This document shows, one piece after another, positions 1-64,000 of a stretch of DNA of 64,000 bases. The notes below the pieces were generated by a model. It worked only from the letters and a program-made list of their open reading frames with translations, made no database searches and was not told where the DNA came from. Source of the DNA: a bacterium (GTDB taxonomy: Bacteria; Armatimonadota; Fimbriimonadia; Fimbriimonadales; Fimbriimonadaceae). A program made the position numbers and the translations under genes. Position 1 is the first letter of the stretch; every line of letters begins with the position of its first letter. The DNA is taken from assembly GCA_027485645.1 (NCBI GenBank), contig JAIXQR010000003.1, positions 186,001-250,000 of the forward strand, given 5' to 3'.

Positions 1-1225
1 ATGTTTGACCGACCGGGAATAGGGCGTGAAGGATCACCTTTGCTTTCGGTTGCTTTCTGCGGACCTTTTGGGCGATGGCTTCGACGCCGCGCACGATGGC
101 GGCGGGGGTGTCGGAATTAAGGTTATTGACTCCAATTAAGATTGCGACGGCTTCGGGCTGGCAATGGTCAAGCGCGCCGTGATCAATCCGCCAGAGCAGG
201 TGCTGGGTTCGATCGCCGCTCATGCCCATATTCACGGCACCGAAAGGTGCAAGGTGCTTTGCATAGGCATCTCCTGCGACGGCGCCTACGTTCCTTCCCG
301 GTCCGCCCCAGCCTTGGGTGATGGAGTCGCCGATGAGAACCAACCGCGGATTTGCGCGAGAGGCTTGGATGGAATCGGAGTGCTGCTGCAGCCAGCTTGC
401 GCGCCAGCCGGCGCTGAGGTAGCGGGACTCTGGGTTCGGCGCGGGAATGATGGTTGCTGGTGGAGCGTTGCGCGAGTTGCCCTGGTTCTGGAGGATGAAC
501 TCGACAATCGGGCGGGGATTGTCGAGGCTATGCGGGTGATGCCCGACGCCGGGTTTCCTGATGACCTTTATGTTTCCTCCGAGGCGGCGATACTCCTGCT
601 CCAGGAGGTCCGTGTTCTCCGAAACTGGAACGACCTCATCGGCCGAGCCAACAACATGGATGAGGGGAACGCGCGCTTTGGCGAGCACTTCTAGCTTGCC
701 GAGTGGGCCGAAGGGGTAGTCCAGCGCGCCTTGTTCGGTTGGGAATCCATAGGCCTTCATCAGCTGGGTCCAGTCTTGGGCGGAGTGTTTTCGGGGCCAG
801 GAGCGAAAGTCGCAGACCGGGGCGTCGGCGTAGATGGCCATCACTTTGTCTGGATTGGCGGCGGCCCAGTTGTAGGCGCTTAGGCCGCCTCGGCTGAACC
901 CTTCTAGTACGACTTTTGGAGAAAGCTTTTGATCGGTTATGAGTTGTCGATAGAACCGGTCGTACTGATAGATTGCTCCGGGCGATCCGTATTCGTTCTG
1001 AACATCGAGATAGGCCAGGTGAAAGCCTTTTTCTAGAAGGGCGAGATCAAGTTCTGGACGGTGGTCGAAGAACTCGGTACGCCAGATCCAGGGTCGGCCT
1101 TTGGCGGGGGTCTTTGGCGCTACGAGAACGGCGTTGTACCGGTCGAGTTTGAAGTCGGTGCGCTGGTAGCCGTGATAGTCGCCGACGAGCGAGATTGCGG
1201 CAAGCAACGAGCACACGGTTAGCAC
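1..1225 (-). CDS. Secreted bifunctional esterase: alpha/beta-hydrolase domain followed by SGNH/GDSL hydrolase domain (partial, runs off the left edge)
   Basis: Read by hand on the reverse strand and absent from the ORF track because it has no stop in the window. GTG start at 1225 with a hydrophobic leader (MLTVCSLLAAISLVG). Contains EGFSRGGLSAYNWAAANPDKV (nucleophile elbow) and GVGHHPHSLDNPRPIVEFIL, then LVLIGDSITQGWGGPG, NMGMSGDRTQHLLWRID and LIGVNNLNSDT (SGNH blocks I, II, III). Confidence 0.8.
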   Translation of the reverse strand, partial: MLTVCSLLAAISLVGDYHGYQRTDFKLDRYNAVLVAPKTPAKGRPWIWRTEFFDHRPELDLALLEKGFHLAYLDVQNEYGSPGAIYQYDRFYRQLITDQKLSPKVVLEGFSRGGLSAYNWAAANPDKVMAIYADAPVCDFRSWPRKHSAQDWTQLMKAYGFPTEQGALDYPFGPLGKLEVLAKARVPLIHVVGSADEVVPVSENTDLLEQEYRRLGGNIKVIRKPGVGHHPHSLDNPRPIVEFILQNQGNSRNAPPATIIPAPNPESRYLSAGWRASWLQQHSDSIQASRANPRLVLIGDSITQGWGGPGRNVGAVAGDAYAKHLAPFGAVNMGMSGDRTQHLLWRIDHGALDHCQPEAVAILIGVNNLNSDTPAAIVRGVEAIAQKVRRKQPKAKVILHALFPVGQT

Positions 1226-1305
1226 AAGGCGAACGTTACCTAGGCGAGGTCGGGTTTGGATTTGACGCGCTCGGTCGGCGCTAGTATTCTGGCTCTGGAC
1301 TTCTG

Positions 1306-3099
1306 ATGACAAGCGTCGTTCTAATTGCTGCCCTTGCCACTTCTGTCGGGACGATGCCATTGTCGGCTGATTCGGAGTGGGCGTACGTTGGGGGCGATTC
1401 TGGGGGGAGTCGGTATTCGAGCCTTAACCAGATTGATGTTACGAACGTTTCGAAGTTGAAGCCAGCTTGGGTGTTTCACACCGGGGATGCGAAGGGGGAT
1501 ACGCCGATCCAATGCACGCCGATTGTGGTGGAGGGGACGATGTATCTGGTCACTTCTGGGCATCGGGTAGTGGCTTTGAACCCGGCGACGGGTGAGCGGA
1601 AGTGGACGTTTGACTCTAGGAATAACGATGCCCGGAGTGGGCATGCGCGCTCTAGCCGAGGGGTGGCGTATTGGAGCGACGGGAAGCGCGGCGGCGAGCG
1701 GCGGATTCTTTACGGAACGCCCGATGGGCGGATTTTGTCCTTGGATGCGAAGACGGGGCTAGCGGATCCGGCCTTTGCCACGGTGGATATTCGGTCTGAG
1801 CTTGGGTCGAAATGGAAGGACGCTTACGTCGGGATTTCGGCGGCGCCGACGGTGCATCGCGACGTGGTTGTGGTCGGGCTTGCGACGGGGGAAGATGCCG
1901 GGGCGGCTCCGGGGACGATCATGGCTTTTTCGGTTCGGACCGGAAAGCGGGTTTGGAGTTTTGACGTGCTTCCGGCTTCTCAGAATCCGCTGGCGAAGGG
2001 GCCGATTGGCGCAGGGGGAGCTTGGGCCGGATATGTTTCGGATACGAAACGGAACATGCTCTTTGCCTCGACGGGTTCGGCGGCTTCGGACTTTGATGGT
2101 CGCGGGCGGCTGGGGGACAACCTTTATGCGAACTGCTTGATTGCGCTTGATGCGAAAACCGGACGTCGGATTTGGCATTTTCAGACGGTTCGGCACGACC
2201 TGTGGGACCATGACAATGCTTCGTCGCCGGTGCTTTGTAAGGTGACGCGGAACCGAAAATCGATTGACGCGGTCGCGGTTGTGACGAAGTCCGGCTTTTG
2301 CTTTGTGCTGGACCGGGTTACCGGAAAGCCCTTGTTTGACATTCGCGAGGTCGAGGCGCCAGCTTCGGAGATTGAGGGTGAAGTGGCGGCGAAAACTCAG
2401 CCGGAGCCAGTTTTGCCACTGCCGCTTTCCCGAACGGTTTTCACCCAGAGCGAGGTGACGAACATATCTTCAGAGGCGCGAAGCCACGTTCTGAAGCGTC
2501 TCGAGGCGTTTCGGTATGGCCGGGCGTATTTGCCGCCGACTCGGGAGGGGACGGTGGTTGTTCCCGGATACTTTGGCGGATCGCCTTGGTCGGGGGCTTC
2601 GTTTGACCCGACGACGAATACGCTTTTTGCCAACACGAACGACTTGCCGGCGGTGATGGCGAACCCGGCGAACTATCTGTTTTTGACGGATGCCGAGGGC
2701 TATCCGGGGATTCGACCACCTTGGGGGTCTTTGACGGCGATTGACTTGGACACCGGGAAGTTCCGGTGGCGGGCGACGCTGGGCGAGTATGCCGAACTGA
2801 CCAAGCGCGGGATTCCGCCTACGGGGACGCCGAACTTGGGCGGGACCTTGGTGACTAAAGGCAACTTGGTCTTTGTCGGCGCTACTTGCGACCAGACTTT
2901 TCGGGCCTTTGACAGCCGCAGCGGGAAGATTTTGTTGGAATACAAGCTTCCAGCCTCGGCCTTTGCGGCTCCTTCGACCTATGCCGTGCGGGGCAAGCAA
3001 TACGTGGTGATTGCGGCGAGCGGCGGCGGGTACGGCAAGACGTTCGGGTTCGACCGAGGTCCGGTCTCGGACACTTTCGTTTGCTTGGCCTTGCCTTAG
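1306..3099 (+). CDS. PQQ-binding beta-propeller quinoprotein (glucose dehydrogenase-like)
   Basis: SGGSRYSSLNQIDVTNVSKLKPAW, VVALNPATGERKWTFD and VRHDLWDHDNASSPVL, typical of PQQ-dependent sugar/alcohol dehydrogenases. Confidence 0.8.
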   Translation: MTSVVLIAALATSVGTMPLSADSEWAYVGGDSGGSRYSSLNQIDVTNVSKLKPAWVFHTGDAKGDTPIQCTPIVVEGTMYLVTSGHRVVALNPATGERKWTFDSRNNDARSGHARSSRGVAYWSDGKRGGERRILYGTPDGRILSLDAKTGLADPAFATVDIRSELGSKWKDAYVGISAAPTVHRDVVVVGLATGEDAGAAPGTIMAFSVRTGKRVWSFDVLPASQNPLAKGPIGAGGAWAGYVSDTKRNMLFASTGSAASDFDGRGRLGDNLYANCLIALDAKTGRRIWHFQTVRHDLWDHDNASSPVLCKVTRNRKSIDAVAVVTKSGFCFVLDRVTGKPLFDIREVEAPASEIEGEVAAKTQPEPVLPLPLSRTVFTQSEVTNISSEARSHVLKRLEAFRYGRAYLPPTREGTVVVPGYFGGSPWSGASFDPTTNTLFANTNDLPAVMANPANYLFLTDAEGYPGIRPPWGSLTAIDLDTGKFRWRATLGEYAELTKRGIPPTGTPNLGGTLVTKGNLVFVGATCDQTFRAFDSRSGKILLEYKLPASAFAAPSTYAVRGKQYVVIAASGGGYGKTFGFDRGPVSDTFVCLALP

Positions 3100-3361
3100 G
3101 AGTTTCGCCTTTGTCCGCGATGCGTGGAATTAATTAACGCTTCCCCCCCAGGGATCTTAATTAATTACAGGGGTTTTTAGGTTCGGATTTGTTCGGATTA
3201 GTTCGGTGGCTCGGGTTTGTTTTGAGGGGCCGAAAATTTATTTATAAACACTCCCGCGTTGGGGGCGGGTGTAAATTTAATTTTCGCAGGCGGTAGGTTC
3301 ACGTACTTTAAGGTGGCGAAATGGGCGGAGGACAACCTGGGATTTTTGAATTGCTTGGGGC

Positions 3362-3802
3362 CTAAGGGTATTGCAGCAGGCCGGTGTGGTTGATGATGAG
3401 CCAGCGGCCGTCGACCTTTGTATATATCTTGCAGGCGCGGCCGGACCAGTGGAACTCGGATTGGTCTTGTTTGTTGATCCAGAGGGTGTCAACGACTACA
3501 ACGGCGAACCCGCCGTCGAGCTGCTCGGTGACTTCGATGCGGACGGTTTTTCGGCGGTTGTGGGCGAGGATGTAGTCGGTGAACAGGCGGTTCCAAACGT
3601 CCTTCCAACGCCCCGCATCAAACCGTCCCATCGGCATGACCCAGGTCTCGGGATCGTGGCTCTGAGCGTCCGGCGGCCAAACCCAGACCATGTCGGGGTG
3701 GAACAGGGCAACGAGGGCGTCGGCGTCGAGGTTGTTCCAGGCGGCGGTTTCTGCGTCGACTAGCGATTGAATTTCGTCGAGGGCGATTTGTTTCGGGTTC
3801 AT
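3362..3802 (-). CDS. SnoaL/NTF2-like (DUF4440-type) protein
   Basis: IQSLVDAETAAWNNLDADALVALFHPDMVWVWPP...GRWLIINHTGLLQYP pattern. Confidence 0.75.
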   Translation of the reverse strand: MNPKQIALDEIQSLVDAETAAWNNLDADALVALFHPDMVWVWPPDAQSHDPETWVMPMGRFDAGRWKDVWNRLFTDYILAHNRRKTVRIEVTEQLDGGFAVVVVDTLWINKQDQSEFHWSGRACKIYTKVDGRWLIINHTGLLQYP

Positions 3803-4045
3803 CTAGCGGAATATATCGATTGGATGAAGGGTCACAAGGTTCGAAGGCAAGAGCCTAATTTTTCGCTAACATTCCGGAGCTTGGATCGTTTACACGCCAC
3901 GAACTGAAGAAAATCCAGTCTCCCATCATGTGATAAAGGCACAGATGATGGCCAGGGTTCAGAGCCTTGTAGTTCGCGGCTTTTCGTACTGATGGGGAAA
4001 AGTGCTGACCTGTAAACGAAGCGCCTTTTACGCTGCCTGACTAAT

Positions 4046-7000
4046 TCAAGGCTCGCTCCGCTTGGATCCACTTACGAATTCAACGAGCAACGCGTAGCTA
4101 ATAACTGGAATCTCGAATCCTTGAATCAACGTGGCGAACATATCATGGTCAAGAACCACCACTGGTTGAACTTTCCATCTCCAAGCATCAGAAGGGTCTA
4201 GCTTACAGTCCTGCAAGAGGGCAGGTATGCAGTCTTCGACCCAGGCTGCCTTGGTGGCAGCTTGAGACACTGCTGTTTTTCGGGTCGGGTCGGAATTCTG
4301 TACTTCGTCCAATTGTTGTCGCATCTCATATGGTGTCTTTGCGAATAAGAGATCCTTGCACTCCAACACAAAAGCCCTGCGGTTCTGCCGATCCAAAACG
4401 ATGGCGTCGATTTCGCCGATGGCGCCAACTGCCTTGCCGCCAACCCGCTTTACACGGGTCTTGATGGCAAAGCGATCCAAGTCATCAAACGGCTGATGCA
4501 CGCGTCCTTCGAATGCGTATCCTCTAGCGTTGTTTAGCTTGCTTTGAAAGATGCTCATTTCCCTACTCTGCTTCACCGAGTGCGCGGGTAATCGTCCATC
4601 GAGGAGTAGGTCTAGGAAGTAAGATCCGGCTCTTTGCAGATTCCGCGCCGACCAAATCAACTCGCCCCCTGGCTCGGAGCTTGTGCAAAGTAGTGGTCTT
4701 CGCAGATACGACAGCCGTCTGTTGAATCGCCATGGCCACACGTCGAAAGACTTGTATGGCTCACTTGGTCGCAGGAAGTCTTCCCGTGGGTTCATGCTCC
4801 AAGTAGCAATGAAGAGCTCAGCATCCTCGGACTTCCAATCGAGTTCTTCTCGAAGGATGTTCACCACTGATTCTCGTTTGATTCGTGCGACTCCACACTC
4901 GACTTCAAGCGCCCTTGTGACTAGGACAGAGATGCCATCAACAATTTGAGTTAAAGATAAGTTAAACTCTGACCGAATAGCCGGATCTGCATCTTCAATG
5001 AAAGCGGGTCTTTTGTCGGTAACCGATCTATGCCAGTACCGGTGAAAGGATTGGGCAAAGCTTTTCACCTGTCCTGACCAGATGCGGGCAAAAAAAGCTT
5101 CTTGAAACTTGGTGAATTCTTGCCGAGCCTGCCCTAAGCGGCCTGACGGCAAGATCGCAAATTTGGCGTTGCTCAAGCGGTATTTGTGCAAATCGCTCTC
5201 CATGCCATAGTATATGATTTCATATGCCAGTGCAAGAATACGATCGAATCGGGAGAGAGACAGCTGCAGCGTCCCGGAAGGCGGGTTCGAAGTCACAAGT
5301 TCTATCAGAAAGCGCATCGCCATGTCTGAATTGGAAAGCATTTGGGACTCGGTTCGGATAGTCTCCTCAAGGTCACTGCCATAACACGCCAATCGCGGGA
5401 TAGTTTCTAGCTTATTGCGAGCCATCTCGGCCAACAAAGACTCATGCCTTTGAACGAGCCACTCCAACAATCCGACTGACGTGAGTTGCGCCACGTCGCT
5501 AACGAGAGCTCGGTAGAGGAAGTGAACCACGCCATTGTTAAGAACGTCCTGAACGACTGAATCAGGTATCGGACCTACATGCAGACCTATTGTTGACTCA
5601 AGATGTCTTCCCAACTCATCCAGAACAAAGGCAGTTTCGGCTTGTTGAATAGGGCGATGCGCTGGCCCGCTGGTCGGATATAGTTCATGTGATGCGCGAG
5701 CATCAACCGCAATAATCATCTTCTTAACGCCGATTGGCGCATGACTGTCAAGAACAGCACGTATCTTGGAGTCAGAGAATATTCGTTGTTGCTGAAGAGG
5801 CAGTAGTGAGCGAAAAGCTATAAGAACGGCTGCCATTAACTGTCTTTCAGACACATTGTCAGAACTGAGAAAGGCACTGAGTGCTTTTCCAGTTAAGAAG
5901 ATGCGTACATGACCTAGCGCAGGATGCGTGGCCGCTTGTATCCACTGGTCTGGATCACCGTCGATTTCGCCGTCGATAGCTCGACTCCAACTATTTTCGT
6001 CCGTAAGAACGATCTGGACCAATAATTGTGTGTATATCTTGGCCAAGGGCGACATTACAGGCCGCAAATCAGACGCGAATTGCCATAGCCAGTACGCGAT
6101 CGCCTCCGAGACAACATGATGTACAAAACTAATGTTCGCAAACTCCGGTGATCTTCTCTCCCACGTCTGGAATGGAGAAGTGATCCAGATAGGAACATCG
6201 TATGCTTCCGACAGAAGTCCTTTGCCTTCAAAAGTGATGTAACTAGGCATTGCTACGTCGGCGTAAAGTCTTTGCACTTCAATTACATCAGCGCCGCTAG
6301 GAGATCTGACAGCATGCCGATCTCTCCGGGAAAGTGTCTTACAGCGAAGTTCGCCTCCGATGTCTCCCATAAGTGAGATCTGATTTGGAAGAACTGAGTC
6401 CCCGACGTAAAAACTGTGGCCATGCTGAAGATACAGTGCATACTCATCCAGTGTATGGGTTGATGCAATCTGGCAACGTGAACGAAGCGCGTCAGAGTGT
6501 CGCGCGAACTGGATTAGTACAAGAGGATTTGTTCGTTCGGTTTCAAAGACGATCTGCAGATCAGAAGTAGAAATGGGCAGGAATAGAGTTTCCTTTGGAC
6601 CGTCGCAACTCACCAAACTAAATCGACCTGAAGTTTGAATGATCAGTATTTCGATGTCCGGCTGGCTATGTGAAGAATCTTCAAACAATTCCTCAATCTG
6701 CGGTCGCCACCAGTCTTGATATTGCTGAAGTGCATCGCTGCACACCAAAACTCTCGCATTCAATTCTTCATCGCATTTATAAAACCATTCAGAAATCACG
6801 CTCTTCTGGTCATGACTTACTCGCGATGGTGAATTCTCTAACCGGTTCCAGCCCCAGAATACAAAGCAGTTGCTAATTGTTGCAGCTGAGATCTCGTGTA
6901 GAGTTTTCGCTAATAGAGGGGTGCAATTGTACGTAACTGATTCGGAAATGATAAAGTTAAGGGTGGCATTCACAAATGCGGATGGAGAGGCAACAACGTA

Positions 7001-7726
7001 CTCCTCACCGAATTTAACAAGTGGATGACTTGATATGTGAGTCATGGCCTCGTCAAAGTCCTCGGTCAGGTCTCCAAAAGAATTGCAGCAAAAGGTCTCA
7101 AAGAATGTTTCATCAAGCTGCAACCCATTGAAGAGTCCTTCTAGGTCCATACGGTTAAATGTGATAGCACTCTTTAAAAATGAGAGGTGGTCGCGCGAAG
7201 GAATTGTCACGTTGCCGTGAGGGCTAGCACTGGTCGGCTGGTTTCGTTGTAAACCGGCACGAGCGCAGATTGTGTCACTCATACGCAACAGCGCCATGAG
7301 CCCGTTACGTACCGATGTTATGAACCGATCGTTCAATCCAAACGGATTTGATAGTACTGCTTTGATAATAATGTCGAGGTCATCCGCTGGACTATGCGTG
7401 GGGCCAGGCAAGACCAAGTAGGTGCCCTCTGGACCAGCGATCGCCTGTGTGAATAGGCCCTCGGTGGGGTCCTCCATCATGCGTACATGATCGTCCATGC
7501 GACGATTTAGAATCCTTTCTAATTGAGATCTAGAGACACGTTTCTTTCCGTTTCCACTACCATTGATGGCATGAAACGTGAGATGTGCTAAGCGCACCCA
7601 ATGATCTGCGTTTTCTGGTACCAGTTGCAGCGCGGCCAGAGAGCGAAGGAGGTCGTATCGGTCGAAGGGATAGAGAGCCTCCATGTACATATGAATATAC
7701 TTGCGAACAGCCTTGCAGAACTGCAC
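4046..7726 (-). CDS. Large orphan protein with C-terminal PD-(D/E)XK nuclease-like motif (true start may be 7690 or 7684)
   Basis: Single 1226-aa ORF. C-terminal GYAFEGRV...GEIDAIVLDRQNRRAFVLECKDLLFA fits E...D-x(n)-ExK. No recognised domain in the N-terminal ~1000 aa. Confidence 0.7.
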   Translation of the reverse strand: MQFCKAVRKYIHMYMEALYPFDRYDLLRSLAALQLVPENADHWVRLAHLTFHAINGSGNGKKRVSRSQLERILNRRMDDHVRMMEDPTEGLFTQAIAGPEGTYLVLPGPTHSPADDLDIIIKAVLSNPFGLNDRFITSVRNGLMALLRMSDTICARAGLQRNQPTSASPHGNVTIPSRDHLSFLKSAITFNRMDLEGLFNGLQLDETFFETFCCNSFGDLTEDFDEAMTHISSHPLVKFGEEYVVASPSAFVNATLNFIISESVTYNCTPLLAKTLHEISAATISNCFVFWGWNRLENSPSRVSHDQKSVISEWFYKCDEELNARVLVCSDALQQYQDWWRPQIEELFEDSSHSQPDIEILIIQTSGRFSLVSCDGPKETLFLPISTSDLQIVFETERTNPLVLIQFARHSDALRSRCQIASTHTLDEYALYLQHGHSFYVGDSVLPNQISLMGDIGGELRCKTLSRRDRHAVRSPSGADVIEVQRLYADVAMPSYITFEGKGLLSEAYDVPIWITSPFQTWERRSPEFANISFVHHVVSEAIAYWLWQFASDLRPVMSPLAKIYTQLLVQIVLTDENSWSRAIDGEIDGDPDQWIQAATHPALGHVRIFLTGKALSAFLSSDNVSERQLMAAVLIAFRSLLPLQQQRIFSDSKIRAVLDSHAPIGVKKMIIAVDARASHELYPTSGPAHRPIQQAETAFVLDELGRHLESTIGLHVGPIPDSVVQDVLNNGVVHFLYRALVSDVAQLTSVGLLEWLVQRHESLLAEMARNKLETIPRLACYGSDLEETIRTESQMLSNSDMAMRFLIELVTSNPPSGTLQLSLSRFDRILALAYEIIYYGMESDLHKYRLSNAKFAILPSGRLGQARQEFTKFQEAFFARIWSGQVKSFAQSFHRYWHRSVTDKRPAFIEDADPAIRSEFNLSLTQIVDGISVLVTRALEVECGVARIKRESVVNILREELDWKSEDAELFIATWSMNPREDFLRPSEPYKSFDVWPWRFNRRLSYLRRPLLCTSSEPGGELIWSARNLQRAGSYFLDLLLDGRLPAHSVKQSREMSIFQSKLNNARGYAFEGRVHQPFDDLDRFAIKTRVKRVGGKAVGAIGEIDAIVLDRQNRRAFVLECKDLLFAKTPYEMRQQLDEVQNSDPTRKTAVSQAATKAAWVEDCIPALLQDCKLDPSDAWRWKVQPVVVLDHDMFATLIQGFEIPVISYALLVEFVSGSKRSEP

Positions 7727-8242
7727 TCAATCGTGACGGAGAAAGTGTTCTGATCTTATTGGAGTTAATGTCGACGGTGATCATCCGAGATCGGCGACAA
7801 TCTAGCGTGCAGAACTGCGATGCCGAGCACGTGTTCGTGTTTATGGCCGCGGTAGAGAAAGTAGCGAGCAACTGAAACGTTTCTGACTTCAAGGGCGTAG
7901 TAGCAGTTGCACCGACACGTGCAAACCAACTGACTTCCCTTATGGGGCAGCAGCCTGCCAGTCATTCTGACGGTTGTCGTACTGAAGAGTCTTGCAAGTC
8001 AAGGTCTGTTCTCGATCTACACGAAAGTGGCTGAACGTGTCGGAGCACTCAGAGCTCGATCACATCGATCGGCAAATTCGCAGTTAGAGGCTGCTTCGCA
8101 GTCCTCACGTCTAAGAGGAATTGGTGAAATTATGGTAAAGATAGCAATCGCAATCGGAGTTCATTTCGCCGCTGAGTGTCTGGCTGGTCTGTTTAGCGCC
8201 ACGTCCCGTTGAGAGAACCTCCGGGAACGTGGTGCATTCCAA

Positions 8243-9559
8243 TCAAATCATCCCGGTCACGACGAGCCCTGACGCTTCAGAAACGAATGTTGGTCCGTAA
8301 CTGGCTAAGTCCGTCTTAACCATATTGCCTGGATGGTGGACGCTTCCCAACTTGGCGGAGTACACGCTGACTCGATGGGAGAAGTCACTGGCTGCCCCAA
8401 CGTGCCAGTTCTCATCGGATCCATGGTGAGGTACTTGAAGCACTTGCACTCGCTTCCAGCGCTTGACTGAAAAGTGGTCCTTTGCGGCTTGAAGCTCGGT
8501 AGGCTTTTTGAAGAATATATCTCCAGTTAAGAGCGTACCTTCGAGCATGCTGCCAAAGAAGCGATACTGCCAACTGCGAGGGAACCTAAAGAACAAATGA
8601 TGGTGCAGAAACGTAAGGTGCAGATAAAGATCGTGATAGTCAAATGAATTCCATGAGAGACTGGCCCGCTTGAGCGGTCCTGAATACATCACAAGCGAAA
8701 TTCGGTTCGCGTTTTTCCCGCCTTTGTCAAATGTCTTAACGTATTCGTTTTTCAAGGCGTCCAGAAGCGGCTTCGAATCATATTTCCCGTCGCTATTCCG
8801 GTGTGTGTTGAGGATAGCGACCACCGCATTTTGCAAAGGGTCGATAGATTTCTCCGGCCGCGCCTCGTTGTAAAATACGAATTCCCATCGACTTCCCAGA
8901 TTAAAGGGGCTATCGTGAGTAACGATCGCCGCCCGCGCCGAAAGGCCCTGCGCCGCTAATCCCGGGCCATCTGCATCCGAAACGGGCTGTCCGGTCGGGA
9001 AATCCAGACTCAGGCTCTCATCGTCGTTATCCCCATCCGGTTGCGTGCGATCGGGCTCAAGATTGGGTTCGTCTGGTGGTTCAAAGTCCGGTGGGGGCTC
9101 CGCTCCGCCATCACCACCCGCGATGTAGATCAAGCGAGTCTGATCGTCATTAGCGATCCCAAGCAAATATGCCGCAGGGTCGATCAGAAAGTCGGCATAC
9201 CACCCATCAGCGTCTTCCTCGACCAGGATGGCGATCCGCTGGGCGAGGGGCATGTATGGCAGCACAATCACGTCTGTTTTAACTTCTCTTAACAGGAGTT
9301 CGATTCCACTTATGTGGTCCTTATCAAAGTGCGAAACGCAGACCATTCCAATGCGGTCAGAAATCTGACTTTTGAGTCGATTAATTTCAGTTCGTACCGG
9401 TTGCTGGCTGGACGTGGCCCCGCAATCAAATACCCAGCTGAATCTGCGTTTTGCTGCGTCATGGTGGCCAGAATGCGAGATTAGGCTTAGATGGCCCGAC
9501 ACAAAGAGGCCCTGTCCGACGGGATGGTAAGTGTTGGTAATGAATAACGGCTTTGCCAC
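8243..9559 (-). CDS. ComEC/Rec2-like metallo-beta-lactamase-fold hydrolase
   Basis: GTG start. VCVSHFDKDHISG (HxDxDH), GTLLTGD and VLQVPHHGSDENW motifs of the MBL fold. Confidence 0.85.
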   Translation of the reverse strand: MAKPLFITNTYHPVGQGLFVSGHLSLISHSGHHDAAKRRFSWVFDCGATSSQQPVRTEINRLKSQISDRIGMVCVSHFDKDHISGIELLLREVKTDVIVLPYMPLAQRIAILVEEDADGWYADFLIDPAAYLLGIANDDQTRLIYIAGGDGGAEPPPDFEPPDEPNLEPDRTQPDGDNDDESLSLDFPTGQPVSDADGPGLAAQGLSARAAIVTHDSPFNLGSRWEFVFYNEARPEKSIDPLQNAVVAILNTHRNSDGKYDSKPLLDALKNEYVKTFDKGGKNANRISLVMYSGPLKRASLSWNSFDYHDLYLHLTFLHHHLFFRFPRSWQYRFFGSMLEGTLLTGDIFFKKPTELQAAKDHFSVKRWKRVQVLQVPHHGSDENWHVGAASDFSHRVSVYSAKLGSVHHPGNMVKTDLASYGPTFVSEASGLVVTGMI

Positions 9560-9791
9560 GTGGACCTCGTATCAACTTATGTCATGTTACCGCTTGTTCA
9601 GTTGCTTTACACCGACTTGAGGATTTCAAAATCGAAGTTATATGGAGTTTGGATCAGCGAAGGTGCCTGTTCCCGTGATCGATCCCCTTATCGGATGTTT
9701 GTTAATGCAGTTAAATTACGATCTCTTGTTCGCTGGGTTGATCGCTATGATCTGCAGTGCCTCACTTAAAGCGTGCCCAAGAAACTATTAT

Positions 9792-10100
9792 ATGACTGCG
9801 TTAGCAGTACTAAACAAAAAAATGGTGGCGCTTTGCCAGCGATACGCAGTCATGCGGCTGAGGGTGTTTGGGAGTGCGCTTTCGTCGGAGTGGAATGAAG
9901 CAACGAGTGACTTTGATTTTCTGGTCGAGTACGGTCAGTAGACCAAGTTATTGCCACCGCTGGATAGATTGGTGGGCTTAAAGTTTGATCTCGAGAATCT
10001 TCTCGGCCGGAAGGTGGATGTTGTGAACTCGGCTAACCTGCACAACGCTACTTTCCGCGAGATCGTCGAGCGGGATGCGATTGAGTTTTATTCGGTTTGA
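9792..10100 (+). pseudogene. Minimal nucleotidyltransferase (MNT/NTP_transf_2) interrupted by in-frame TAG at 9939-9941
   Basis: MTALAVLNKKMVALCQRYAVMRLRVFGSALSSEWNEATSDFDFLVEYGQ*TKLLPPLDRLVGLKFDLENLLGRKVDVVNSANLHNATFREIVERDAIEFYSV*. GSx(n)SDFDFLV catalytic motif and the LLGRKVDVV tail are both in one frame. Confidence 0.75.
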
Positions 10101-10219
10101 ACTAGGCGTGCCCTAGCAGATGGGCTGTTCGGGATCGCTTTTGGCGCATCATAAAACGAGTAGCGTGGCGGCTGAATTGAGGCATCTGGTCCGTTGCGAC
10201 GCTGCGGGAGAGTTGAGCT

Positions 10220-10570
10220 ATGAATTCTCTATTTGTCATCGCGCCGTACAAACATCTCGATATGTGGGTGTTTGATGATGGGGCTCGGGGGTTGGTGCAG
10301 GAGCCGTTTGTGGGTGGGGCGGATTTGTTGATTGATCTGGCGACGGCGGGGTTTGAGTCGCCGGAGAAGGGGTTTCGGATGGTTTTTTCGGCCGGGGCTT
10401 TTCCGGGGGCGGGGTTGCGGTTGGAATGGCGGCGGGCGGAGATGGGCGGGAATGTTTACTTCTGCGAGGCGCTGGGGTCTGAGGGGTGGCTTTGTCCGGC
10501 GTTGCTGAAGTACTTCGAGGCTCCGCCGGCGGAAATTTACGTTCAGGTTCGGCCGCGGGTAGATCAGTGA
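10220..10570 (+). CDS. DUF6717-like protein
   Basis: MNSLFVIAPYKHLDMWVFDDGARGLVQEPFVGGAD...EGWLCPALLKYFEAPPAEIYVQ. Confidence 0.65.
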   Translation: MNSLFVIAPYKHLDMWVFDDGARGLVQEPFVGGADLLIDLATAGFESPEKGFRMVFSAGAFPGAGLRLEWRRAEMGGNVYFCEALGSEGWLCPALLKYFEAPPAEIYVQVRPRVDQ

Positions 10571-10680
10571 TGCGGTTGGCACGGCTTGGTGCCAAAACGC
10601 AGCGTGCAAGAAGATGAGGCACAGCGGAACTTGAGCCAATTCTTAGCTGATGTTACGCCGTGCCCGGCGAGGGCGCTCGG

Positions 10681-11241
10681 TTAGGGGTTTCGGCCCCAGG
10701 GGCGAGCGGTGACGTCCACACTAAAAGCAGGCAACTCTCCGCTGCCAACCTTATACGTGGAGTTTGGTTTTTCCTCCACCTGACCAAACTTGACCAGGCC
10801 CCTTTGTCCTTGATCGTTCGTGTTCCAACCTGCATAAACTTGAGAACCCGCGGCTGCCTTTGCTTCGATCCAGTATTTTCGACCGCTAATGAGCCGGACT
10901 CTTCGGTCATGGTTCATCACGGTCTTAACGCCAGCCGACCTTAAGTCGATCGTAAAGGTGGTCATCAAGGTCCCGATATCGTTGCCGTTGTCTTCAAACA
11001 GCGAGATGGTAGCGAAATGGCTTTTTCCGTTGCCGCTCTTCTGCATGCTCAGCTTGATGAAGTTCAAGACGCCCGTTTTGCTTGGCGTGAACTGGGCGGC
11101 AACCCGAGTATCTTTGAGGTCACCAAATCCCAATCCCCAGTTTTTTGCGGATTCTCCGGGGCCGAAGTTATCGAAGATCAGGTACGCCTGACTTGAGGCA
11201 ACAACAAGGGCAAGGCAAAGAAGAGAGGACAGTTTCTTCAT
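10681..11241 (-). CDS. Secreted protein, choice-of-anchor-like
   Basis: Signal peptide MKKLSSLLCLALVVASSQA, then YLIFDNFGPGESAKNWGLGFGD...AAQFTP. Confidence 0.6.
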   Translation of the reverse strand: MKKLSSLLCLALVVASSQAYLIFDNFGPGESAKNWGLGFGDLKDTRVAAQFTPSKTGVLNFIKLSMQKSGNGKSHFATISLFEDNGNDIGTLMTTFTIDLRSAGVKTVMNHDRRVRLISGRKYWIEAKAAAGSQVYAGWNTNDQGQRGLVKFGQVEEKPNSTYKVGSGELPAFSVDVTARPWGRNP

Positions 11242-11425
11242 GGTGGTTCTTCCGATGGGTCAAAGATCTCTATAGCCAGATCGTTCTGAGACCTTATGAC
11301 TTACGCCGAAATGCGATTGTTCCTGACCATTTCGAAAAATATTGAACGCAGCTAAATCTTGCAAAAATACTGGGTGGGCCGGGCGGGGTGTGGGTGTCGT
11401 CTCGGGTCTCGGCTAAGATATCGCC

Positions 11426-12379
11426 ATGACCGGCGAGGCCGTTCCATCCGGATCGAACGCAAAGATTGTTCTCGCGCTCTCCTCCGTCATCATTGCCCTC
11501 AGCTTCGCTTTCCCGCTCACCTTAGTGCCGTCTTCGAAGTACGGCGCCATCTCCAACGAAGCCATGAACCTATATGCCTGCACCGCGTGGGCAGGTTGGG
11601 CACATTTTGTGTTCGCCTACGTGGGTCAGCTGCGCTCGCTTGCGCCGATGCCAGGGCTGTACCAAGCCAAGAAGCTTGCCCTGTTTTTGGGTGTTTTGGC
11701 GGTGTCGATCGTGATCCTTCTTAGCCTCTGGCTTTGGGTCGGGCCGGAAGCGTTCGGCGCGCTGGTGTGGGTCTATTTCATCGACCATTCCTTGAAAGCG
11801 GAGCAGTTCTTTGCGTTGGGAAAGGTGGCGAAAGAGCCGCTGATCGCGCGCTGGATCCGGTCGTACCAGCCCATCCTGTGCTTCGGTTGGCTCAGCGTGG
11901 TCTTGCTGGATTTTGGCGATATCTCCGGCTTTCGCTGGATCATTTGGGGGGTCTCCGCGGCCATGGCGGCCATGGTGCTGCTGTTGGGTGGTTGGCAGGA
12001 CCTTCGCGCGGGGGATAAACGTGGCACGCTGATCTCGCTATTCTTTGTTGCCGAAGCCGCGGTTTGGGGGACCTTAAGCGGGTTCACCGTTCCCGAGTTT
12101 CTGGTCGGCGTGTACATTTTTCACGTTGCACTGGGCAGTTTTTATCACTACATCGGGGCGTACTTTGCCGCGGTTGCACGCCGGAAGCCAGGAGATTGGT
12201 GGTTGCTTCCCATCACCATCGTGCTCGTCAATCTCGGCATTGGTGCGCTTGGCTATCTCTCGGTCAATCGCTCGGGGCCGGGCGAATTGCAGATGTTGCT
12301 GAATCCGGATTTGTTCACCCTCTGGGTCGGCCTGCACTTAGTTGCAAGCGATGTCTTTCCCTTGGTGCGCAAAGCGTGA
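11426..12379 (+). CDS. Multi-pass membrane protein of unknown function
   Basis: 317 aa with many hydrophobic segments; consistent codon usage. Confidence 0.65.
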   Translation: MTGEAVPSGSNAKIVLALSSVIIALSFAFPLTLVPSSKYGAISNEAMNLYACTAWAGWAHFVFAYVGQLRSLAPMPGLYQAKKLALFLGVLAVSIVILLSLWLWVGPEAFGALVWVYFIDHSLKAEQFFALGKVAKEPLIARWIRSYQPILCFGWLSVVLLDFGDISGFRWIIWGVSAAMAAMVLLLGGWQDLRAGDKRGTLISLFFVAEAAVWGTLSGFTVPEFLVGVYIFHVALGSFYHYIGAYFAAVARRKPGDWWLLPITIVLVNLGIGALGYLSVNRSGPGELQMLLNPDLFTLWVGLHLVASDVFPLVRKA

Positions 12380-12421
12380 AGCGACCCTGAGAACTCGTGT
12401 TCCGGCGGATATCATAGCCGA

Positions 12422-13072
12422 GTGGATATCGGCTACGGGCTCATCCCTGGATTTCTTGAACCCTCCGAGGTAGAGGCGATCAAGGGTCGACTTCCGGATT
12501 TGGACGGGCAGGCGGGGTCGCGGGGGCTTTTGGAATTCGAGTGGTGCGCAGCCTTAGCGGCAGATCCTCGGTTGAAGGGATTGGCGGACACCCTTGTGAA
12601 CGCAGAAGCGCGGCCGGTGCGGGGGATTTTGTTTGATAAGGTTGCGGGGCGGAATTGGAACTTGGGCTGGCACCAGGACACGAAGATTGCAGTTCGGGCG
12701 GCTAAGCCAGACGTTCCGGGGTTTTCGGCTTGGAGCGTGAAGGAAGGGGTGGTTCACACGCTGCCGCCACTCGAGGTGCTCGAATCATGCGTGGCGTTGA
12801 GAATCCATCTCGACCCTTGTCCGGCGGATAACGGGCCGCTGCAGGTCATTCCGGGCAGTCACCGGCTGGGGCTTCGCGAGTATCCATCGGAAGACGAAAT
12901 TGCGACGGCGATGACGCTTACGGCGGAGGTGGGCGATTTGATTTGGATGCGGCCGCTGGTTTTCCACGGTTCGCCCCGAGCGTCCCGGGTGGATCATCGG
13001 CGGGTGTTGCACATTGAGTACAGCAGCGCGGTGCTTCCGGGCGGTTTAGAGTGGGCTTGGGGCGGGTTTTAG
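12422..13072 (+). CDS. Phytanoyl-CoA dioxygenase family protein
   Basis: GTG start. LGWHQDTKIAV, CPADNGPLQVIPGSHRLG, GDLIWMRPLVFHGS: Fe(II)/2OG oxygenase HxD...H. Confidence 0.8.
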   Translation: MDIGYGLIPGFLEPSEVEAIKGRLPDLDGQAGSRGLLEFEWCAALAADPRLKGLADTLVNAEARPVRGILFDKVAGRNWNLGWHQDTKIAVRAAKPDVPGFSAWSVKEGVVHTLPPLEVLESCVALRIHLDPCPADNGPLQVIPGSHRLGLREYPSEDEIATAMTLTAEVGDLIWMRPLVFHGSPRASRVDHRRVLHIEYSSAVLPGGLEWAWGGF

Positions 13073-13521
13073 CTCGGCTTCGGTCGGCGTTTGGGGCCGT
13101 CCATTACGCGGATGATGGTCCTCGCCTCGACGGGTTCGGGGACCTGCACGGCGGAATCGACGGCTTGCCGGATCAGGTCGTGGATATACGGGTCATCTAG
13201 ATCCTCGGCGCGAGTGAGTTTGATGTGCCGAATCTTTGCGCCGCTTCCTTGGAGGCGACCTTCGGGGTCATTGAGCGAGGCGCCTTGGGTGAAGCCGATG
13301 TTCACGTATTTGGTATAGGCCGGCAGGTGGATGAAGTGGTCGGCGTTTTTCTCGGTGAAGCCGTAGGAGGGGCCGACGGTGTTGGTGGCATCCCAGATGG
13401 TTTCGATGCACGGCGGGAGCAGGGAGACCAAGCGTTGTCGGAGCGCCCGCGCTAGCGTCTGGGTGGCTACGGGATAGGGTGCAAGAAACTCGACGAACTC
13501 AACGGGCTCTGGCAGGGTCAT
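13069..13521 (-). CDS. DUF1801-domain protein
   Basis: LPPCIETIWDATNTVGPSYGFTEKNADHFIHLPAYTKYVNIGFTQGASLNDP...IRHIKL. Confidence 0.7.
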   Translation of the reverse strand: MTLPEPVEFVEFLAPYPVATQTLARALRQRLVSLLPPCIETIWDATNTVGPSYGFTEKNADHFIHLPAYTKYVNIGFTQGASLNDPEGRLQGSGAKIRHIKLTRAEDLDDPYIHDLIRQAVDSAVQVPEPVEARTIIRVMDGPKRRPKPS

Positions 13522-13743
13522 CGTACGTTATATTTTGCCGTATGTGACATCCACCACCCCGGCATGGATGGTGGCATTCGCACTCGAACTTATCCAGACA
13601 CTAGATCCACCCTCCGCCACGGAAGCTCAGTAACGCCGGTCCTTAGCGTCTCCTCGTAGGTCGCAACAGCAAAGTCTGGTTCGTTGGGATCTTCCCTGCC
13701 GTTGAGCCACCAAAAACTTGAGGACTGATGTAGATTGTTATCA

Positions 13744-13763
13744 CGATTTGCCGACGCAAATCG
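13744..13763. promoter_or_regulatory. Perfect palindrome CGATTTGC-CGAC-GCAAATCG, 13 bp upstream of the GH30-like start; putative operator
   Basis: Two 8-bp arms with a 4-bp spacer. Confidence 0.45.
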
Positions 13764-13776
13764 AATCGGATCGCCC

Positions 13777-15267
13777 ATGTTTCTGACCTCTCTCCTCCTT
13801 GTTCTGGCTCCCGTTGCCGCAGACGCCGTTCCCGCTGGACAGAGTCAGCGCGTGACCATCGACTTCAGCCGGCCAATGCAGACGGTGGATGGATTTGGAT
13901 TTTCCTCGGCATGGGGCAATCTCCCGGTCGGAGCGGGCACGATGGACGCGTTTTTCAGCGTGTCGAAAGGGGCGGGATTCTCCATCCTTCGCAACCGCAT
14001 CCCCTTTCGCGAGAACCCAAAGTTGGATGATCAGTTTCTCGAAAAGCGAGACGGGGCGTACGTGTTCACTACGGTTAAGGACAAGCAGGGGACCTACAAA
14101 AAATTCAAGCTGAACTGGGATAACTGGGATCTGACTGCGACCCGAAAACTGCTCGGCGAGGTCACCGCCAATCCGGATTACCAACTCTCCAAGGTTTTCA
14201 GCAGCCCTTGGACCCCGCCCAATAATCCGATTGACCGCTGGAAGAGTCCGACTCCCCCTGAAGAGAAGAGCCAAAACCGATTGACCGAAGCGTCTTACGC
14301 GACCAAGCCAGAGGTCGGCGGTTATCTGGACCCCGCCCACTATCAAGATTACGCGGATCTACTTGCGGACTACGTGCTGGGGTTCAAGGCCAAGATGGGT
14401 TACCCGCTCTATTCACTCTCACTTCAGAACGAACCGAGCTTCGACTGCGACTACGAGTCGTGCGACTGGACGCCCAAACAATTTCACGATTTCCTGCTTG
14501 TGCTCAACAAGGAGTTCACACGAAAAGGCGTTTGGAAATTGAATCCGAGGCTGAAGATCATGGCCGCAGAGGACAACAACTTTAAGGATTCGCACTTGAG
14601 CGAGGTCTACGCCGATCCAGCAACGCGGAATCTGGTTCAGATCGCCGCCGGGCATCAATACGAATACGGTCCCTGGAGCATGGGCGGGAACATCGCCAAC
14701 CTCTTCACCGAACGAGACAACTATCAGCCCAGCCGGTTTGAGGCCTCCACCGCCCGGCGGAAGCAGATCTGGATGACGGAATGGAATATGTCCGCCTTCA
14801 ATGGCACCAGCGAAATGAATCGAGCGCTCGTGGTCGCCAAAGTGATGCACCAAGATTTCACCCAGTCAAACTTGAACGCGTTCGTCTTTTGGTGGAGTTC
14901 TTCGCTCATGCAAGACAACCGGCCCGCCAAGTTGCTGTGGGCCATGGCTCAGTACAGCCGATTCGTTCGGCCGGGGTGGCGGGTTGTCAATACTCAAGGG
15001 CAACCCAAGAAAGGGGTCTTCGTCACCACCTTTGCTGACCCATCCATGCGGAAATTTGCCGCCGTGGTGGTGAATACGAACTCCGTCTCGACCGAGCTAG
15101 ACCTCAATATCAAGGGCGCGCGCCGGCTGCGGAACGTCAACGTTTTTAGGACCAGCGCATCAGAAAACACCAAATTGGTGGGAGCCACGCCCGGACCGAT
15201 GACCAGCCTTTCCGGTTCCGTCGACGCATCCAGCGTCACTACCTATTACGGCGATCTTCAGCGGTAG
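13777..15267 (+). CDS. Secreted glycoside hydrolase family 30-like protein
   Basis: Signal peptide MFLTSLLLVLAPVAADA; VTIDFSRPMQTVDGFGFSSAWGN, YSLSLQNEPSF, IWMTEWNMS. Confidence 0.75.
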   Translation: MFLTSLLLVLAPVAADAVPAGQSQRVTIDFSRPMQTVDGFGFSSAWGNLPVGAGTMDAFFSVSKGAGFSILRNRIPFRENPKLDDQFLEKRDGAYVFTTVKDKQGTYKKFKLNWDNWDLTATRKLLGEVTANPDYQLSKVFSSPWTPPNNPIDRWKSPTPPEEKSQNRLTEASYATKPEVGGYLDPAHYQDYADLLADYVLGFKAKMGYPLYSLSLQNEPSFDCDYESCDWTPKQFHDFLLVLNKEFTRKGVWKLNPRLKIMAAEDNNFKDSHLSEVYADPATRNLVQIAAGHQYEYGPWSMGGNIANLFTERDNYQPSRFEASTARRKQIWMTEWNMSAFNGTSEMNRALVVAKVMHQDFTQSNLNAFVFWWSSSLMQDNRPAKLLWAMAQYSRFVRPGWRVVNTQGQPKKGVFVTTFADPSMRKFAAVVVNTNSVSTELDLNIKGARRLRNVNVFRTSASENTKLVGATPGPMTSLSGSVDASSVTTYYGDLQR

Positions 15268-15311
15268 CTAGATAGGGCTAAGCCCGGGTGCCATCTCATG
15301 GAGTCGCGCAG

Positions 15312-15342
15312 TTGACAAATAAAAACCGTTTGGTTATATAAT
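15312..15342 (+). promoter_or_regulatory. sigma70-like promoter: TTGACA then TATATA (17 bp) / TATAAT (19 bp)
   Basis: ttgaca at 15312-15317; tatata at 15335-15340 and tataat at 15337-15342, directly upstream of the ArsR gene. Confidence 0.7.
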
Positions 15343-15351
15343 CAAACGGTT
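15324..15351. promoter_or_regulatory. ArsR-type operator AACCGTTTG-N10-CAAACGGTT overlapping the -10 element
   Basis: Perfect 9-bp inverted repeat spanning the promoter and ending 4 nt before the start codon. Confidence 0.7.
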
Positions 15352-15355
15352 AGCA

Positions 15356-15691
15356 ATGGCGTCCGACAAACTCAGTCTCATCTTCTCTGCCCTGGCCGAC
15401 CCGACGCGGCGGGCGATTCTCGCGGCGTTGGCCCTTGGGCCGATGCCGGTGGGTGAGATTGCAAAACCGTTTGAGATGTCGGAGCCGGCGGTGATCAAGC
15501 ATCTCAAGGTGCTGGAGCGGGCCGGGCTGGTGGAGACCGACCGGAAGGGGCAAATGCGCCCGCGGAGCCTCAATGCGCAGCCGCTTGCCGAGGCGAGCAG
15601 TTGGGTGGAGCAGTACCGCCAATTTTGGGAAGCCAGCTTTGACGAGCTGGATGCCTACCTCGAAGAACTTCAAGCGGGAGAACAAGAATGA
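15356..15691 (+). CDS. ArsR-family winged-helix transcriptional regulator
   Basis: IFSALADPTRRAILAALALGPMPVGEIAKPFEMSEPAVIKHLKVLERAGLVETDRKGQ. Confidence 0.9.
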   Translation: MASDKLSLIFSALADPTRRAILAALALGPMPVGEIAKPFEMSEPAVIKHLKVLERAGLVETDRKGQMRPRSLNAQPLAEASSWVEQYRQFWEASFDELDAYLEELQAGEQE

Positions 15692-16185
15692 ACAACGAAC
15701 CTTTCGTGCTGGAACGCACTTTCAAAGCCCCTCGCGCCCTGGTTTGGGCGACGTTTTCGCAAGCCGAGCACCTTGGAAAATGGATGTCTCCCAAGGGAAT
15801 GTCCCCGGGGCGAAACTTTATGGACTTTCGACCGGGCGGGATATTCCATTACGAAATCGTTCCGCCGAACCAGCCAGGCTTTTGGGGGCGGTGGATCTAT
15901 CGGGAGATTGTCGACCAGGAGTTGATTGTCAACCACCACTCATTTTCGGATGAAGGGGGCGGAATTGTTCGGCACCCGATGGCGCCAGATTGGCCACTTG
16001 AAATGTTGTCTAAGAATCAGTTCTCGGATGTCGATGGCGGCACGTTGCTTCGATTGGAAATGTCCGTTATTGGATCTGATCCGGTGCAGTTGCAGACCTT
16101 CGAAGCCGGCCGGCCCAGTATGAGCATGGGGTGGGGCGGGACGATGGATGTGCTGGACGTGGTTTTGGCCGAGTTGCAAGGCTAG
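15688..16185 (+). CDS. SRPBCC (AHSA1-like) protein, ATGA-coupled to ArsR
   Basis: FVLERTFKAPRALVWATFSQAEHLGKWMSPKG; start overlaps the ArsR stop (ATGA). Confidence 0.85.
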   Translation: MNNEPFVLERTFKAPRALVWATFSQAEHLGKWMSPKGMSPGRNFMDFRPGGIFHYEIVPPNQPGFWGRWIYREIVDQELIVNHHSFSDEGGGIVRHPMAPDWPLEMLSKNQFSDVDGGTLLRLEMSVIGSDPVQLQTFEAGRPSMSMGWGGTMDVLDVVLAELQG

Positions 16186-16448
16186 GACGAGAACCGCGCC
16201 TGGGCAGTCGCAGAATCGACAACTGGGAAGACTTCGAAATCGACGAGGTCTTCCCAGTTTGCAATCCACTCGTCGAGCAACGATCTTGATTCTGCTTCCA
16301 TGACTTGGAAGCAGATTTGGAAAGTCGAGTCCACCCAGCTGGTGATGTACTTTACGCCGTCTGGAGCGAGCCGGCCGCGTTCTCGAAATCGGGCATAGAC
16401 GGGGGCGGCGTCGCCGTTGCGGAATCTCTCGATCACCATGAATGTCAT
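16182..16448 (-). CDS. DUF3303-like protein
   Basis: MTFMVIERFRNGDAAPVYARFRERGRLAPDGVKYITSWVD...CFQVMEAES...WEDLVDFEVFPV. Confidence 0.7.
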   Translation of the reverse strand: MTFMVIERFRNGDAAPVYARFRERGRLAPDGVKYITSWVDSTFQICFQVMEAESRSLLDEWIANWEDLVDFEVFPVVDSATAQARFSS

Positions 16449-16503
16449 GCTTTATTGTTCACGGTTTCGATCGTGAATTCCGTCGTGGGATTTTGGGAAT
16501 TCG

Positions 16504-19215
16504 ATGATACACGCCACCGTTCTTGCAACCACTTTGGCCCTTGTGGCTCAGCAAAAGCCGCCCGTGATCGATGCCATCGGGTTAGACAAAGGTCTCCGCA
16601 CGATAAGCACGCCGGACTATACACTGACTCTGACGGCGGATGGCGGAAACGGGGTCGGTCTTGTGCCGAAGGGCGCAGCGGGGTTCGACTTTTTGGCTTC
16701 CGACCGGCTGAACGTTCGAAAGGCCGACGGTTTTGTACATTTGGGGGATGTTTCGTTCCGCGCTCGGCCGCAAGGGACGGCGGAGTACAGGTCGTTTAGC
16801 ACCTACCGAAACCGGAAATCGGCGTCGGCGGTTAAGACGAAGTCGCTGATTGAGCATGACTTGACGCCGGCGCTTCCAGCGGACTCTCCGTTTTCCATCT
16901 CGCGGCGATGGGAGGTTAAGAACGGCCGATTGCAGCTTCTGTTTACGTTTACAAATCGGACTTCGGAGAGCGTTGAGCTTGGCTCATTGGGCATACCTAT
17001 GCCGTTTAACAACATCATCATGGACCGGAGTCTGGAGGAGGCGCACGCCAAGTGTTCCTTCACTGATCCTTACATTGGTCAGGATGCCGGGTTCCTTCGG
17101 GTTACGCAGTTGAACGGGACAGGGCCGACGATGGTGGTGACTCCGGTTGGGTCTACGCCTTTGGAAGCGTGGCAGCTGGTGCGCGAGCCGCTGGGCCCAA
17201 ACCAAGTTTTTGAAGGGATGATGGAGTGGATGGTGCACACCAAGGCCCACGCCGAAACGGAGTGGAAAGGGGTGCAGCAGTGGAATGAGCCGACTTCAAG
17301 CGTGGTTAAGCCACGTCAATCGCTCACTTACGGAGTTCAGTTCACGCCTTCGCAGAGCATTCGCGAGATTGAGAACACGTTGGCGCGCATCGGTCGGCCG
17401 GTGGCGGTTGGTTTGCCGGGCTATGTGCTTCCGATGGACCAGACCGGGAAGCTGTACTTGAAATACCGAAAGGCGATTTCGGCGATTGAGGTCTCTCCGC
17501 GTGGAGCTGCGGACGTTTCTAAGGCGGCGCGCGGGGCCAAGGGCTGGATGGCTTTTGACGTTAAGCCGAAGGCATGGGGCCGGGTTCGGGTGTCGGTGAA
17601 GTACCAGGATGGCACGCTACAGACGATCAACTACTACAACATCAAGCCTGCGGCGGTCGCGGTGGCGGATCTTGGTCGGTTTTTGACGAACGAGGCTTGG
17701 TTTACGGACGAAAGCGATCCGTTTGGGCGCGCGCCTTCGGCGATCAGCTATGACAACGAGGCCAAGGCGCAAGTCCTTCAGGACTCGCGGGTTTGGATTG
17801 CGGGCCTCGGCGACGAGGGCGGATCGGGGAACTGGTTAGCGCTGGCGATGAAGGAGATGGGGCAGCCTAATCCGGAAGAAGTTGCGAAGCTTGAATCGTT
17901 TGTTGATAAAGTTCTTTGGGGCAACTTGCAGTTTAAAGAAGGGCCGAAAAAGTACGGAGTTCGAAAGAGTACGTTCTTTTATGATCCGAAAGCTCTGCCG
18001 GATTACCCGTATGACAAGAAGTTTAACTGGACCAGTTGGACGAGCTGGAGTAAGGAAGCGTCTAACGATATTGGGCGAGGCTACAACTATCCCCATGTGG
18101 TTGCGGCCTACTATTCGCTCTACAAAATTGCCCGCAACTATCCGGGATTGGCCAAGGCGCACGATTGGAAATGGTATTTGAACCAGGCTTTTCGAACAAC
18201 GGAGTACCTGACTAGCTTTGGGAAGAATGGTGAAGATGTTGTTGGATATTGGCGCCTTGGTTTGATGGAAGGTTCGGTCTTCATCGGACTGGTGAACGAT
18301 CTGAAAGCGGAGGGCTGGAACGAGGAGGCGCGCTTGATTGAATCAAAAATGGCGCTCCGGGCCGATCGTTGGAAGAACGAGCCGTTCCCGTTTGGGAGCG
18401 AGATGGCGTGGGATTCGACCGGGCAAGAAGAGGTTTATGGCTGGTGTAAGTACTTTGGTCACGAGGACAAAGCTCAAGTCACTTTGAACTCGATTCTTGC
18501 CTACGATCCAACGGTTCCGCATTGGGGTTATAACGGCAATGCGCGACGGTATTGGGACTTCCTTTACGGCGCGAAGCTGAGCCGAATTGAACGGCAGCTT
18601 CACCATTACGGTTCAGGGATGAACGCGATTCCGCTTCTTAATGAGTATCGTGAGCACCCAGATGACCTGTTCCTTTTGCGGGTTGGATACGGCGGAACGA
18701 TGGGGGCGCTAACTAATATTCACGAGAGTGGATTTGCGTCGGCGGCGTTTCACTCCTTCCCTTCCACGCTGAAGTGGGATGCGTACTCGGGGGACTACGG
18801 GCCGAACTTTTTTGGTCACGCTTGGAACACGGGCACTTACATTGTCAAAACGAAGGAGTTTGGTTGGCAGGCGTTTGGTGGTGACCTTGAGCTTGCTTCG
18901 GGAGTGGTGAAGGTTGTTCCGAAGGACTCGTTCCGAAAGCGGATCTACCTGGCTCCGCTTGGGATGTATCTTCGCTTGGATGCCGGAACGTTTGACTCGG
19001 TGATGTTCGACGAAAAAACCGGTTCGGTGAGGCTTCGGCTTTCTGGCGCGACTGCGTTCTGCTCGACCGCTCGGTTACGGGTTGATGTACCGGCGAAGAT
19101 TGCGAAAATCAAATCGTATCGGCCTGATGGTGCGTTCCAACTTGACGCGCAGGCCTATTCGATTCCCCTGGAGAAGGGCGTGACGGAAGTGAAGTTGGTT
19201 CCGTCGCGCCCATAA
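16504..19215 (+). CDS. Secreted DUF5695-like protein (probable carbohydrate-active)
   Basis: 903 aa; SWTSWSKEASNDIGRGYNYPHVVAAYYSLYKIARNYPG-type alpha/alpha-barrel-like region. Family recalled, not searched. Confidence 0.6.
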   Translation: MIHATVLATTLALVAQQKPPVIDAIGLDKGLRTISTPDYTLTLTADGGNGVGLVPKGAAGFDFLASDRLNVRKADGFVHLGDVSFRARPQGTAEYRSFSTYRNRKSASAVKTKSLIEHDLTPALPADSPFSISRRWEVKNGRLQLLFTFTNRTSESVELGSLGIPMPFNNIIMDRSLEEAHAKCSFTDPYIGQDAGFLRVTQLNGTGPTMVVTPVGSTPLEAWQLVREPLGPNQVFEGMMEWMVHTKAHAETEWKGVQQWNEPTSSVVKPRQSLTYGVQFTPSQSIREIENTLARIGRPVAVGLPGYVLPMDQTGKLYLKYRKAISAIEVSPRGAADVSKAARGAKGWMAFDVKPKAWGRVRVSVKYQDGTLQTINYYNIKPAAVAVADLGRFLTNEAWFTDESDPFGRAPSAISYDNEAKAQVLQDSRVWIAGLGDEGGSGNWLALAMKEMGQPNPEEVAKLESFVDKVLWGNLQFKEGPKKYGVRKSTFFYDPKALPDYPYDKKFNWTSWTSWSKEASNDIGRGYNYPHVVAAYYSLYKIARNYPGLAKAHDWKWYLNQAFRTTEYLTSFGKNGEDVVGYWRLGLMEGSVFIGLVNDLKAEGWNEEARLIESKMALRADRWKNEPFPFGSEMAWDSTGQEEVYGWCKYFGHEDKAQVTLNSILAYDPTVPHWGYNGNARRYWDFLYGAKLSRIERQLHHYGSGMNAIPLLNEYREHPDDLFLLRVGYGGTMGALTNIHESGFASAAFHSFPSTLKWDAYSGDYGPNFFGHAWNTGTYIVKTKEFGWQAFGGDLELASGVVKVVPKDSFRKRIYLAPLGMYLRLDAGTFDSVMFDEKTGSVRLRLSGATAFCSTARLRVDVPAKIAKIKSYRPDGAFQLDAQAYSIPLEKGVTEVKLVPSRP

Positions 19216-19228
19216 GCGTCATGGGGAT

Positions 19229-20224
19229 TTAGCGGGCGGTTGGCTGATAGAAGCCGCGTTCGACCATGTCGTTAGGATCGGTGATGATGGGCGTAGCGTC
19301 GCGCCAAAGCCAGCGCATCATCTCGGGCATGATTTGTCCGCCGAAGCTTTGGCCGTGGCTGTTCATTCCCCAGGTGTAGTTGAGGTCGTAGCCTTTTTTC
19401 GTGAGGGCCTGTTGTAGCCGGACGTTTTGCAGGTACCAGTCCCAGCGCGGATCGTAGACGCCATTTCGGATGCCTCGGTTGTCGTTGCGGCCGTCGCAGA
19501 GGAAGACCCGGATTGGCTTTTTCTTGCTTTTGAGAATTCGCTCTGGATAGACGTCGCCGCCACGGATGTTGGTGAAGCTACCGATGATGCTCAGGACCTT
19601 CCGGAACGAATTCGGCCGCTCCCAAGCGACCATGAAGGCAGCGATTGCGCCGGAGCTGGCGCCGCCAATTCCCCGCATCTCGGGATCTTTCGAGATGTTG
19701 TAGGACTTATCCAGCGCGGGCATGAGCTCTTCGGTGATCACGCGCGCGTACTTGTCGTCGGGCGTGTTGTACTCAACGCCTCGGTTTGTGAAACCATCGC
19801 CCCAGCCGCGTTGCGGGGATGGTTCATCTTGCTCGGGAGTTCGGCCCGGATTGATGAAAACGCCGAGCATCACGGGGATTTCGCGCCGATAGATGAGGTT
19901 GTCCATCACGTTCTGCGCACGAACGCCGCCGTTTTCTTGCTTAAACGCCTGTCCGTCTTGGAACACCATGAGCGCGGCCGCTTTCTTGGGGTCGTACTGC
20001 GCCGGAACGTAAACCCAATAAGTGTGTTGCGTGCCGGGGTAGACGTCGCTCTTGATGACGAAGGGCCCCTGGATTTCGCCTTTGGGTACGCCTGGTTCGA
20101 CAAGGGAGTCGGGACCCAGGTGGTAATGGGAATCTGGGCTTTCTTTCTGGGCGACCTGGCCGATCGCAATCCCGGCGGCAAGGGCTCCGGCGATGCCAAA
20201 ACCGTAAGCAACTTTGCTTCTCAT
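19229..20224 (-). CDS. Esterase-fold (Fes/enterochelin esterase-like) secreted hydrolase
   Basis: [70 protein letters not shown]. Confidence 0.75.
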
Positions 20225-20252
20225 TTTCGGACCTTACCCCGGGGTGCGCGGG

Positions 20253-20609
20253 CTACTCCTTGAGGGCGGCGCCGGCGAAGGCACGCACTTCGACTGAGCC
20301 ACGGCAGGCGAGGGCGGCTTTTCTGCCCCAGGCGATCGCTTCGTCGTGGTCGGCACATTCGAGGACCCAGAATCCGTCGACGTAGTTGGTCGCTTGCAGG
20401 AACGCGCCTTCGGCCAAAGTCAATTCGCCGGAGGGCTCAAGGTGAATTGAGGTCGCGGAGCTTGGGGAGCGAAGGCCGCCAACGAATAGCCGGACTCCGG
20501 CTGCGACCATTTCGTCGTTCACGCGGTCGATGGCTTCGCGGACGCTGGCGTCGAGCATTGCTTCATGGTTGAAATCGTTAGGGCGATGGATGGAAACGAG
20601 GTACTTCAT
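20253..20609 (-). CDS. YciI-family protein
   Basis: MKYLVSIHRPNDF...VNDEMVAAGVRLFVGGLRSP...YVDGFWVLECADHDEAIAWGRKAAL. Confidence 0.8.
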   Translation of the reverse strand: MKYLVSIHRPNDFNHEAMLDASVREAIDRVNDEMVAAGVRLFVGGLRSPSSATSIHLEPSGELTLAEGAFLQATNYVDGFWVLECADHDEAIAWGRKAALACRGSVEVRAFAGAALKE

Positions 20610-20630
20610 GGCTGGGTTCCGAGCAGTTTG

Positions 20631-21074
20631 CTATATGACTGTCGTCTTAGGAAGTCCATTTTCGACACCTGCGGCTGCCAATTTTGCGCGTTCGAACCGC
20701 ACAAGCTCAACAGAGAACCCAATGAAGGCGGGAAGCCAGATGATGTCGTTGGTCAGATTGATCCACCCGAACGACCACGGCAAGTCCCCCTTCAGGCCAG
20801 CAAAGACGAGGCCGATGGGGCCGAAGAGCTTGCCGAGCAGACCGACCCAAACGAACGGCCCAAAGCGGACGGGGTCTCGAGCAATGAGCCAGTAGCCAAG
20901 GGCATACACCCCGACCACCATCCCCATTCCCTGCCAAATCGCCATGTAGTTCGGCACCGGTAGGTTCAAGATTTTGAAATAGCCTTCGGGCCAGAGCACC
21001 ACAAACGCGCCCCAAACCGCGTTGTAAATCGCCGCCGCATAGAACCAGGTTGAGTAGCGTTTCAGTTTGTCCAT
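20631..21074 (-). CDS. Small membrane protein
   Basis: MDKLKRYSTWFYAAAIYNAVWGAFVVLWPEGYFK; four probable TM helices; start refined from 21119. TATACT at 21090-21095 upstream. Confidence 0.65.
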   Translation of the reverse strand: MDKLKRYSTWFYAAAIYNAVWGAFVVLWPEGYFKILNLPVPNYMAIWQGMGMVVGVYALGYWLIARDPVRFGPFVWVGLLGKLFGPIGLVFAGLKGDLPWSFGWINLTNDIIWLPAFIGFSVELVRFERAKLAAAGVENGLPKTTVI

Positions 21075-21195
21075 GACGAACCTGCTGAAAGTATAGCTCG
21101 AAATGGCTTGAACTTTCACTAATTATTGAAAATACAGTTGATTCGCCAGTTTATCGAGCGCGGCGCGCAAGACTTGGTTTCGTTACAGAAACGAG

Positions 21196-21708
21196 TTAAG
21201 CGGTCATGAGTTCGATGAGTTGGTCGAAGGCCGCGTTCCAGCCGTCATAGAAGCCCATCGATTCGTGCTTGTTTTTACTCGCCGCGTCGGGGTGGATTAC
21301 GGTGGCGGTGTAGGTGGAGCCGGTGCCATTCGGTTCGATGCGGATGATCGCGGTGAAGGCAAAGCCGTCTTCGCCTGGGGCGGGGGCGGGGCGGAAGCCA
21401 CGGGTCACCGCGTTGGTGAAGACCAAGGTTCTGTTCGGCTCGGCTTGAAGGATGCTTCCCTCACCCGGGAATCTTTGACCGTTTGGCGACACGATCACCG
21501 AGTTGAATGCGCCACCGGGGAAAAGCTCGATCTCCCATTCGACCGCTTGGTATGGGCGTGGGCAGAACCATTGTTCCAAAAGCTCCGGCGTGGTGTATGC
21601 CTTCCAAACGAGTTCTGGCGGGACGGAGGATTCTCGTACTAGGACGAGGTCCAGATCAGGATTTGGGGTGAATGAGGACATGATTTTTCCGGTTGCAGAG
21701 TTGCGCAT
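21196..21708 (-). CDS. SRPBCC (AHSA1-like) protein
   Basis: LVLVRESSVPPELVWKAYTTPELLEQWFCPRPYQ...SMGFYDGWNAAFDQLIELM. Confidence 0.8.
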   Translation of the reverse strand: MRNSATGKIMSSFTPNPDLDLVLVRESSVPPELVWKAYTTPELLEQWFCPRPYQAVEWEIELFPGGAFNSVIVSPNGQRFPGEGSILQAEPNRTLVFTNAVTRGFRPAPAPGEDGFAFTAIIRIEPNGTGSTYTATVIHPDAASKNKHESMGFYDGWNAAFDQLIELMTA

Positions 21709-21767
21709 TGGCTAGACGCAAGCGCGATCCGATCGGTTCATTCGCTGGATTTCGGCCCGAATTCGGA

Positions 21768-21805
21768 TCCTTATTGTCGAAAACGGCCGAAAATGACAAT
21801 AAGGA
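21768..21805. repeat. Perfect 11-bp inverted repeat TCCTTATTGTC-N16-GACAATAAGGA
   Basis: Arms 21768-21778 and 21795-21805, upstream of the SRPBCC gene at 21708. Confidence 0.6.
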
Positions 21806-21863
21806 GTCGTGAGGCGGCCCGTTATGTGCGGCAAAAAACAATAGAAACTAAGTGGTCTTTAGA

Positions 21864-23519
21864 TCATGGATCAGTTTTCCGCAGACTCGAAAGCATCCGC
21901 CTCAGGGCCGAGTTGACCTCGTTCGCAGGGAGTACAAGTGCTTCTATGAACGGGGCGCGCCCGATGACCATTCCGACTACCCGGCCATGAGCGTCTATGA
22001 CCGGAGCACCGGCATGTTCGGGGCGAATGTCGAGATCAGTCGCAATTGCGGAGGCAAAACCCGAGTACCGTAGGCTGGACGGTCGGACCAACTGCATGCT
22101 TGGGGATTCGCTGAATTCTAGCGTTACGGTCCGAGTCATCGATTTCCCAGTCCGGGTGAAGGTCACTTGGACAGGTTCACCTGCAACGCGGGGACGCTGG
22201 CCGATTCTCTTGCCCTCAAAAACGAGCTTAACGTACGCTTCGCGGTTAGGGGTGGGTTGTCCTTCTACCGCGGTGATCACGTCACCGACGCGAAGAGGGA
22301 ACGTTGGTTTTCGTAACCGGAACTGAAAGTAGCTATCCCAGAGTTCGGTGATCTCAACCCCGTCCGCAACCGACTTTGTGCCGCAAGGAATGATCCCAGC
22401 AATCGGTGGCACCGCTCGAGGGGAGAAGCTTGTGATTCCGGTAAGTGGGCTGAAGGTAGCGGTAGGTGCGATCGCGAGTAATGAGGCCACTGGCAGGTTA
22501 ACGCTCCCCTGCCATCTCACCTTTGTACAAAACTTGGTGAGTTCTGGGGCGTAACTTAGCTTCACTAAGGCGAGATCGGTCGACGGGTCAGTTGCAACAA
22601 CTTCCGCCAAAGCCACGTTGGAGTTGTTCATCGTGATCCGAAGATCAGGACCAAGTTCGCTGGCTTTAGTCAGGATAAGGCCGTCATCGACGACGCAGCC
22701 AAACCCGATCCAACGTTCTTGCGAACGCACCTCAACGACCCCGGACTGCAGCTGACTCGGAACCTGAAGCCGGTAGTCCGTGAAGTCAGCTTGCGGAGGC
22801 TTTTGGGCGCTTGGCTTGCGGTGGGGACGGGTGGAAGTCAAGCTGGGCCACGCATCCAGCATCGCTTCTATCCGCGTGTAGCGCATATTGCTTCCGCTCT
22901 GATCCGCGCCAGAACAAATGCCAATCAGACTGCCATTCATATCGAAGAGCGGGCCGCCAGAATCGCCGCCGGATCCGAAGATGGAGGTGTAGAGCTCCAT
23001 CGGATGTGTCTGGTACGGGCTGGATCTTGGATGCCCGAAGCGGACGTACGTCGGATCTTTGCTTCGATCCGGTCCATACAGCAATGTATCTGGAAAGCCA
23101 ATCGCAAGTAGCGGGAATGTCTGCGAAGTCGTTGGGCTTTGGCCAATTGAAGCGAACGGAAACTTCTTCTTCGACGCGAGGACTTGGACAAGCGCAACGT
23201 CCTTTCCCATTCGTCGCTCGCCGGGTTTCGCAAGTTTAGAAATGACCTTGGCCGGATAGCGAACCCCGTCGCTTGTGACAACCGCCACGGACTGCCCAAT
23301 GTTCGCCGGTATGTGCGCGCAAGTCGCGACCAATCCATCCGGCGCGATCAAAGTGCCGGTGAGCATGGAGTCGCCGATCCAAATTCGGACGACCGATGGC
23401 ATGACCTTCTTGTAAACAGAACTCGGGCTGGGACGGTCGACTTTGGATTCTGCGGGTGTGCCATTAGCACTCGCCAAGGTCAGTAAAAGGACAGGAAACG
23501 GCGAGTGCTTGAACAACAT
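21864..23519 (-). CDS. Secreted trypsin-like serine protease with a second, degenerate protease domain and PDZ-like segment
   Basis: First domain: CAHIP / KDVALVQ / GSGGDSGGPL triad. Second: LILTKASEL / STDLALVKL / HAGAPVID. PDZ-like VGDVITAVEGQPTPN. Confidence 0.75.
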   Translation of the reverse strand: MLFKHSPFPVLLLTLASANGTPAESKVDRPSPSSVYKKVMPSVVRIWIGDSMLTGTLIAPDGLVATCAHIPANIGQSVAVVTSDGVRYPAKVISKLAKPGERRMGKDVALVQVLASKKKFPFASIGQSPTTSQTFPLLAIGFPDTLLYGPDRSKDPTYVRFGHPRSSPYQTHPMELYTSIFGSGGDSGGPLFDMNGSLIGICSGADQSGSNMRYTRIEAMLDAWPSLTSTRPHRKPSAQKPPQADFTDYRLQVPSQLQSGVVEVRSQERWIGFGCVVDDGLILTKASELGPDLRITMNNSNVALAEVVATDPSTDLALVKLSYAPELTKFCTKVRWQGSVNLPVASLLAIAPTATFSPLTGITSFSPRAVPPIAGIIPCGTKSVADGVEITELWDSYFQFRLRKPTFPLRVGDVITAVEGQPTPNREAYVKLVFEGKRIGQRPRVAGEPVQVTFTRTGKSMTRTVTLEFSESPSMQLVRPSSLRYSGFASAIATDLDIRPEHAGAPVIDAHGRVVGMVIGRAPFIEALVLPANEVNSALRRMLSSLRKTDP

Positions 23520-23590
23520 TCTTTCTCCGGAGTTTTCGCTACTGAGAGTATAAGGGCAACCTTTCGTGTCGACCAGTACCCTGACTAGGT

Positions 23591-24076
23591 CTAAAACCCG
23601 GTGTGCCAGTCGTGGTCGCCGTAGATGGTCTGGATGTATTCAATCTGGGGGATGTGGCTGGCGGTGTGGTCGGCGCCGGCCTTCATGAAGAATCTCACCG
23701 GGGCCTGTCCGAGACCGAAAGGCAACGTCGCGATAACATCCAGGTCATCGGAAGTGAGGGCGGCTAGGTACTGATCGTAGTTGTCTCGGTGCGTGCGGAA
23801 GTAGTCGAGCAGGGTTGCCCGATCCGTGAACTGCCGGTCGTGCTCAAGGAAGATGGGATTTGCTTCGGCGCTGTTTGCCGGCGGAAATGGAGTGCCCTGT
23901 AGCTGACCGAGGATGTTCTTGAGGGCATGGGCGGTGTGGGCGACGATTTCGCCAATCGATCGAGCCGACGCGCTGGGTTTCCAGAAAAGGCGCTCATCCG
24001 GCGTGAGGCTTACGAGGTGCAGTACTCGTTCGGTGGCTTGCTGAAGATCGGCTCTGGCGGTCTGAATCTCGTCCAT
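23591..24076 (-). CDS. DinB-family protein
   Basis: MDEIQTARADLQQATERVLHLVSLTPDERLFWKPSASARSIGEIVAHTAHA...DHTASHIPQIEYIQ; start refined from 24241. Confidence 0.8.
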   Translation of the reverse strand: MDEIQTARADLQQATERVLHLVSLTPDERLFWKPSASARSIGEIVAHTAHALKNILGQLQGTPFPPANSAEANPIFLEHDRQFTDRATLLDYFRTHRDNYDQYLAALTSDDLDVIATLPFGLGQAPVRFFMKAGADHTASHIPQIEYIQTIYGDHDWHTGF

Positions 24077-24172
24077 GACGCGGACGATTCTACACTTGGA
24101 ATCTGGGACATCTGCCGTATTCGCCAGCGCTGGCCGAGTAATTTGATTCAACTCCCGGAGAACGCAAGGAAA

Positions 24173-24694
24173 ATGATCGGCAAAAGCTACTCCTTCCGCA
24201 CAGAGCTCGATATCCAAATGCTGGGAGCGATGAAATATCACGCGATCCGGGTGCCTAAGGAGGTTCAGAGCGAGATTGAGTTTCCGACCGGCACGAAGCA
24301 GCGGTTCGAGGGCACCGTCAATGGTGATCCAGTCAGCGGCGCGCTTCTTCCAACGGGAACGGGCAGCTACTACATCATGGTGAGCGCGAGCCTCCGAAAG
24401 CGGCTGAAACTGCAGCTTGGCGATCCCGTGGACGTTGCGATAACAATTGTCGACCCAAACGTGGTGGAGGTACCGGAAGACATCCTCGAAGCGCTTCAGG
24501 AAGACGACTTCAATCTCTTCAAGTGGGAAGTACTCACGCCGGGCACCAAGCGCGGATTCTTACATGAGATCACTTCCGCGAAAACTCCAGAAACTCGGCA
24601 AGCGAGGATCAGGGAATTGGTCGATCGGCTAACGAACTCGCAGCCCCATGAGCCGATTCAGCGAGGGCTCACGCGGAAACGAGGAGCGGATTGA
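24173..24694 (+). CDS. DUF1905/YdeI (OmpD-associated)-like protein
   Basis: YSFRTELDIQMLGAMKYHAIRVPKEV...GSYYIMVSASLRKRLKLQLGDPVDVAI. Confidence 0.65.
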   Translation: MIGKSYSFRTELDIQMLGAMKYHAIRVPKEVQSEIEFPTGTKQRFEGTVNGDPVSGALLPTGTGSYYIMVSASLRKRLKLQLGDPVDVAITIVDPNVVEVPEDILEALQEDDFNLFKWEVLTPGTKRGFLHEITSAKTPETRQARIRELVDRLTNSQPHEPIQRGLTRKRGAD

Positions 24695-24744
24695 CCCCAA
24701 ATAGTGAAAGTCGCACTGCGCGCAAGTTGCTGTAGAATCGGCTC

Positions 24745-25641
24745 GTGATTTGGTGGGTTCTTGCGGGGATAGTGCTCATCGGTGGCGCGATTGTTTTCAT
24801 TCGACGGCGCCGGAGCGGGCCGTTTCGGGCACTGATTCTCCTCTACCGGACGCCGACCTTTATCCAGCCTGAACCTCTAAAGGCAGCCGCCGAACGGGCC
24901 GGGGTCGAGGTCGAAGTGTCGGGGAACGCGATCGAACTGTCGTTGCTCGTCAACGGAGTTTTCCTGAAAGTGATGCAGGCTCCGATGACTTATGGTGCTC
25001 CGCAATTGACACCGGAACAAATGGCGGCTCAGATACCGGAATCACGGTTGCGTGAGGCGATTTTGGAACACAAGAGCTTTGCCTCTTTCTTTAGTCCCGG
25101 CCCGGTTGCAGAGGAACAGTGGAGCCAGGTGCTGACCAGCCTCGGGCGCTTACTCGCTGAGTATGCCGACGATGAGGCACTTCTGCTTTGGAGAGCAGAT
25201 AACAACCATTGCATCCGCTTTTCACCTGAAATGCGAGAGCAGCTAAATGCAGGACAGATTCTCGAACTGTTCGCGGAAGGGCAGGGCGACGAAGTCATGC
25301 TCGTGGATCCGAGTGATGACCGAATGGCGGCGGCCGTCGCAGAGGCGAGGAGACGCTGGCCAGAGTTCGTCGAAGCTCTCGGCAAGGGCGGTGACCCGGA
25401 ACTCCATATCGTAAAGGGACCCCTTGGTGACGGACACAACGTTGAATTCATGTGGGTCGCGGTGGAGCGAGTTGCGGACGAAATGATCCACGGCAAGTTG
25501 ATGAGTTCGCCATTTAAAGTCCGTGGAATGAAGCAAGGAGATCAGGTTTCCTTGCCGGTGGCAGAGCTAAATGACTGGGCTTTCTTCGCTGAGTCAGGAC
25601 CTGTTGGAATGTTCACCGAGAAAATCGTGCGCGGCGGATGA
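24745..25641 (+). CDS. Membrane-anchored protein with C-terminal DUF2314-like domain
   Basis: GTG start and N-terminal TM. C-terminal DDRMAAAVAEARRRWPEFVEAL...VEFMWVAVERVADEMIHGKLMSSPFKVRGMKQGDQVSLPVAELNDWAF. Confidence 0.65.
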   Translation: MIWWVLAGIVLIGGAIVFIRRRRSGPFRALILLYRTPTFIQPEPLKAAAERAGVEVEVSGNAIELSLLVNGVFLKVMQAPMTYGAPQLTPEQMAAQIPESRLREAILEHKSFASFFSPGPVAEEQWSQVLTSLGRLLAEYADDEALLLWRADNNHCIRFSPEMREQLNAGQILELFAEGQGDEVMLVDPSDDRMAAAVAEARRRWPEFVEALGKGGDPELHIVKGPLGDGHNVEFMWVAVERVADEMIHGKLMSSPFKVRGMKQGDQVSLPVAELNDWAFFAESGPVGMFTEKIVRGG

Positions 25642-25729
25642 ACTAGAGCGACGAAGCTGGAAGGTCAAAGAAGACATGACAAGAAAAGAACTGCTCTGGA
25701 TGACCGGAGCAGGAATTGCCGGCTAAAAG

Positions 25730-26470
25730 ATGGGATTGATGTCAAAACCAAAGAAAACACACATCGTTACCCTCAGCTTCGATGACGGTTTTAAGAAGTC
25801 GTTCTATGAAACGGCGGAGATATTTGAGTCCTTCAAGTTGCGAGCGTGCCTCAACGTGATCGCGCAGGGGCACTCGGAGAATTTCGTGCCGAAGGTTAAC
25901 GGCCAGCCGGATACTGGCCTCGTGTCGTCTCCGAAAGGAGACTTCTCGGACTGGAACGCCCTCAAGAATCGCGGTCACGAGGTGATGGCCCACACTTACG
26001 ACCACACAAACCTCACCACAATTCCGCTGGAAGCTGCGAAACGCGACATCGATCGCTGCGTCGCGGAGTTCGAAAAGAATCTTATGGGATTCAAAGCCAA
26101 AGACTCCGTTTACAACTTTGCCTATAACGCTTCAAACCCAGAACTCGATGCTTATGCGCTCTCCAAGTTCCTAGTGGTTCGAAGTCATGGGAACACGGCG
26201 GTGAACCCGATTCCGACTAAGCGAGAGCCGGTTCGAATCGGCTGTTGGAGCCACGGTCCAGAGAACTGCGACGAAGTCTTTGACGCCACGCTCAACGAAT
26301 TTCTCGCCTCTCCTGGCGGCTGGTTTGTCTTTAACACCCACGGACTAGATGGCGAAGGTTGGGGGCCGATGAGCTCTCGCTACTTACGTAGTCTCTTGTC
26401 TCGGCTCATTCGGTTGGAACATGTTGCCGTTTTGCCCGCGGGTGAGGTCGTCTTGAATCTGCCGAAATGA
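25730..26470 (+). CDS. Polysaccharide deacetylase (NodB)-like protein
   Basis: THIVTLSFDDGFKKSFYETAEIFESFKLRACLNVI, HEVMAHTYDHTNLT, FNTHGLDGEGWGPMS. Confidence 0.8.
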   Translation: MGLMSKPKKTHIVTLSFDDGFKKSFYETAEIFESFKLRACLNVIAQGHSENFVPKVNGQPDTGLVSSPKGDFSDWNALKNRGHEVMAHTYDHTNLTTIPLEAAKRDIDRCVAEFEKNLMGFKAKDSVYNFAYNASNPELDAYALSKFLVVRSHGNTAVNPIPTKREPVRIGCWSHGPENCDEVFDATLNEFLASPGGWFVFNTHGLDGEGWGPMSSRYLRSLLSRLIRLEHVAVLPAGEVVLNLPK

Positions 26471-26476
26471 ACTGGA

Positions 26477-28822
26477 CTACTTTTCGAAGTCACGTGCCGA
26501 GACAGACTTGCGTACGCCCGGCTTCATTTCAACTTCATAAAGCGAATCTTCATAGCGAACAATCGCTCTGGTTCCCCAAAGGCTCTTGATCGTTGCCTGA
26601 ACAAGCCGACCAGCTTCCCATTCCATATCGACCGAGAATCCACCGCGAGCGCGTAGTCCCTTCACGCTGCCCTTTGGCCAAGCGCTGGGCAGGGCCGGTA
26701 GCAAGTGAATCTTGCCTGCGTGGGACTGAAGTAGCATCTCCGCCACGCCGGAGGTAAAGCCAAAATTGCCGTCGATTTGGAACGGCGGGTGAGCGTCAAA
26801 CAGGTTCGGATAGACGCCGCCAGATCGCCCGTTCGTCGGTCGGAGCGCGTCCTTAGCGAGCTTGTAAGCGCGGTCGCCATCTAACAGTCGCGCCCAGAAG
26901 TTGATCTTCCACGCGAGGCTCCAACCGGTCCCTTCGTCGCCGCGAAGTTCCAAACTTCGGCGCGCGGCTTTGGCGAGTTCGGGAGTGGACTCGGGCGAGA
27001 TTTGGGCGCTGGGGAACACACCGTACAGGTGAGAGACGTGGCGGTGGGTTCTCTCTGGGGCCCCCATGTCGAGGTCCTCGATCCATTCTTGGAGCTGGCC
27101 ACCCTTGCCGATTTGGTTCGGCGGGAGCTTCTCAAGGGCAACTTTGAGGTCGTCAACGAAAGCGGCGTCTTTTTCCAGGACACCGGCAGCGCCGATGCAG
27201 GCCGAGAAGAGGTCGCGCTGGATTTGGTTGTCCATCGTGGGTCCCGCGCAGATCGAAACGCCGGGGCGGTGATCATTCTCGGGCGAGATCGAAGGACAGG
27301 TAACGCGGTATTTGGTTCCCGGAAGGTCGATGTTCGAGGAAAGGAAGAACTTCGCCGCGCCTTTCATGAGCGGGTAGTGCTTTGCCAACTCGGCCTTGTT
27401 TCCGGTGAAGAGGTAGCGCTCCCAGAGGTGGGTGCAGAGCCAAGCTCCGCCCATAGGCCAGATTCCCCAAGTGGCTCCGTCCACGGGGGCGGTGCCTCGC
27501 CAGCCATCGGTGTTGTGGTGCGCCACCCAGCCGCTGGCACCATAATGCGTTTTTGCCGTCTTTGCGCCGGGTTTGGAGATGTCGTCAATCAAACCGAAAA
27601 GTGGCTCGTGGCACTCGCTTAGCCCGCAGGTTTCGGCGGGCCAGTAGTTCATCTCGGTGTTGATGTTGATCGTGTACTTGCTGCCCCAAGGCGGGGTCAT
27701 GCTTTCGTTCCAAAGCCCTTGCAGCGTGAGTGGCGGCCCGCCGGGTCGCGAGCCAGCGATCATAAGGTAGCGGCCGTATTGGAAGTAAAGCGTGGCTAAG
27801 CCAGGGTCCTTGCCCTCTTGAAAGTCCTTCGTACGCTCGATGGTGGGCTTGTCTTGGTCGGGACCGAGGTTGAGGGTGACGGTATCGAATAGCCGTTTGT
27901 GGTCTCGGATATGTTCTCGTTTGAGGCTGGCGAGGCTCTTACCCTTTGCGGCGTCCAAGGGAGCAGTGGCGATGGCTTCCGGATTGCCAGTGAGGTCGTT
28001 GAAACCCTGATAATTTGTACCGGCAGAAAATAGAATGACCGCCGAGTCGGCGTTCTTTACGGTTAGGACGTCATCTTGCAGGCTCAGGCTTCCGCCTTTG
28101 ATTTGAACCTGCGCGAGCCCGACGAATCGGACGGAGCCGGGAATCCCCGCATGTTCGCCGCTCGTTCCCTCGATCTTGAGCGTTTGCCCAGAGGAGGAGA
28201 GTTTGGCCCGGTCCTTTTTGCGAAACCGGACGCTAAAGGATAGGGAGCCCTTCTTCGATGCGGTGAGCGAGCAAATGATCAGACCGGCAGGATGGCTCGC
28301 AAAAACTTCTCGCGAGTACTGCACTCCGTTTACGGTGTACGTGGTCCGAGCGAGGGCGTCGTTGAGATTGAGTTCGCGTCGATAGCTGGATGTTGGGGCG
28401 TCGTGATCGAAGTTCAGGATCAGATCGCCAAGTGGCTGGTACGGTGCTTGCCCAAGCGGCTTGCCCATGAATTTGGCGTTGGTCAGCTCGTGCGCTTGAC
28501 GGTACTCGCCCGCAATGATGCGGCGACGAATCTCGGGCAGGGCACCAAGCGCTTCGGGATTGTCGTAATCCCGAGGGCCACCGGCCCAAATGTTGCCTTC
28601 GTTCAGGGCAAGTCGTTCTTCCGGCACTCCGCCAAAGACCATGGCGGCGAGCCGGCCGTTGCCAACAGGCAACGCTTCGGTCCAAGCGGCGGCGGGTTTT
28701 TCAAACCAGAGTTCAAGCTTAGGTTCTTTCACAAGGGCACCAAGGTCTAGGGCGGACAACGGTCCGGCGGCGGCGATCGCGGCGCCGCCGGCGATAAGTT
28801 CACGACGACTCAGATCAGACAT
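26477..28822 (-). CDS. Glycoside hydrolase family 95-like (alpha-L-fucosidase/galactosidase)
   Basis: Tat-type leader [100 protein letters not shown]. Confidence 0.9.
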
Positions 28823-28824
28823 TT

Positions 28825-31269
28825 TTATTCCTCTCCACCTGTTTTTCGGAGCAATCGAAGATCGTAGAGTCCACCGGCAAGCGAGTTTTTGCCCACAAAC
28901 CTCACGATTAGTTTTCCATCTTTAGCCTTTGTTAGCATTTCTGGGGTGAGCGCGTATTTGATGTCGATGAAGTCGCCGCGCTTTTCGCCTCGTAGGGTCT
29001 GCGTCGTGAGCAGTTGGTCGTTCACGAGAATGTCGAACGTGCGGTTTGCGTCATCGCCGGAGTAGGTGACTTCGAGGTCGGCAGTTGTGGCTCCTCGGAG
29101 ATTCAGGGTGAATTGGATAACAGTTCCGTGCCGCCAGCGACGGCCGTTGTGGAATCCGGTTTCCAAACCTTCACCGGTCATTTCGTGATCCACTTCGGGT
29201 TGTTGCTCGCCGACCGCTACACGGTCGATCGTTGCGCGATCTCGTTCAATTCGCGCTCGCTCGAGGGCGGCTTGTTCGGCACGCCGAGCAGCGAGCTTCT
29301 CCTTGGTAGTGAGGTCCCAAATGAGCTGGTATCGAGACTCTTGCAGCCGGAAGAACGGCATCAGTTTGATGTCTTTCAACTCCGGTGACGAAAGGGGCGC
29401 AACCAGCTTGAAGTGCAGCGGACCCGCGCTCGGGTCTGGAAGTACCTGTTTCGGAAGGGTTTCCGGAGTGGACAGAAGCGAAGGCAGACTATCCATCGGA
29501 ACAAGCGGGCCTTGGGCAATGTGGTCTCCGCGGCCGGGACCGGCGAATAGGCCGACTTGATCAGCGGCACTGGTCTTTGCTGCTAAAACGATTGGCCCGT
29601 GAAGGATGGAAACCCAGTCTGAGTTATCCGGCAAGCGTTCGGCTCTCGTTTGCATCGGTAAGCCGATTTCGATTTGGTCGCCATCTTCCCATTTCCGAGT
29701 GATAGCGGCGTAGCTTGCAGGAGCAGAGGAAACGGCTACATTCTTTCCGTTTACTTTGACCTCGAATTTGCCGGCCGCGACCCAGTTGGGGTGCCGCAAG
29801 TGCAGAGTGAAACTTTGAGCCTCCTTTAGGGAAAGTCGAAGGCGGGTCTTGCTCTCGTCAGGGAATGTGGTCTCCTGTCGCAGCTTGAGTCCGCGTTCCG
29901 CGTCCGTCAGCTCGGAGGCAAGGAAGAGGTTGACGTAGATGCCGTCGTTCGATTTGGCATAGATGAACTGACCATAGCGGCCCGGGTTCTCCATTCCGGT
30001 GCCGACGCAGCACCAGAAGCCTTCGCCGGGCTGAGAATAGGTTCGGTAATGGCCGGGGCGTAAGGGGGTGAAGTACACATATCCGGGCTTTTGAACGTTG
30101 ATCGAGCCGAGGATGTGGTTGAAGAGCGTGCGTTCGTAAAACTCGACGTACTTTGCATCGGGTTCGCCCGCGAAGAGTCCTTCCGTGAGCCGCAGCATGT
30201 TGTACGAGTTGCAGGTCTCGGGCCCTTCTCGGTGTTGGACCAGGCCGCTGAAGTCCTTTGGATCATTGAAGTGTTCGGAGACGCTGTTCCCGCCAAAGGC
30301 CACGCTTCGGGTTTTCGCGACGGTATCCCAAAAGAACCGACTGGCGTTTTCATCTTCGGCAGACCCTTGCAACTGGGCGATGCGGGAGAAGCCGATGACT
30401 TTGGGAATTTGGGTGTTGGCGTGAAGGCCGGTCAGACGGTCTTGGCGCTCCTTGAGCGGCCGAAGCAGAGCAAGGTGGTTGAACCGCTGCGCGAGCGCAA
30501 GGTACTTCTTGTCTCCCGTAATCGCATAAACGTCGGCGAACGACTCGTTGATGCCACCGTGCTCTTGAGCCAGCATCCGCTGGAGTTGGTCATCAGACAG
30601 CTTTGAGGCTAGATTTGCCGCCCAGTCCGTCATTCCGACCAGGACAGTTTTCGCTTGCTGGTTTCCTGTTAGCAAGTAAGCGTCGCGGAGCCCGGCGTAG
30701 GTTTTGTGGATGTTGTACCAAGGCACCCATTTGCGGTTGATGACCTCGACTTTGCCGGTCGCGATTTCGGCCCAGAGGGCTTTGCTGCCGGGAACTCCAC
30801 CCACGTAGCCATCCTTTGCGGCCACTTGGCACTCGGCAAGCTCGCTCACCATGTATTCCAGCCGACGCTTCAGCTCGCCATCGGCCGTGTCCTGGCCCGT
30901 CGCAATGAGGCTCGAAAGGGCAGATAGATAGTGGCCGGCAGTGTGTCCATCGAGGCCGATGTTTTCCCAGTTTCCGTAGGAGTCCTTCTTCGGCGTTAGG
31001 CCAGCTTCACGCCGAAACGGAGCCAGCAGTTTGTCGGCATCGTGGGCAAGAACGTACTCCCGATTTGCGCGGACGGCATCGGCAAACGGTCCGGGCAGTA
31101 GCCGGACCGCCGAGACGGGATAAAGCTGCGCAGGCAAGTTCGGAATGAGGTGAGTGTGGTTCGACATCAGATCGTAATGAGCCTTCCCGGTGGCTGGTAA
31201 GAACAGGAGGGCGAGGGCGAAACTGGCGATGCGGAAAGGGGGCAACATTCGGATCTCCATTGACACCAA
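28825..31269 (-). CDS. Glycoside hydrolase family 127-like (beta-L-arabinofuranosidase, DUF1680)
   Basis: [92 protein letters not shown]. Confidence 0.9.
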
Positions 31270-31345
31270 CCAAACAAGATTACTATGAAAATAGCTATCT
31301 AGGAAAGGTGACCGTTTTGTGATGCCGAATCCACCGCAAGCCGCT

Positions 31346-31379
31346 TTCTATCCGGTTAATGATCGATCACCGGATAGAA
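31346..31379. repeat. Perfect inverted repeat TTCTATCCGGT-N12-ACCGGATAGAA in the GH127/RND intergenic region
   Basis: 11-bp arms; loop contains GATCGATC. Confidence 0.7.
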
Positions 31380-31391
31380 GCAGGGATGTTT

Positions 31392-34300
31392 CTAGCGGAC
31401 TCTGTCTTTTTCGAACCAGGTGTAGAGCACGGGCAGAACGAGCAACGTTAGGATCGTCGCTGAAATGATTCCTCCGATGACAACCGTCGCGAGGGGCCGT
31501 TGCACTTCTGCACCGATTCCCGTATTAACTGCCATTGGGATGAATCCTAGTGCCGCGACTAGAGCAGTCATCAAGACAGGGCGGAGCCTTTGAGCCGCGC
31601 CCTCTCTTACCGCATCCATTACATTGAGTTTCCCTTTCTCACGAAGCCCGTTGATGGCGGAAACCATCACGACTCCGTTCAGAACGGCTACTCCTGAAAG
31701 CGCAATGAATCCCACACCCGCGGTGATGCTGAATGGCATTCCTCGCGCGAACAGCGCGATAATTCCTCCCGTGATTGCGAGCGGAACTCCGCTGAAAATC
31801 AGGGTCGCTTGTCGAAGAGAGCCAAAAGTTGAGAAGAGCAGAATGAAGATGAGGGACAGGGCAATCGGCACCACCAATGTCAGCCGAGCCGAAGCCTTTT
31901 GCAGGTTCTCGAATTGCCCGCCCCAGGTGATGTAATAGCCTTCTTTCAACTGAACGTTGCTCCGGATTGCCTTCTGCGCGGCGAGCACGAAGCTACCAAG
32001 GTCGGTTCCTCGCACGTTGAGCTGTACCACGACTCGACGCTTACCCATCTCTCTCGAGATCTGCGCTGGTGCCGGAACAATCTCGATCTGAGCAAGTGAC
32101 GACAGCGGAACACTTCCGCCTTCCGGGGTCTCGATGAGAATAGATTTGATCTCATCCACGTCGTTGCGAATCCGGTCCGGAAGTTTCACTGTCAATGCAA
32201 AACGCTTGTCTCCTTCAATAATTTGCCCAATCGGTTCTCCGCCGAGCGCAACTTTGACTACATCTTGGATGTCATCGATGTTCACTCCCACCCTTGAGAT
32301 GGCATCCCGATCTATATCGATCTGGAGCACCGGCACTTCATCGACCTGCTCGACTTCGACATCCTGGGCACCGGGTAGCGCACGGACAACGGCGGCAATT
32401 TCATCGGCTTTCATCTTTAATTCCCGAAGATCCTCACCAAAAATCTTGATCCCGATATCCGCCTTAACTCCAGAAACCAGTTCAGCGAACCTCATCTGGA
32501 TCGGTTGCGAGAAGTTGTAGCCTTGGCCAGGAACCTGATTGACCTTCTCCGTGAGCTCATCAATGAGCTTCTCCTTTGTCATCCCGGCCCGCCACTTTTC
32601 ACGTGGCTGTAGCATCACAAATGAGTCGGTGAGGCTGAGCGGCATCGGGTCCGTCGCGACTTCGGGAGTACCGCTTCTTGAGAAGATAGTAACGACTTCG
32701 GGTACTTCAAGCACTTTCTTTTCAAAAGCCGTGACGAGTTTGACCGTTTGCTCGGCATCAACCGTTCGCACGCGCACCGGTTGGATGACGAGCGATCCTT
32801 CATCTAATTGCGGAATGAATTCTGATCCTAGCTTTGTGAACAGGATTCCGGAAAGGACGAGCAACCCAACGGCAACCCCTACCGTAACGGCGCGCTGCCG
32901 TAATGCGAATCCCAACGCAAAACGATAAATCCGGCTAAGAAACTCCATGATGGGGTTCCGGCCTTCTTTGGTGTCTCCAGACATAAACATGCTGGCGAGC
33001 ACGGGAATCAACGTCATAGTCAAGATCAGCGCCCCGATGAGCGCGAACACGACGGTGAAAGCCATCGGCTTAAACATCTTGCCTTCCGTGCCTTCGAGGG
33101 CAAGAATGGGCAAGTAGACGACGGTGATGATGGTGACCGCAAAAGCGGTTGGCTTGGCGACCTCTCGGCACGATCCCCACACAGAGTGCCGAACTTCCGT
33201 CCGCTCAAGCGGCGAGCCCTTATGCTCTCGCGCCTCGGCAAGTCGGCGCACCGCGTTCTCGATCATGACGACGGCACCGTCCACGATCAGCCCAAAGTCG
33301 ATGGCACCAAGGCTCATGAGGTTCCCGGATATTCCGAAGCGATTCATGCCGATGATCGCAAACAGCATGGAAAGAGGAATGGCAAGGGCGACGATCACCG
33401 CGCCACGCCAGTTTCCAAGCAAGAGCAGCAGAATCGCGATGACCAAAGCTCCGCCTTCAAGAAGGCTCCGTTCGACGGTGTGAACCGACTCTCCGACGAG
33501 GTCGGAGCGGTTATATACAGTTGTTAACGTCACGTCAGCTGGAAGCTGACTTTTGATCTCGTTCACGCGGGCATTTACGGCATCGGCGACGGTGCGACCA
33601 TTCGCGCCTTTCAGCATCATGACGGTAACCGTCATGGCTTCTTTGCCATCCTTGGTGCTTATTCCGGTGAGGACGGGAATTCCGAGTTGAACTTTGGCTA
33701 CATCCCGAATGAGAACCGGTATTCCTGACTCGGTCTTGACCACGACTTTCTCGAGGTCGCTGAGCTTCGTAGCAAGGCCTACGCTTCGGATCAGAACCCG
33801 CTCACCATTGCGCTCTAAAACACCACCTCCGGCGTTTTGGTTGTTCTTCTGCAGTGCCGTCACGACTTCATCCACCGCGATGCCTCGGGCAAGCAGGGCC
33901 CTCGGCTCAACGATGACTTGGTATTGCTTAACCGATCCGTCGGCAGCGTTGACTTCAGCAACTCCAGGAACGGTTCGAAGTTGCGGCGCAATCGTCCAGT
34001 CTTGCAACGAGCGAAGTTCCATCGGGCTTTGCGTTTTGCTTTCAAGGGCATACATGTAGATGTCGCCCAGTCCCGTTGAAACTGGTCCCATCTGTGGGGC
34101 CTCTATGCCACTAGGCAGAGACTCCTTGACGTTCGTTAGCCGCTCGTTAACAAGGTTCCGAGCAAAGTAGGTCTCAACATCATCGCGAAAGGTTACGATC
34201 ACTTGTGACAGTCCGTACTGGCTCAGGCTGCGGACCTGTTCGACCCCCGGAATTCCCCCCATGGACGTTTCGATCGGAAAAGTGACGAGCTTTTCTACTT

Positions 34301-34478
34301 CTTCCGGACTCATTCCTCCGGTCTCGGTGTTGATTGCAACCTGGTTCGTGGTGATGTCGGGAACGGCATCAAGTGTGAGTTGCTGCCATGAGACAACCCC
34401 AACCGCCACCATCAGAATGGTCGCGATGATCACCAAAAATCTTTGAGTGAGGCTGAAGTGAAGGACTTTGTCCAACAT
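31392..34478 (-). CDS. czcA: CzcA-type heavy-metal RND efflux transporter
   Basis: 1028 aa; GAIDFGLIVDGAVVMIENAVRRL (HME-RND motif of the divalent-cation type), 12-TM RND architecture. Confidence 0.88.
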   Translation of the reverse strand: MLDKVLHFSLTQRFLVIIATILMVAVGVVSWQQLTLDAVPDITTNQVAINTETGGMSPEEVEKLVTFPIETSMGGIPGVEQVRSLSQYGLSQVIVTFRDDVETYFARNLVNERLTNVKESLPSGIEAPQMGPVSTGLGDIYMYALESKTQSPMELRSLQDWTIAPQLRTVPGVAEVNAADGSVKQYQVIVEPRALLARGIAVDEVVTALQKNNQNAGGGVLERNGERVLIRSVGLATKLSDLEKVVVKTESGIPVLIRDVAKVQLGIPVLTGISTKDGKEAMTVTVMMLKGANGRTVADAVNARVNEIKSQLPADVTLTTVYNRSDLVGESVHTVERSLLEGGALVIAILLLLLGNWRGAVIVALAIPLSMLFAIIGMNRFGISGNLMSLGAIDFGLIVDGAVVMIENAVRRLAEAREHKGSPLERTEVRHSVWGSCREVAKPTAFAVTIITVVYLPILALEGTEGKMFKPMAFTVVFALIGALILTMTLIPVLASMFMSGDTKEGRNPIMEFLSRIYRFALGFALRQRAVTVGVAVGLLVLSGILFTKLGSEFIPQLDEGSLVIQPVRVRTVDAEQTVKLVTAFEKKVLEVPEVVTIFSRSGTPEVATDPMPLSLTDSFVMLQPREKWRAGMTKEKLIDELTEKVNQVPGQGYNFSQPIQMRFAELVSGVKADIGIKIFGEDLRELKMKADEIAAVVRALPGAQDVEVEQVDEVPVLQIDIDRDAISRVGVNIDDIQDVVKVALGGEPIGQIIEGDKRFALTVKLPDRIRNDVDEIKSILIETPEGGSVPLSSLAQIEIVPAPAQISREMGKRRVVVQLNVRGTDLGSFVLAAQKAIRSNVQLKEGYYITWGGQFENLQKASARLTLVVPIALSLIFILLFSTFGSLRQATLIFSGVPLAITGGIIALFARGMPFSITAGVGFIALSGVAVLNGVVMVSAINGLREKGKLNVMDAVREGAAQRLRPVLMTALVAALGFIPMAVNTGIGAEVQRPLATVVIGGIISATILTLLVLPVLYTWFEKDRVR

Positions 34479-36076
34479 CAGTGCTCATGCCCCTTGAGTT
34501 CCGACTTCTTCTGTTCGCTGGACAGAACGAACGCTCCCTTTGAAGCTACGACATCTCCAGCTTTAACGCCGGAAACAAGCGAGACCATTTCGCCATATTC
34601 TTGTCCAAGTTCAACTTCGTGCTTGTCGAAGCTGTCTCCATCCTGCACGAAAACGTACGTCTTTTTGCCTTCGTTCAGGATCGCGGTCCTTGGGATCACC
34701 ACCGCTCGTATCGTCGTACCAATTCCGAGGCGGATCGTGGCAAACATCTCTGGCACGAGTCGGCCACCCGCAGAAGCGATGAGGCACTGCGCGGGAATAG
34801 ACCTGGTCTTGGGATCGACACGAGACCCGACGACTTGCACCACGCCATGGAACACTTGGCCCGGTAGTGCGGCAACCGTTACTTGAACCGATGCACCTTT
34901 GCGAACCTTTGCCGATTCCTGCTCGGGAACGTTAGCGGTGACCCAGACCGATTGGAGATTCTCGACCTCCATAAGTACTTGGGTTCGATCTACGGCTTGT
35001 CCGCGCGTGACATCTAAATGAGTGATCGTTCCTGAGATTGGAGCAATCAACGCCACCTTACCAACGGAGCCGCCGCCTGTTCCACGGTTTGATGAGTACA
35101 CCGCGCTCGCGTTGACAATCAATTTATCTGCGCTTGCTAGAGCAGACTGGGCTGACCGGACGCGCAAACGTGCGCGATCGAGTTCTAACTGACTCAGGCG
35201 CACGTCGGCTTCTGCCGTCTGAAGTTCTTTGGCATTGAGGAGACCTCGAGACGCAATGTTTCGTTCTCGCTCGTAGGTGGCTTTAGCGTTCTCGATCTTC
35301 GCTTTGGTTCGATCTAGCCGAATTTGATCTTGCTGAAGCTCTAGTCGGGAAGCTTCAAGTTCTGACTTCGAGACGATGCCATCTTTGAACAGATTTTCGA
35401 GCCGACGAAGTTGCTCAGCGTGGCTCGCTTGCTCTTTCTGAACGCTGAGCAATTCGCTTTGAGCTTCGTTAAGTTCGTTCTGCGCTTGTTGGATTGGAGC
35501 TTGACTAAAAGCACCCGCTTTCACCAGCTCGCGTTGTCGAGTAAGGCTCGCCTTCGCGGCGCTTAGTTTTGCACTGGCGAGGTTAACCTCCGCCTGTGCT
35601 TGGCTCAGGTCCGCGATTGCGACCTCACGAGTTCTTCTCGCGTCTGCAATGCTTCCCCACACCTCGGCTAACTCAGGTGATTCCAACGTCGCAAGGGTTT
35701 GACCTTGCTTTACAACGTCGCCCAATTGCACCGAGAGCGAGATGATTCGTCCTGCTACCGGCGGAGTCACAACCGCCTTTCCCTTTGTCGTGCTCTGTAC
35801 GATTCCGGGAATGGAGAGGGAGCTTTGGATTTGCCGAAATTCGGCCGTGAAGGTTTCCACGCCTGCGAGCTTCATTCCCTCTGGAGACAGCTTGACTTGT
35901 CCTTCAACGTGCTCCTCTTCGCCTTCCTTATGCTCGGCTTCGCCTTCTTTGTGCTCGTCCTGTCCTTCAACGTGACCGGCTTCTTCGTGACCCTGAACAT
36001 CGGTTCCTGACTTTTCGGGTTGACCGCAGCCAACGAGGATCAAGCTCATGATAATGATCGGCCACAGCCTTCTCAT
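34478..36076 (-). CDS. czcB: RND periplasmic adaptor (CzcB-like) with His/Glu-rich N-terminal repeat
   Basis: Lipoprotein-like LVGCGQPE; GHEEAGHVEGQDEHKEGEAEHKEGEEEHVEGQ; VTPPVAGRIISLSVQLGDVVKQGQTLATLESPEL. Confidence 0.88.
   Translation of the reverse strand: MRRLWPIIIMSLILVGCGQPEKSGTDVQGHEEAGHVEGQDEHKEGEAEHKEGEEEHVEGQVKLSPEGMKLAGVETFTAEFRQIQSSLSIPGIVQSTTKGKAVVTPPVAGRIISLSVQLGDVVKQGQTLATLESPELAEVWGSIADARRTREVAIADLSQAQAEVNLASAKLSAAKASLTRQRELVKAGAFSQAPIQQAQNELNEAQSELLSVQKEQASHAEQLRRLENLFKDGIVSKSELEASRLELQQDQIRLDRTKAKIENAKATYERERNIASRGLLNAKELQTAEADVRLSQLELDRARLRVRSAQSALASADKLIVNASAVYSSNRGTGGGSVGKVALIAPISGTITHLDVTRGQAVDRTQVLMEVENLQSVWVTANVPEQESAKVRKGASVQVTVAALPGQVFHGVVQVVGSRVDPKTRSIPAQCLIASAGGRLVPEMFATIRLGIGTTIRAVVIPRTAILNEGKKTYVFVQDGDSFDKHEVELGQEYGEMVSLVSGVKAGDVVASKGAFVLSSEQKKSELKGHEH
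35899..35995 (-). repeat. Imperfect 21-bp tandem repeat coding the (D/E)EHxEGE array
   Basis: tcgccttccttatgctcggct / tcgccttctttgtgctcgtcc / tgtccttcaacgtgaccggct. Confidence 0.6.
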
Positions 36077-37266
36077 TTGAGCACCTCCGAAAGGAAGCCG
36101 GTCGCTTTATACTGGGCGACAACCGCGAGTGAGAGTTGGTACCTGGCCTCGACCAACTCCTGTTCAACTTCTCGTAAAGCGCGGGTGGCCTCGAGGACAT
36201 CAACCTGAGTTCCGAACCCTTCTGAGTAAGCAGTTTGCGACTTAGCTACGAGTGTTCTGGCTGCAGCCAGAATGCGTTCGTATTCGAGAATTTGACTCTC
36301 CCGAGCTTTGACTGCGACTTGTGCCGCCGACAGCTCTCCCCGTGCCTTCAACGTGGCGTCTTGGAGAAGCAGGGCGATGGCTTCAGATCGGTATACGGCT
36401 GCTCTGGTTTCGTTCTTCGCCTTTCCGTGATCGTGTAGTGCCCAACTGAGTTGCAGTCTGCCTGCAAAGTAGCCAGGAGCATTGCTCCAGGGTGAGCGTA
36501 CGAGGAGAGCGCTGAGCTCGGGACGATTAGAAACTCGTGCGCCTTCCGCCTCACCTAGAGCCAGTTGAATCTGCGCTCGCAGCAATTGCAGATCAGCACG
36601 GGTTTCAATTTCTGGAGTGTCAAGCGGGCGAATTTTCGCATCCGACTCAAGCTTCAAGTTTGCTTTGTCCGTCCCGAGCAGTCCGGCTAAGGTTTGTAGT
36701 GAAGCGTTGAGTTCAGCATCCGTAAGTACGGCAGCTTGCTTTGCACGCGCCAGCTCAATCGTAGCTCGTGTCACCTGAGTTTCGGCGACTTTGCCTTCAT
36801 CGAATCGTCGCTTAGTAGCGGCTAGCAAGCCTTCCGATATCTTCAGCAACTCGGCGGCAACTTCGGTTTGGTGCTGGTTTGCCACCGCACCCGCGAATGC
36901 CAAGAGGACTTCACTTTGGAGATCAGATGCGGCCGAGACATACTCGGCCAACGAAAGCTGGACACCAGCGTTGCCGATGCGTGCACTCGCTTTTCTGCGA
37001 CCAAAGAGGTCCAGCGGCTGGGAAACCTGTAAGTCTTGGTCATTCGGGCCGAGCTCACTTCGGCTTGAAGCCCCAGCCAAGAACATGGTTGGAGCGTAGG
37101 CTCCCATGGCCTTTGCAGTAGCGCGAGCTTGTTTGATTCCAAGCCTGGCGGACTTTAAGGCAGGGCGATTCTGCGCGGCAAGTTTCAGCGCGTCGTTTGC
37201 GCTGAGGGGCGTTTGAGCTTGGCTCGAGAACGCTAAAGAGATTGATATGAGATGAAAAACTTCCAT
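36073..37266 (-). CDS. czcC: TolC-family outer-membrane efflux protein (CzcC-like)
   Basis: LSANDALKLAAQNRPALKSARLGIKQARA...YSEGFGTQVDVLEATRALREVEQELVEARYQL; 4-nt overlap with the adaptor. Confidence 0.82.
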   Translation of the reverse strand: MEVFHLISISLAFSSQAQTPLSANDALKLAAQNRPALKSARLGIKQARATAKAMGAYAPTMFLAGASSRSELGPNDQDLQVSQPLDLFGRRKASARIGNAGVQLSLAEYVSAASDLQSEVLLAFAGAVANQHQTEVAAELLKISEGLLAATKRRFDEGKVAETQVTRATIELARAKQAAVLTDAELNASLQTLAGLLGTDKANLKLESDAKIRPLDTPEIETRADLQLLRAQIQLALGEAEGARVSNRPELSALLVRSPWSNAPGYFAGRLQLSWALHDHGKAKNETRAAVYRSEAIALLLQDATLKARGELSAAQVAVKARESQILEYERILAAARTLVAKSQTAYSEGFGTQVDVLEATRALREVEQELVEARYQLSLAVVAQYKATGFLSEVLK

Positions 37267-37311
37267 TAATTGCTCCACGCGGCGGCATGGCTGGAGCAAG
37301 GAAGGCGCTAC

Positions 37312-37758
37312 TTACAACGTGCTCGATCTTGCGTCCAGCGGACGAATTCGATGCGTAGATTCAGGCGGAGCACGTGAGGAGTGGGGGCTCGGGGGGCCGG
37401 TCGCGGGTGCAGACGGCACATATACCGGTCTTACCGCCGTGATTTGAAGGCGCTGAAACTGAATGTGTTTCAGGGGAATTGGAACGTCGATGAACTCGAA
37501 GGCCGGTTGGCTTTTGCTTTGCTCGGCTTGATCATGGTCGTCGCACGAGTCGAGTTCACAACAGTCGTGACAATCACCGTGGCTGTCTGAAACAAAGTCC
37601 GTATCAAATCGTTGCTGAGGACTCTTAGTATCAATCAGTTGCGGGCAGACGGCACACTTTTGACCATCTGGGAGCTGGTATGACGCTTGGCACAGGTGGA
37701 CCTGGCCAAAGAACAACACCCATATTAGGAGCATCGCTACGCGTCTCAAGAACGCCAT
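37312..37758 (-). CDS. Small secreted Cys/His/Asp-rich protein leading the RND operon
   Basis: Signal peptide; CAVCPQ...SHGDCHDCCELDSCDDHDQ. Confidence 0.6.
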   Translation of the reverse strand: MAFLRRVAMLLIWVLFFGQVHLCQASYQLPDGQKCAVCPQLIDTKSPQQRFDTDFVSDSHGDCHDCCELDSCDDHDQAEQSKSQPAFEFIDVPIPLKHIQFQRLQITAVRPVYVPSAPATGPPSPHSSRAPPESTHRIRPLDARSSTL

Positions 37759-37834
37759 GTTACACCCGAGTGCGGTCCCCTACTTAATGCTTTCGCCCAC
37801 AGAACGTCGAATTCTCTGCTTGCGTCGGAACGTT

Positions 37835-38143
37835 TTACTTCGTTTCGTACTGCTTTCGGAGTCGGTCGAGGCGGGAGTCCCAGGCGGATTCGAGGTCGGT
37901 GAACCATTGCTGGGCGAGGGCTACGGTTTCGGGATTGAATTCCCGAATGACTTCTCGTCCCCGTTTTTCGCTCTTCACGAGTCCCGCTTCTTCTAGGATG
38001 AGCAGGTGACGGGTGGCGCCTTGCCGAGTGGCGCCGATTCCTTTGAGCAGGTTCAGCGTAGTTTGGGGTCCTCCTCGGGCGAGCCGGAGGAGGATTTCTT
38101 GACGATGCGGATCGGAAAGCGCGAAGAAGATCTGGGTGGTCAA
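37835..38143 (-). CDS. ArsR-family regulator (TTG start overlapping the SRPBCC stop)
   Basis: LTTQIFFALSDPHRQEILLRLARGGPQTTLNLLKGIGATRQGATRHLLILEEAGLVKSEKRGREV; TTGA overlap at 38140-38143. Confidence 0.8.
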   Translation of the reverse strand: MTTQIFFALSDPHRQEILLRLARGGPQTTLNLLKGIGATRQGATRHLLILEEAGLVKSEKRGREVIREFNPETVALAQQWFTDLESAWDSRLDRLRKQYETK

Positions 38144-38583
38144 ATTGCGTATGCCTGTTGCAATTTTGGCAGTTCGGCGTCCCATCCGCCATTGTTTTCG
38201 GTGAAGGCGTTCACTCGTCGATCTTCGGGAATCCGCAGGAAGCCAGACTCCACCATCAGCACCTGCGTCCCCTCTGGGTGGTCGCTTAGGGTGAACCGGA
38301 CGGTAGAGAGTTCGGATTCTGGGAACTTCGCAATCTCGCACGCCGCGCCGGGATGCCACTGGTACACGAAGCTTTCAGACTCGATGTGCTCCACGAGCCG
38401 ACACTGGCAGTGGTACTCGCCCCAGATCATGGTGTAGGTGCCGCCAAGCTCAAATTCTCCGTCGATTCGCTCCGGGAACCAAGAAGCTAACGCGGCGGGG
38501 GTGGCAAAAGACTTTTGCCAAACCGTGGTTCGTTCGGCCGGAAGGACGAGAGTGCGCTCAATCGTGTCGGAGATATGCAACAT
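38140..38583 (-). CDS. SRPBCC (AHSA1-like) protein
   Basis: TIERTLVLPAERTTVWQKSFATPAALASWFPERIDGEFELGGTYTMIW. Confidence 0.85.
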   Translation of the reverse strand: MLHISDTIERTLVLPAERTTVWQKSFATPAALASWFPERIDGEFELGGTYTMIWGEYHCQCRLVEHIESESFVYQWHPGAACEIAKFPESELSTVRFTLSDHPEGTQVLMVESGFLRIPEDRRVNAFTENNGGWDAELPKLQQAYAI

Positions 38584-38594
38584 ATCGGTTGCAT
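38575..38594. promoter_or_regulatory. Operator-like palindrome ATGCAAC-N6-GTTGCAT covering the SRPBCC start codon
   Basis: Arms 38575-38581 and 38588-38594; start codon at 38583-38581. Confidence 0.6.
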
Positions 38595-38622
38595 ATTAGC
38601 CGGTGCATTCGGCGATCGTCAA
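38593..38622 (-). promoter_or_regulatory. Promoter TTGACG-N18-TAATAT for the SRPBCC-ArsR pair
   Basis: TTGACG at 38622-38617 and TAATAT at 38598-38593; 9 nt to ATG. Confidence 0.6.
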
Positions 38623-38711
38623 GGGGGACCCGGATTTCCGGCCAAAATGGATAGGAGAGTGTCGGGGTTTGGTTCGTAGACAATCAGGTGGAACGCACCC
38701 TTGAAGGGTGA

Positions 38712-40961
<2,250 letters not shown>

Positions 40962-40973
40962 GCGCGCACCAAA

Positions 40974-41012
40974 GACGCCCTAAGGTTTAGACCTTAGGGC
41001 GTCTTCTTTTTT
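40974..41012 (+). terminator. Rho-independent terminator of katG: GACGCCCTAAGGT-TTAG-ACCTTAGGGCGTC + T-tract
   Basis: Perfect 13-bp stem, 4-nt loop, TTCTTTTTT. Confidence 0.9.
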
Positions 41013-41746
41013 GCCCGGAATCGGAGCCGAATGTAGTCAGCGGTCCATTGCTCTTGGCTGTCACACAGGCTGGGGCGCAGGAGTTCGACGGCGGTATCGA
41101 GAACGCTCGCCACAGACTCCTGTCTGAACTCAGCAAGGCTCGTTTGCGCGAAGGTTTTTAGCCAGCCAAGCATCCCGGTTGGGAGGGGAGTTGGGCGGGG
41201 GATGAGCGCGATGGATTCGATTTCGAACCCGTTCTGGGTCAGGATATCTCCGTACTCGGCCGGGGTCGGGTAGTACCACGGGCTCTCGAAATCGGGCAAT
41301 CCGTGAATGCGGGTGGCGGCGATGAGGGCAGTTACGATGGCAGCGACGTTGCCGTGCCCGCCCATTTCGGCAACGAAGGTTCCGCCTGGCTTGAGGGCGC
41401 GCGCGACTCCGGCGACGGCCAATTCCGCCGGCTTTACCCAGTGCAAAGTAGCGTTTGAGAACACCGCATCGAACTCGTTCGCGAACGTGAGGGCCCGGGC
41501 ATCCATTACCTGGACGTTTAACCCAAGCTCTTTCGCCTTTTCAATCATCGCAGGGCTCGCGTCGACACCGAAGACCTCTGCGCCACGATTTTCCAGTTCT
41601 TTGGTCAGAGGACCATCGCCACAGCCCAGGTCGAGAACGCGGAGCCCGCGAATGTCTCCAAGCAAATCGGCGACTTGGTGGCCGTAGTCACTGACGAAGC
41701 GGGCGTTTCGGTTGTAGTCGTCAGCGTTCCAGGCGATGTTGGACAT
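40994..41746 (-). CDS. Class I SAM-dependent methyltransferase
   Basis: LRVLDLGCGDGPLTKELENRGAEVFGVDASPAMIEKAKELG; ATG at 41746 (ORF track start is TTG 41749). Confidence 0.85.
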   Translation of the reverse strand: MSNIAWNADDYNRNARFVSDYGHQVADLLGDIRGLRVLDLGCGDGPLTKELENRGAEVFGVDASPAMIEKAKELGLNVQVMDARALTFANEFDAVFSNATLHWVKPAELAVAGVARALKPGGTFVAEMGGHGNVAAIVTALIAATRIHGLPDFESPWYYPTPAEYGDILTQNGFEIESIALIPRPTPLPTGMLGWLKTFAQTSLAEFRQESVASVLDTAVELLRPSLCDSQEQWTADYIRLRFRAKKKTP

Positions 41747-41764
41747 CAAGCTATTTTGCCTTGG

Positions 41765-42124
41765 TTAGCCTAAATCGTCGCGATGGTGAGTCTCAACCAC
41801 CTCGATCAGGCCGACGATGTTTCGGTTGAGTTCTTCCAGGTCCTCGCTGGGAATCCACCACTCTGTGTCTTCCGATCCACCGACAACGTGGGTTTCGTAT
41901 CGATCCGCAAACTCGCAGTTGACTTCGAACTTCGTGATGTAGCCGATTCCGTACTCCTTAACGTTCCAAAGGTTCACCCGTCGCGCATAGCCGATGTTCG
42001 TGACGGGATAGAAGATGGGTTGGTAGTACATCCTCGGCGGCCAAGCTTTGAACCCACTTTGCTCAACAAGGTCCCATTCGGCCTGGTTGCACGGGCGATA
42101 CATCGTGACGGTCGGTTGCTCCAC
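41765..42124 (-). CDS. ADP-ribosylation/crystallin-J1-annotated family protein
   Basis: GTG start. MYRPCNQAEWDLVEQSGFKAWPPRMYYQPIFYPVTN...GYITKFEV...YETHVVGGSEDTEWWIPSEDLEELNRNIVGLIEVV. Confidence 0.65.
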   Translation of the reverse strand: MEQPTVTMYRPCNQAEWDLVEQSGFKAWPPRMYYQPIFYPVTNIGYARRVNLWNVKEYGIGYITKFEVNCEFADRYETHVVGGSEDTEWWIPSEDLEELNRNIVGLIEVVETHHRDDLG

Positions 42125-42161
42125 GGTGTTCTCAGTATGACTTCGGTAGTCTGGGGCCAGA

Positions 42162-42506
42162 ATGGGAGATGCATGGGAAGCCAAGTGCCTGGCGCAAATG
42201 GATGATGAGGCAATCTGGATACGCATTGGCCGACCAAAACCCGCGGAGTCGGAGAAGCTTCCTCGCTGGGTGGTCTCGATGATTTTCCGGTTCAACTTCG
42301 CCATCTTCGCCGGGGTGCTCACCGCGCTCCTGGTCGTCCTGGCGTTCACCATGTCCGACTCACTCGCCGATTTCCGGAATGCGGCGGACATTCTCGCGGT
42401 TGCCGGTTTCATCGTAGTGGTTGCAACTGCGATGGCGGCCTACTCGGCGAACATTTACCGTCGAAGCTGGAACCGCCGTGCGGCGCGGTTTCTGAACGAG
42501 GGTTGA
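42162..42506 (+). CDS. Small two-TM membrane protein
   Basis: FNFAIFAGVLTALLVVLAF...ILAVAGFIVVVATAMAAYSANIYRRSW. Confidence 0.5.
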   Translation: MGDAWEAKCLAQMDDEAIWIRIGRPKPAESEKLPRWVVSMIFRFNFAIFAGVLTALLVVLAFTMSDSLADFRNAADILAVAGFIVVVATAMAAYSANIYRRSWNRRAARFLNEG

Positions 42507-42570
42507 TCGATCAAGGATGGCTAGTAGAGCTTTATAGAACGGGTCGAGAAGCTAGTATCACGTCGCCCCA

Positions 42571-42864
42571 TCAAGAATTTCTTTGTTCCATCGACTGCGA
42601 CAATCGTTTCGCTCGCGCTTCACGGGCCGAAGTGAATGCCTTGTTCAGTTCCTCGTCCGTCAGGTTGGTGCCTGCAGTTGCAGCATGAATTGGATCCAAT
42701 AATGCCGCCAACTGGTTTTCTCCGACCGCGGTTGCTCGGTGCCAGTCTTCACGAATCAAGCTTCTGAGATACTCAGACGGCTCGGTGAACTTTAGCTCCT
42801 TATATCGGCGTTGCACAAACTCGACCAAATCGGGGTCAACGTCCGGGATATCGAGTGTTGCCAT
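42571..42864 (-). CDS. ParD/CopG-like antitoxin-type protein
   Basis: PDLVEFVQRRYKELKFTEPSEYLRSLIREDWHRAT; no adjacent toxin ORF seen. Confidence 0.55.
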   Translation of the reverse strand: MATLDIPDVDPDLVEFVQRRYKELKFTEPSEYLRSLIREDWHRATAVGENQLAALLDPIHAATAGTNLTDEELNKAFTSAREARAKRLSQSMEQRNS

Positions 42865-42940
42865 GTCAACAGAATTTTGCAGGAATTCACGTCCCGCAGG
42901 CAGGGTTCGTGTGTTCCTTAGCGGCAGTTGATGCTTCGGT

Positions 42941-45904
42941 ATGCTGCCGGTCCTGATGTCGCTCGTTAAGGGAGTCTACGATCTATTAGTAACCGACAGC
43001 GTGCGCGCGAAGCTTGAAGCACTTCCACCAAGTCTGGAAGCGGTTGTACATACCCTTGACCTGCAAGACCTAACTGAGTACTTAGCTCGAGAAATTTTGC
43101 TGCGGACTCGAGAACAGTTGAGGTTCACGGACGACGTGGATCAGGCGATTTCGCAGACCGTCAAGGCCATTCAACAGCTCGGCAAAGATGAGCTTATCGA
43201 GGCATGCGTGCTTGCCGCCGTGAAAGACAAGGTGGGTACCGTCACCCTTCCAGAAATTCCTCTTGCTCACAACGCACTCGTAACAAACGAAAGCAAGGTC
43301 AATTACGCGCACATCCTCCGTAAGGAACTAGCTTCGGCAGATCGCGTGGACGTCATCTGTCCGTTTATTGGCGTTGCGGGGCTGAACCTCATTTTCAAAG
43401 AGCTTCAGGAACTTGGAAGTCGACTGCGTGTCGTGACGACGACTTATCTCGGCGGAACGCACACGCGAGCATTGGTCAGGATTGCAGAAACCAACGCGAG
43501 TGTAAAAATTGCGTACGAAAGCCGCGACCAAAAGACGAGTCTCCATGCGAAGTCCTGGATTTTTCACCGGGACTCGGGGGCCAACACGGCAACAATTGGT
43601 TCATCGAACATTTCTCCAAACGCCCTTGTCGATGGCCTGGAATGGAACGTCCGGGTGAGCGCGATTGAGTCACCACAGCTTTTCGACGGACTCAAGAGCA
43701 CGTTTGAGCGCCTTTGGAATGATCCCCAATTCGAAGACTTTGACCCGGCGAGGGATACCGAACGCCTCACCAGCTCACTGAAAGCTCAAAGAAGTCCCAA
43801 TCCGGTTGCGATGTTCTTTGCCGACCTCGCCCCGCATCCTCACCAAGCGGAGGCACTTGCCGAACTTCAATACGCGCGGCTTGAGGGGCGGAGAGAGAAC
43901 CTCGTCGTTGCTGCAACCGGTACGGGAAAGACCCTTCTAGCCGCATTTGACTACAAACGGTTGTGTGAGACAGCAAAGGGACGTCTTAAACTCTTGTTCA
44001 TCGCTCACCGAGGCGACATTTTGGAGCAATCCCTTGGCGCCTTCCGAGCGGTGTTGCGCGACAAAGAGTTTGGGGAGCTCAACGTTGGACAGGATAAAGC
44101 AGACGACTGGAATTATGTTTTCGCTTCGATTCAGTCTTTCAGCGAAAAGAGGCTGAGTGAGTTTTCACCAGATCATTTCGACGTAATTATCGTCGACGAG
44201 TTTCACCACGCCGAGGCAAGGACTTATCAGCGGTTACTCGATCATTTTCGGCCCTCGCAGTTGCTCGGCTTAACGGCTACTCCTGAGCGAACAGATGGGC
44301 GATCGGTGATTGATCGATTTGGTGTTCCCACTTTTGAGTTGCGACTCTGGCATGCGCTCGAGCGAAACTTACTCTGCCCGTTTCACTACTATGGGATCAA
44401 TGATAATACGGATCTTAGTAGCGCCGACTTTATCAGCGGAAAGTATGTCGATTCCGAGCTAGAGAAGGAATTTATAGAACGCGGGGATGAACGAGTCCGG
44501 ATCATCCTTCATGAGTTGCAGGAGAAAGCGCCCGAGCTCGATGGACTTCGCGCGGTGGCCTTTTGCGCGACGATTCGCCACGCCGATTACATGGCAAAGC
44601 AGTTTGTTTCGGCAGGTTACGTTGCGGTCGCGCTCCACTCCGGACGCTCGGCGGAAGACCGAGATCGGATCATGTCCGAATTCAGGAAGGGCGATATCCA
44701 AATCGTGTGCACGGTCGATCTTTTCAATGAGGGTATCGATGTCCCCGAAATCAATACGGTCCTTTTCCTGCGCCCAACCGAAAGTTCAACGGTCTTCATC
44801 CAGCAACTCGGACGAGGGCTTCGAAAGCACTCGGACAAGGGCGCGCTAACCGTGCTCGACTTTGTTGGTCAGCAGAATCGGAAGTTTCGATGGGATTTGC
44901 GTTACCGAGCCATCACGGGACAGACCCGGATGGAGTTGCAGCGGGCAATCAGCGATGAGTTTCCACAGTTGCCAGCAGGCTGCAACATCAGGCTAGATAA
45001 GGCGACTCAGAAACACATCCTTGACGGGATAAAGAACGGGATCCCAACGAACAAACGGGCGATGATTGATGAAATTCGTCGCCTTGTTGCCGCGGGCAAA
45101 GAGATCACAGTGTCCAGCTTCATTCGCGAGTCAGGAGTCGAGCTCTCAGATCTTTACCGTGGACACTCGTTGCACCACTTGCTTGTGAGCGCCGGCATTG
45201 AAAACGCCGAGGACGAAGCCGTCAAACGGGTGAGTAGCTTTATTCATTTGAACGACGCTCTAAGGATCGACGGTTATCGAAATGCGTTAAGAGAGACACG
45301 GGAATCCGTTTGGTCGCGGATGATCTCCTTCCCATTATCACGCTCAATGGATTTAGGGAATATTGCGCCGAGGGTTCGCCAAGAGATGCTCGAACTCTTA
45401 GATTATCTGGCGACATATGCCTTACACCGACCTGCTCTGGCTGCAGATCTTCCATTTGTAATTGGGATGGACTATTCGCGAGACGAGATCGTGGCGCCTT
45501 TTCGCGATAATCCGGAGTCGATGCGACAAGGCACGTTTTACGTCCGGGAGGCTGAGCTAGACGTCCACCTAGTTACGCTCAAGAAAACGGAGCGGAACTT
45601 CTCGCCCTCCACGATGTACCAGGACTATTTCATCGATCCGAGCAAGCTTCACTGGGAGAGCCAATCCACAACGTCAGCCCTCTCCGCCACTGGACAACGT
45701 CTCATCCTTGGGGAAGGGCGGCATCTCTTCTTTGTTCGCAGCGAGAAGTCCAGCATTGGCGGCGTGGGTCCCGTACCTTTCACCTGCGTTGGATTTGCGA
45801 AGCCGACTTCCCATGAGGGTGAACGACCAATTACACTCGTCTGGAAGCTGGAAACACCTGTGACCGACCACACCTGGGTTCGGTTCAAGGCCGCCTCGGG
45901 GTAG
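42941..45904 (+). CDS. PLD nuclease-like domain + SF2 DEAD/DEAH helicase + DUF3427-like C-terminus
   Basis: SLHAKSWIFHRDSGANTATIGSSNIS (HxK...GSSN), VVAATGTGKTLLAAFD (Walker A), VIIVDEFHHAEA, LGLTATPERTDGRS, QQLGRGLRKHSDK; C-terminal FYVREAELDVHLVTLKKTERNFSPSTMYQDYFIDPSKLHWESQS. Confidence 0.88.
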   Translation: MLPVLMSLVKGVYDLLVTDSVRAKLEALPPSLEAVVHTLDLQDLTEYLAREILLRTREQLRFTDDVDQAISQTVKAIQQLGKDELIEACVLAAVKDKVGTVTLPEIPLAHNALVTNESKVNYAHILRKELASADRVDVICPFIGVAGLNLIFKELQELGSRLRVVTTTYLGGTHTRALVRIAETNASVKIAYESRDQKTSLHAKSWIFHRDSGANTATIGSSNISPNALVDGLEWNVRVSAIESPQLFDGLKSTFERLWNDPQFEDFDPARDTERLTSSLKAQRSPNPVAMFFADLAPHPHQAEALAELQYARLEGRRENLVVAATGTGKTLLAAFDYKRLCETAKGRLKLLFIAHRGDILEQSLGAFRAVLRDKEFGELNVGQDKADDWNYVFASIQSFSEKRLSEFSPDHFDVIIVDEFHHAEARTYQRLLDHFRPSQLLGLTATPERTDGRSVIDRFGVPTFELRLWHALERNLLCPFHYYGINDNTDLSSADFISGKYVDSELEKEFIERGDERVRIILHELQEKAPELDGLRAVAFCATIRHADYMAKQFVSAGYVAVALHSGRSAEDRDRIMSEFRKGDIQIVCTVDLFNEGIDVPEINTVLFLRPTESSTVFIQQLGRGLRKHSDKGALTVLDFVGQQNRKFRWDLRYRAITGQTRMELQRAISDEFPQLPAGCNIRLDKATQKHILDGIKNGIPTNKRAMIDEIRRLVAAGKEITVSSFIRESGVELSDLYRGHSLHHLLVSAGIENAEDEAVKRVSSFIHLNDALRIDGYRNALRETRESVWSRMISFPLSRSMDLGNIAPRVRQEMLELLDYLATYALHRPALAADLPFVIGMDYSRDEIVAPFRDNPESMRQGTFYVREAELDVHLVTLKKTERNFSPSTMYQDYFIDPSKLHWESQSTTSALSATGQRLILGEGRHLFFVRSEKSSIGGVGPVPFTCVGFAKPTSHEGERPITLVWKLETPVTDHTWVRFKAASG

Positions 45905-45920
45905 CTTGCGCTCTGGCTCT

Positions 45921-47057
45921 ATGATTTCTCCTGCGGTTGCGACTCGGCTTGTGTTTTTGATGGTCGGGTTTTCGGTGGCTTCTTGGGCGCCTTTGGTGCC
46001 GGTGGTGAAGTCTCGAGGGGCGGGGATGGGGGAGGCGGAGTTGGGGTTGATTCTGCTTTGCCTGGGCCTTGGATCTCTGATTGCCATGCCGCTTTCCGGA
46101 GGGTGGGCGGCGCGGTTTGGGTGTCGGCGCGTCATTTCGGTGGCGGCATCGGTGGTGTGCCTCGTGATGCCCGCGCTAGGTGCTTTTACGGCTCCGGTAA
46201 GCATCGGGGCGGCCCTGCTCTTCTTTGGTGCCGGAATCGGGACGTTGGACGTGGTCATGAACATTCAGGCGAGCCTGGTGGAGCAGGAAGAGGGCCGTCC
46301 GATGATGTCGGGGTTTCATGGCTTGTATAGCGTGGGAGGCATCTTCGGCGCGGGAGTGGCCTCGGTGCTTCTCGGGCTCAAGATTGCGCCGGCGGGTCTG
46401 ATGCTTCTGATGGCGGTCGGGAGTGCCTTGATCATTTTTGTCGCACGGCCAGGCTTGTTGACCCAAGGTGGTAGTTCGGAGTCGCCAGTTTTCGCGTTTC
46501 CGAAAGGCATGGTTCTCCTCATCGGGTTCATGTGCTTTGTCATGTTCCTATCGGAAGGCTCCACGCTGGATTGGAGCGGAGTGCTGCTGAGTGAGCGGCA
46601 CCGGATGAACCCGAGCCAGGCCGGCTGGGGGTACGCCGCGTTTGCATCGACGATGAGCCTAGGGCGGCTTACGGGAGATCGCATCGTGGCTCGTCTTGGA
46701 GGACGCGCGATACTGGTAGGCGGCGGATTGCTGGCGGCAGTCGGCTTCATGATTGCCGCCGTTGCACCGAACGGCTGGGCGGCCATCGTTGGCTTTGGCT
46801 TGGTTGGGCTTGGTGCCTCCAATGTGGTGCCAGTGTTGTTCACCGCGGCGGGCAAGCAGAACCAAATGCCGCCCAATTTGGCTATTGCCGCGATAACGAC
46901 CATGGGTTACGCGGGCATTCTGGTTGGGCCGGCGCTCATTGGATTTTTGGCCCGAGGGATCGGGCTCGCGCCGACGTTAGCGGTGGTTGCCGGATTGATC
47001 GCGACGGTTCCGCTCTTTGCCGGAAGAATTCTGCGAGCTACTCAAGGCGCTGGCTAG
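45921..47057 (+). CDS. Major facilitator superfamily transporter
   Basis: 12-TM-like; SRGAGMGEAELGLILLCLGLGSLIAMPLSGGWAARFGCRRVI. Confidence 0.8.
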   Translation: MISPAVATRLVFLMVGFSVASWAPLVPVVKSRGAGMGEAELGLILLCLGLGSLIAMPLSGGWAARFGCRRVISVAASVVCLVMPALGAFTAPVSIGAALLFFGAGIGTLDVVMNIQASLVEQEEGRPMMSGFHGLYSVGGIFGAGVASVLLGLKIAPAGLMLLMAVGSALIIFVARPGLLTQGGSSESPVFAFPKGMVLLIGFMCFVMFLSEGSTLDWSGVLLSERHRMNPSQAGWGYAAFASTMSLGRLTGDRIVARLGGRAILVGGGLLAAVGFMIAAVAPNGWAAIVGFGLVGLGASNVVPVLFTAAGKQNQMPPNLAIAAITTMGYAGILVGPALIGFLARGIGLAPTLAVVAGLIATVPLFAGRILRATQGAG

Positions 47058-47114
47058 ACGAAACGACCCTTAGAACCGCATACTGAGTGAGCATTTCTCA
47101 GCCCCAAAATCCAT

Positions 47115-48188
47115 ATGACGACCTTCATTGTTGCAGGTGCCCTGATGGCGGCTAACTTAGCGCCTACCGAATCGACGTTCCTTAGCGGCGGCGATGTTTC
47201 GGAGATTCCAGAAGTCGAGGCAGGCGGCGGCAAGTATTACTACCAGGGTAAGGCCGAAGACCCGTTTGTGATCATGAAGAAGGCGGGCTGGAACTTCGTC
47301 CGGTTTCGAATTTGGAACAAGCCCACCGCCGGTTGGTGCGACAAAGAGCAGACCCTGAAGCTCGCAAAGCGGGCGCACGCACAAGGGCTGAAGATCAGCT
47401 TGGACTTCCATTACTCCGACTGGTGGGCCGATCCGGGCAAGCAAACGAAGCCCGCCGAATGGAAAGACCTGAGCTTTGGGGAGCTCGAGAACGCGGTTTA
47501 TCGCTACACGAAGGAAGTCGTGTCGGAAATGGACGCGCAAGGGACTCCGCCGTACATGGTGCAGGTCGGAAACGAGATCGTGGGTGGAATGCTTTGGCCC
47601 GATGGCAAGGCGGACTCGAACAACCCTGAGCAGTGGCAGAGGCTGGCGACACTCCTGAACGCGGGAATTCGGGCGGTGAAAGATGCCGAAGGTGACAATA
47701 AGATCATTACGATGCTGCACCTAGATCGAGGCGGCGATAACAAAACGGCGGTGTGGTGGTTTGATCACATCATGGCGGAAAAGGTGCCATTCGACACCGT
47801 TGGCCTTTCCTTCTATCCCTGGTGGCACGGAACTTTGGCCGCGTTCGAAAGCAACCTAAACGATCTCGCTCGGCGATACAAAAAGGACATTTATGTCGTG
47901 GAGGTTGCGTACCCCTGGGGTACGGATCAAAAGCCCGGACCTCACGTGTATAACGGCGATAAAACCGAAGCGGGCTATCCGCAAACGCCCGAAGGTCAAG
48001 CACTGTTTCTTTCGAAGGTCAAAGAAATCATCAAGAAGATCCCGGAGGGCCGAGGCAAGGGACTGCTGTACTGGGCCCCGACATGGATTCCAACGCCAAA
48101 GGAACATTCGCCTTACACCAATTTAGCCACGTTTGACGAAAAGGGACACGCCTTGCCATCGGTCGATGTGCTCGGAGAGAAGGAATGA
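47115..48188 (+). CDS. GH53 arabinogalactan endo-beta-1,4-galactanase
   Basis: FLSGGDVSEIPEVEAGGGKYYYQGKAEDPFVIMKKAGWNFVRFRIWNKP; ISLDFHYSDWWADPGKQTKPAEW; MVQVGNEIVGGMLWPDG. Confidence 0.92.
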   Translation: MTTFIVAGALMAANLAPTESTFLSGGDVSEIPEVEAGGGKYYYQGKAEDPFVIMKKAGWNFVRFRIWNKPTAGWCDKEQTLKLAKRAHAQGLKISLDFHYSDWWADPGKQTKPAEWKDLSFGELENAVYRYTKEVVSEMDAQGTPPYMVQVGNEIVGGMLWPDGKADSNNPEQWQRLATLLNAGIRAVKDAEGDNKIITMLHLDRGGDNKTAVWWFDHIMAEKVPFDTVGLSFYPWWHGTLAAFESNLNDLARRYKKDIYVVEVAYPWGTDQKPGPHVYNGDKTEAGYPQTPEGQALFLSKVKEIIKKIPEGRGKGLLYWAPTWIPTPKEHSPYTNLATFDEKGHALPSVDVLGEKE

Positions 48189-49504
48189 ACTGGACTTCCG
48201 TTGGAATTACTGGCTTAGCCGCAACTTTGGTGATCGGAGCCATTGTTACCGGTGAGCGAGTCATCACGCGGCAAGACCGAACCGACCGGGTTACGGTGAT
48301 CTACTGGGAAAAGTGGACCGGATCTGAGGGCGAAGAGATGCGCAAAGTGGTGGATGCATTCAACGCCAGCCAGGATCGAATCTTCGTCAAGTACCTCAGC
48401 ATTTCAGGAATTGATAGCAAAACTCGGCTCGCCATCGCGGGTGGTAACCCTCCCGATGTCGCCGGAATTTGGGGAGATCAGGTTGTACAGTTCGCAGATG
48501 CAAAGGCGCTGACCGATTTGACCGAGCTGTCGAAAGTAAAGGGGCTCGATGAGAGCTACTACATTCCCGCCTACTGGGATGGCTACGTGTACAAAGACAA
48601 GGTTTGGGCGATGCCGAGCACGCCGGCAGCAATCGCTTTGCACGCCCGCCCTGATCTGCTCCCGCCCGAGGCGGCAACCCCAGAGAAGTTTCCGAAGACC
48701 TTTGAGGAGCTCGATGCGCTGGTAGAGAAGATATCCGTTCAAGGGCCAAATGGCAGCTTGAAGCTTGCGGGCTTTCTTCCGAGCAATCCCGGCTGGTGGA
48801 ACTGGGCTTGGGGTTACTACTTCGGCGGACAACTGCTGACGGGCGACAAAGTGACGATCGACACTCCCGAGAACTTGCGGGCGTTCCGCTGGATCGCAAA
48901 GTACACCAAGAAGTTTGGATCGAAAGAAGTGCAGAGCTTCCAGGGTGGTTTCGGAAACTTTGCCTCGCCCCAAGACCCGTTCATGAGTGGAAAGGTCGCG
49001 GCGGAGCAAAACGGAGTTTGGAAGGCCAATTACATCAATGTCTACAAGCCAGGGCTGGACTGGTTCGCCGTTCCGATGCCGTACCCAGCGGATCGTCCGG
49101 ATCTGAAGGGCCGGTCGAACCTATCGCAAGATGTGCTCTGCATCCCTCGGGGAGCGAAGAACGTGAAAGAGGCGTTCGAATTCATCAGCTTTGTTCAGAA
49201 GCAGGAAGTGATGGAAGGGCTGTGCTCGGCTCACGGAAAGAACTCTCCGCTGGCGAAAGTCAGCGAGAAGTTCTTCGACACTCATCCGAACAAGTACATT
49301 CGCCTCTTCGATCAACTTGCCCGATCGCCGGGTGCGTTCAACATTCCGAAAGTGGGAGTGTTTCCGCAGATCAGTAACGAGATGAACGTGGCGTTCCAAG
49401 AGGTGAACTCCGAGCAAAAGACACCAGAGCGAGCTCTGGCAGATGCCCAGAAGCGCGCGGACATCATTTGGTCGACTTACCAAAAGCAGGTGCTGGAGAA
49501 ATGA
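48185..49504 (+). CDS. ABC sugar transporter substrate-binding protein
   Basis: VIYWEKWTGSEGEEMRKVVDAFNASQDRIFVKYLSIS; ATGA overlap with GH53. Confidence 0.88.
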   Translation: MNWTSVGITGLAATLVIGAIVTGERVITRQDRTDRVTVIYWEKWTGSEGEEMRKVVDAFNASQDRIFVKYLSISGIDSKTRLAIAGGNPPDVAGIWGDQVVQFADAKALTDLTELSKVKGLDESYYIPAYWDGYVYKDKVWAMPSTPAAIALHARPDLLPPEAATPEKFPKTFEELDALVEKISVQGPNGSLKLAGFLPSNPGWWNWAWGYYFGGQLLTGDKVTIDTPENLRAFRWIAKYTKKFGSKEVQSFQGGFGNFASPQDPFMSGKVAAEQNGVWKANYINVYKPGLDWFAVPMPYPADRPDLKGRSNLSQDVLCIPRGAKNVKEAFEFISFVQKQEVMEGLCSAHGKNSPLAKVSEKFFDTHPNKYIRLFDQLARSPGAFNIPKVGVFPQISNEMNVAFQEVNSEQKTPERALADAQKRADIIWSTYQKQVLEK

Positions 49505-50373
49505 AGAAAGACCTCCGCATCGGCCTGCTGTTTGCGATGCCCTGGATTTTGGGCTTCCTCATTTTTCTGGCTTATCCAGTCTTAGCCTCGCTTTACTATT
49601 CGTTCACCAACTTTTCGATCCTGCGGGAGCCTTCCTACGTCGGGATTGACAACTACGCTGAGCTGACATCCGATACGGTGTTCCATCAGGCTCTCATCAA
49701 CACCCTGATCTACGCGGTTGGAGCGGTCCCGCTGAGCACGGTCGTAGCCATCGGGCTCGCAATGCTGCTGAACAGCAAGGTGAAGGGGATGTCGTACTAC
49801 CGGACGATCTTCTTTTTGCCGTCGTTGGTGCCGATGGTGGCCCTGGGGACGCTTTTCCTATGGATTTTCAACGGCGACTACGGACTGTTGAACGAAGGCA
49901 TCCGCGCGGCCGGGCTGGAACCGCCCAACTGGCTCGGTGATCCGGCTTGGTCCAAGTCCACCCTCATGCTCATCTCGATGTGGGGATGTGGGCAGGCGAT
50001 GGTGATTTACCTTGCCGGACTGCAAAACGTGCCCGTTTCTTTGTATGAAGCGGCCGACCTGGATGGCGCGAAGCTCGGGCGCAAAATTTGGAACGTCACG
50101 TTACCGATGCTGTCACCCGTCATCCTGTTCAATGTGGTCATGGGGATCATTGGCGCGCTGCAGGTGTTCGCCGTGCCCTACGTCATGTTCCCGGGCGGCG
50201 CTCCGGCGAGATCGACCTACTTCATTGCCAGCTACCTGTTTGACAACGCCTTCCAGTACCAACGCATGGGATACGCAAGTGCAGTCGGGTGGGTGATGTT
50301 TATTATCACTTTGCTGCTCACGATGCTCGCGCTGAAGATTTCTGATCGTCACGTTCACTACGAAACGGAGTAA
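49501..50373 (+). CDS. Sugar ABC transporter permease (MalF/UgpA-like)
   Basis: PVSLYEAADLDGAKLGRKIWNVTLPMLSP (EAA loop). Confidence 0.9.
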   Translation: MKKDLRIGLLFAMPWILGFLIFLAYPVLASLYYSFTNFSILREPSYVGIDNYAELTSDTVFHQALINTLIYAVGAVPLSTVVAIGLAMLLNSKVKGMSYYRTIFFLPSLVPMVALGTLFLWIFNGDYGLLNEGIRAAGLEPPNWLGDPAWSKSTLMLISMWGCGQAMVIYLAGLQNVPVSLYEAADLDGAKLGRKIWNVTLPMLSPVILFNVVMGIIGALQVFAVPYVMFPGGAPARSTYFIASYLFDNAFQYQRMGYASAVGWVMFIITLLLTMLALKISDRHVHYETE

Positions 50374-50376
50374 GCC

Positions 50377-51228
50377 ATGGGACAAAGAAAACGAATACAA
50401 ATCGCCTTAACTCACGTGGCCCTGATTCTCCTGTCGGTCGTGTTCTTGCTTCCGCTATTGTGGATGCTTTCGACCTCGCTGAAGCCGATTGGCGAAACGC
50501 TCACGACTCCGCCTAAGTGGATTCCGAGCGAAGTGATGTGGAGCAACTACCCCGACGCCATTAACTATAACAGTAAGCAACTTGGCTATATCCCGTTCCT
50601 CGTCTATATGCGGAATACGGTCGTGGTTACGATTCTATGCATCGTGGGGTCGGTGACTTCCAACGCGCTGGTTGCCTATTCATTTTCACGCTTACGATGG
50701 GCCGGAAGAGATGCGTTCTTCGGGCTAACGGTGGCAACCATGATGATCCCGTTCCCGGTTCTGATGGTGCCGACCTTTACGTTGTTTAGGTACCTAGGCT
50801 GGGTGGGGTCGTTTAAGCCACTTTGGGTTCCGGCGTTTTTTGCCAGCGCTTTTTCGATATTCCTCTTGCGCCAGTTCTTCCGAACGATCCCAATGGAACT
50901 CAGTGAGGCGGCGAAGCTGGACGGCTGCAGCGAGTTTCGAATCTTCACCGACATCATCGTTCCGCTCGCTAAGCCGGCGCTGATGGTCGTTGCACTGTTC
51001 ACGTTTATGGGGTCTTGGAACGACTTCCTTGGACCACTCATCTACTTGGTGGACCAGAACACGTTCACCTTGGCGCTTGGTCTCTCGGCCTATCAGACCC
51101 AGCATGGCGGCACGCCGTGGAACCTCTTGATGGCCGCGACTTTGCTGGTCATCTTGCCGATCCTGATCGTGTTCTTCTTCGCGCAGAAGCTGTTCATTCA
51201 GGGCATCGCGACCAGCGGATTCAAGTGA
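50377..51228 (+). CDS. Carbohydrate ABC transporter permease (MalG/UgpE-like)
   Basis: IPMELSEAAKLDGCSEFRIFTDIIVPLAKPALMVVALFTFMGSWNDFLGPLIYL. Confidence 0.9.
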   Translation: MGQRKRIQIALTHVALILLSVVFLLPLLWMLSTSLKPIGETLTTPPKWIPSEVMWSNYPDAINYNSKQLGYIPFLVYMRNTVVVTILCIVGSVTSNALVAYSFSRLRWAGRDAFFGLTVATMMIPFPVLMVPTFTLFRYLGWVGSFKPLWVPAFFASAFSIFLLRQFFRTIPMELSEAAKLDGCSEFRIFTDIIVPLAKPALMVVALFTFMGSWNDFLGPLIYLVDQNTFTLALGLSAYQTQHGGTPWNLLMAATLLVILPILIVFFFAQKLFIQGIATSGFK

Positions 51229-51313
51229 GTTCTGGGTTGGAAGGTCTCAAAATCCCGCACTTTTGAACCTGAACCGCATGGTGAGACCGGCCGAATGACC
51301 TCGGCCGGAAACC

Positions 51314-52813
51314 ATGAATGAGATGGTCGCTGCCCTTGCTCTCACCTCTCAACTTCTCGCTAGTCCTGCCGCCCCGATGATCGACGCTGCGGCGTTGAAA
51401 GCCGACTTGGCGGTGCTTCGCCAAGCCTTAACAACGATCCACCCCGGGTTGTATCGGTACCAATCTCCCGCTCAGTTTGAGGCGGAGATGAAGAGCCTTG
51501 AACGCAGGTTTGCCAAGGGGGCAACTCAGGCAGAGGTGTTTCTCGCCCTCTCAGCGTTCACAGCAAAAATTCGGTGCGGGCATACCTTTCCTAGTTTTTG
51601 GAACCAACGGGATGAAACGCAGGCGAATCTGTTTCTAGCGAAGGACAAACTGCCCGTTGCCTTCCGCTGGCTTGGAGGAAAGATGATCGTGACGCGCAAC
51701 GACTCGAACTCGAATGCTCTGAAGCCAGGCACGATGATCAAGAAGATTAACGATGTGCCCAGCGAGGTCGTGTTGAAGACGCTGCTGCAACTTGTCAAAG
51801 CGGACGGTCGAAACGATGCCAAACGGGTCGCCGAGTTGCAGCTTCAGGGGCTCAATGAGTGGGAAGCGTTTGATATTTACTACTCGCTGGCATACCGGCC
51901 AACGGAGAAGTTTAAGCTTGATGTCATTCAACTGGATGGGAGCCAGCAATCCATCGTCGTAGACGCGGTGGACCACGCAGCTCGCGAAGCTATGCGCGCA
52001 TCCTTAACTCCCAACTTAAAGGAGGATAGCGAACTGTGGAACTTCACTTGGGTTCGTCCGGATATGGCGGTACTCACTATGCCAAATTGGGTGCTATACA
52101 ATTCGAAATGGAACTGGAAAGAGTATCTGCGTTCGCGATTTATCGAGCTTCAAGCGAAGGGAGCAACAAGCTTAGTCCTGGACATCCGTGGGAACGCCGG
52201 TGGGAACGAATGTGGCGATGAGATCATGCGATACCTGGTGCCGGAACGACGCAGCGTTCCAGCCGATCTGACTTACGTTAAGTACCAAAAACTTCCGGCG
52301 GACCTGGAAGCACATGTGAGGACCTGGGTTCGTTCCTACTACGATTGGTCTCGCATCAGTAAGCCTGCCGGGCCTGTGAAATTGCTGAATACCACCGCCT
52401 ATCAAATTCGCTCAGATGTGCGGGATGCCACGATTTTTCCCGCAACGCCGAGGTTCCGGGGCAAGGTTTACGTGCTCGTTGACGCAGAAAATAGCTCGGC
52501 AACGTTCCAATTTGCCCAGCAAATGCGAAGATTCAAAGTCGGTACCTTGGTCGGCCAGCCGACCGGCGGCAGTCGACGTGGAATCAACGGCGGGGCGATT
52601 TTCTTTACCACGCTCCCGAACTCGGGAATCGAGATTGATATCCCGATCATCGCGTCTGTTCCGACGACAGATCAGCCAGACGAGGGCTTGGTGCCAGACG
52701 TTGTGATTCAAGATTCAAGGGCCGACATTGCCACAGGTCGAGACTCGGTTATGGAGTGGGTTCTGCGTCAGAAAGCACCCGTTCGCGAAAAGCAGTCGGT
52801 GTCTGGCCAGTAA
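51314..52813 (+). CDS. S41-family (C-terminal processing-like) peptidase
   Basis: SLVLDIRGNAGGNECGDEI; VYVLVDAENSSATFQFAQQMRRFKVGTLVGQPTGGSRRGINGG. Confidence 0.78.
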   Translation: MNEMVAALALTSQLLASPAAPMIDAAALKADLAVLRQALTTIHPGLYRYQSPAQFEAEMKSLERRFAKGATQAEVFLALSAFTAKIRCGHTFPSFWNQRDETQANLFLAKDKLPVAFRWLGGKMIVTRNDSNSNALKPGTMIKKINDVPSEVVLKTLLQLVKADGRNDAKRVAELQLQGLNEWEAFDIYYSLAYRPTEKFKLDVIQLDGSQQSIVVDAVDHAAREAMRASLTPNLKEDSELWNFTWVRPDMAVLTMPNWVLYNSKWNWKEYLRSRFIELQAKGATSLVLDIRGNAGGNECGDEIMRYLVPERRSVPADLTYVKYQKLPADLEAHVRTWVRSYYDWSRISKPAGPVKLLNTTAYQIRSDVRDATIFPATPRFRGKVYVLVDAENSSATFQFAQQMRRFKVGTLVGQPTGGSRRGINGGAIFFTTLPNSGIEIDIPIIASVPTTDQPDEGLVPDVVIQDSRADIATGRDSVMEWVLRQKAPVREKQSVSGQ

Positions 52814-53864
52814 CTTGCTTGAAGCTACGGTTGAAGCTGGCTTTCGAGTTAAATCCACACTCGAAGGCCAGCTCAATCATATCGCGATCTTCCGCCGGGT
52901 TGCGCAGGAGGGTGGTCATCTCTTCAACCCGGAGGCGGTTGATGAAGCCGTTGAAACTCTCGTTACGGGCATTGTTGAGGGCCCTTGAGACGTAGCCAGG
53001 CGAGAACTCGACCGCGTCTGCGAACAGCGCTAACGTGAGTTGAGGGTCCTGCCAGAGTTTTTGTTGTCGGCATCGCTCTTCGATTTGGTCTGCCACTTTC
53101 GCCCAATCTTTCGGTGCCGGAACTGAGACCGGAAGCGGCCCGGCGGTCGGTTCTACCGTGATCTGCGGTACGGGATCCTGGAGGCGAAGAGCACCGTTGC
53201 CGATGATGTAGACCACGACGGCATTGCAGAGATAGAGCGGGTACCGGTCGAAGTAGGTGGAGTTCGGGCGGAACTCGGTCACCACCTGGAACACTAGGTC
53301 GACCACGAGGAACGCCGCAAATGTCCAGAGGGTCACGGTGAGGAACCGAACCGTCAACGGTGCCTCCTGCGTCATGTTCTGCTGTGTGAATGCCTCGTAA
53401 TCTCGCGTGCGCCGGAGGGAGAGCCAGAGGTAAGCGCACAGCGAGATCAGGCCCCAGTAGCCATCTAGCGGATCGATGATGACCTGAACCCGGCCGTGCC
53501 AAGAGTCTTTGAACTCCAGTGGCTGGAGGAACATGACGCTGTAGTACAGCGACTCAATGGCGAGCGGGACCAAGTGCCAGCCCCAGCCTTTCGGAAGCTT
53601 TTCGGCCGTCCGGGTGAGAACAAAGAAGTACAGCAATGGCCCAAAGCCCGACTCAAGTTCGAATGGGGCATAGCTGAGCCAAGGATATTGCTGATAGAAG
53701 CCCGAAAACCCGAGCACGTAGGGGACGAGCTTGAGGGAAACCAAGAAGATCAGGGCCGCGAGGAACCGGTGCGCGATGTAATCACGCTTTGTCCCCAGAA
53801 GCGTTCCGACCACGATTGCGCCCTGAATCAGGCCCAAAAGCAGAACGGTACTCGCGGTGCTCAT
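52749..53864 (-). CDS. Membrane-linked AraC-family regulator
   Basis: N-terminal multi-TM; C-terminal ALFADAVEFSPGYVSRALNNARNESFNGFINRLRVEEMTTLLRNP...IELAFECGFNSKASFNRSFKQVTGQTPTAFRE. Start refined from 54161. Confidence 0.85.
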   Translation of the reverse strand: MSTASTVLLLGLIQGAIVVGTLLGTKRDYIAHRFLAALIFLVSLKLVPYVLGFSGFYQQYPWLSYAPFELESGFGPLLYFFVLTRTAEKLPKGWGWHLVPLAIESLYYSVMFLQPLEFKDSWHGRVQVIIDPLDGYWGLISLCAYLWLSLRRTRDYEAFTQQNMTQEAPLTVRFLTVTLWTFAAFLVVDLVFQVVTEFRPNSTYFDRYPLYLCNAVVVYIIGNGALRLQDPVPQITVEPTAGPLPVSVPAPKDWAKVADQIEERCRQQKLWQDPQLTLALFADAVEFSPGYVSRALNNARNESFNGFINRLRVEEMTTLLRNPAEDRDMIELAFECGFNSKASFNRSFKQVTGQTPTAFRERVLSDAEPTP

Positions 53865-53930
53865 CCCGTTCGATTCTAGCGGTAATCGAAGCCACGGAAC
53901 CCGGACCAGACGGATGGAGTTAAATAGGTT

Positions 53931-54362
53931 ATGCGCACCCGGAACGCATGGCTCCTTTTGGTCATGCTGTTCAGCCTCATCTTTCCGAGCTTCCCGGCGT
54001 CGGCTGCTTTGCCGAAGCCGGTGAAACAGTCGTGTGAGATGAAGTGTTGCCGCCGGCCACAACCGGCCAAGGTTGCGACACCGAAGTGCCACCAGGCCGC
54101 AGCAGAGTCGGCGGTGGCTACGGAATGTAAGTGCGCGCTGAACTCGGGCGAGCCAGATCAACCGCTTGATTTGACGCTCGTTACCCGAACGGCCGCGAAT
54201 GATCTCAGCTTCCTGCTGTCACCTGCCGTTCCACTGCGCGCAGAACCCGAGCAGGTCATTGAGAGATGCGATTCAAGGATTGAAACGCGGGAGCCAACCG
54301 AGAGTCAAGACGGCCACGTTGGATGCTGGCTCGGCCGTGCGCCGCCGATTGCGTTGGGATAA
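53931..54362 (+). CDS. Small secreted Cys-rich protein
   Basis: Signal peptide LLLVMLFSLIFPSFPASA, then CEMKCC..., KCH, ECKC. Confidence 0.55.
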   Translation: MRTRNAWLLLVMLFSLIFPSFPASAALPKPVKQSCEMKCCRRPQPAKVATPKCHQAAAESAVATECKCALNSGEPDQPLDLTLVTRTAANDLSFLLSPAVPLRAEPEQVIERCDSRIETREPTESQDGHVGCWLGRAPPIALG

Positions 54363-54427
54363 CTGCGCCTGCACTTCGGTGTTGGGCGAACTCGTTACTG
54401 TACACCGACCCAATCCCATTACACACC

Positions 54428-55585
54428 ATGCCCATTTTTGCGCTATTACCACTGCTGCCTGTGCAGCACCATCAAACATCCAAGCTGCCCCCGGTCTCGC
54501 AAGTCCAAATCGATGACTACCAAGTTAAACTCCGAATTCCCGACTCGGGAATCTATGCAGGCGAACCGCTCGACCTAGAATTCCGGGTGACCGATACCCG
54601 CCAGAAAGACCCAGTGGAGAATGGGTTCAAGGGCGTTGGCGGCATCACGGCCACCGCAAAAGTCACGATGCCGAGCATGCAAGGGATGCCGGAAATGCGA
54701 CCTAAAGTCCATCGTGAAGGCGTTCCGGGCGACTACGGTCTGGAACTGTTTTTCCCTCACGGCGGGATATATCAGATCGATCTTTCGCTGAAGCTTCCGG
54801 GTGTCGAGACGCCAAAGGCCGTGACTTTTTGTGTTGCGGTGAAGGATGAACGCCCCGCCGGGAGCAAGGTTCAGGCGCCCTACAAGCTCCGCGTTCTGCC
54901 GCAGAGTTCGCCTCGTGTCATGGGCAAGTCAACCGAACTTCAGATGCAGGTGGTCAACACGAAGACGGGGCAAGTTGAGAAAGCGTTCGACGAAGCGCAT
55001 ACCCAGAAATTCCACTTGCTGATTGCGAGCCAGGACCTGAACTGGTTCCGGCACGAGCATCCGGTCATGGCTCCTGATGGCACCTGGAAATACTCCCTCG
55101 CTTTCCCGGCAGGGACCGACTACCTCGTCTTTGGCGACGTTGCTCCTCAGGGGCAAGGCTCCCGAATTCTCGCATCTCGGGTCTCGGTTAAGGGCACAAA
55201 GCCGGCGTGGAACACGCGGATTGCTCTGAATTCGCAGAGTACAGACAATGGTTTGAAAGGACTTTTCAGCTCGGCGAACAAGGTCAAGTCGGCGCAGTCG
55301 GCCGTTCTGCAGGTGAAGCTGTTCGATAGTAAAACCGGAATGGCGGCGGGAGACACCACGCCTTGGCTCGGTGCGGCCGGGCACATGATGATCTTCCACA
55401 CCGATGGCAAAACGGTGGTGCACAGTCATCCGCAGGAAGATGCAGAGAGCGAGGAGCTGGTCCGCAAAGGAATTGTGAGATTCTCGGCGCGATTTCCAAA
55501 GCCCGGGACCTACAAGGTTTATGGTCAATTCAGTTGGCGCGGCTCGATCCGAACTTTGAGCTTTGGGCTGAAGGTGCAAGAATGA
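54428..55585 (+). CDS. Secreted YtkA/FixH-like protein with two HxHP motifs
   Basis: Start refined from 54323. DYQVKLRIPDSGIYAGEPLDLEFRVTD...ITATAKVTMPSMQGMPEM; FRHEHPVMAPDG and VVHSHPQEDAE. Confidence 0.65.
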   Translation: MPIFALLPLLPVQHHQTSKLPPVSQVQIDDYQVKLRIPDSGIYAGEPLDLEFRVTDTRQKDPVENGFKGVGGITATAKVTMPSMQGMPEMRPKVHREGVPGDYGLELFFPHGGIYQIDLSLKLPGVETPKAVTFCVAVKDERPAGSKVQAPYKLRVLPQSSPRVMGKSTELQMQVVNTKTGQVEKAFDEAHTQKFHLLIASQDLNWFRHEHPVMAPDGTWKYSLAFPAGTDYLVFGDVAPQGQGSRILASRVSVKGTKPAWNTRIALNSQSTDNGLKGLFSSANKVKSAQSAVLQVKLFDSKTGMAAGDTTPWLGAAGHMMIFHTDGKTVVHSHPQEDAESEELVRKGIVRFSARFPKPGTYKVYGQFSWRGSIRTLSFGLKVQE

Positions 55586-56046
55586 AATTTCAAACCCTAA
55601 TCTTCACGGCGGTCTGCCTCTCGGTGGCGGCAGTGTCAGTTGCGCATGAAGGGGACTGCCCATTCTGCAAACTGAAGCTGGTCCAGAACACGGCAGACCA
55701 AGACAACGAAGTCGTGCTTCGGTTTGGGAACAAGAAAATCGAGTACCGGTGCATCTTCTGCGTTTTCAAAGATCAGAAGCGATACAAAGGGGACCTGGTT
55801 GTTTACGCGCCGAGCGAGAAAGTTGGCGAACCGGTGATCTTGAAGCGAACCGACGGCAAATGGACTGCGCCCGAAGGCGTGGTCTTCCTGAACTCATTCA
55901 AGAAGCACGTTGACTGCGCGGCACTTTCACGCGCGTTCTCGAGCGTGACCGCATATGACACTTATGTCAAAAAGAACGACCTGAAGGAGACCAAGGCGTT
56001 CAGCTTGGCGGAGTTTGTTGATTTCGTGGTGAAGCCGGCAAAATGA
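55582..56046 (+). CDS. Secreted CxxC/RCxxC protein (NosL-like?)
   Basis: Signal peptide; DCPFCKLKL...YRCIFCVFK...VVFLNSFKKHVDCAALSRAFSSVTAYDTYV; ATGA overlap. Confidence 0.65.
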   Translation: MKFQTLIFTAVCLSVAAVSVAHEGDCPFCKLKLVQNTADQDNEVVLRFGNKKIEYRCIFCVFKDQKRYKGDLVVYAPSEKVGEPVILKRTDGKWTAPEGVVFLNSFKKHVDCAALSRAFSSVTAYDTYVKKNDLKETKAFSLAEFVDFVVKPAK

Positions 56047-57524
56047 TCGCTTTGCTCGGCCTCATGCTCTCGGCTGGCTTGGGGCAAAGCCAGCTGCCAC
56101 CTCTTCCCCCAGACTTGCCAAGCTGGATTCGGGCGAAGGGGATGGATGAGCTGTACTACAAATCGGCCCCTTACAACTGGTCGATCAATCGCGTTCCAAA
56201 GTTTGCGCGCGACATGTATGCAACGGGAGTGGGGCATGCGATGGCGTATGAGGCGATGTCCAAAGGGCAAGTGAGCGCTCTCGATACTGAGACCTTTTCC
56301 AAGATTGATCGTGTTCTGAGAAATCCGCCAAAGTTGCCGGTGGACGAAATGGCGATCTCGCCGACGTTCGTTCGAAAATACGGCTACTTGGAGAAAGTTT
56401 TTGACTGGGCGCATACTTTGCACTTCCAAACCATTGACGTGCTGGCTTATCCAGGCTGGAGCAACGCGAGAAAGGAGCAGGAGCTCGACGAACTGTGGAG
56501 CTTCTACCAATCTGAGCCGTACGCCCTGACCGGGCTACCCATGAACATGGAGTACCTGGATGGATTTTCGTACTCCAAGCGTTTTCGGCAGCAGTATCCG
56601 AAGCTAAACGGCCTTTTCTGGGGCTACCACTGGTTGCAAACGGTGAATTACGACATGCTCTTTGGCGTGCCGACCGCCAACCAAGCGGCGCAGTACGAAG
56701 TGCTCGGCGAGCGGTACCACGAAGTCGAACTATACAACGAAACTCGGGATTTCATGCCGATGACCGCCGAGCTCAGCCCGAGATTTGCAAAGCGTTTTCC
56801 GCAGCTAGCGAATGCGTTTGACAACCTCCACATGCTGCACGATAACGTCAACGACATCTTGGCACAGCCCGGGTTAACCGACTTACAGCGCGAACAGCAG
56901 ATTCAAATCGCGATCTACCGGGTGCTGGATTCCACTCATCGTGGAGAGTCGCCGGGCAGCGGAACTCCAAACTCGCTCCACGATCACCGGCATCCGCCGA
57001 GCATGCCCGGAATGGGGATGATGGTCGGCAGCGACGAGGACGAGATGTACATGGGTGGCATGGGATGGATGAACATGGCCGAATGTGGGCATTGCTCGGT
57101 CCCCATGCCAGCAGAGGAGCCCTGGGGTGCGACGGTTACCGCCAACGGCTGGACAATGTCGGTTCGATGCCTGATGTGCGCCCGAGACATGGCGAGTGAA
57201 ACGCCGGGACGAGCGATCATTCGCGCGGCCACCGAAGATCCGAAGCAACTGCTGATCCTGGTTTCGGACGATGAGGGGAACTGGACATCAAACTTAGCCA
57301 CGGTCGTTTTCCTGGAGAAGTTTGGTGAGCATCCCGACTGCTCGGGATGGTCGAGGGCATTTACAAGTACAGCAGCGCTCAATAGCTATCTTGTGGCTAA
57401 TCCAGAGTATGCGGGGATGCCTGGGCTCTCACTGGCAGATTGGAGCAAATTGAACCAAGGAAAGCCAGATACCTACCGACGGATCGACCGCCCCAACCCG
57501 TACCGAAAGGATGGCGAGGAATGA
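56043..57524 (+). CDS. Secreted orphan protein with Met/His-rich linker and C-terminal CxxC/RCxxC domain
   Basis: HDHRHPPSMPGMGMMVGSDEDEMYMGGMGWMNMAECGHCSVPM...VRCLMCARDM...VVFLEKFGEHPDCSGWSRAFTSTAALNSYL; ATGA overlap. Confidence 0.65.
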   Translation: MIALLGLMLSAGLGQSQLPPLPPDLPSWIRAKGMDELYYKSAPYNWSINRVPKFARDMYATGVGHAMAYEAMSKGQVSALDTETFSKIDRVLRNPPKLPVDEMAISPTFVRKYGYLEKVFDWAHTLHFQTIDVLAYPGWSNARKEQELDELWSFYQSEPYALTGLPMNMEYLDGFSYSKRFRQQYPKLNGLFWGYHWLQTVNYDMLFGVPTANQAAQYEVLGERYHEVELYNETRDFMPMTAELSPRFAKRFPQLANAFDNLHMLHDNVNDILAQPGLTDLQREQQIQIAIYRVLDSTHRGESPGSGTPNSLHDHRHPPSMPGMGMMVGSDEDEMYMGGMGWMNMAECGHCSVPMPAEEPWGATVTANGWTMSVRCLMCARDMASETPGRAIIRAATEDPKQLLILVSDDEGNWTSNLATVVFLEKFGEHPDCSGWSRAFTSTAALNSYLVANPEYAGMPGLSLADWSKLNQGKPDTYRRIDRPNPYRKDGEE

Positions 57525-58264
57525 AGCTTCCGTTCGCTTTGGCGATTTGGTTCACCGCCTCGCTCTGCTTGGCTCAGAGTGACCACAACAACTTGGATAA
57601 GGAACGGCCGCTGACGTTCGAAGACGCGTACTCGATCGCGTACCGATCGTATGAGCTACAAACTGGGTTCAGCGCGTTTGCGTTTCAGAAGCGCCAACCG
57701 CAGTACGGGCTTCGAACCGAAATTCAGTACGGCATCGCGAAGAATCGAGACTTGTCGATCGGATGGGACCCCGTTTTCGATTCTCAATCGGCTCGTGTGC
57801 GCGGGGACAATCTGGAGCTGAGCTACTTTGAGGGCCTGACCCGTGAAATTGGAAACTCACCTGCGGTTGGGTATCGGATCGAGGCGGAAATGCCGACGAC
57901 CGGATCAGTTCGCGACGCTGACGTGCGAGCCCGGTTGGTTTTGACCAAGCGCGCAAAGACCTACGACAAGTTTCATTTGAACCTAGGAGTCGCCGGGAAC
58001 GGGAAGCTTGCATTCGGCGCGATTCTGGGCTACTCCCTCCCGTTGGGGTACCCGCGTCAATTCGACACAACTCTCCTGGCCGAACTGGCCGTGGAGCAAA
58101 GCCGACAGGCATCGGGCCAGAACCACTGGGCGGGACTTGGCATTCGTCGCCAGGTTGATGTGACAACCGTTTTGGACTACAGCATTCGGATGCGATTCAG
58201 ATCGGCGGTTACCGAGAACCGGAATGCCCTCATTTTTACCGTCGGGCTATCGAAGAGCTTCTAA
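57521..58264 (+). CDS. Outer-membrane beta-barrel-like / transporter-like protein
   Basis: Signal peptide MKLPFALAIWFTASLCLAQ; alternating beta-strand pattern GLRTEIQYGIAKNRDLSIGWDPVF...VLDYSIRMRFRSAVTENRNALIFTVGLSKSF; ATGA overlap with the previous gene. Confidence 0.6.
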   Translation: MKLPFALAIWFTASLCLAQSDHNNLDKERPLTFEDAYSIAYRSYELQTGFSAFAFQKRQPQYGLRTEIQYGIAKNRDLSIGWDPVFDSQSARVRGDNLELSYFEGLTREIGNSPAVGYRIEAEMPTTGSVRDADVRARLVLTKRAKTYDKFHLNLGVAGNGKLAFGAILGYSLPLGYPRQFDTTLLAELAVEQSRQASGQNHWAGLGIRRQVDVTTVLDYSIRMRFRSAVTENRNALIFTVGLSKSF

Positions 58265-58355
58265 GGACAATTGAGTTTCACATAGACGAAGTTGCGCCTG
58301 GTTTTGTCTCAAGATTTCAAAAGAGCTTGAGAAAGACCTTGTAGACTTAGTTTTG

Positions 58356-58961
58356 ATGAGACACTTTTCTGTCACAGCAATTCTCGTCCTATCGGTTTCG
58401 GGAGTAGCAGCACTGCAAATTCCGACCCGCATGTCCGACTCGGCAATGTTCGTTTCGCCGTTCGAAGCTAAGGTATTAGCTTTCGAAAACGAGATGGGTT
58501 CTGCCGTGGGAACTGACCTTGTAAAGAAGGAAATGACCCGCATAAACGGCCGAATCGAACTGATGCAGCACCCGACCACGGAGAAGGTTGAGTACCGCGC
58601 GTCGATGAAGTACAAGATTACTTGGACTCCGCCCACGCCCGATTCGCAAGCCCCTACCCTGATTCGCGTTAAGCTATCGCCTTACATTAACGGTACAGCT
58701 GTTGAAAACGGAGTTGCGGAAGCCTTCCAAGGCATCGCCAGCATTTACCGCCAAGACAACAGCGATACGTTCTTCAGCGGAATGACCTTGGTTCTCCCGA
58801 AGATCTACCAAAACCTTACGATGCAGAAGGTCGACGGAGAGTACGTTGCTTATGGCAACCTCCAATTCCCGAAGTTATCGGTTACGCGAAACAGTGAAGT
58901 CGCGCCTACGAAAGTGTCGTACGACGTCATCATTGGGAAGGTTGAAGAGGTGAAGCCATGA
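58356..58961 (+). CDS. Secreted protein of unknown function
   Basis: Signal peptide MRHFSVTAILVLSVSGVAA; 4-nt overlap with the next gene. Confidence 0.55.
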   Translation: MRHFSVTAILVLSVSGVAALQIPTRMSDSAMFVSPFEAKVLAFENEMGSAVGTDLVKKEMTRINGRIELMQHPTTEKVEYRASMKYKITWTPPTPDSQAPTLIRVKLSPYINGTAVENGVAEAFQGIASIYRQDNSDTFFSGMTLVLPKIYQNLTMQKVDGEYVAYGNLQFPKLSVTRNSEVAPTKVSYDVIIGKVEEVKP

Positions 58962-59653
58962 GGTTGGCGATGGCCATTGCCTTCGTTGGGCTCTCAAGCT
59001 TTGCATGTGCCGGCAAGTTCTTCTTCGGCATCCCACGGTTAAAGAAAACCGACTACACGATCTCCGGAGATTCGACCTGGAACAACACGCTCGGCACCAA
59101 CATGGCGCAAGCGGAGGCAACGTCAAAGGCCACATTCACTTTGGTCCCAGGTTCAAACCGAAGCCAGCTGTCGTGCGCCATGGGGATCATGTCGTATGAG
59201 TTCGACGTGTTTTTCACGGAGACGGTGGAAGGCGAGGGGCAGCCAGGACTAGTTCTGTTGAGCCGCGTAGTTGAGGGCACCCTGACGGGATCGATCGCTA
59301 CCAGCGGTGGCAGCGGCGTTCCAAATTCGGGATACCTCGAGTTCGATTCCCGACTTGGTCACGGCGTCAATGACGCTTCGGCGGCAACCTACAACGTCAA
59401 CTACCCTGCCGGTTCTTGGCCGCTTTCCATCACCATGAATTCCGGGAAGGTGTACCGTGAGTACCCTGCTCGTTTTGAGGGTGGTTGGATCCTTGTACGT
59501 AGCGGAAAAGGGCTAAGAACTTGGAAGCGAACGATCCCATTCTCTGCACCCGAAGTCAAGGCACAGGCAAACGCTTATCTGACCGGATATTTTCCGTATA
59601 AGCCAGAAGTCAACGCCAAGACAACCATGCAGTTGAAGCTGGAAATTGATTGA
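58958..59653 (+). CDS. Secreted protein of unknown function
   Basis: Signal peptide MRLAMAIAFVGLSSFACA; ATGA-coupled. Confidence 0.55.
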   Translation: MRLAMAIAFVGLSSFACAGKFFFGIPRLKKTDYTISGDSTWNNTLGTNMAQAEATSKATFTLVPGSNRSQLSCAMGIMSYEFDVFFTETVEGEGQPGLVLLSRVVEGTLTGSIATSGGSGVPNSGYLEFDSRLGHGVNDASAATYNVNYPAGSWPLSITMNSGKVYREYPARFEGGWILVRSGKGLRTWKRTIPFSAPEVKAQANAYLTGYFPYKPEVNAKTTMQLKLEID

Positions 59654-59664
59654 GGTTCGAAAAG

Positions 59665-59692
59665 GCACTCCGGCGCTTTTATGCCGGAGTGC
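59665..59692 (-). terminator. Hairpin GCACTCCGGC-N8-GCCGGAGTGC; terminator for trmO (CTTTT on the minus strand), between convergent genes
   Basis: Perfect 10-bp stem; trmO stop codon lies in the loop. Confidence 0.75.
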
Positions 59693-60497
59693 AACCTCCA
59701 TGCTTCCAAGCATGAAAGGCGATTTGCGCTTCGCGATCGATCGCTTCTTCGTTGCCAGGGGTATTCAGCGTTTCGTCTGAATACCCTTTCTCAATTTCCT
59801 CAACTACGACTTGGTCTTCGCTGAGATGAAAATACATCCGCCAAGCTCCGCAGGCAATTCGGAACCGGTTGGGTTCGAGTTGAAGAATGCGGCGAGTCCG
59901 GTGAGGCTGAGGGTTCCGCGCAAGAATCGTGAATGCTCGCGGCGTGAAGTCAATGTGCCAGTTATCGCGGAGCCACCGGAGTTCAATCTCGGCTTGTGGA
60001 CTCAAGGCGATTCGGTACGGCTCGGGTTGGTTTTCTAGCTCTTGGACCGCTTCCAGCCAGCCGAGACTGCTTTCGGGATGTGCGTCAACGGTACGGAGAT
60101 ACGGTTTGACATCGAGGATCGGTGTGCCGTCCGTCAAGTCGAGCGGGCCGACCTCTAGCACCCCATCATGGATGCTGAAGAGAGTAACCGCGGTTAGTCC
60201 GATCGGATTTGGGCGATGCGGGCTTCGGGTGGAAAACACCCCGCGACGCTTGGCAGGGCCACGCGGAGGCAGGACCCTGGGCCGCCAACTTGTATTACGA
60301 TCAAACCAAGAGATCAGCCAGATTCGGTCGAATCCTTCAAGGTCTTGCAACCCTGCCCGCAAACGATCATCGGCCAAAAACTCGATGTGATTGCGCTCCT
60401 CGGATTCAAGTTCCGGTTGGCTGGGCGCATCGAACTTGAACCTTCGGTTGGTGCGCACATAAGCAATCGGCCGGACGGTGAGTTCGCGTTCACTCAT
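59679..60497 (-). CDS. trmO: tRNA (N6-threonylcarbamoyladenosine(37)-N6)-methyltransferase TrmO
   Basis: GFDRIWLISWFDRN, PRGPAKRRGVFSTRSPHRPNPIGLTAVTL, GPLDLTDGTPILDVKPYL. Confidence 0.92.
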   Translation of the reverse strand: MSERELTVRPIAYVRTNRRFKFDAPSQPELESEERNHIEFLADDRLRAGLQDLEGFDRIWLISWFDRNTSWRPRVLPPRGPAKRRGVFSTRSPHRPNPIGLTAVTLFSIHDGVLEVGPLDLTDGTPILDVKPYLRTVDAHPESSLGWLEAVQELENQPEPYRIALSPQAEIELRWLRDNWHIDFTPRAFTILARNPQPHRTRRILQLEPNRFRIACGAWRMYFHLSEDQVVVEEIEKGYSDETLNTPGNEEAIDREAQIAFHAWKHGGCTPA

Positions 60498-60512
60498 GGC
60501 GCACGATCCGAA

Positions 60513-61484
60513 CTACGAGAAACCTGCGACCCGATGGGGGACGTACGGAGTCTCTAGCGCCTCGATTTCGGCTGGTTCAAGCCGGAGGCCTACCGCCGCG
60601 ATGGCGTCCTCCAGGTGGGTGAGTTTCGACGCGCCGATGATGGGTGCCGACACGTTCGGCTTGCCAAGCATCCACGCCAAACTGACCTGCGCACGCGAGA
60701 TTCCCCTTGCTGTCGCGACTTGTGAAACGGCTTCGACAACCTTCTTGTCTTCGGGCACGTAAAGCGTTTTGCCGAAGGCATCGCTCCCGCTTCGCTCGGT
60801 CGCTTCGTCCCAATCTCGAGTCAGCCGACCGCGTGCCAGAGGGCTCCAAGGGATGACGCCGATGCCTTGGTCTGCGCACAGGCTCATCATCTCCCGTTCC
60901 TCTTCTCGGTACAGCAGGTTGTAGTGGTTCTGCATGCTCACGAACCGGGTCCAGCCGTGCTTTTCGGAGAGGTAGAGCGCTTTCGAAAACTGCCAGGCAT
61001 ACATGCTGCTGGCGCCGATGTACCGTGCCTTGCCAGCTTTCACCACATCGTGGAGCGCCTCTAGGGTTTCTTCGATCGGGGTGGAGTTGTCCCACCGGTG
61101 AATTTGATACAGGTCCACATAGTCCATGCCCAGTCGCGTAAGGCTGGCATCGATCTCGGTGAAGATCGCCTTTCGGCTGAGTCCGCCACCGTTTGCATCT
61201 TGGCGCATTCGACCGTGTACTTTCGTCGCGATCACGACTTCCTCGCGGCGGGCCAAGTCCTTCATGGCACGCCCTAAGAACTCTTCACTGGTTCCGTCGG
61301 AATACACGTTTGCCGTATCAAAGAAGTTGATTCCCGCCTCAAGCGCCTTCACGAAGAACGGGCGACTGGCTTCCTCTGGCAACGACCAAGGGTGCGCTCC
61401 GCGGAGCGGCTCGCCGTAGGTCATGCAGCCAAGGCAAATGCGCGAAACTTTAAGACCTGTTTTCCCGAGGTTTACGTATTCCAT
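60513..61484 (-). CDS. Aldo/keto reductase
   Basis: MEYVNLGKTGLKVSRICLGCMTYG; GINFFDTANVYSDGTSEEFLGRAMKD; VDLYQIHRWDNSTPIEETLEALHDVVKAGKARYIGASS. Confidence 0.92.
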   Translation of the reverse strand: MEYVNLGKTGLKVSRICLGCMTYGEPLRGAHPWSLPEEASRPFFVKALEAGINFFDTANVYSDGTSEEFLGRAMKDLARREEVVIATKVHGRMRQDANGGGLSRKAIFTEIDASLTRLGMDYVDLYQIHRWDNSTPIEETLEALHDVVKAGKARYIGASSMYAWQFSKALYLSEKHGWTRFVSMQNHYNLLYREEEREMMSLCADQGIGVIPWSPLARGRLTRDWDEATERSGSDAFGKTLYVPEDKKVVEAVSQVATARGISRAQVSLAWMLGKPNVSAPIIGASKLTHLEDAIAAVGLRLEPAEIEALETPYVPHRVAGFS

Positions 61485-61540
61485 CTACCTGGCACGTTAC
61501 TTTGCTCATGTCCATTCTCGCAAGGGGTTAGAATCTGGGC

Positions 61541-62428
61541 ATGATTCTGCTGGAGCCAGCCGTTTACTTCCCCTTCTTGCGCGGAAGCTATGACGTTAAC
61601 CCGAACCTGAAAAGGCTCGGGACCGACTTTGGCAACGGGGAGGCGGATGGCCACGCCTTTCAGATCGATTCTGAGCATCCGCGCTTTGTCGCCAGCAAGG
61701 CACGTTCGATCGCCGAGAGCCGCGAAAGATGCGTGATGGAATCAGACTTCACGGAAGAAACTGCTTCGGCGGCGCTCCGGGCGATGGCGGATCGCTTGTT
61801 GCTCGAGCACCCAGATTTGTTCACGGTCTCGGATCACAAACTGAGCTCGCCACTCTTTGATTTCGCGATTCAACTGAATCAGGATGCCAAGCACAACCTA
61901 GATTTGCTCATGCGGCACGTTCAAGAAGACGTGGCGATTGTGGCTTGGGACGGCTCGCGCGATTGGACGGCGTACATCCACGTCTGCTCACCCAGCCACT
62001 GGGCACCGGACTCCAAGATTGGGAACTCCTTCGTGCAGGTTCACGCTCCGGTGCCGGGTTTTGAAAAGATCAATCCCGCCGCGGCTGGGCTCGTTCAAGG
62101 GATGATCCACAAGGGGCCGTTCGTTCGCTTTGTCTGGACTCTCACGGACGACACGGAGCTTAACCATCATCCAGTTCACGCCAAGTCGCCAATGTTCACC
62201 GGCGACAGTTTCTGGCTACGTTACGAGCGACAGGTGATGCTCGGCTTGCCAGAAGTAAATGCCTCGATCTTTCTGATTCGGGTTGGCTTTGTTTCGGAAG
62301 CCAAAATCCGCGAGGACGAAACGGTCCTGACCGCGCTCCGAGAAACGTTGCACGGAATGACTCCAGAGATTCGTGCCTACAAGGGGCTCCAACCCGGCTG
62401 GAACAACTTGATTGCGAAGATTGGCTAG
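61541..62428 (+). CDS. DUF3445 / heme-dependent oxidative N-demethylase-like protein
   Basis: HPRFVASKARSI...PVPGFEKINPAAAGLVQGMIHKGPFVRFVWTL...FWLRYERQVMLGLPEVNASIFLIRV. Confidence 0.7.
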   Translation: MILLEPAVYFPFLRGSYDVNPNLKRLGTDFGNGEADGHAFQIDSEHPRFVASKARSIAESRERCVMESDFTEETASAALRAMADRLLLEHPDLFTVSDHKLSSPLFDFAIQLNQDAKHNLDLLMRHVQEDVAIVAWDGSRDWTAYIHVCSPSHWAPDSKIGNSFVQVHAPVPGFEKINPAAAGLVQGMIHKGPFVRFVWTLTDDTELNHHPVHAKSPMFTGDSFWLRYERQVMLGLPEVNASIFLIRVGFVSEAKIREDETVLTALRETLHGMTPEIRAYKGLQPGWNNLIAKIG

Positions 62429-63882
62429 GCCACGATGTCGTGGACCACGTTTCCGTGGACATCGGTGAGTCGATAATCCCGCCCAGCATGGCGGTACGTG
62501 AGCTTGGTGTGATCGAATCCGAGCAGGTGCAGAATCGTTGCGTGCAGGTCGTGAACATGCATTGGCTTTTCTTGAGCGCGGAAGCCGAACTCATCCGTTG
62601 CACCGTAAACCGTTCCGCCCTTCACGCCTCCTCCTGCCATCCACATCGTGAAGCCGTAGTGGTTGTGGTCCCGGCCGTTCATCTTTCCGGCGTTTGAACC
62701 CGGCGTCGGCATTTCGACCGTCGGCGTACGCCCAAACTCGCCGCCCCAGATGACCAAGGTTTCGTCGAGCATTCCGCGCTGTTTCAGGTCGGTAAGCAAA
62801 GCCCCAATGCCTTGGTCCGCTTCGCGCGCCAAGTTTCGGTGGGCGACTTCAAGATCATCGTGGCTATCCCACGGCTGACCGGCACCGTGATAAAGCTGAA
62901 TGAAGCGCACTCCACGTTCTGCGAGTCGCCGCGCCATCAGGCATTGCCGAGCAAAGTCACCTGGTCCATACATTTCCTGGGTCGCAATCGATTCCTTCGA
63001 AACATCAAAGGCATCGGTAGCCTCGCTTTGCATGCGGTACGCCAGTTCAAACGATTGGATTCTGGCTTCCAAAGCTGCGTCGCCCTGCCGGCGGGCTAAG
63101 TGCTTCTGATTCAGCCGTTGGACTAGGTCAAGCTGCGCCCGCTGCTCGCTCGGAAGGGTGTAGTTGTTGCGAACGTTCTCGATGAGTCGCTCTATGTCTC
63201 GGTTTTTCGGGTCGATGTAGGTCCCAGCTAGAACTCCCGGCAGGAATCCAGATTGCCAGTTTTGCGTCTCCTGAATCGGGAAACCTCCGGGGCACATCGC
63301 GATGAAGCCAGGGAGATTCTGGTTCTCTGTACCGAGGCCATAAAGCGTCCAAGACCCCATCGCCGGGCGTGGCATGCGGGCGTCGCCGCAGTTCATCAGC
63401 ATCAAAGAGGGTTCGTGGTTCGGCACGTCCGCATGCATTGAGCGGATGACCACCATGTCGTCCACGTGCTTCGCCACGTTGGGGAAGATTTCGCTGACTT
63501 CAATGCCCGATTGTCCGTACTTTTGGAACTTGTAGGGCGAAGGTAGCGCGGCTCCGGTGCGCCGTTCGGTCGGAAGCTGCAGGGGAATCGCCTGCCCGGC
63601 ATACTTTGCCAGCATCGGCTTGGGATCGAAAGTGTCCACCTGCGACGGACCGCCGTTCATGAACAGGAAGATGACCCGCTTCGCTTTGGCGGCGAACATC
63701 GGTGCTTTAGGTGCGAGCGGGTTGAGACGAACTCCGCCTTGCACCGCCGGACCCGCAAATGCCGACTCCCCTAAAACCCCCATCAGGCCGAGCGCCGCAA
63801 AACCGTTGCCCATGCGCGAAAGAAGCTCGCGCCGGGTGCAAAAGTGGTCCGCGATGGCCGGTTGGTGGTCGAAATCTGACAT
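62425..63882 (-). CDS. DUF1501-domain (sulfatase-like) protein with Tat-type leader
   Basis: CTRRELLSRMGNGFAALGLMGVL; AKRVIFLFMNGGPSQVDTFDPKPML; MDETLVIWGGEFGRTPTVE; GRDHNHYGFTMWMAGGGVKGGTVYGATDEFG. Confidence 0.92.
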   Translation of the reverse strand: MSDFDHQPAIADHFCTRRELLSRMGNGFAALGLMGVLGESAFAGPAVQGGVRLNPLAPKAPMFAAKAKRVIFLFMNGGPSQVDTFDPKPMLAKYAGQAIPLQLPTERRTGAALPSPYKFQKYGQSGIEVSEIFPNVAKHVDDMVVIRSMHADVPNHEPSLMLMNCGDARMPRPAMGSWTLYGLGTENQNLPGFIAMCPGGFPIQETQNWQSGFLPGVLAGTYIDPKNRDIERLIENVRNNYTLPSEQRAQLDLVQRLNQKHLARRQGDAALEARIQSFELAYRMQSEATDAFDVSKESIATQEMYGPGDFARQCLMARRLAERGVRFIQLYHGAGQPWDSHDDLEVAHRNLAREADQGIGALLTDLKQRGMLDETLVIWGGEFGRTPTVEMPTPGSNAGKMNGRDHNHYGFTMWMAGGGVKGGTVYGATDEFGFRAQEKPMHVHDLHATILHLLGFDHTKLTYRHAGRDYRLTDVHGNVVHDIVA

Positions 63883-63903
63883 TGACGTCTCCTGCGCTCC
63901 ATC

Positions 63904-64000
63904 TTACGACAGTTCATGTTCGATTGCTTCGCGTGGCCCAGGTACAAACCCACTCGGTAGGCATAACGCCGCCGACTCCGGAACATCAAATCCCTGACCA
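63904..64000 (-). CDS. C-terminal fragment of an upstream gene (partial, right edge)
   Basis: Open frame from the edge: ...GQGFDVPESAALCLPSGFVPGPREAIEHELS*, 21 nt before the DUF1501 start with an AGGAG in between. Identity not established. Confidence 0.4.
   Translation of the reverse strand, partial: GQGFDVPESAALCLPSGFVPGPREAIEHELS

Follow-up and report, generated by a model that had tools for sequence, protein, structure and literature searches.

The question raised by this locus is whether five consecutive genes of an Armatimonadota bacterium form an envelope system for metal handling, and whether the first of them takes part in this handling or governs it. Our answer, which we consider likely to be right, is an envelope copper-handling operon (genes 2 to 5) under the control of gene 1, which would act as a nascent-chain sensor. 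The preliminary description of the 64,000-nucleotide stretch analysed here (the window) regarded all five genes as one coupled unit. An ORF check of the window recovered the five ORFs (Table 1), and the ATGA overlaps said to join the last four are exact, at 55582, 56043 and 57521. Gene 1, in contrast, is set apart by a 65-nt spacer and has the anatomy of a regulatory leader. The block gene 2-3-4-5 is kept in about 30 Armatimonadota genomes, an arrangement that therefore is not due to chance, and the Cys, His and Met ligands of genes 2 to 5 are conserved among the Armatimonadota relatives; gene order and ligand conservation, two of the tests that the preliminary description had set, thus both hold. 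Genes 2 to 5 are a conserved envelope block of the Armatimonadota. As to the surroundings, an AraC-type regulator is encoded divergently from the cluster (52749-53864, minus strand). It was not retained as a part of the system, since the sister L032 alone has a divergent gene of similar size beside this cluster; nor were two secreted-protein genes (58356-59653), found among the examined loci only in that same sister.

Table 1. Features of the five-gene cluster and of the second RAPP-containing ORF, in window coordinates
Feature	Position	Strand	Basis
Gene 1, Cys-rich and exported, 143 aa with GCWLGRAPPIALG at its end; proposed leader and metal-sensing arrest peptide of RAPP type	53931-54362	+	hydrophobic N-terminus, Cys motifs, C-terminal RAPP kept across the phylum
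RAPP codons of gene 1	54336-54347	+	sequence
Expected arrest, first Pro codon in P-site	54342-54344	+	arrest position from PMC10987492
5′ arm of proposed RNA switch, spanning second Pro codon through final gene 1 codon (TTGGG at 54354-54358)	54345-54359	+	weak in window, strong in relatives
3′ arm of proposed RNA switch, immediately 5′ of gene 2 start (CCCAATCCCATTACAC)	54409-54424	+	pairing with 5′ arm
Gene 2, protein with YtkA domain and two HxHP motifs (HEHP, HSHP)	54428-55585	+	Pfam match, motif conservation
Gene 3, small exported protein, predicted MerB/NosL fold, CxxC + RCxxC + HxxC	55582-56046	+	alignment, predicted fold
Gene 4, His/Met-rich helical domain (~27-300), HDH/Met-rich linker, predicted second MerB-fold domain (~334-470)	56043-57524	+	homology, predicted fold
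Gene 5, outer-membrane beta-barrel-like protein	57521-58264	+	homologue adjoins gene 4 helical domain in other phyla
Second RAPP-containing ORF (RAPP codons 37363-37374), Cys-rich and exported, at the head of the CzcCBA/CusCBA-like RND operon	37312-37758	-	sequence

The YtkA domain (PF13115) of gene 2 scores 43 bits against a Pfam cut-off of 25.9, and both HxHP motifs attributed to this protein are present (HEHP at 55052-55063 and HSHP at 55421-55432), each being kept in 58 of 59 relatives; in many relatives, YHS/TRASH domains lie N-terminal to the YtkA part. The CxxC/RCxxC domain thought to be common to genes 3 and 4 is real as well, since gene 3 is homologous to the C-terminal part of gene 4 (phmmer E about 3e-9). 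Foldseek comparison of the predicted structure gave a probability of 1.00 (TMq 0.58) for MerB and of 0.80 (TMq 0.47) for NosL; as modelled, gene 3 and the gene 4 C-terminus have a MerB/NosL fold, MerB being nearer than NosL. The earlier hint at NosL came close as regards the predicted fold, but not for the family: PF05573 has no match in the genome and, across the 24 gene 3 proteins, a single one (E=0.012), and NosL membership of gene 3 was rejected. The MerB family is matched weakly by 14 of the 24, the three inspected ones staying below the Pfam cut-off. In a short and weak alignment, both MerB active-site Cys positions of gene 3 appear occupied and the Asp position is a Cys; the active-site Asp of the catalytic triad, which we take to be Cys96, Asp99 and Cys159, being absent, gene 3 was not retained as a MerB enzyme. 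The helical domain of gene 4 has neither a Pfam nor a PDB match; it is found again, likewise accompanied by the barrel, in Methylobacterium and Gemmatirosa. Kinship with designed TPR proteins was discarded, because the phmmer matches were not reproduced by profile or fold.

Gene 1 matches no Pfam family. Its 35 homologues are divergent (mean column identity of 22%), the only invariant residues being three Cys and the PP of RAPP, while the Arg of the C-terminal RAPP is found in at least 90% of them. RAPP is a known ribosome-arrest motif (RAPP class; PMC12992588, PMC10987492), and gene 1 carries, in addition to it, a conserved CEMKCC, i.e. CxxxC(C) and not CXXC. Across loci from several families of the phylum, the upstream ORF, where found, almost always carries RAPP or RGPP close to its C-terminus; variants are LAPP in L046 and RSPP in L104, and a leader ORF was not detected upstream of the cluster in L050/L051. 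Among the 526 six-frame segments of at least 60 aa in the window, gene 1 is the sole one with a RAPP-type motif in its last 15 residues. A small ORF upstream of gene 2, with RAPP near its C-terminus and an export signal as judged from the sequence, gene 1 is most plausibly a leader of the RAPP arrest-peptide type, with a predicted arrest. Its leader anatomy and its conservation pattern speak against the role of metal-handling component that it had been given.

In relatives, the gene 1 codons from the second Pro on pair, with covariation, with the translation start of gene 2, so that stalling of the ribosome at RAPP should make gene 2 accessible. The arms pair with an energy of -13.6 kcal/mol, against -9.3 (sd 0.46) when swapped, and the fixed-register pairs amount to 101 out of 168, against 73.9 (sd 5.3) by permutation; in both tests, none of 20 000 permutations was as good. 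RNAalifold found the outer stem unprompted. Of the cells of the stem alignment, 86.7% are paired, against 23-40% when the arms are slid, and 6 pairs are changed on both sides. The computed cost of opening the gene 2 start in relatives is 8.8 kcal/mol for the free RNA and falls to 4.4 if a ribosome occupies RAPP and to 4.7 if the arm is shuffled (p = 2e-8 versus shuffled); in L117, L118, L119 and L121, the ribosome at RAPP does not open this start. The case for the RNA switch is made by the relatives and not by the window alone, whose own stem is weak: the arm ranks 12 of 29, the pairing test on the window is not significant, and start opening costs 3.6 versus 2.2 for shuffled arms. Nine of the 11 pairs of the L032 stem are retained in the window, where gene 2 lacks a clear Shine-Dalgarno sequence.

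According to the mechanism that we propose, gene 1 would be exported during its own synthesis and its Cys motifs would bind a soft metal, Cu(I) or one like it, this binding deciding whether the ribosome halts at RAPP; we infer that the metal promotes the arrest and does not relieve it. Once gene 1 is completed, a stem would form between the codons starting with the second Pro and the gene 2 translation-initiation region, and expression of genes 2 to 5 would be low. A ribosome halted at RAPP would cover the 5′ arm, the gene 2 start would open, and genes 2 to 5 would be made through ATGA coupling. Their products, the YtkA/HxHP protein, two proteins with thiolate domains of predicted MerB/NosL fold and the barrel, would bind copper and hand it on in the envelope. 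The RND operon (31392-37299), headed by the second RAPP ORF, had been described as adjacent to the cluster. It lies 16.6 kb away on the opposite strand, beyond many unrelated genes (including peroxidase, methyltransferase, helicase and MFS genes), and the cluster is thus neither part of it nor beside it in the window. We tentatively see two linked novelties here, a claim to which we give somewhat less than an even chance. One would be that the RAPP codons and those just after them constitute the anti-start arm, the stalled ribosome removing the lock, and that such leaders stand on two operons of the window. The other would be a new envelope copper device, in which a His/Met helical domain without a known structure and its barrel partner, present in three phyla, were supplemented in the Armatimonadota with MerB-fold thiolate domains.

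The neighbours of the block in relatives are often CopA, CopZ, CsoR, cupredoxin, DUF305 or RND efflux genes (the latter in L037, L041 and L064), which makes copper the likeliest metal. Since the genome of the window lacks HMA domains and encodes a single E1-E2 ATPase, with an SPC motif, copper is deduced from the relatives. What stands of the initial proposal, given the conserved ligands and order and these neighbours, is that of an undescribed system in the envelope that deals with a soft metal, copper being the probable one; gene 1 is withdrawn from it as a metal-handling component. The sign of the response could be the opposite one. Gene 1 ends in RAPP like CruR, a copper-sensing leader of an operon that copper switches off (PMC9426467); copper would then relieve the arrest, and genes 2 to 5 would work in copper acquisition or in the assembly of cuproenzymes when copper is scarce, which would suit the assistance of YtkA domains in CuA assembly in B. 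subtilis (PMC13344008) and a barrel that could import. We find this rather unlikely, because the neighbours in relatives are mainly export or resistance genes (P1B ATPase, CsoR, RND) and because the short spacer with a start-sequestering stem resembles CutF, whereas CruR has a long Rho-dependent region. Handling of mercury, silver or several thiophilic metals instead of copper appears improbable: the proteins of predicted MerB fold would then have Hg(II) or organomercury as their ligand, and the closest fold, the weak family matches and the occupied Cys positions would agree with this, but lyase chemistry is unexpected with a Cys at the Asp99 position, and the classified neighbours in relatives are of copper type and not a mer operon. 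That gene 1 is an ordinary secreted metal-binding protein, exported and Cys-rich with Cys among its few invariant residues, its RAPP and RNA pairing being incidental, is hardly credible, as RAPP is conserved like the Cys at the extreme C-terminus, directly before gene 2, while the rest diverges, and a mere binding protein gives a covarying stem no reason to exist.

The workings of copper-sensing leader peptides are understood in two Proteobacteria, CruR with an off logic and CutF with an on logic (PMC9426467, PMC9973294). If our reading is true, a phylum-wide family combining RAPP with a covarying start-sequestering stem exists outside this group, and this mode of metal sensing would be widespread. 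The family offers many natural variants for probing the effect of metal binding on arrest, and the operon suggests a likely role for two unstudied kinds of metal proteins, exported MerB-fold proteins and a Pfam-less His/Met helical domain. As in YtkA/CtaK and YcnJ (in its C-terminal domain), a YtkA domain is found in a copper setting (PMC13344008), but gene 2 has extra conserved HxHP parts and many relatives add the N-terminal YHS/TRASH domains. Genes 3 and 4 share with MerB and NosL the predicted fold and the soft-metal Cys positions; they differ in that the domain is here small and exported, with an extra CxxC, without an Asp99 equivalent or a Pfam match above cut-off, and in gene 4 fused to a new helical domain. 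In ApdA, ApdP and the Streptomyces uORFs (RAPP/RGPP), small and exported as well, RAPP likewise stands near the C-terminus; ApdA and ApdP monitor protein export, whereas gene 1 is Cys-rich and tied to metal genes, its arrest being predicted. CruR (DUF2946) of Bordetella pertussis is, like gene 1, a small exported protein with a Cys motif and a C-terminal RAPP, encoded by the first gene of a copper operon. Gene 1 was not assigned to DUF2946, PF11162 matching one of the 35 homologues at E=0.24 and not gene 1 itself, and in place of the 162-bp Rho-dependent region of CruR it is followed by the short spacer with its stem and by other genes. CutF of Rhodobacter capsulatus is an exported leader too, with CxxxC, a Pro-rich C-terminus, a short spacer and a start-hiding stem, which here lies between leader and next gene across the relatives and is weak in the window. 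It differs in that the genes downstream of gene 1 do not include a multicopper oxidase, and in that the arrest motif of gene 1 is RAPP, the arm being built from the codons of this motif and the ones that follow.

The preliminary description read the cluster at 53931-58264 as a five-gene secreted system handling metal, copper in particular, next to a CzcABC operon. This interpretation holds in part, but not for a positional link to Czc, nor for gene 1 as a metal-handling component, since this gene is predicted from its sequence to be a regulatory leader of the arrest-peptide type. Across 35 homologues with a mean column identity of 22%, the invariant columns are three cysteines and the two prolines of a proposed ribosome-arrest motif, RAPP, the arginine of which is kept in at least 90% of them. 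The motif is found a few residues from the stop codon, mostly as RAPP (RGPP in four cases, RSPP and LAPP in one each), and the N-termini resemble export signals, as judged from the sequence. Among the 526 six-frame segments of at least 60 amino acids in the window, gene 1 is the only one with the motif in its last 15 residues. RAPP and RGPP can arrest ribosomes strongly and are under-represented in proteomes, save in small exported uORFs, some of which precede copper genes (PMC12992588); arrest occurs with the third motif residue in the P-site (PMC10987492). Copper control depends on cysteines and RAPP in CruR (PMC9426467) and operates via a stem hiding the next start in CutF (PMC9973294). None of PMC12992588, PMC10987492 and PMC9973294 mentions Armatimonadota in its main text. 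Divergently from gene 1 lies a regulator of the AraC family (HTH_18) with a membrane-like N-terminal half; among relatives, a comparable gene in this orientation was seen only in the sister genome's locus, L032.

Features of the window and of loci in relatives (L-numbers)
Feature	Location	Position	Strand	Remark
Gene 1	window	53931-54362	+	ORF; no NCBIfam name, no Pfam match
Gene 2	window	54428-55585	+	ORF; Pfam YtkA, E=7e-11; no NCBIfam name
Gene 3	window	55582-56046	+	ORF; no NCBIfam name, no Pfam match
Gene 4	window	56043-57524	+	ORF; no NCBIfam name, no Pfam match
Gene 5	window	57521-58264	+	ORF; no NCBIfam name, no Pfam match
Second Cys-rich exported ORF with RAPP	window	37312-37758	-	directly before CzcCBA/CusCBA-like RND operon
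RND operon	window	31392-37299	-	
AraC-family regulator	window	52749-53864	-	
Large helicase	window	42941-45904	+	PLD-like, ResIII and DUF3427 domains
Helical domain + gene 5 homologue	L138	7752-9997		CsoR-like ORF just upstream; Methylobacterium plasmid
Helical domain + gene 5 homologue	L139	7650-10005		
Helical domain + gene 5 homologue	L140	4542-7206		preceded by Cys/His-rich ORF ending APEPPPPRA; Gemmatirosa
Fused gene 4 MerB-fold domain	L064	7983-9698	-	
Complementary arms	L037			CCTATGTTC/GAACATAGG
Complementary arms	L040			CCTGTGTTC/GAACACAGG
Complementary arms	L120			ACCTTTCAAG/CTTGAAAGGT

The start of gene 2, taken as the first in-frame ATG past gene 1, leaves a spacer of 65 nt. In relatives, the gene 1 codons from the second proline on are complementary to the region of this start. 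True arm partners pair at -13.6 kcal/mol, vs -9.3 (sd 0.46) when swapped among 30 dissimilar groups (0/20,000 as good). When the register is anchored on the AGG that precedes gene 2, 101 of 168 cells at positions after the second proline codon are paired, vs 73.9 (sd 5.3; again 0/20,000), in a sample including some closely related loci. RNAalifold recovered the outer stem unprompted from a 15-sequence alignment. The named two-helix structure has 86.7% of its cells paired, vs 23-40% in slid registers (a comparison somewhat favouring the unslid one, because the structure was derived from L037), and 6 pairs are changed on both sides. The mean cost of opening the gene 2 start is 8.8 kcal/mol, going down to 4.4 with a ribosome on RAPP, to 6.6 with a control stretch masked and to 4.7 with the arm shuffled. 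In the window itself the stem is weak (3.6 vs 2.5 and 2.2), and its arm ranks 12th of 29; by inspection, the sister L032 has a stem of 11 bp, nine of which are retained in the window. The switch may be loose or altered in this species.

The RND operon, said to be adjacent, lies 16.6 kb off on the opposite strand. It is preceded by a second putative leader with RAPP 16 residues ahead of its stop, and, since such a leader is found at both operons, they would be linked by type of regulation and not by position. Similar RAPP/RGPP ORFs adjoin RND genes in L037, L041 and L064, and another was seen in L048; for the second leader of the window, folding predicts that a ribosome at RAPP lowers the start-opening cost from 15.3 to 9.4 kcal/mol. 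Between the two operons is a helicase gene, possibly of the defence type.

The five ORFs, and the exact ATGA overlaps joining genes 2-5, are present as first described; of the five, gene 2 alone matches Pfam, and none has an NCBIfam name. The cysteine, histidine and methionine ligands proposed in genes 2, 3 and 4 proved invariant or nearly so among relatives. Each of the gene 2 motifs HEHP and HSHP is kept in 58 of 59 sequences; an MPxMxGMP stretch and further histidines of this gene are invariant or almost. Gene 3 has the invariant cysteines C26, C29, C60 and C112 and the nearly invariant residues C57, H22 and H109. Its AlphaFold model (pLDDT 89) has MerB as top fold match (probability 1.00, TMq 0.58) and NosL as second (0.80). 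A short profile alignment with MerB2 puts C57 on the cysteine of the 'CAIS' motif and C112 beside the second active-site cysteine, and a cysteine appears to occupy the position of the active-site residue Asp99 of MerB; a MerB-type lyase is therefore disfavoured, and a soft-metal thiolate site would be expected. Gene 4 (pLDDT 88, pTM 0.89) is predicted to have a helical domain with invariant histidine and methionine, joined by an HDH/Met-rich linker to a second MerB-fold domain, to which all PDB fold matches are confined, none being to the helical domain. For the barrel-like gene 5, three of 24 relatives match Phenol_MetA_deg, with a best E of 7e-5. On Methylobacterium and Gemmatirosa plasmids, the helical domain and a gene 5 homologue adjoin without the MerB-fold part. 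In one genome (L064), the MerB-fold domain is fused to a long barrel-like C-terminus containing methionine and histidine, the helical domain being missing.

Full-length or near full-length relatives of gene 4 (47-87% identity) occur in about 30 of 251 sampled Armatimonadota genomes, and a separate scan of GTDB genomes found relatives at 22 loci; the relatives found are MAGs of Armatimonadota, the phylum to which the window's own Fimbriimonadaceae-type genome belongs. The proposed gene order is kept, as 2-3-4-5, in Fimbriimonadaceae and related families, but gene 2 follows gene 5 in some distant loci. In several other families, the leader and gene 2 are followed instead by an exported protein of 500-630 amino acids with a barrel-like end. 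The genes at 58356-59653 have a counterpart in the sister genome only.

In relatives, genes for DUF305, YHS/TRASH, DUF2231, cupredoxin, CsoR, HMA and P1B ATPase proteins lie within the cluster or beside it; where long flanks are available, about half of the loci have one or more such neighbours or an RND gene. These neighbourhoods are not expected by chance, because only one E1-E2 ATPase is encoded in the 3.2 Mb of the window's genome. This genome (98% complete) contains no HMA domain, its ATPase bears an SPC motif and its CsoR is on a different contig, so that we infer copper from the neighbours in relatives; a classical CopA pump seems to be absent from this species. Less probably, the system handles another thiophilic metal.

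Most likely, by analogy with CutF, metal bound by the nascent gene 1 chain would prolong arrest at RAPP and so open gene 2, and genes 2-5 would then sequester copper and pass it on in the envelope. The sign may be the opposite, as in CruR, where copper turns the operon off. Copper-sensing leaders of the RAPP/CutF type are already known as a kind; judging from sequence comparison, the present one would be a phylum-wide variant joined to a hitherto undescribed group of envelope proteins.
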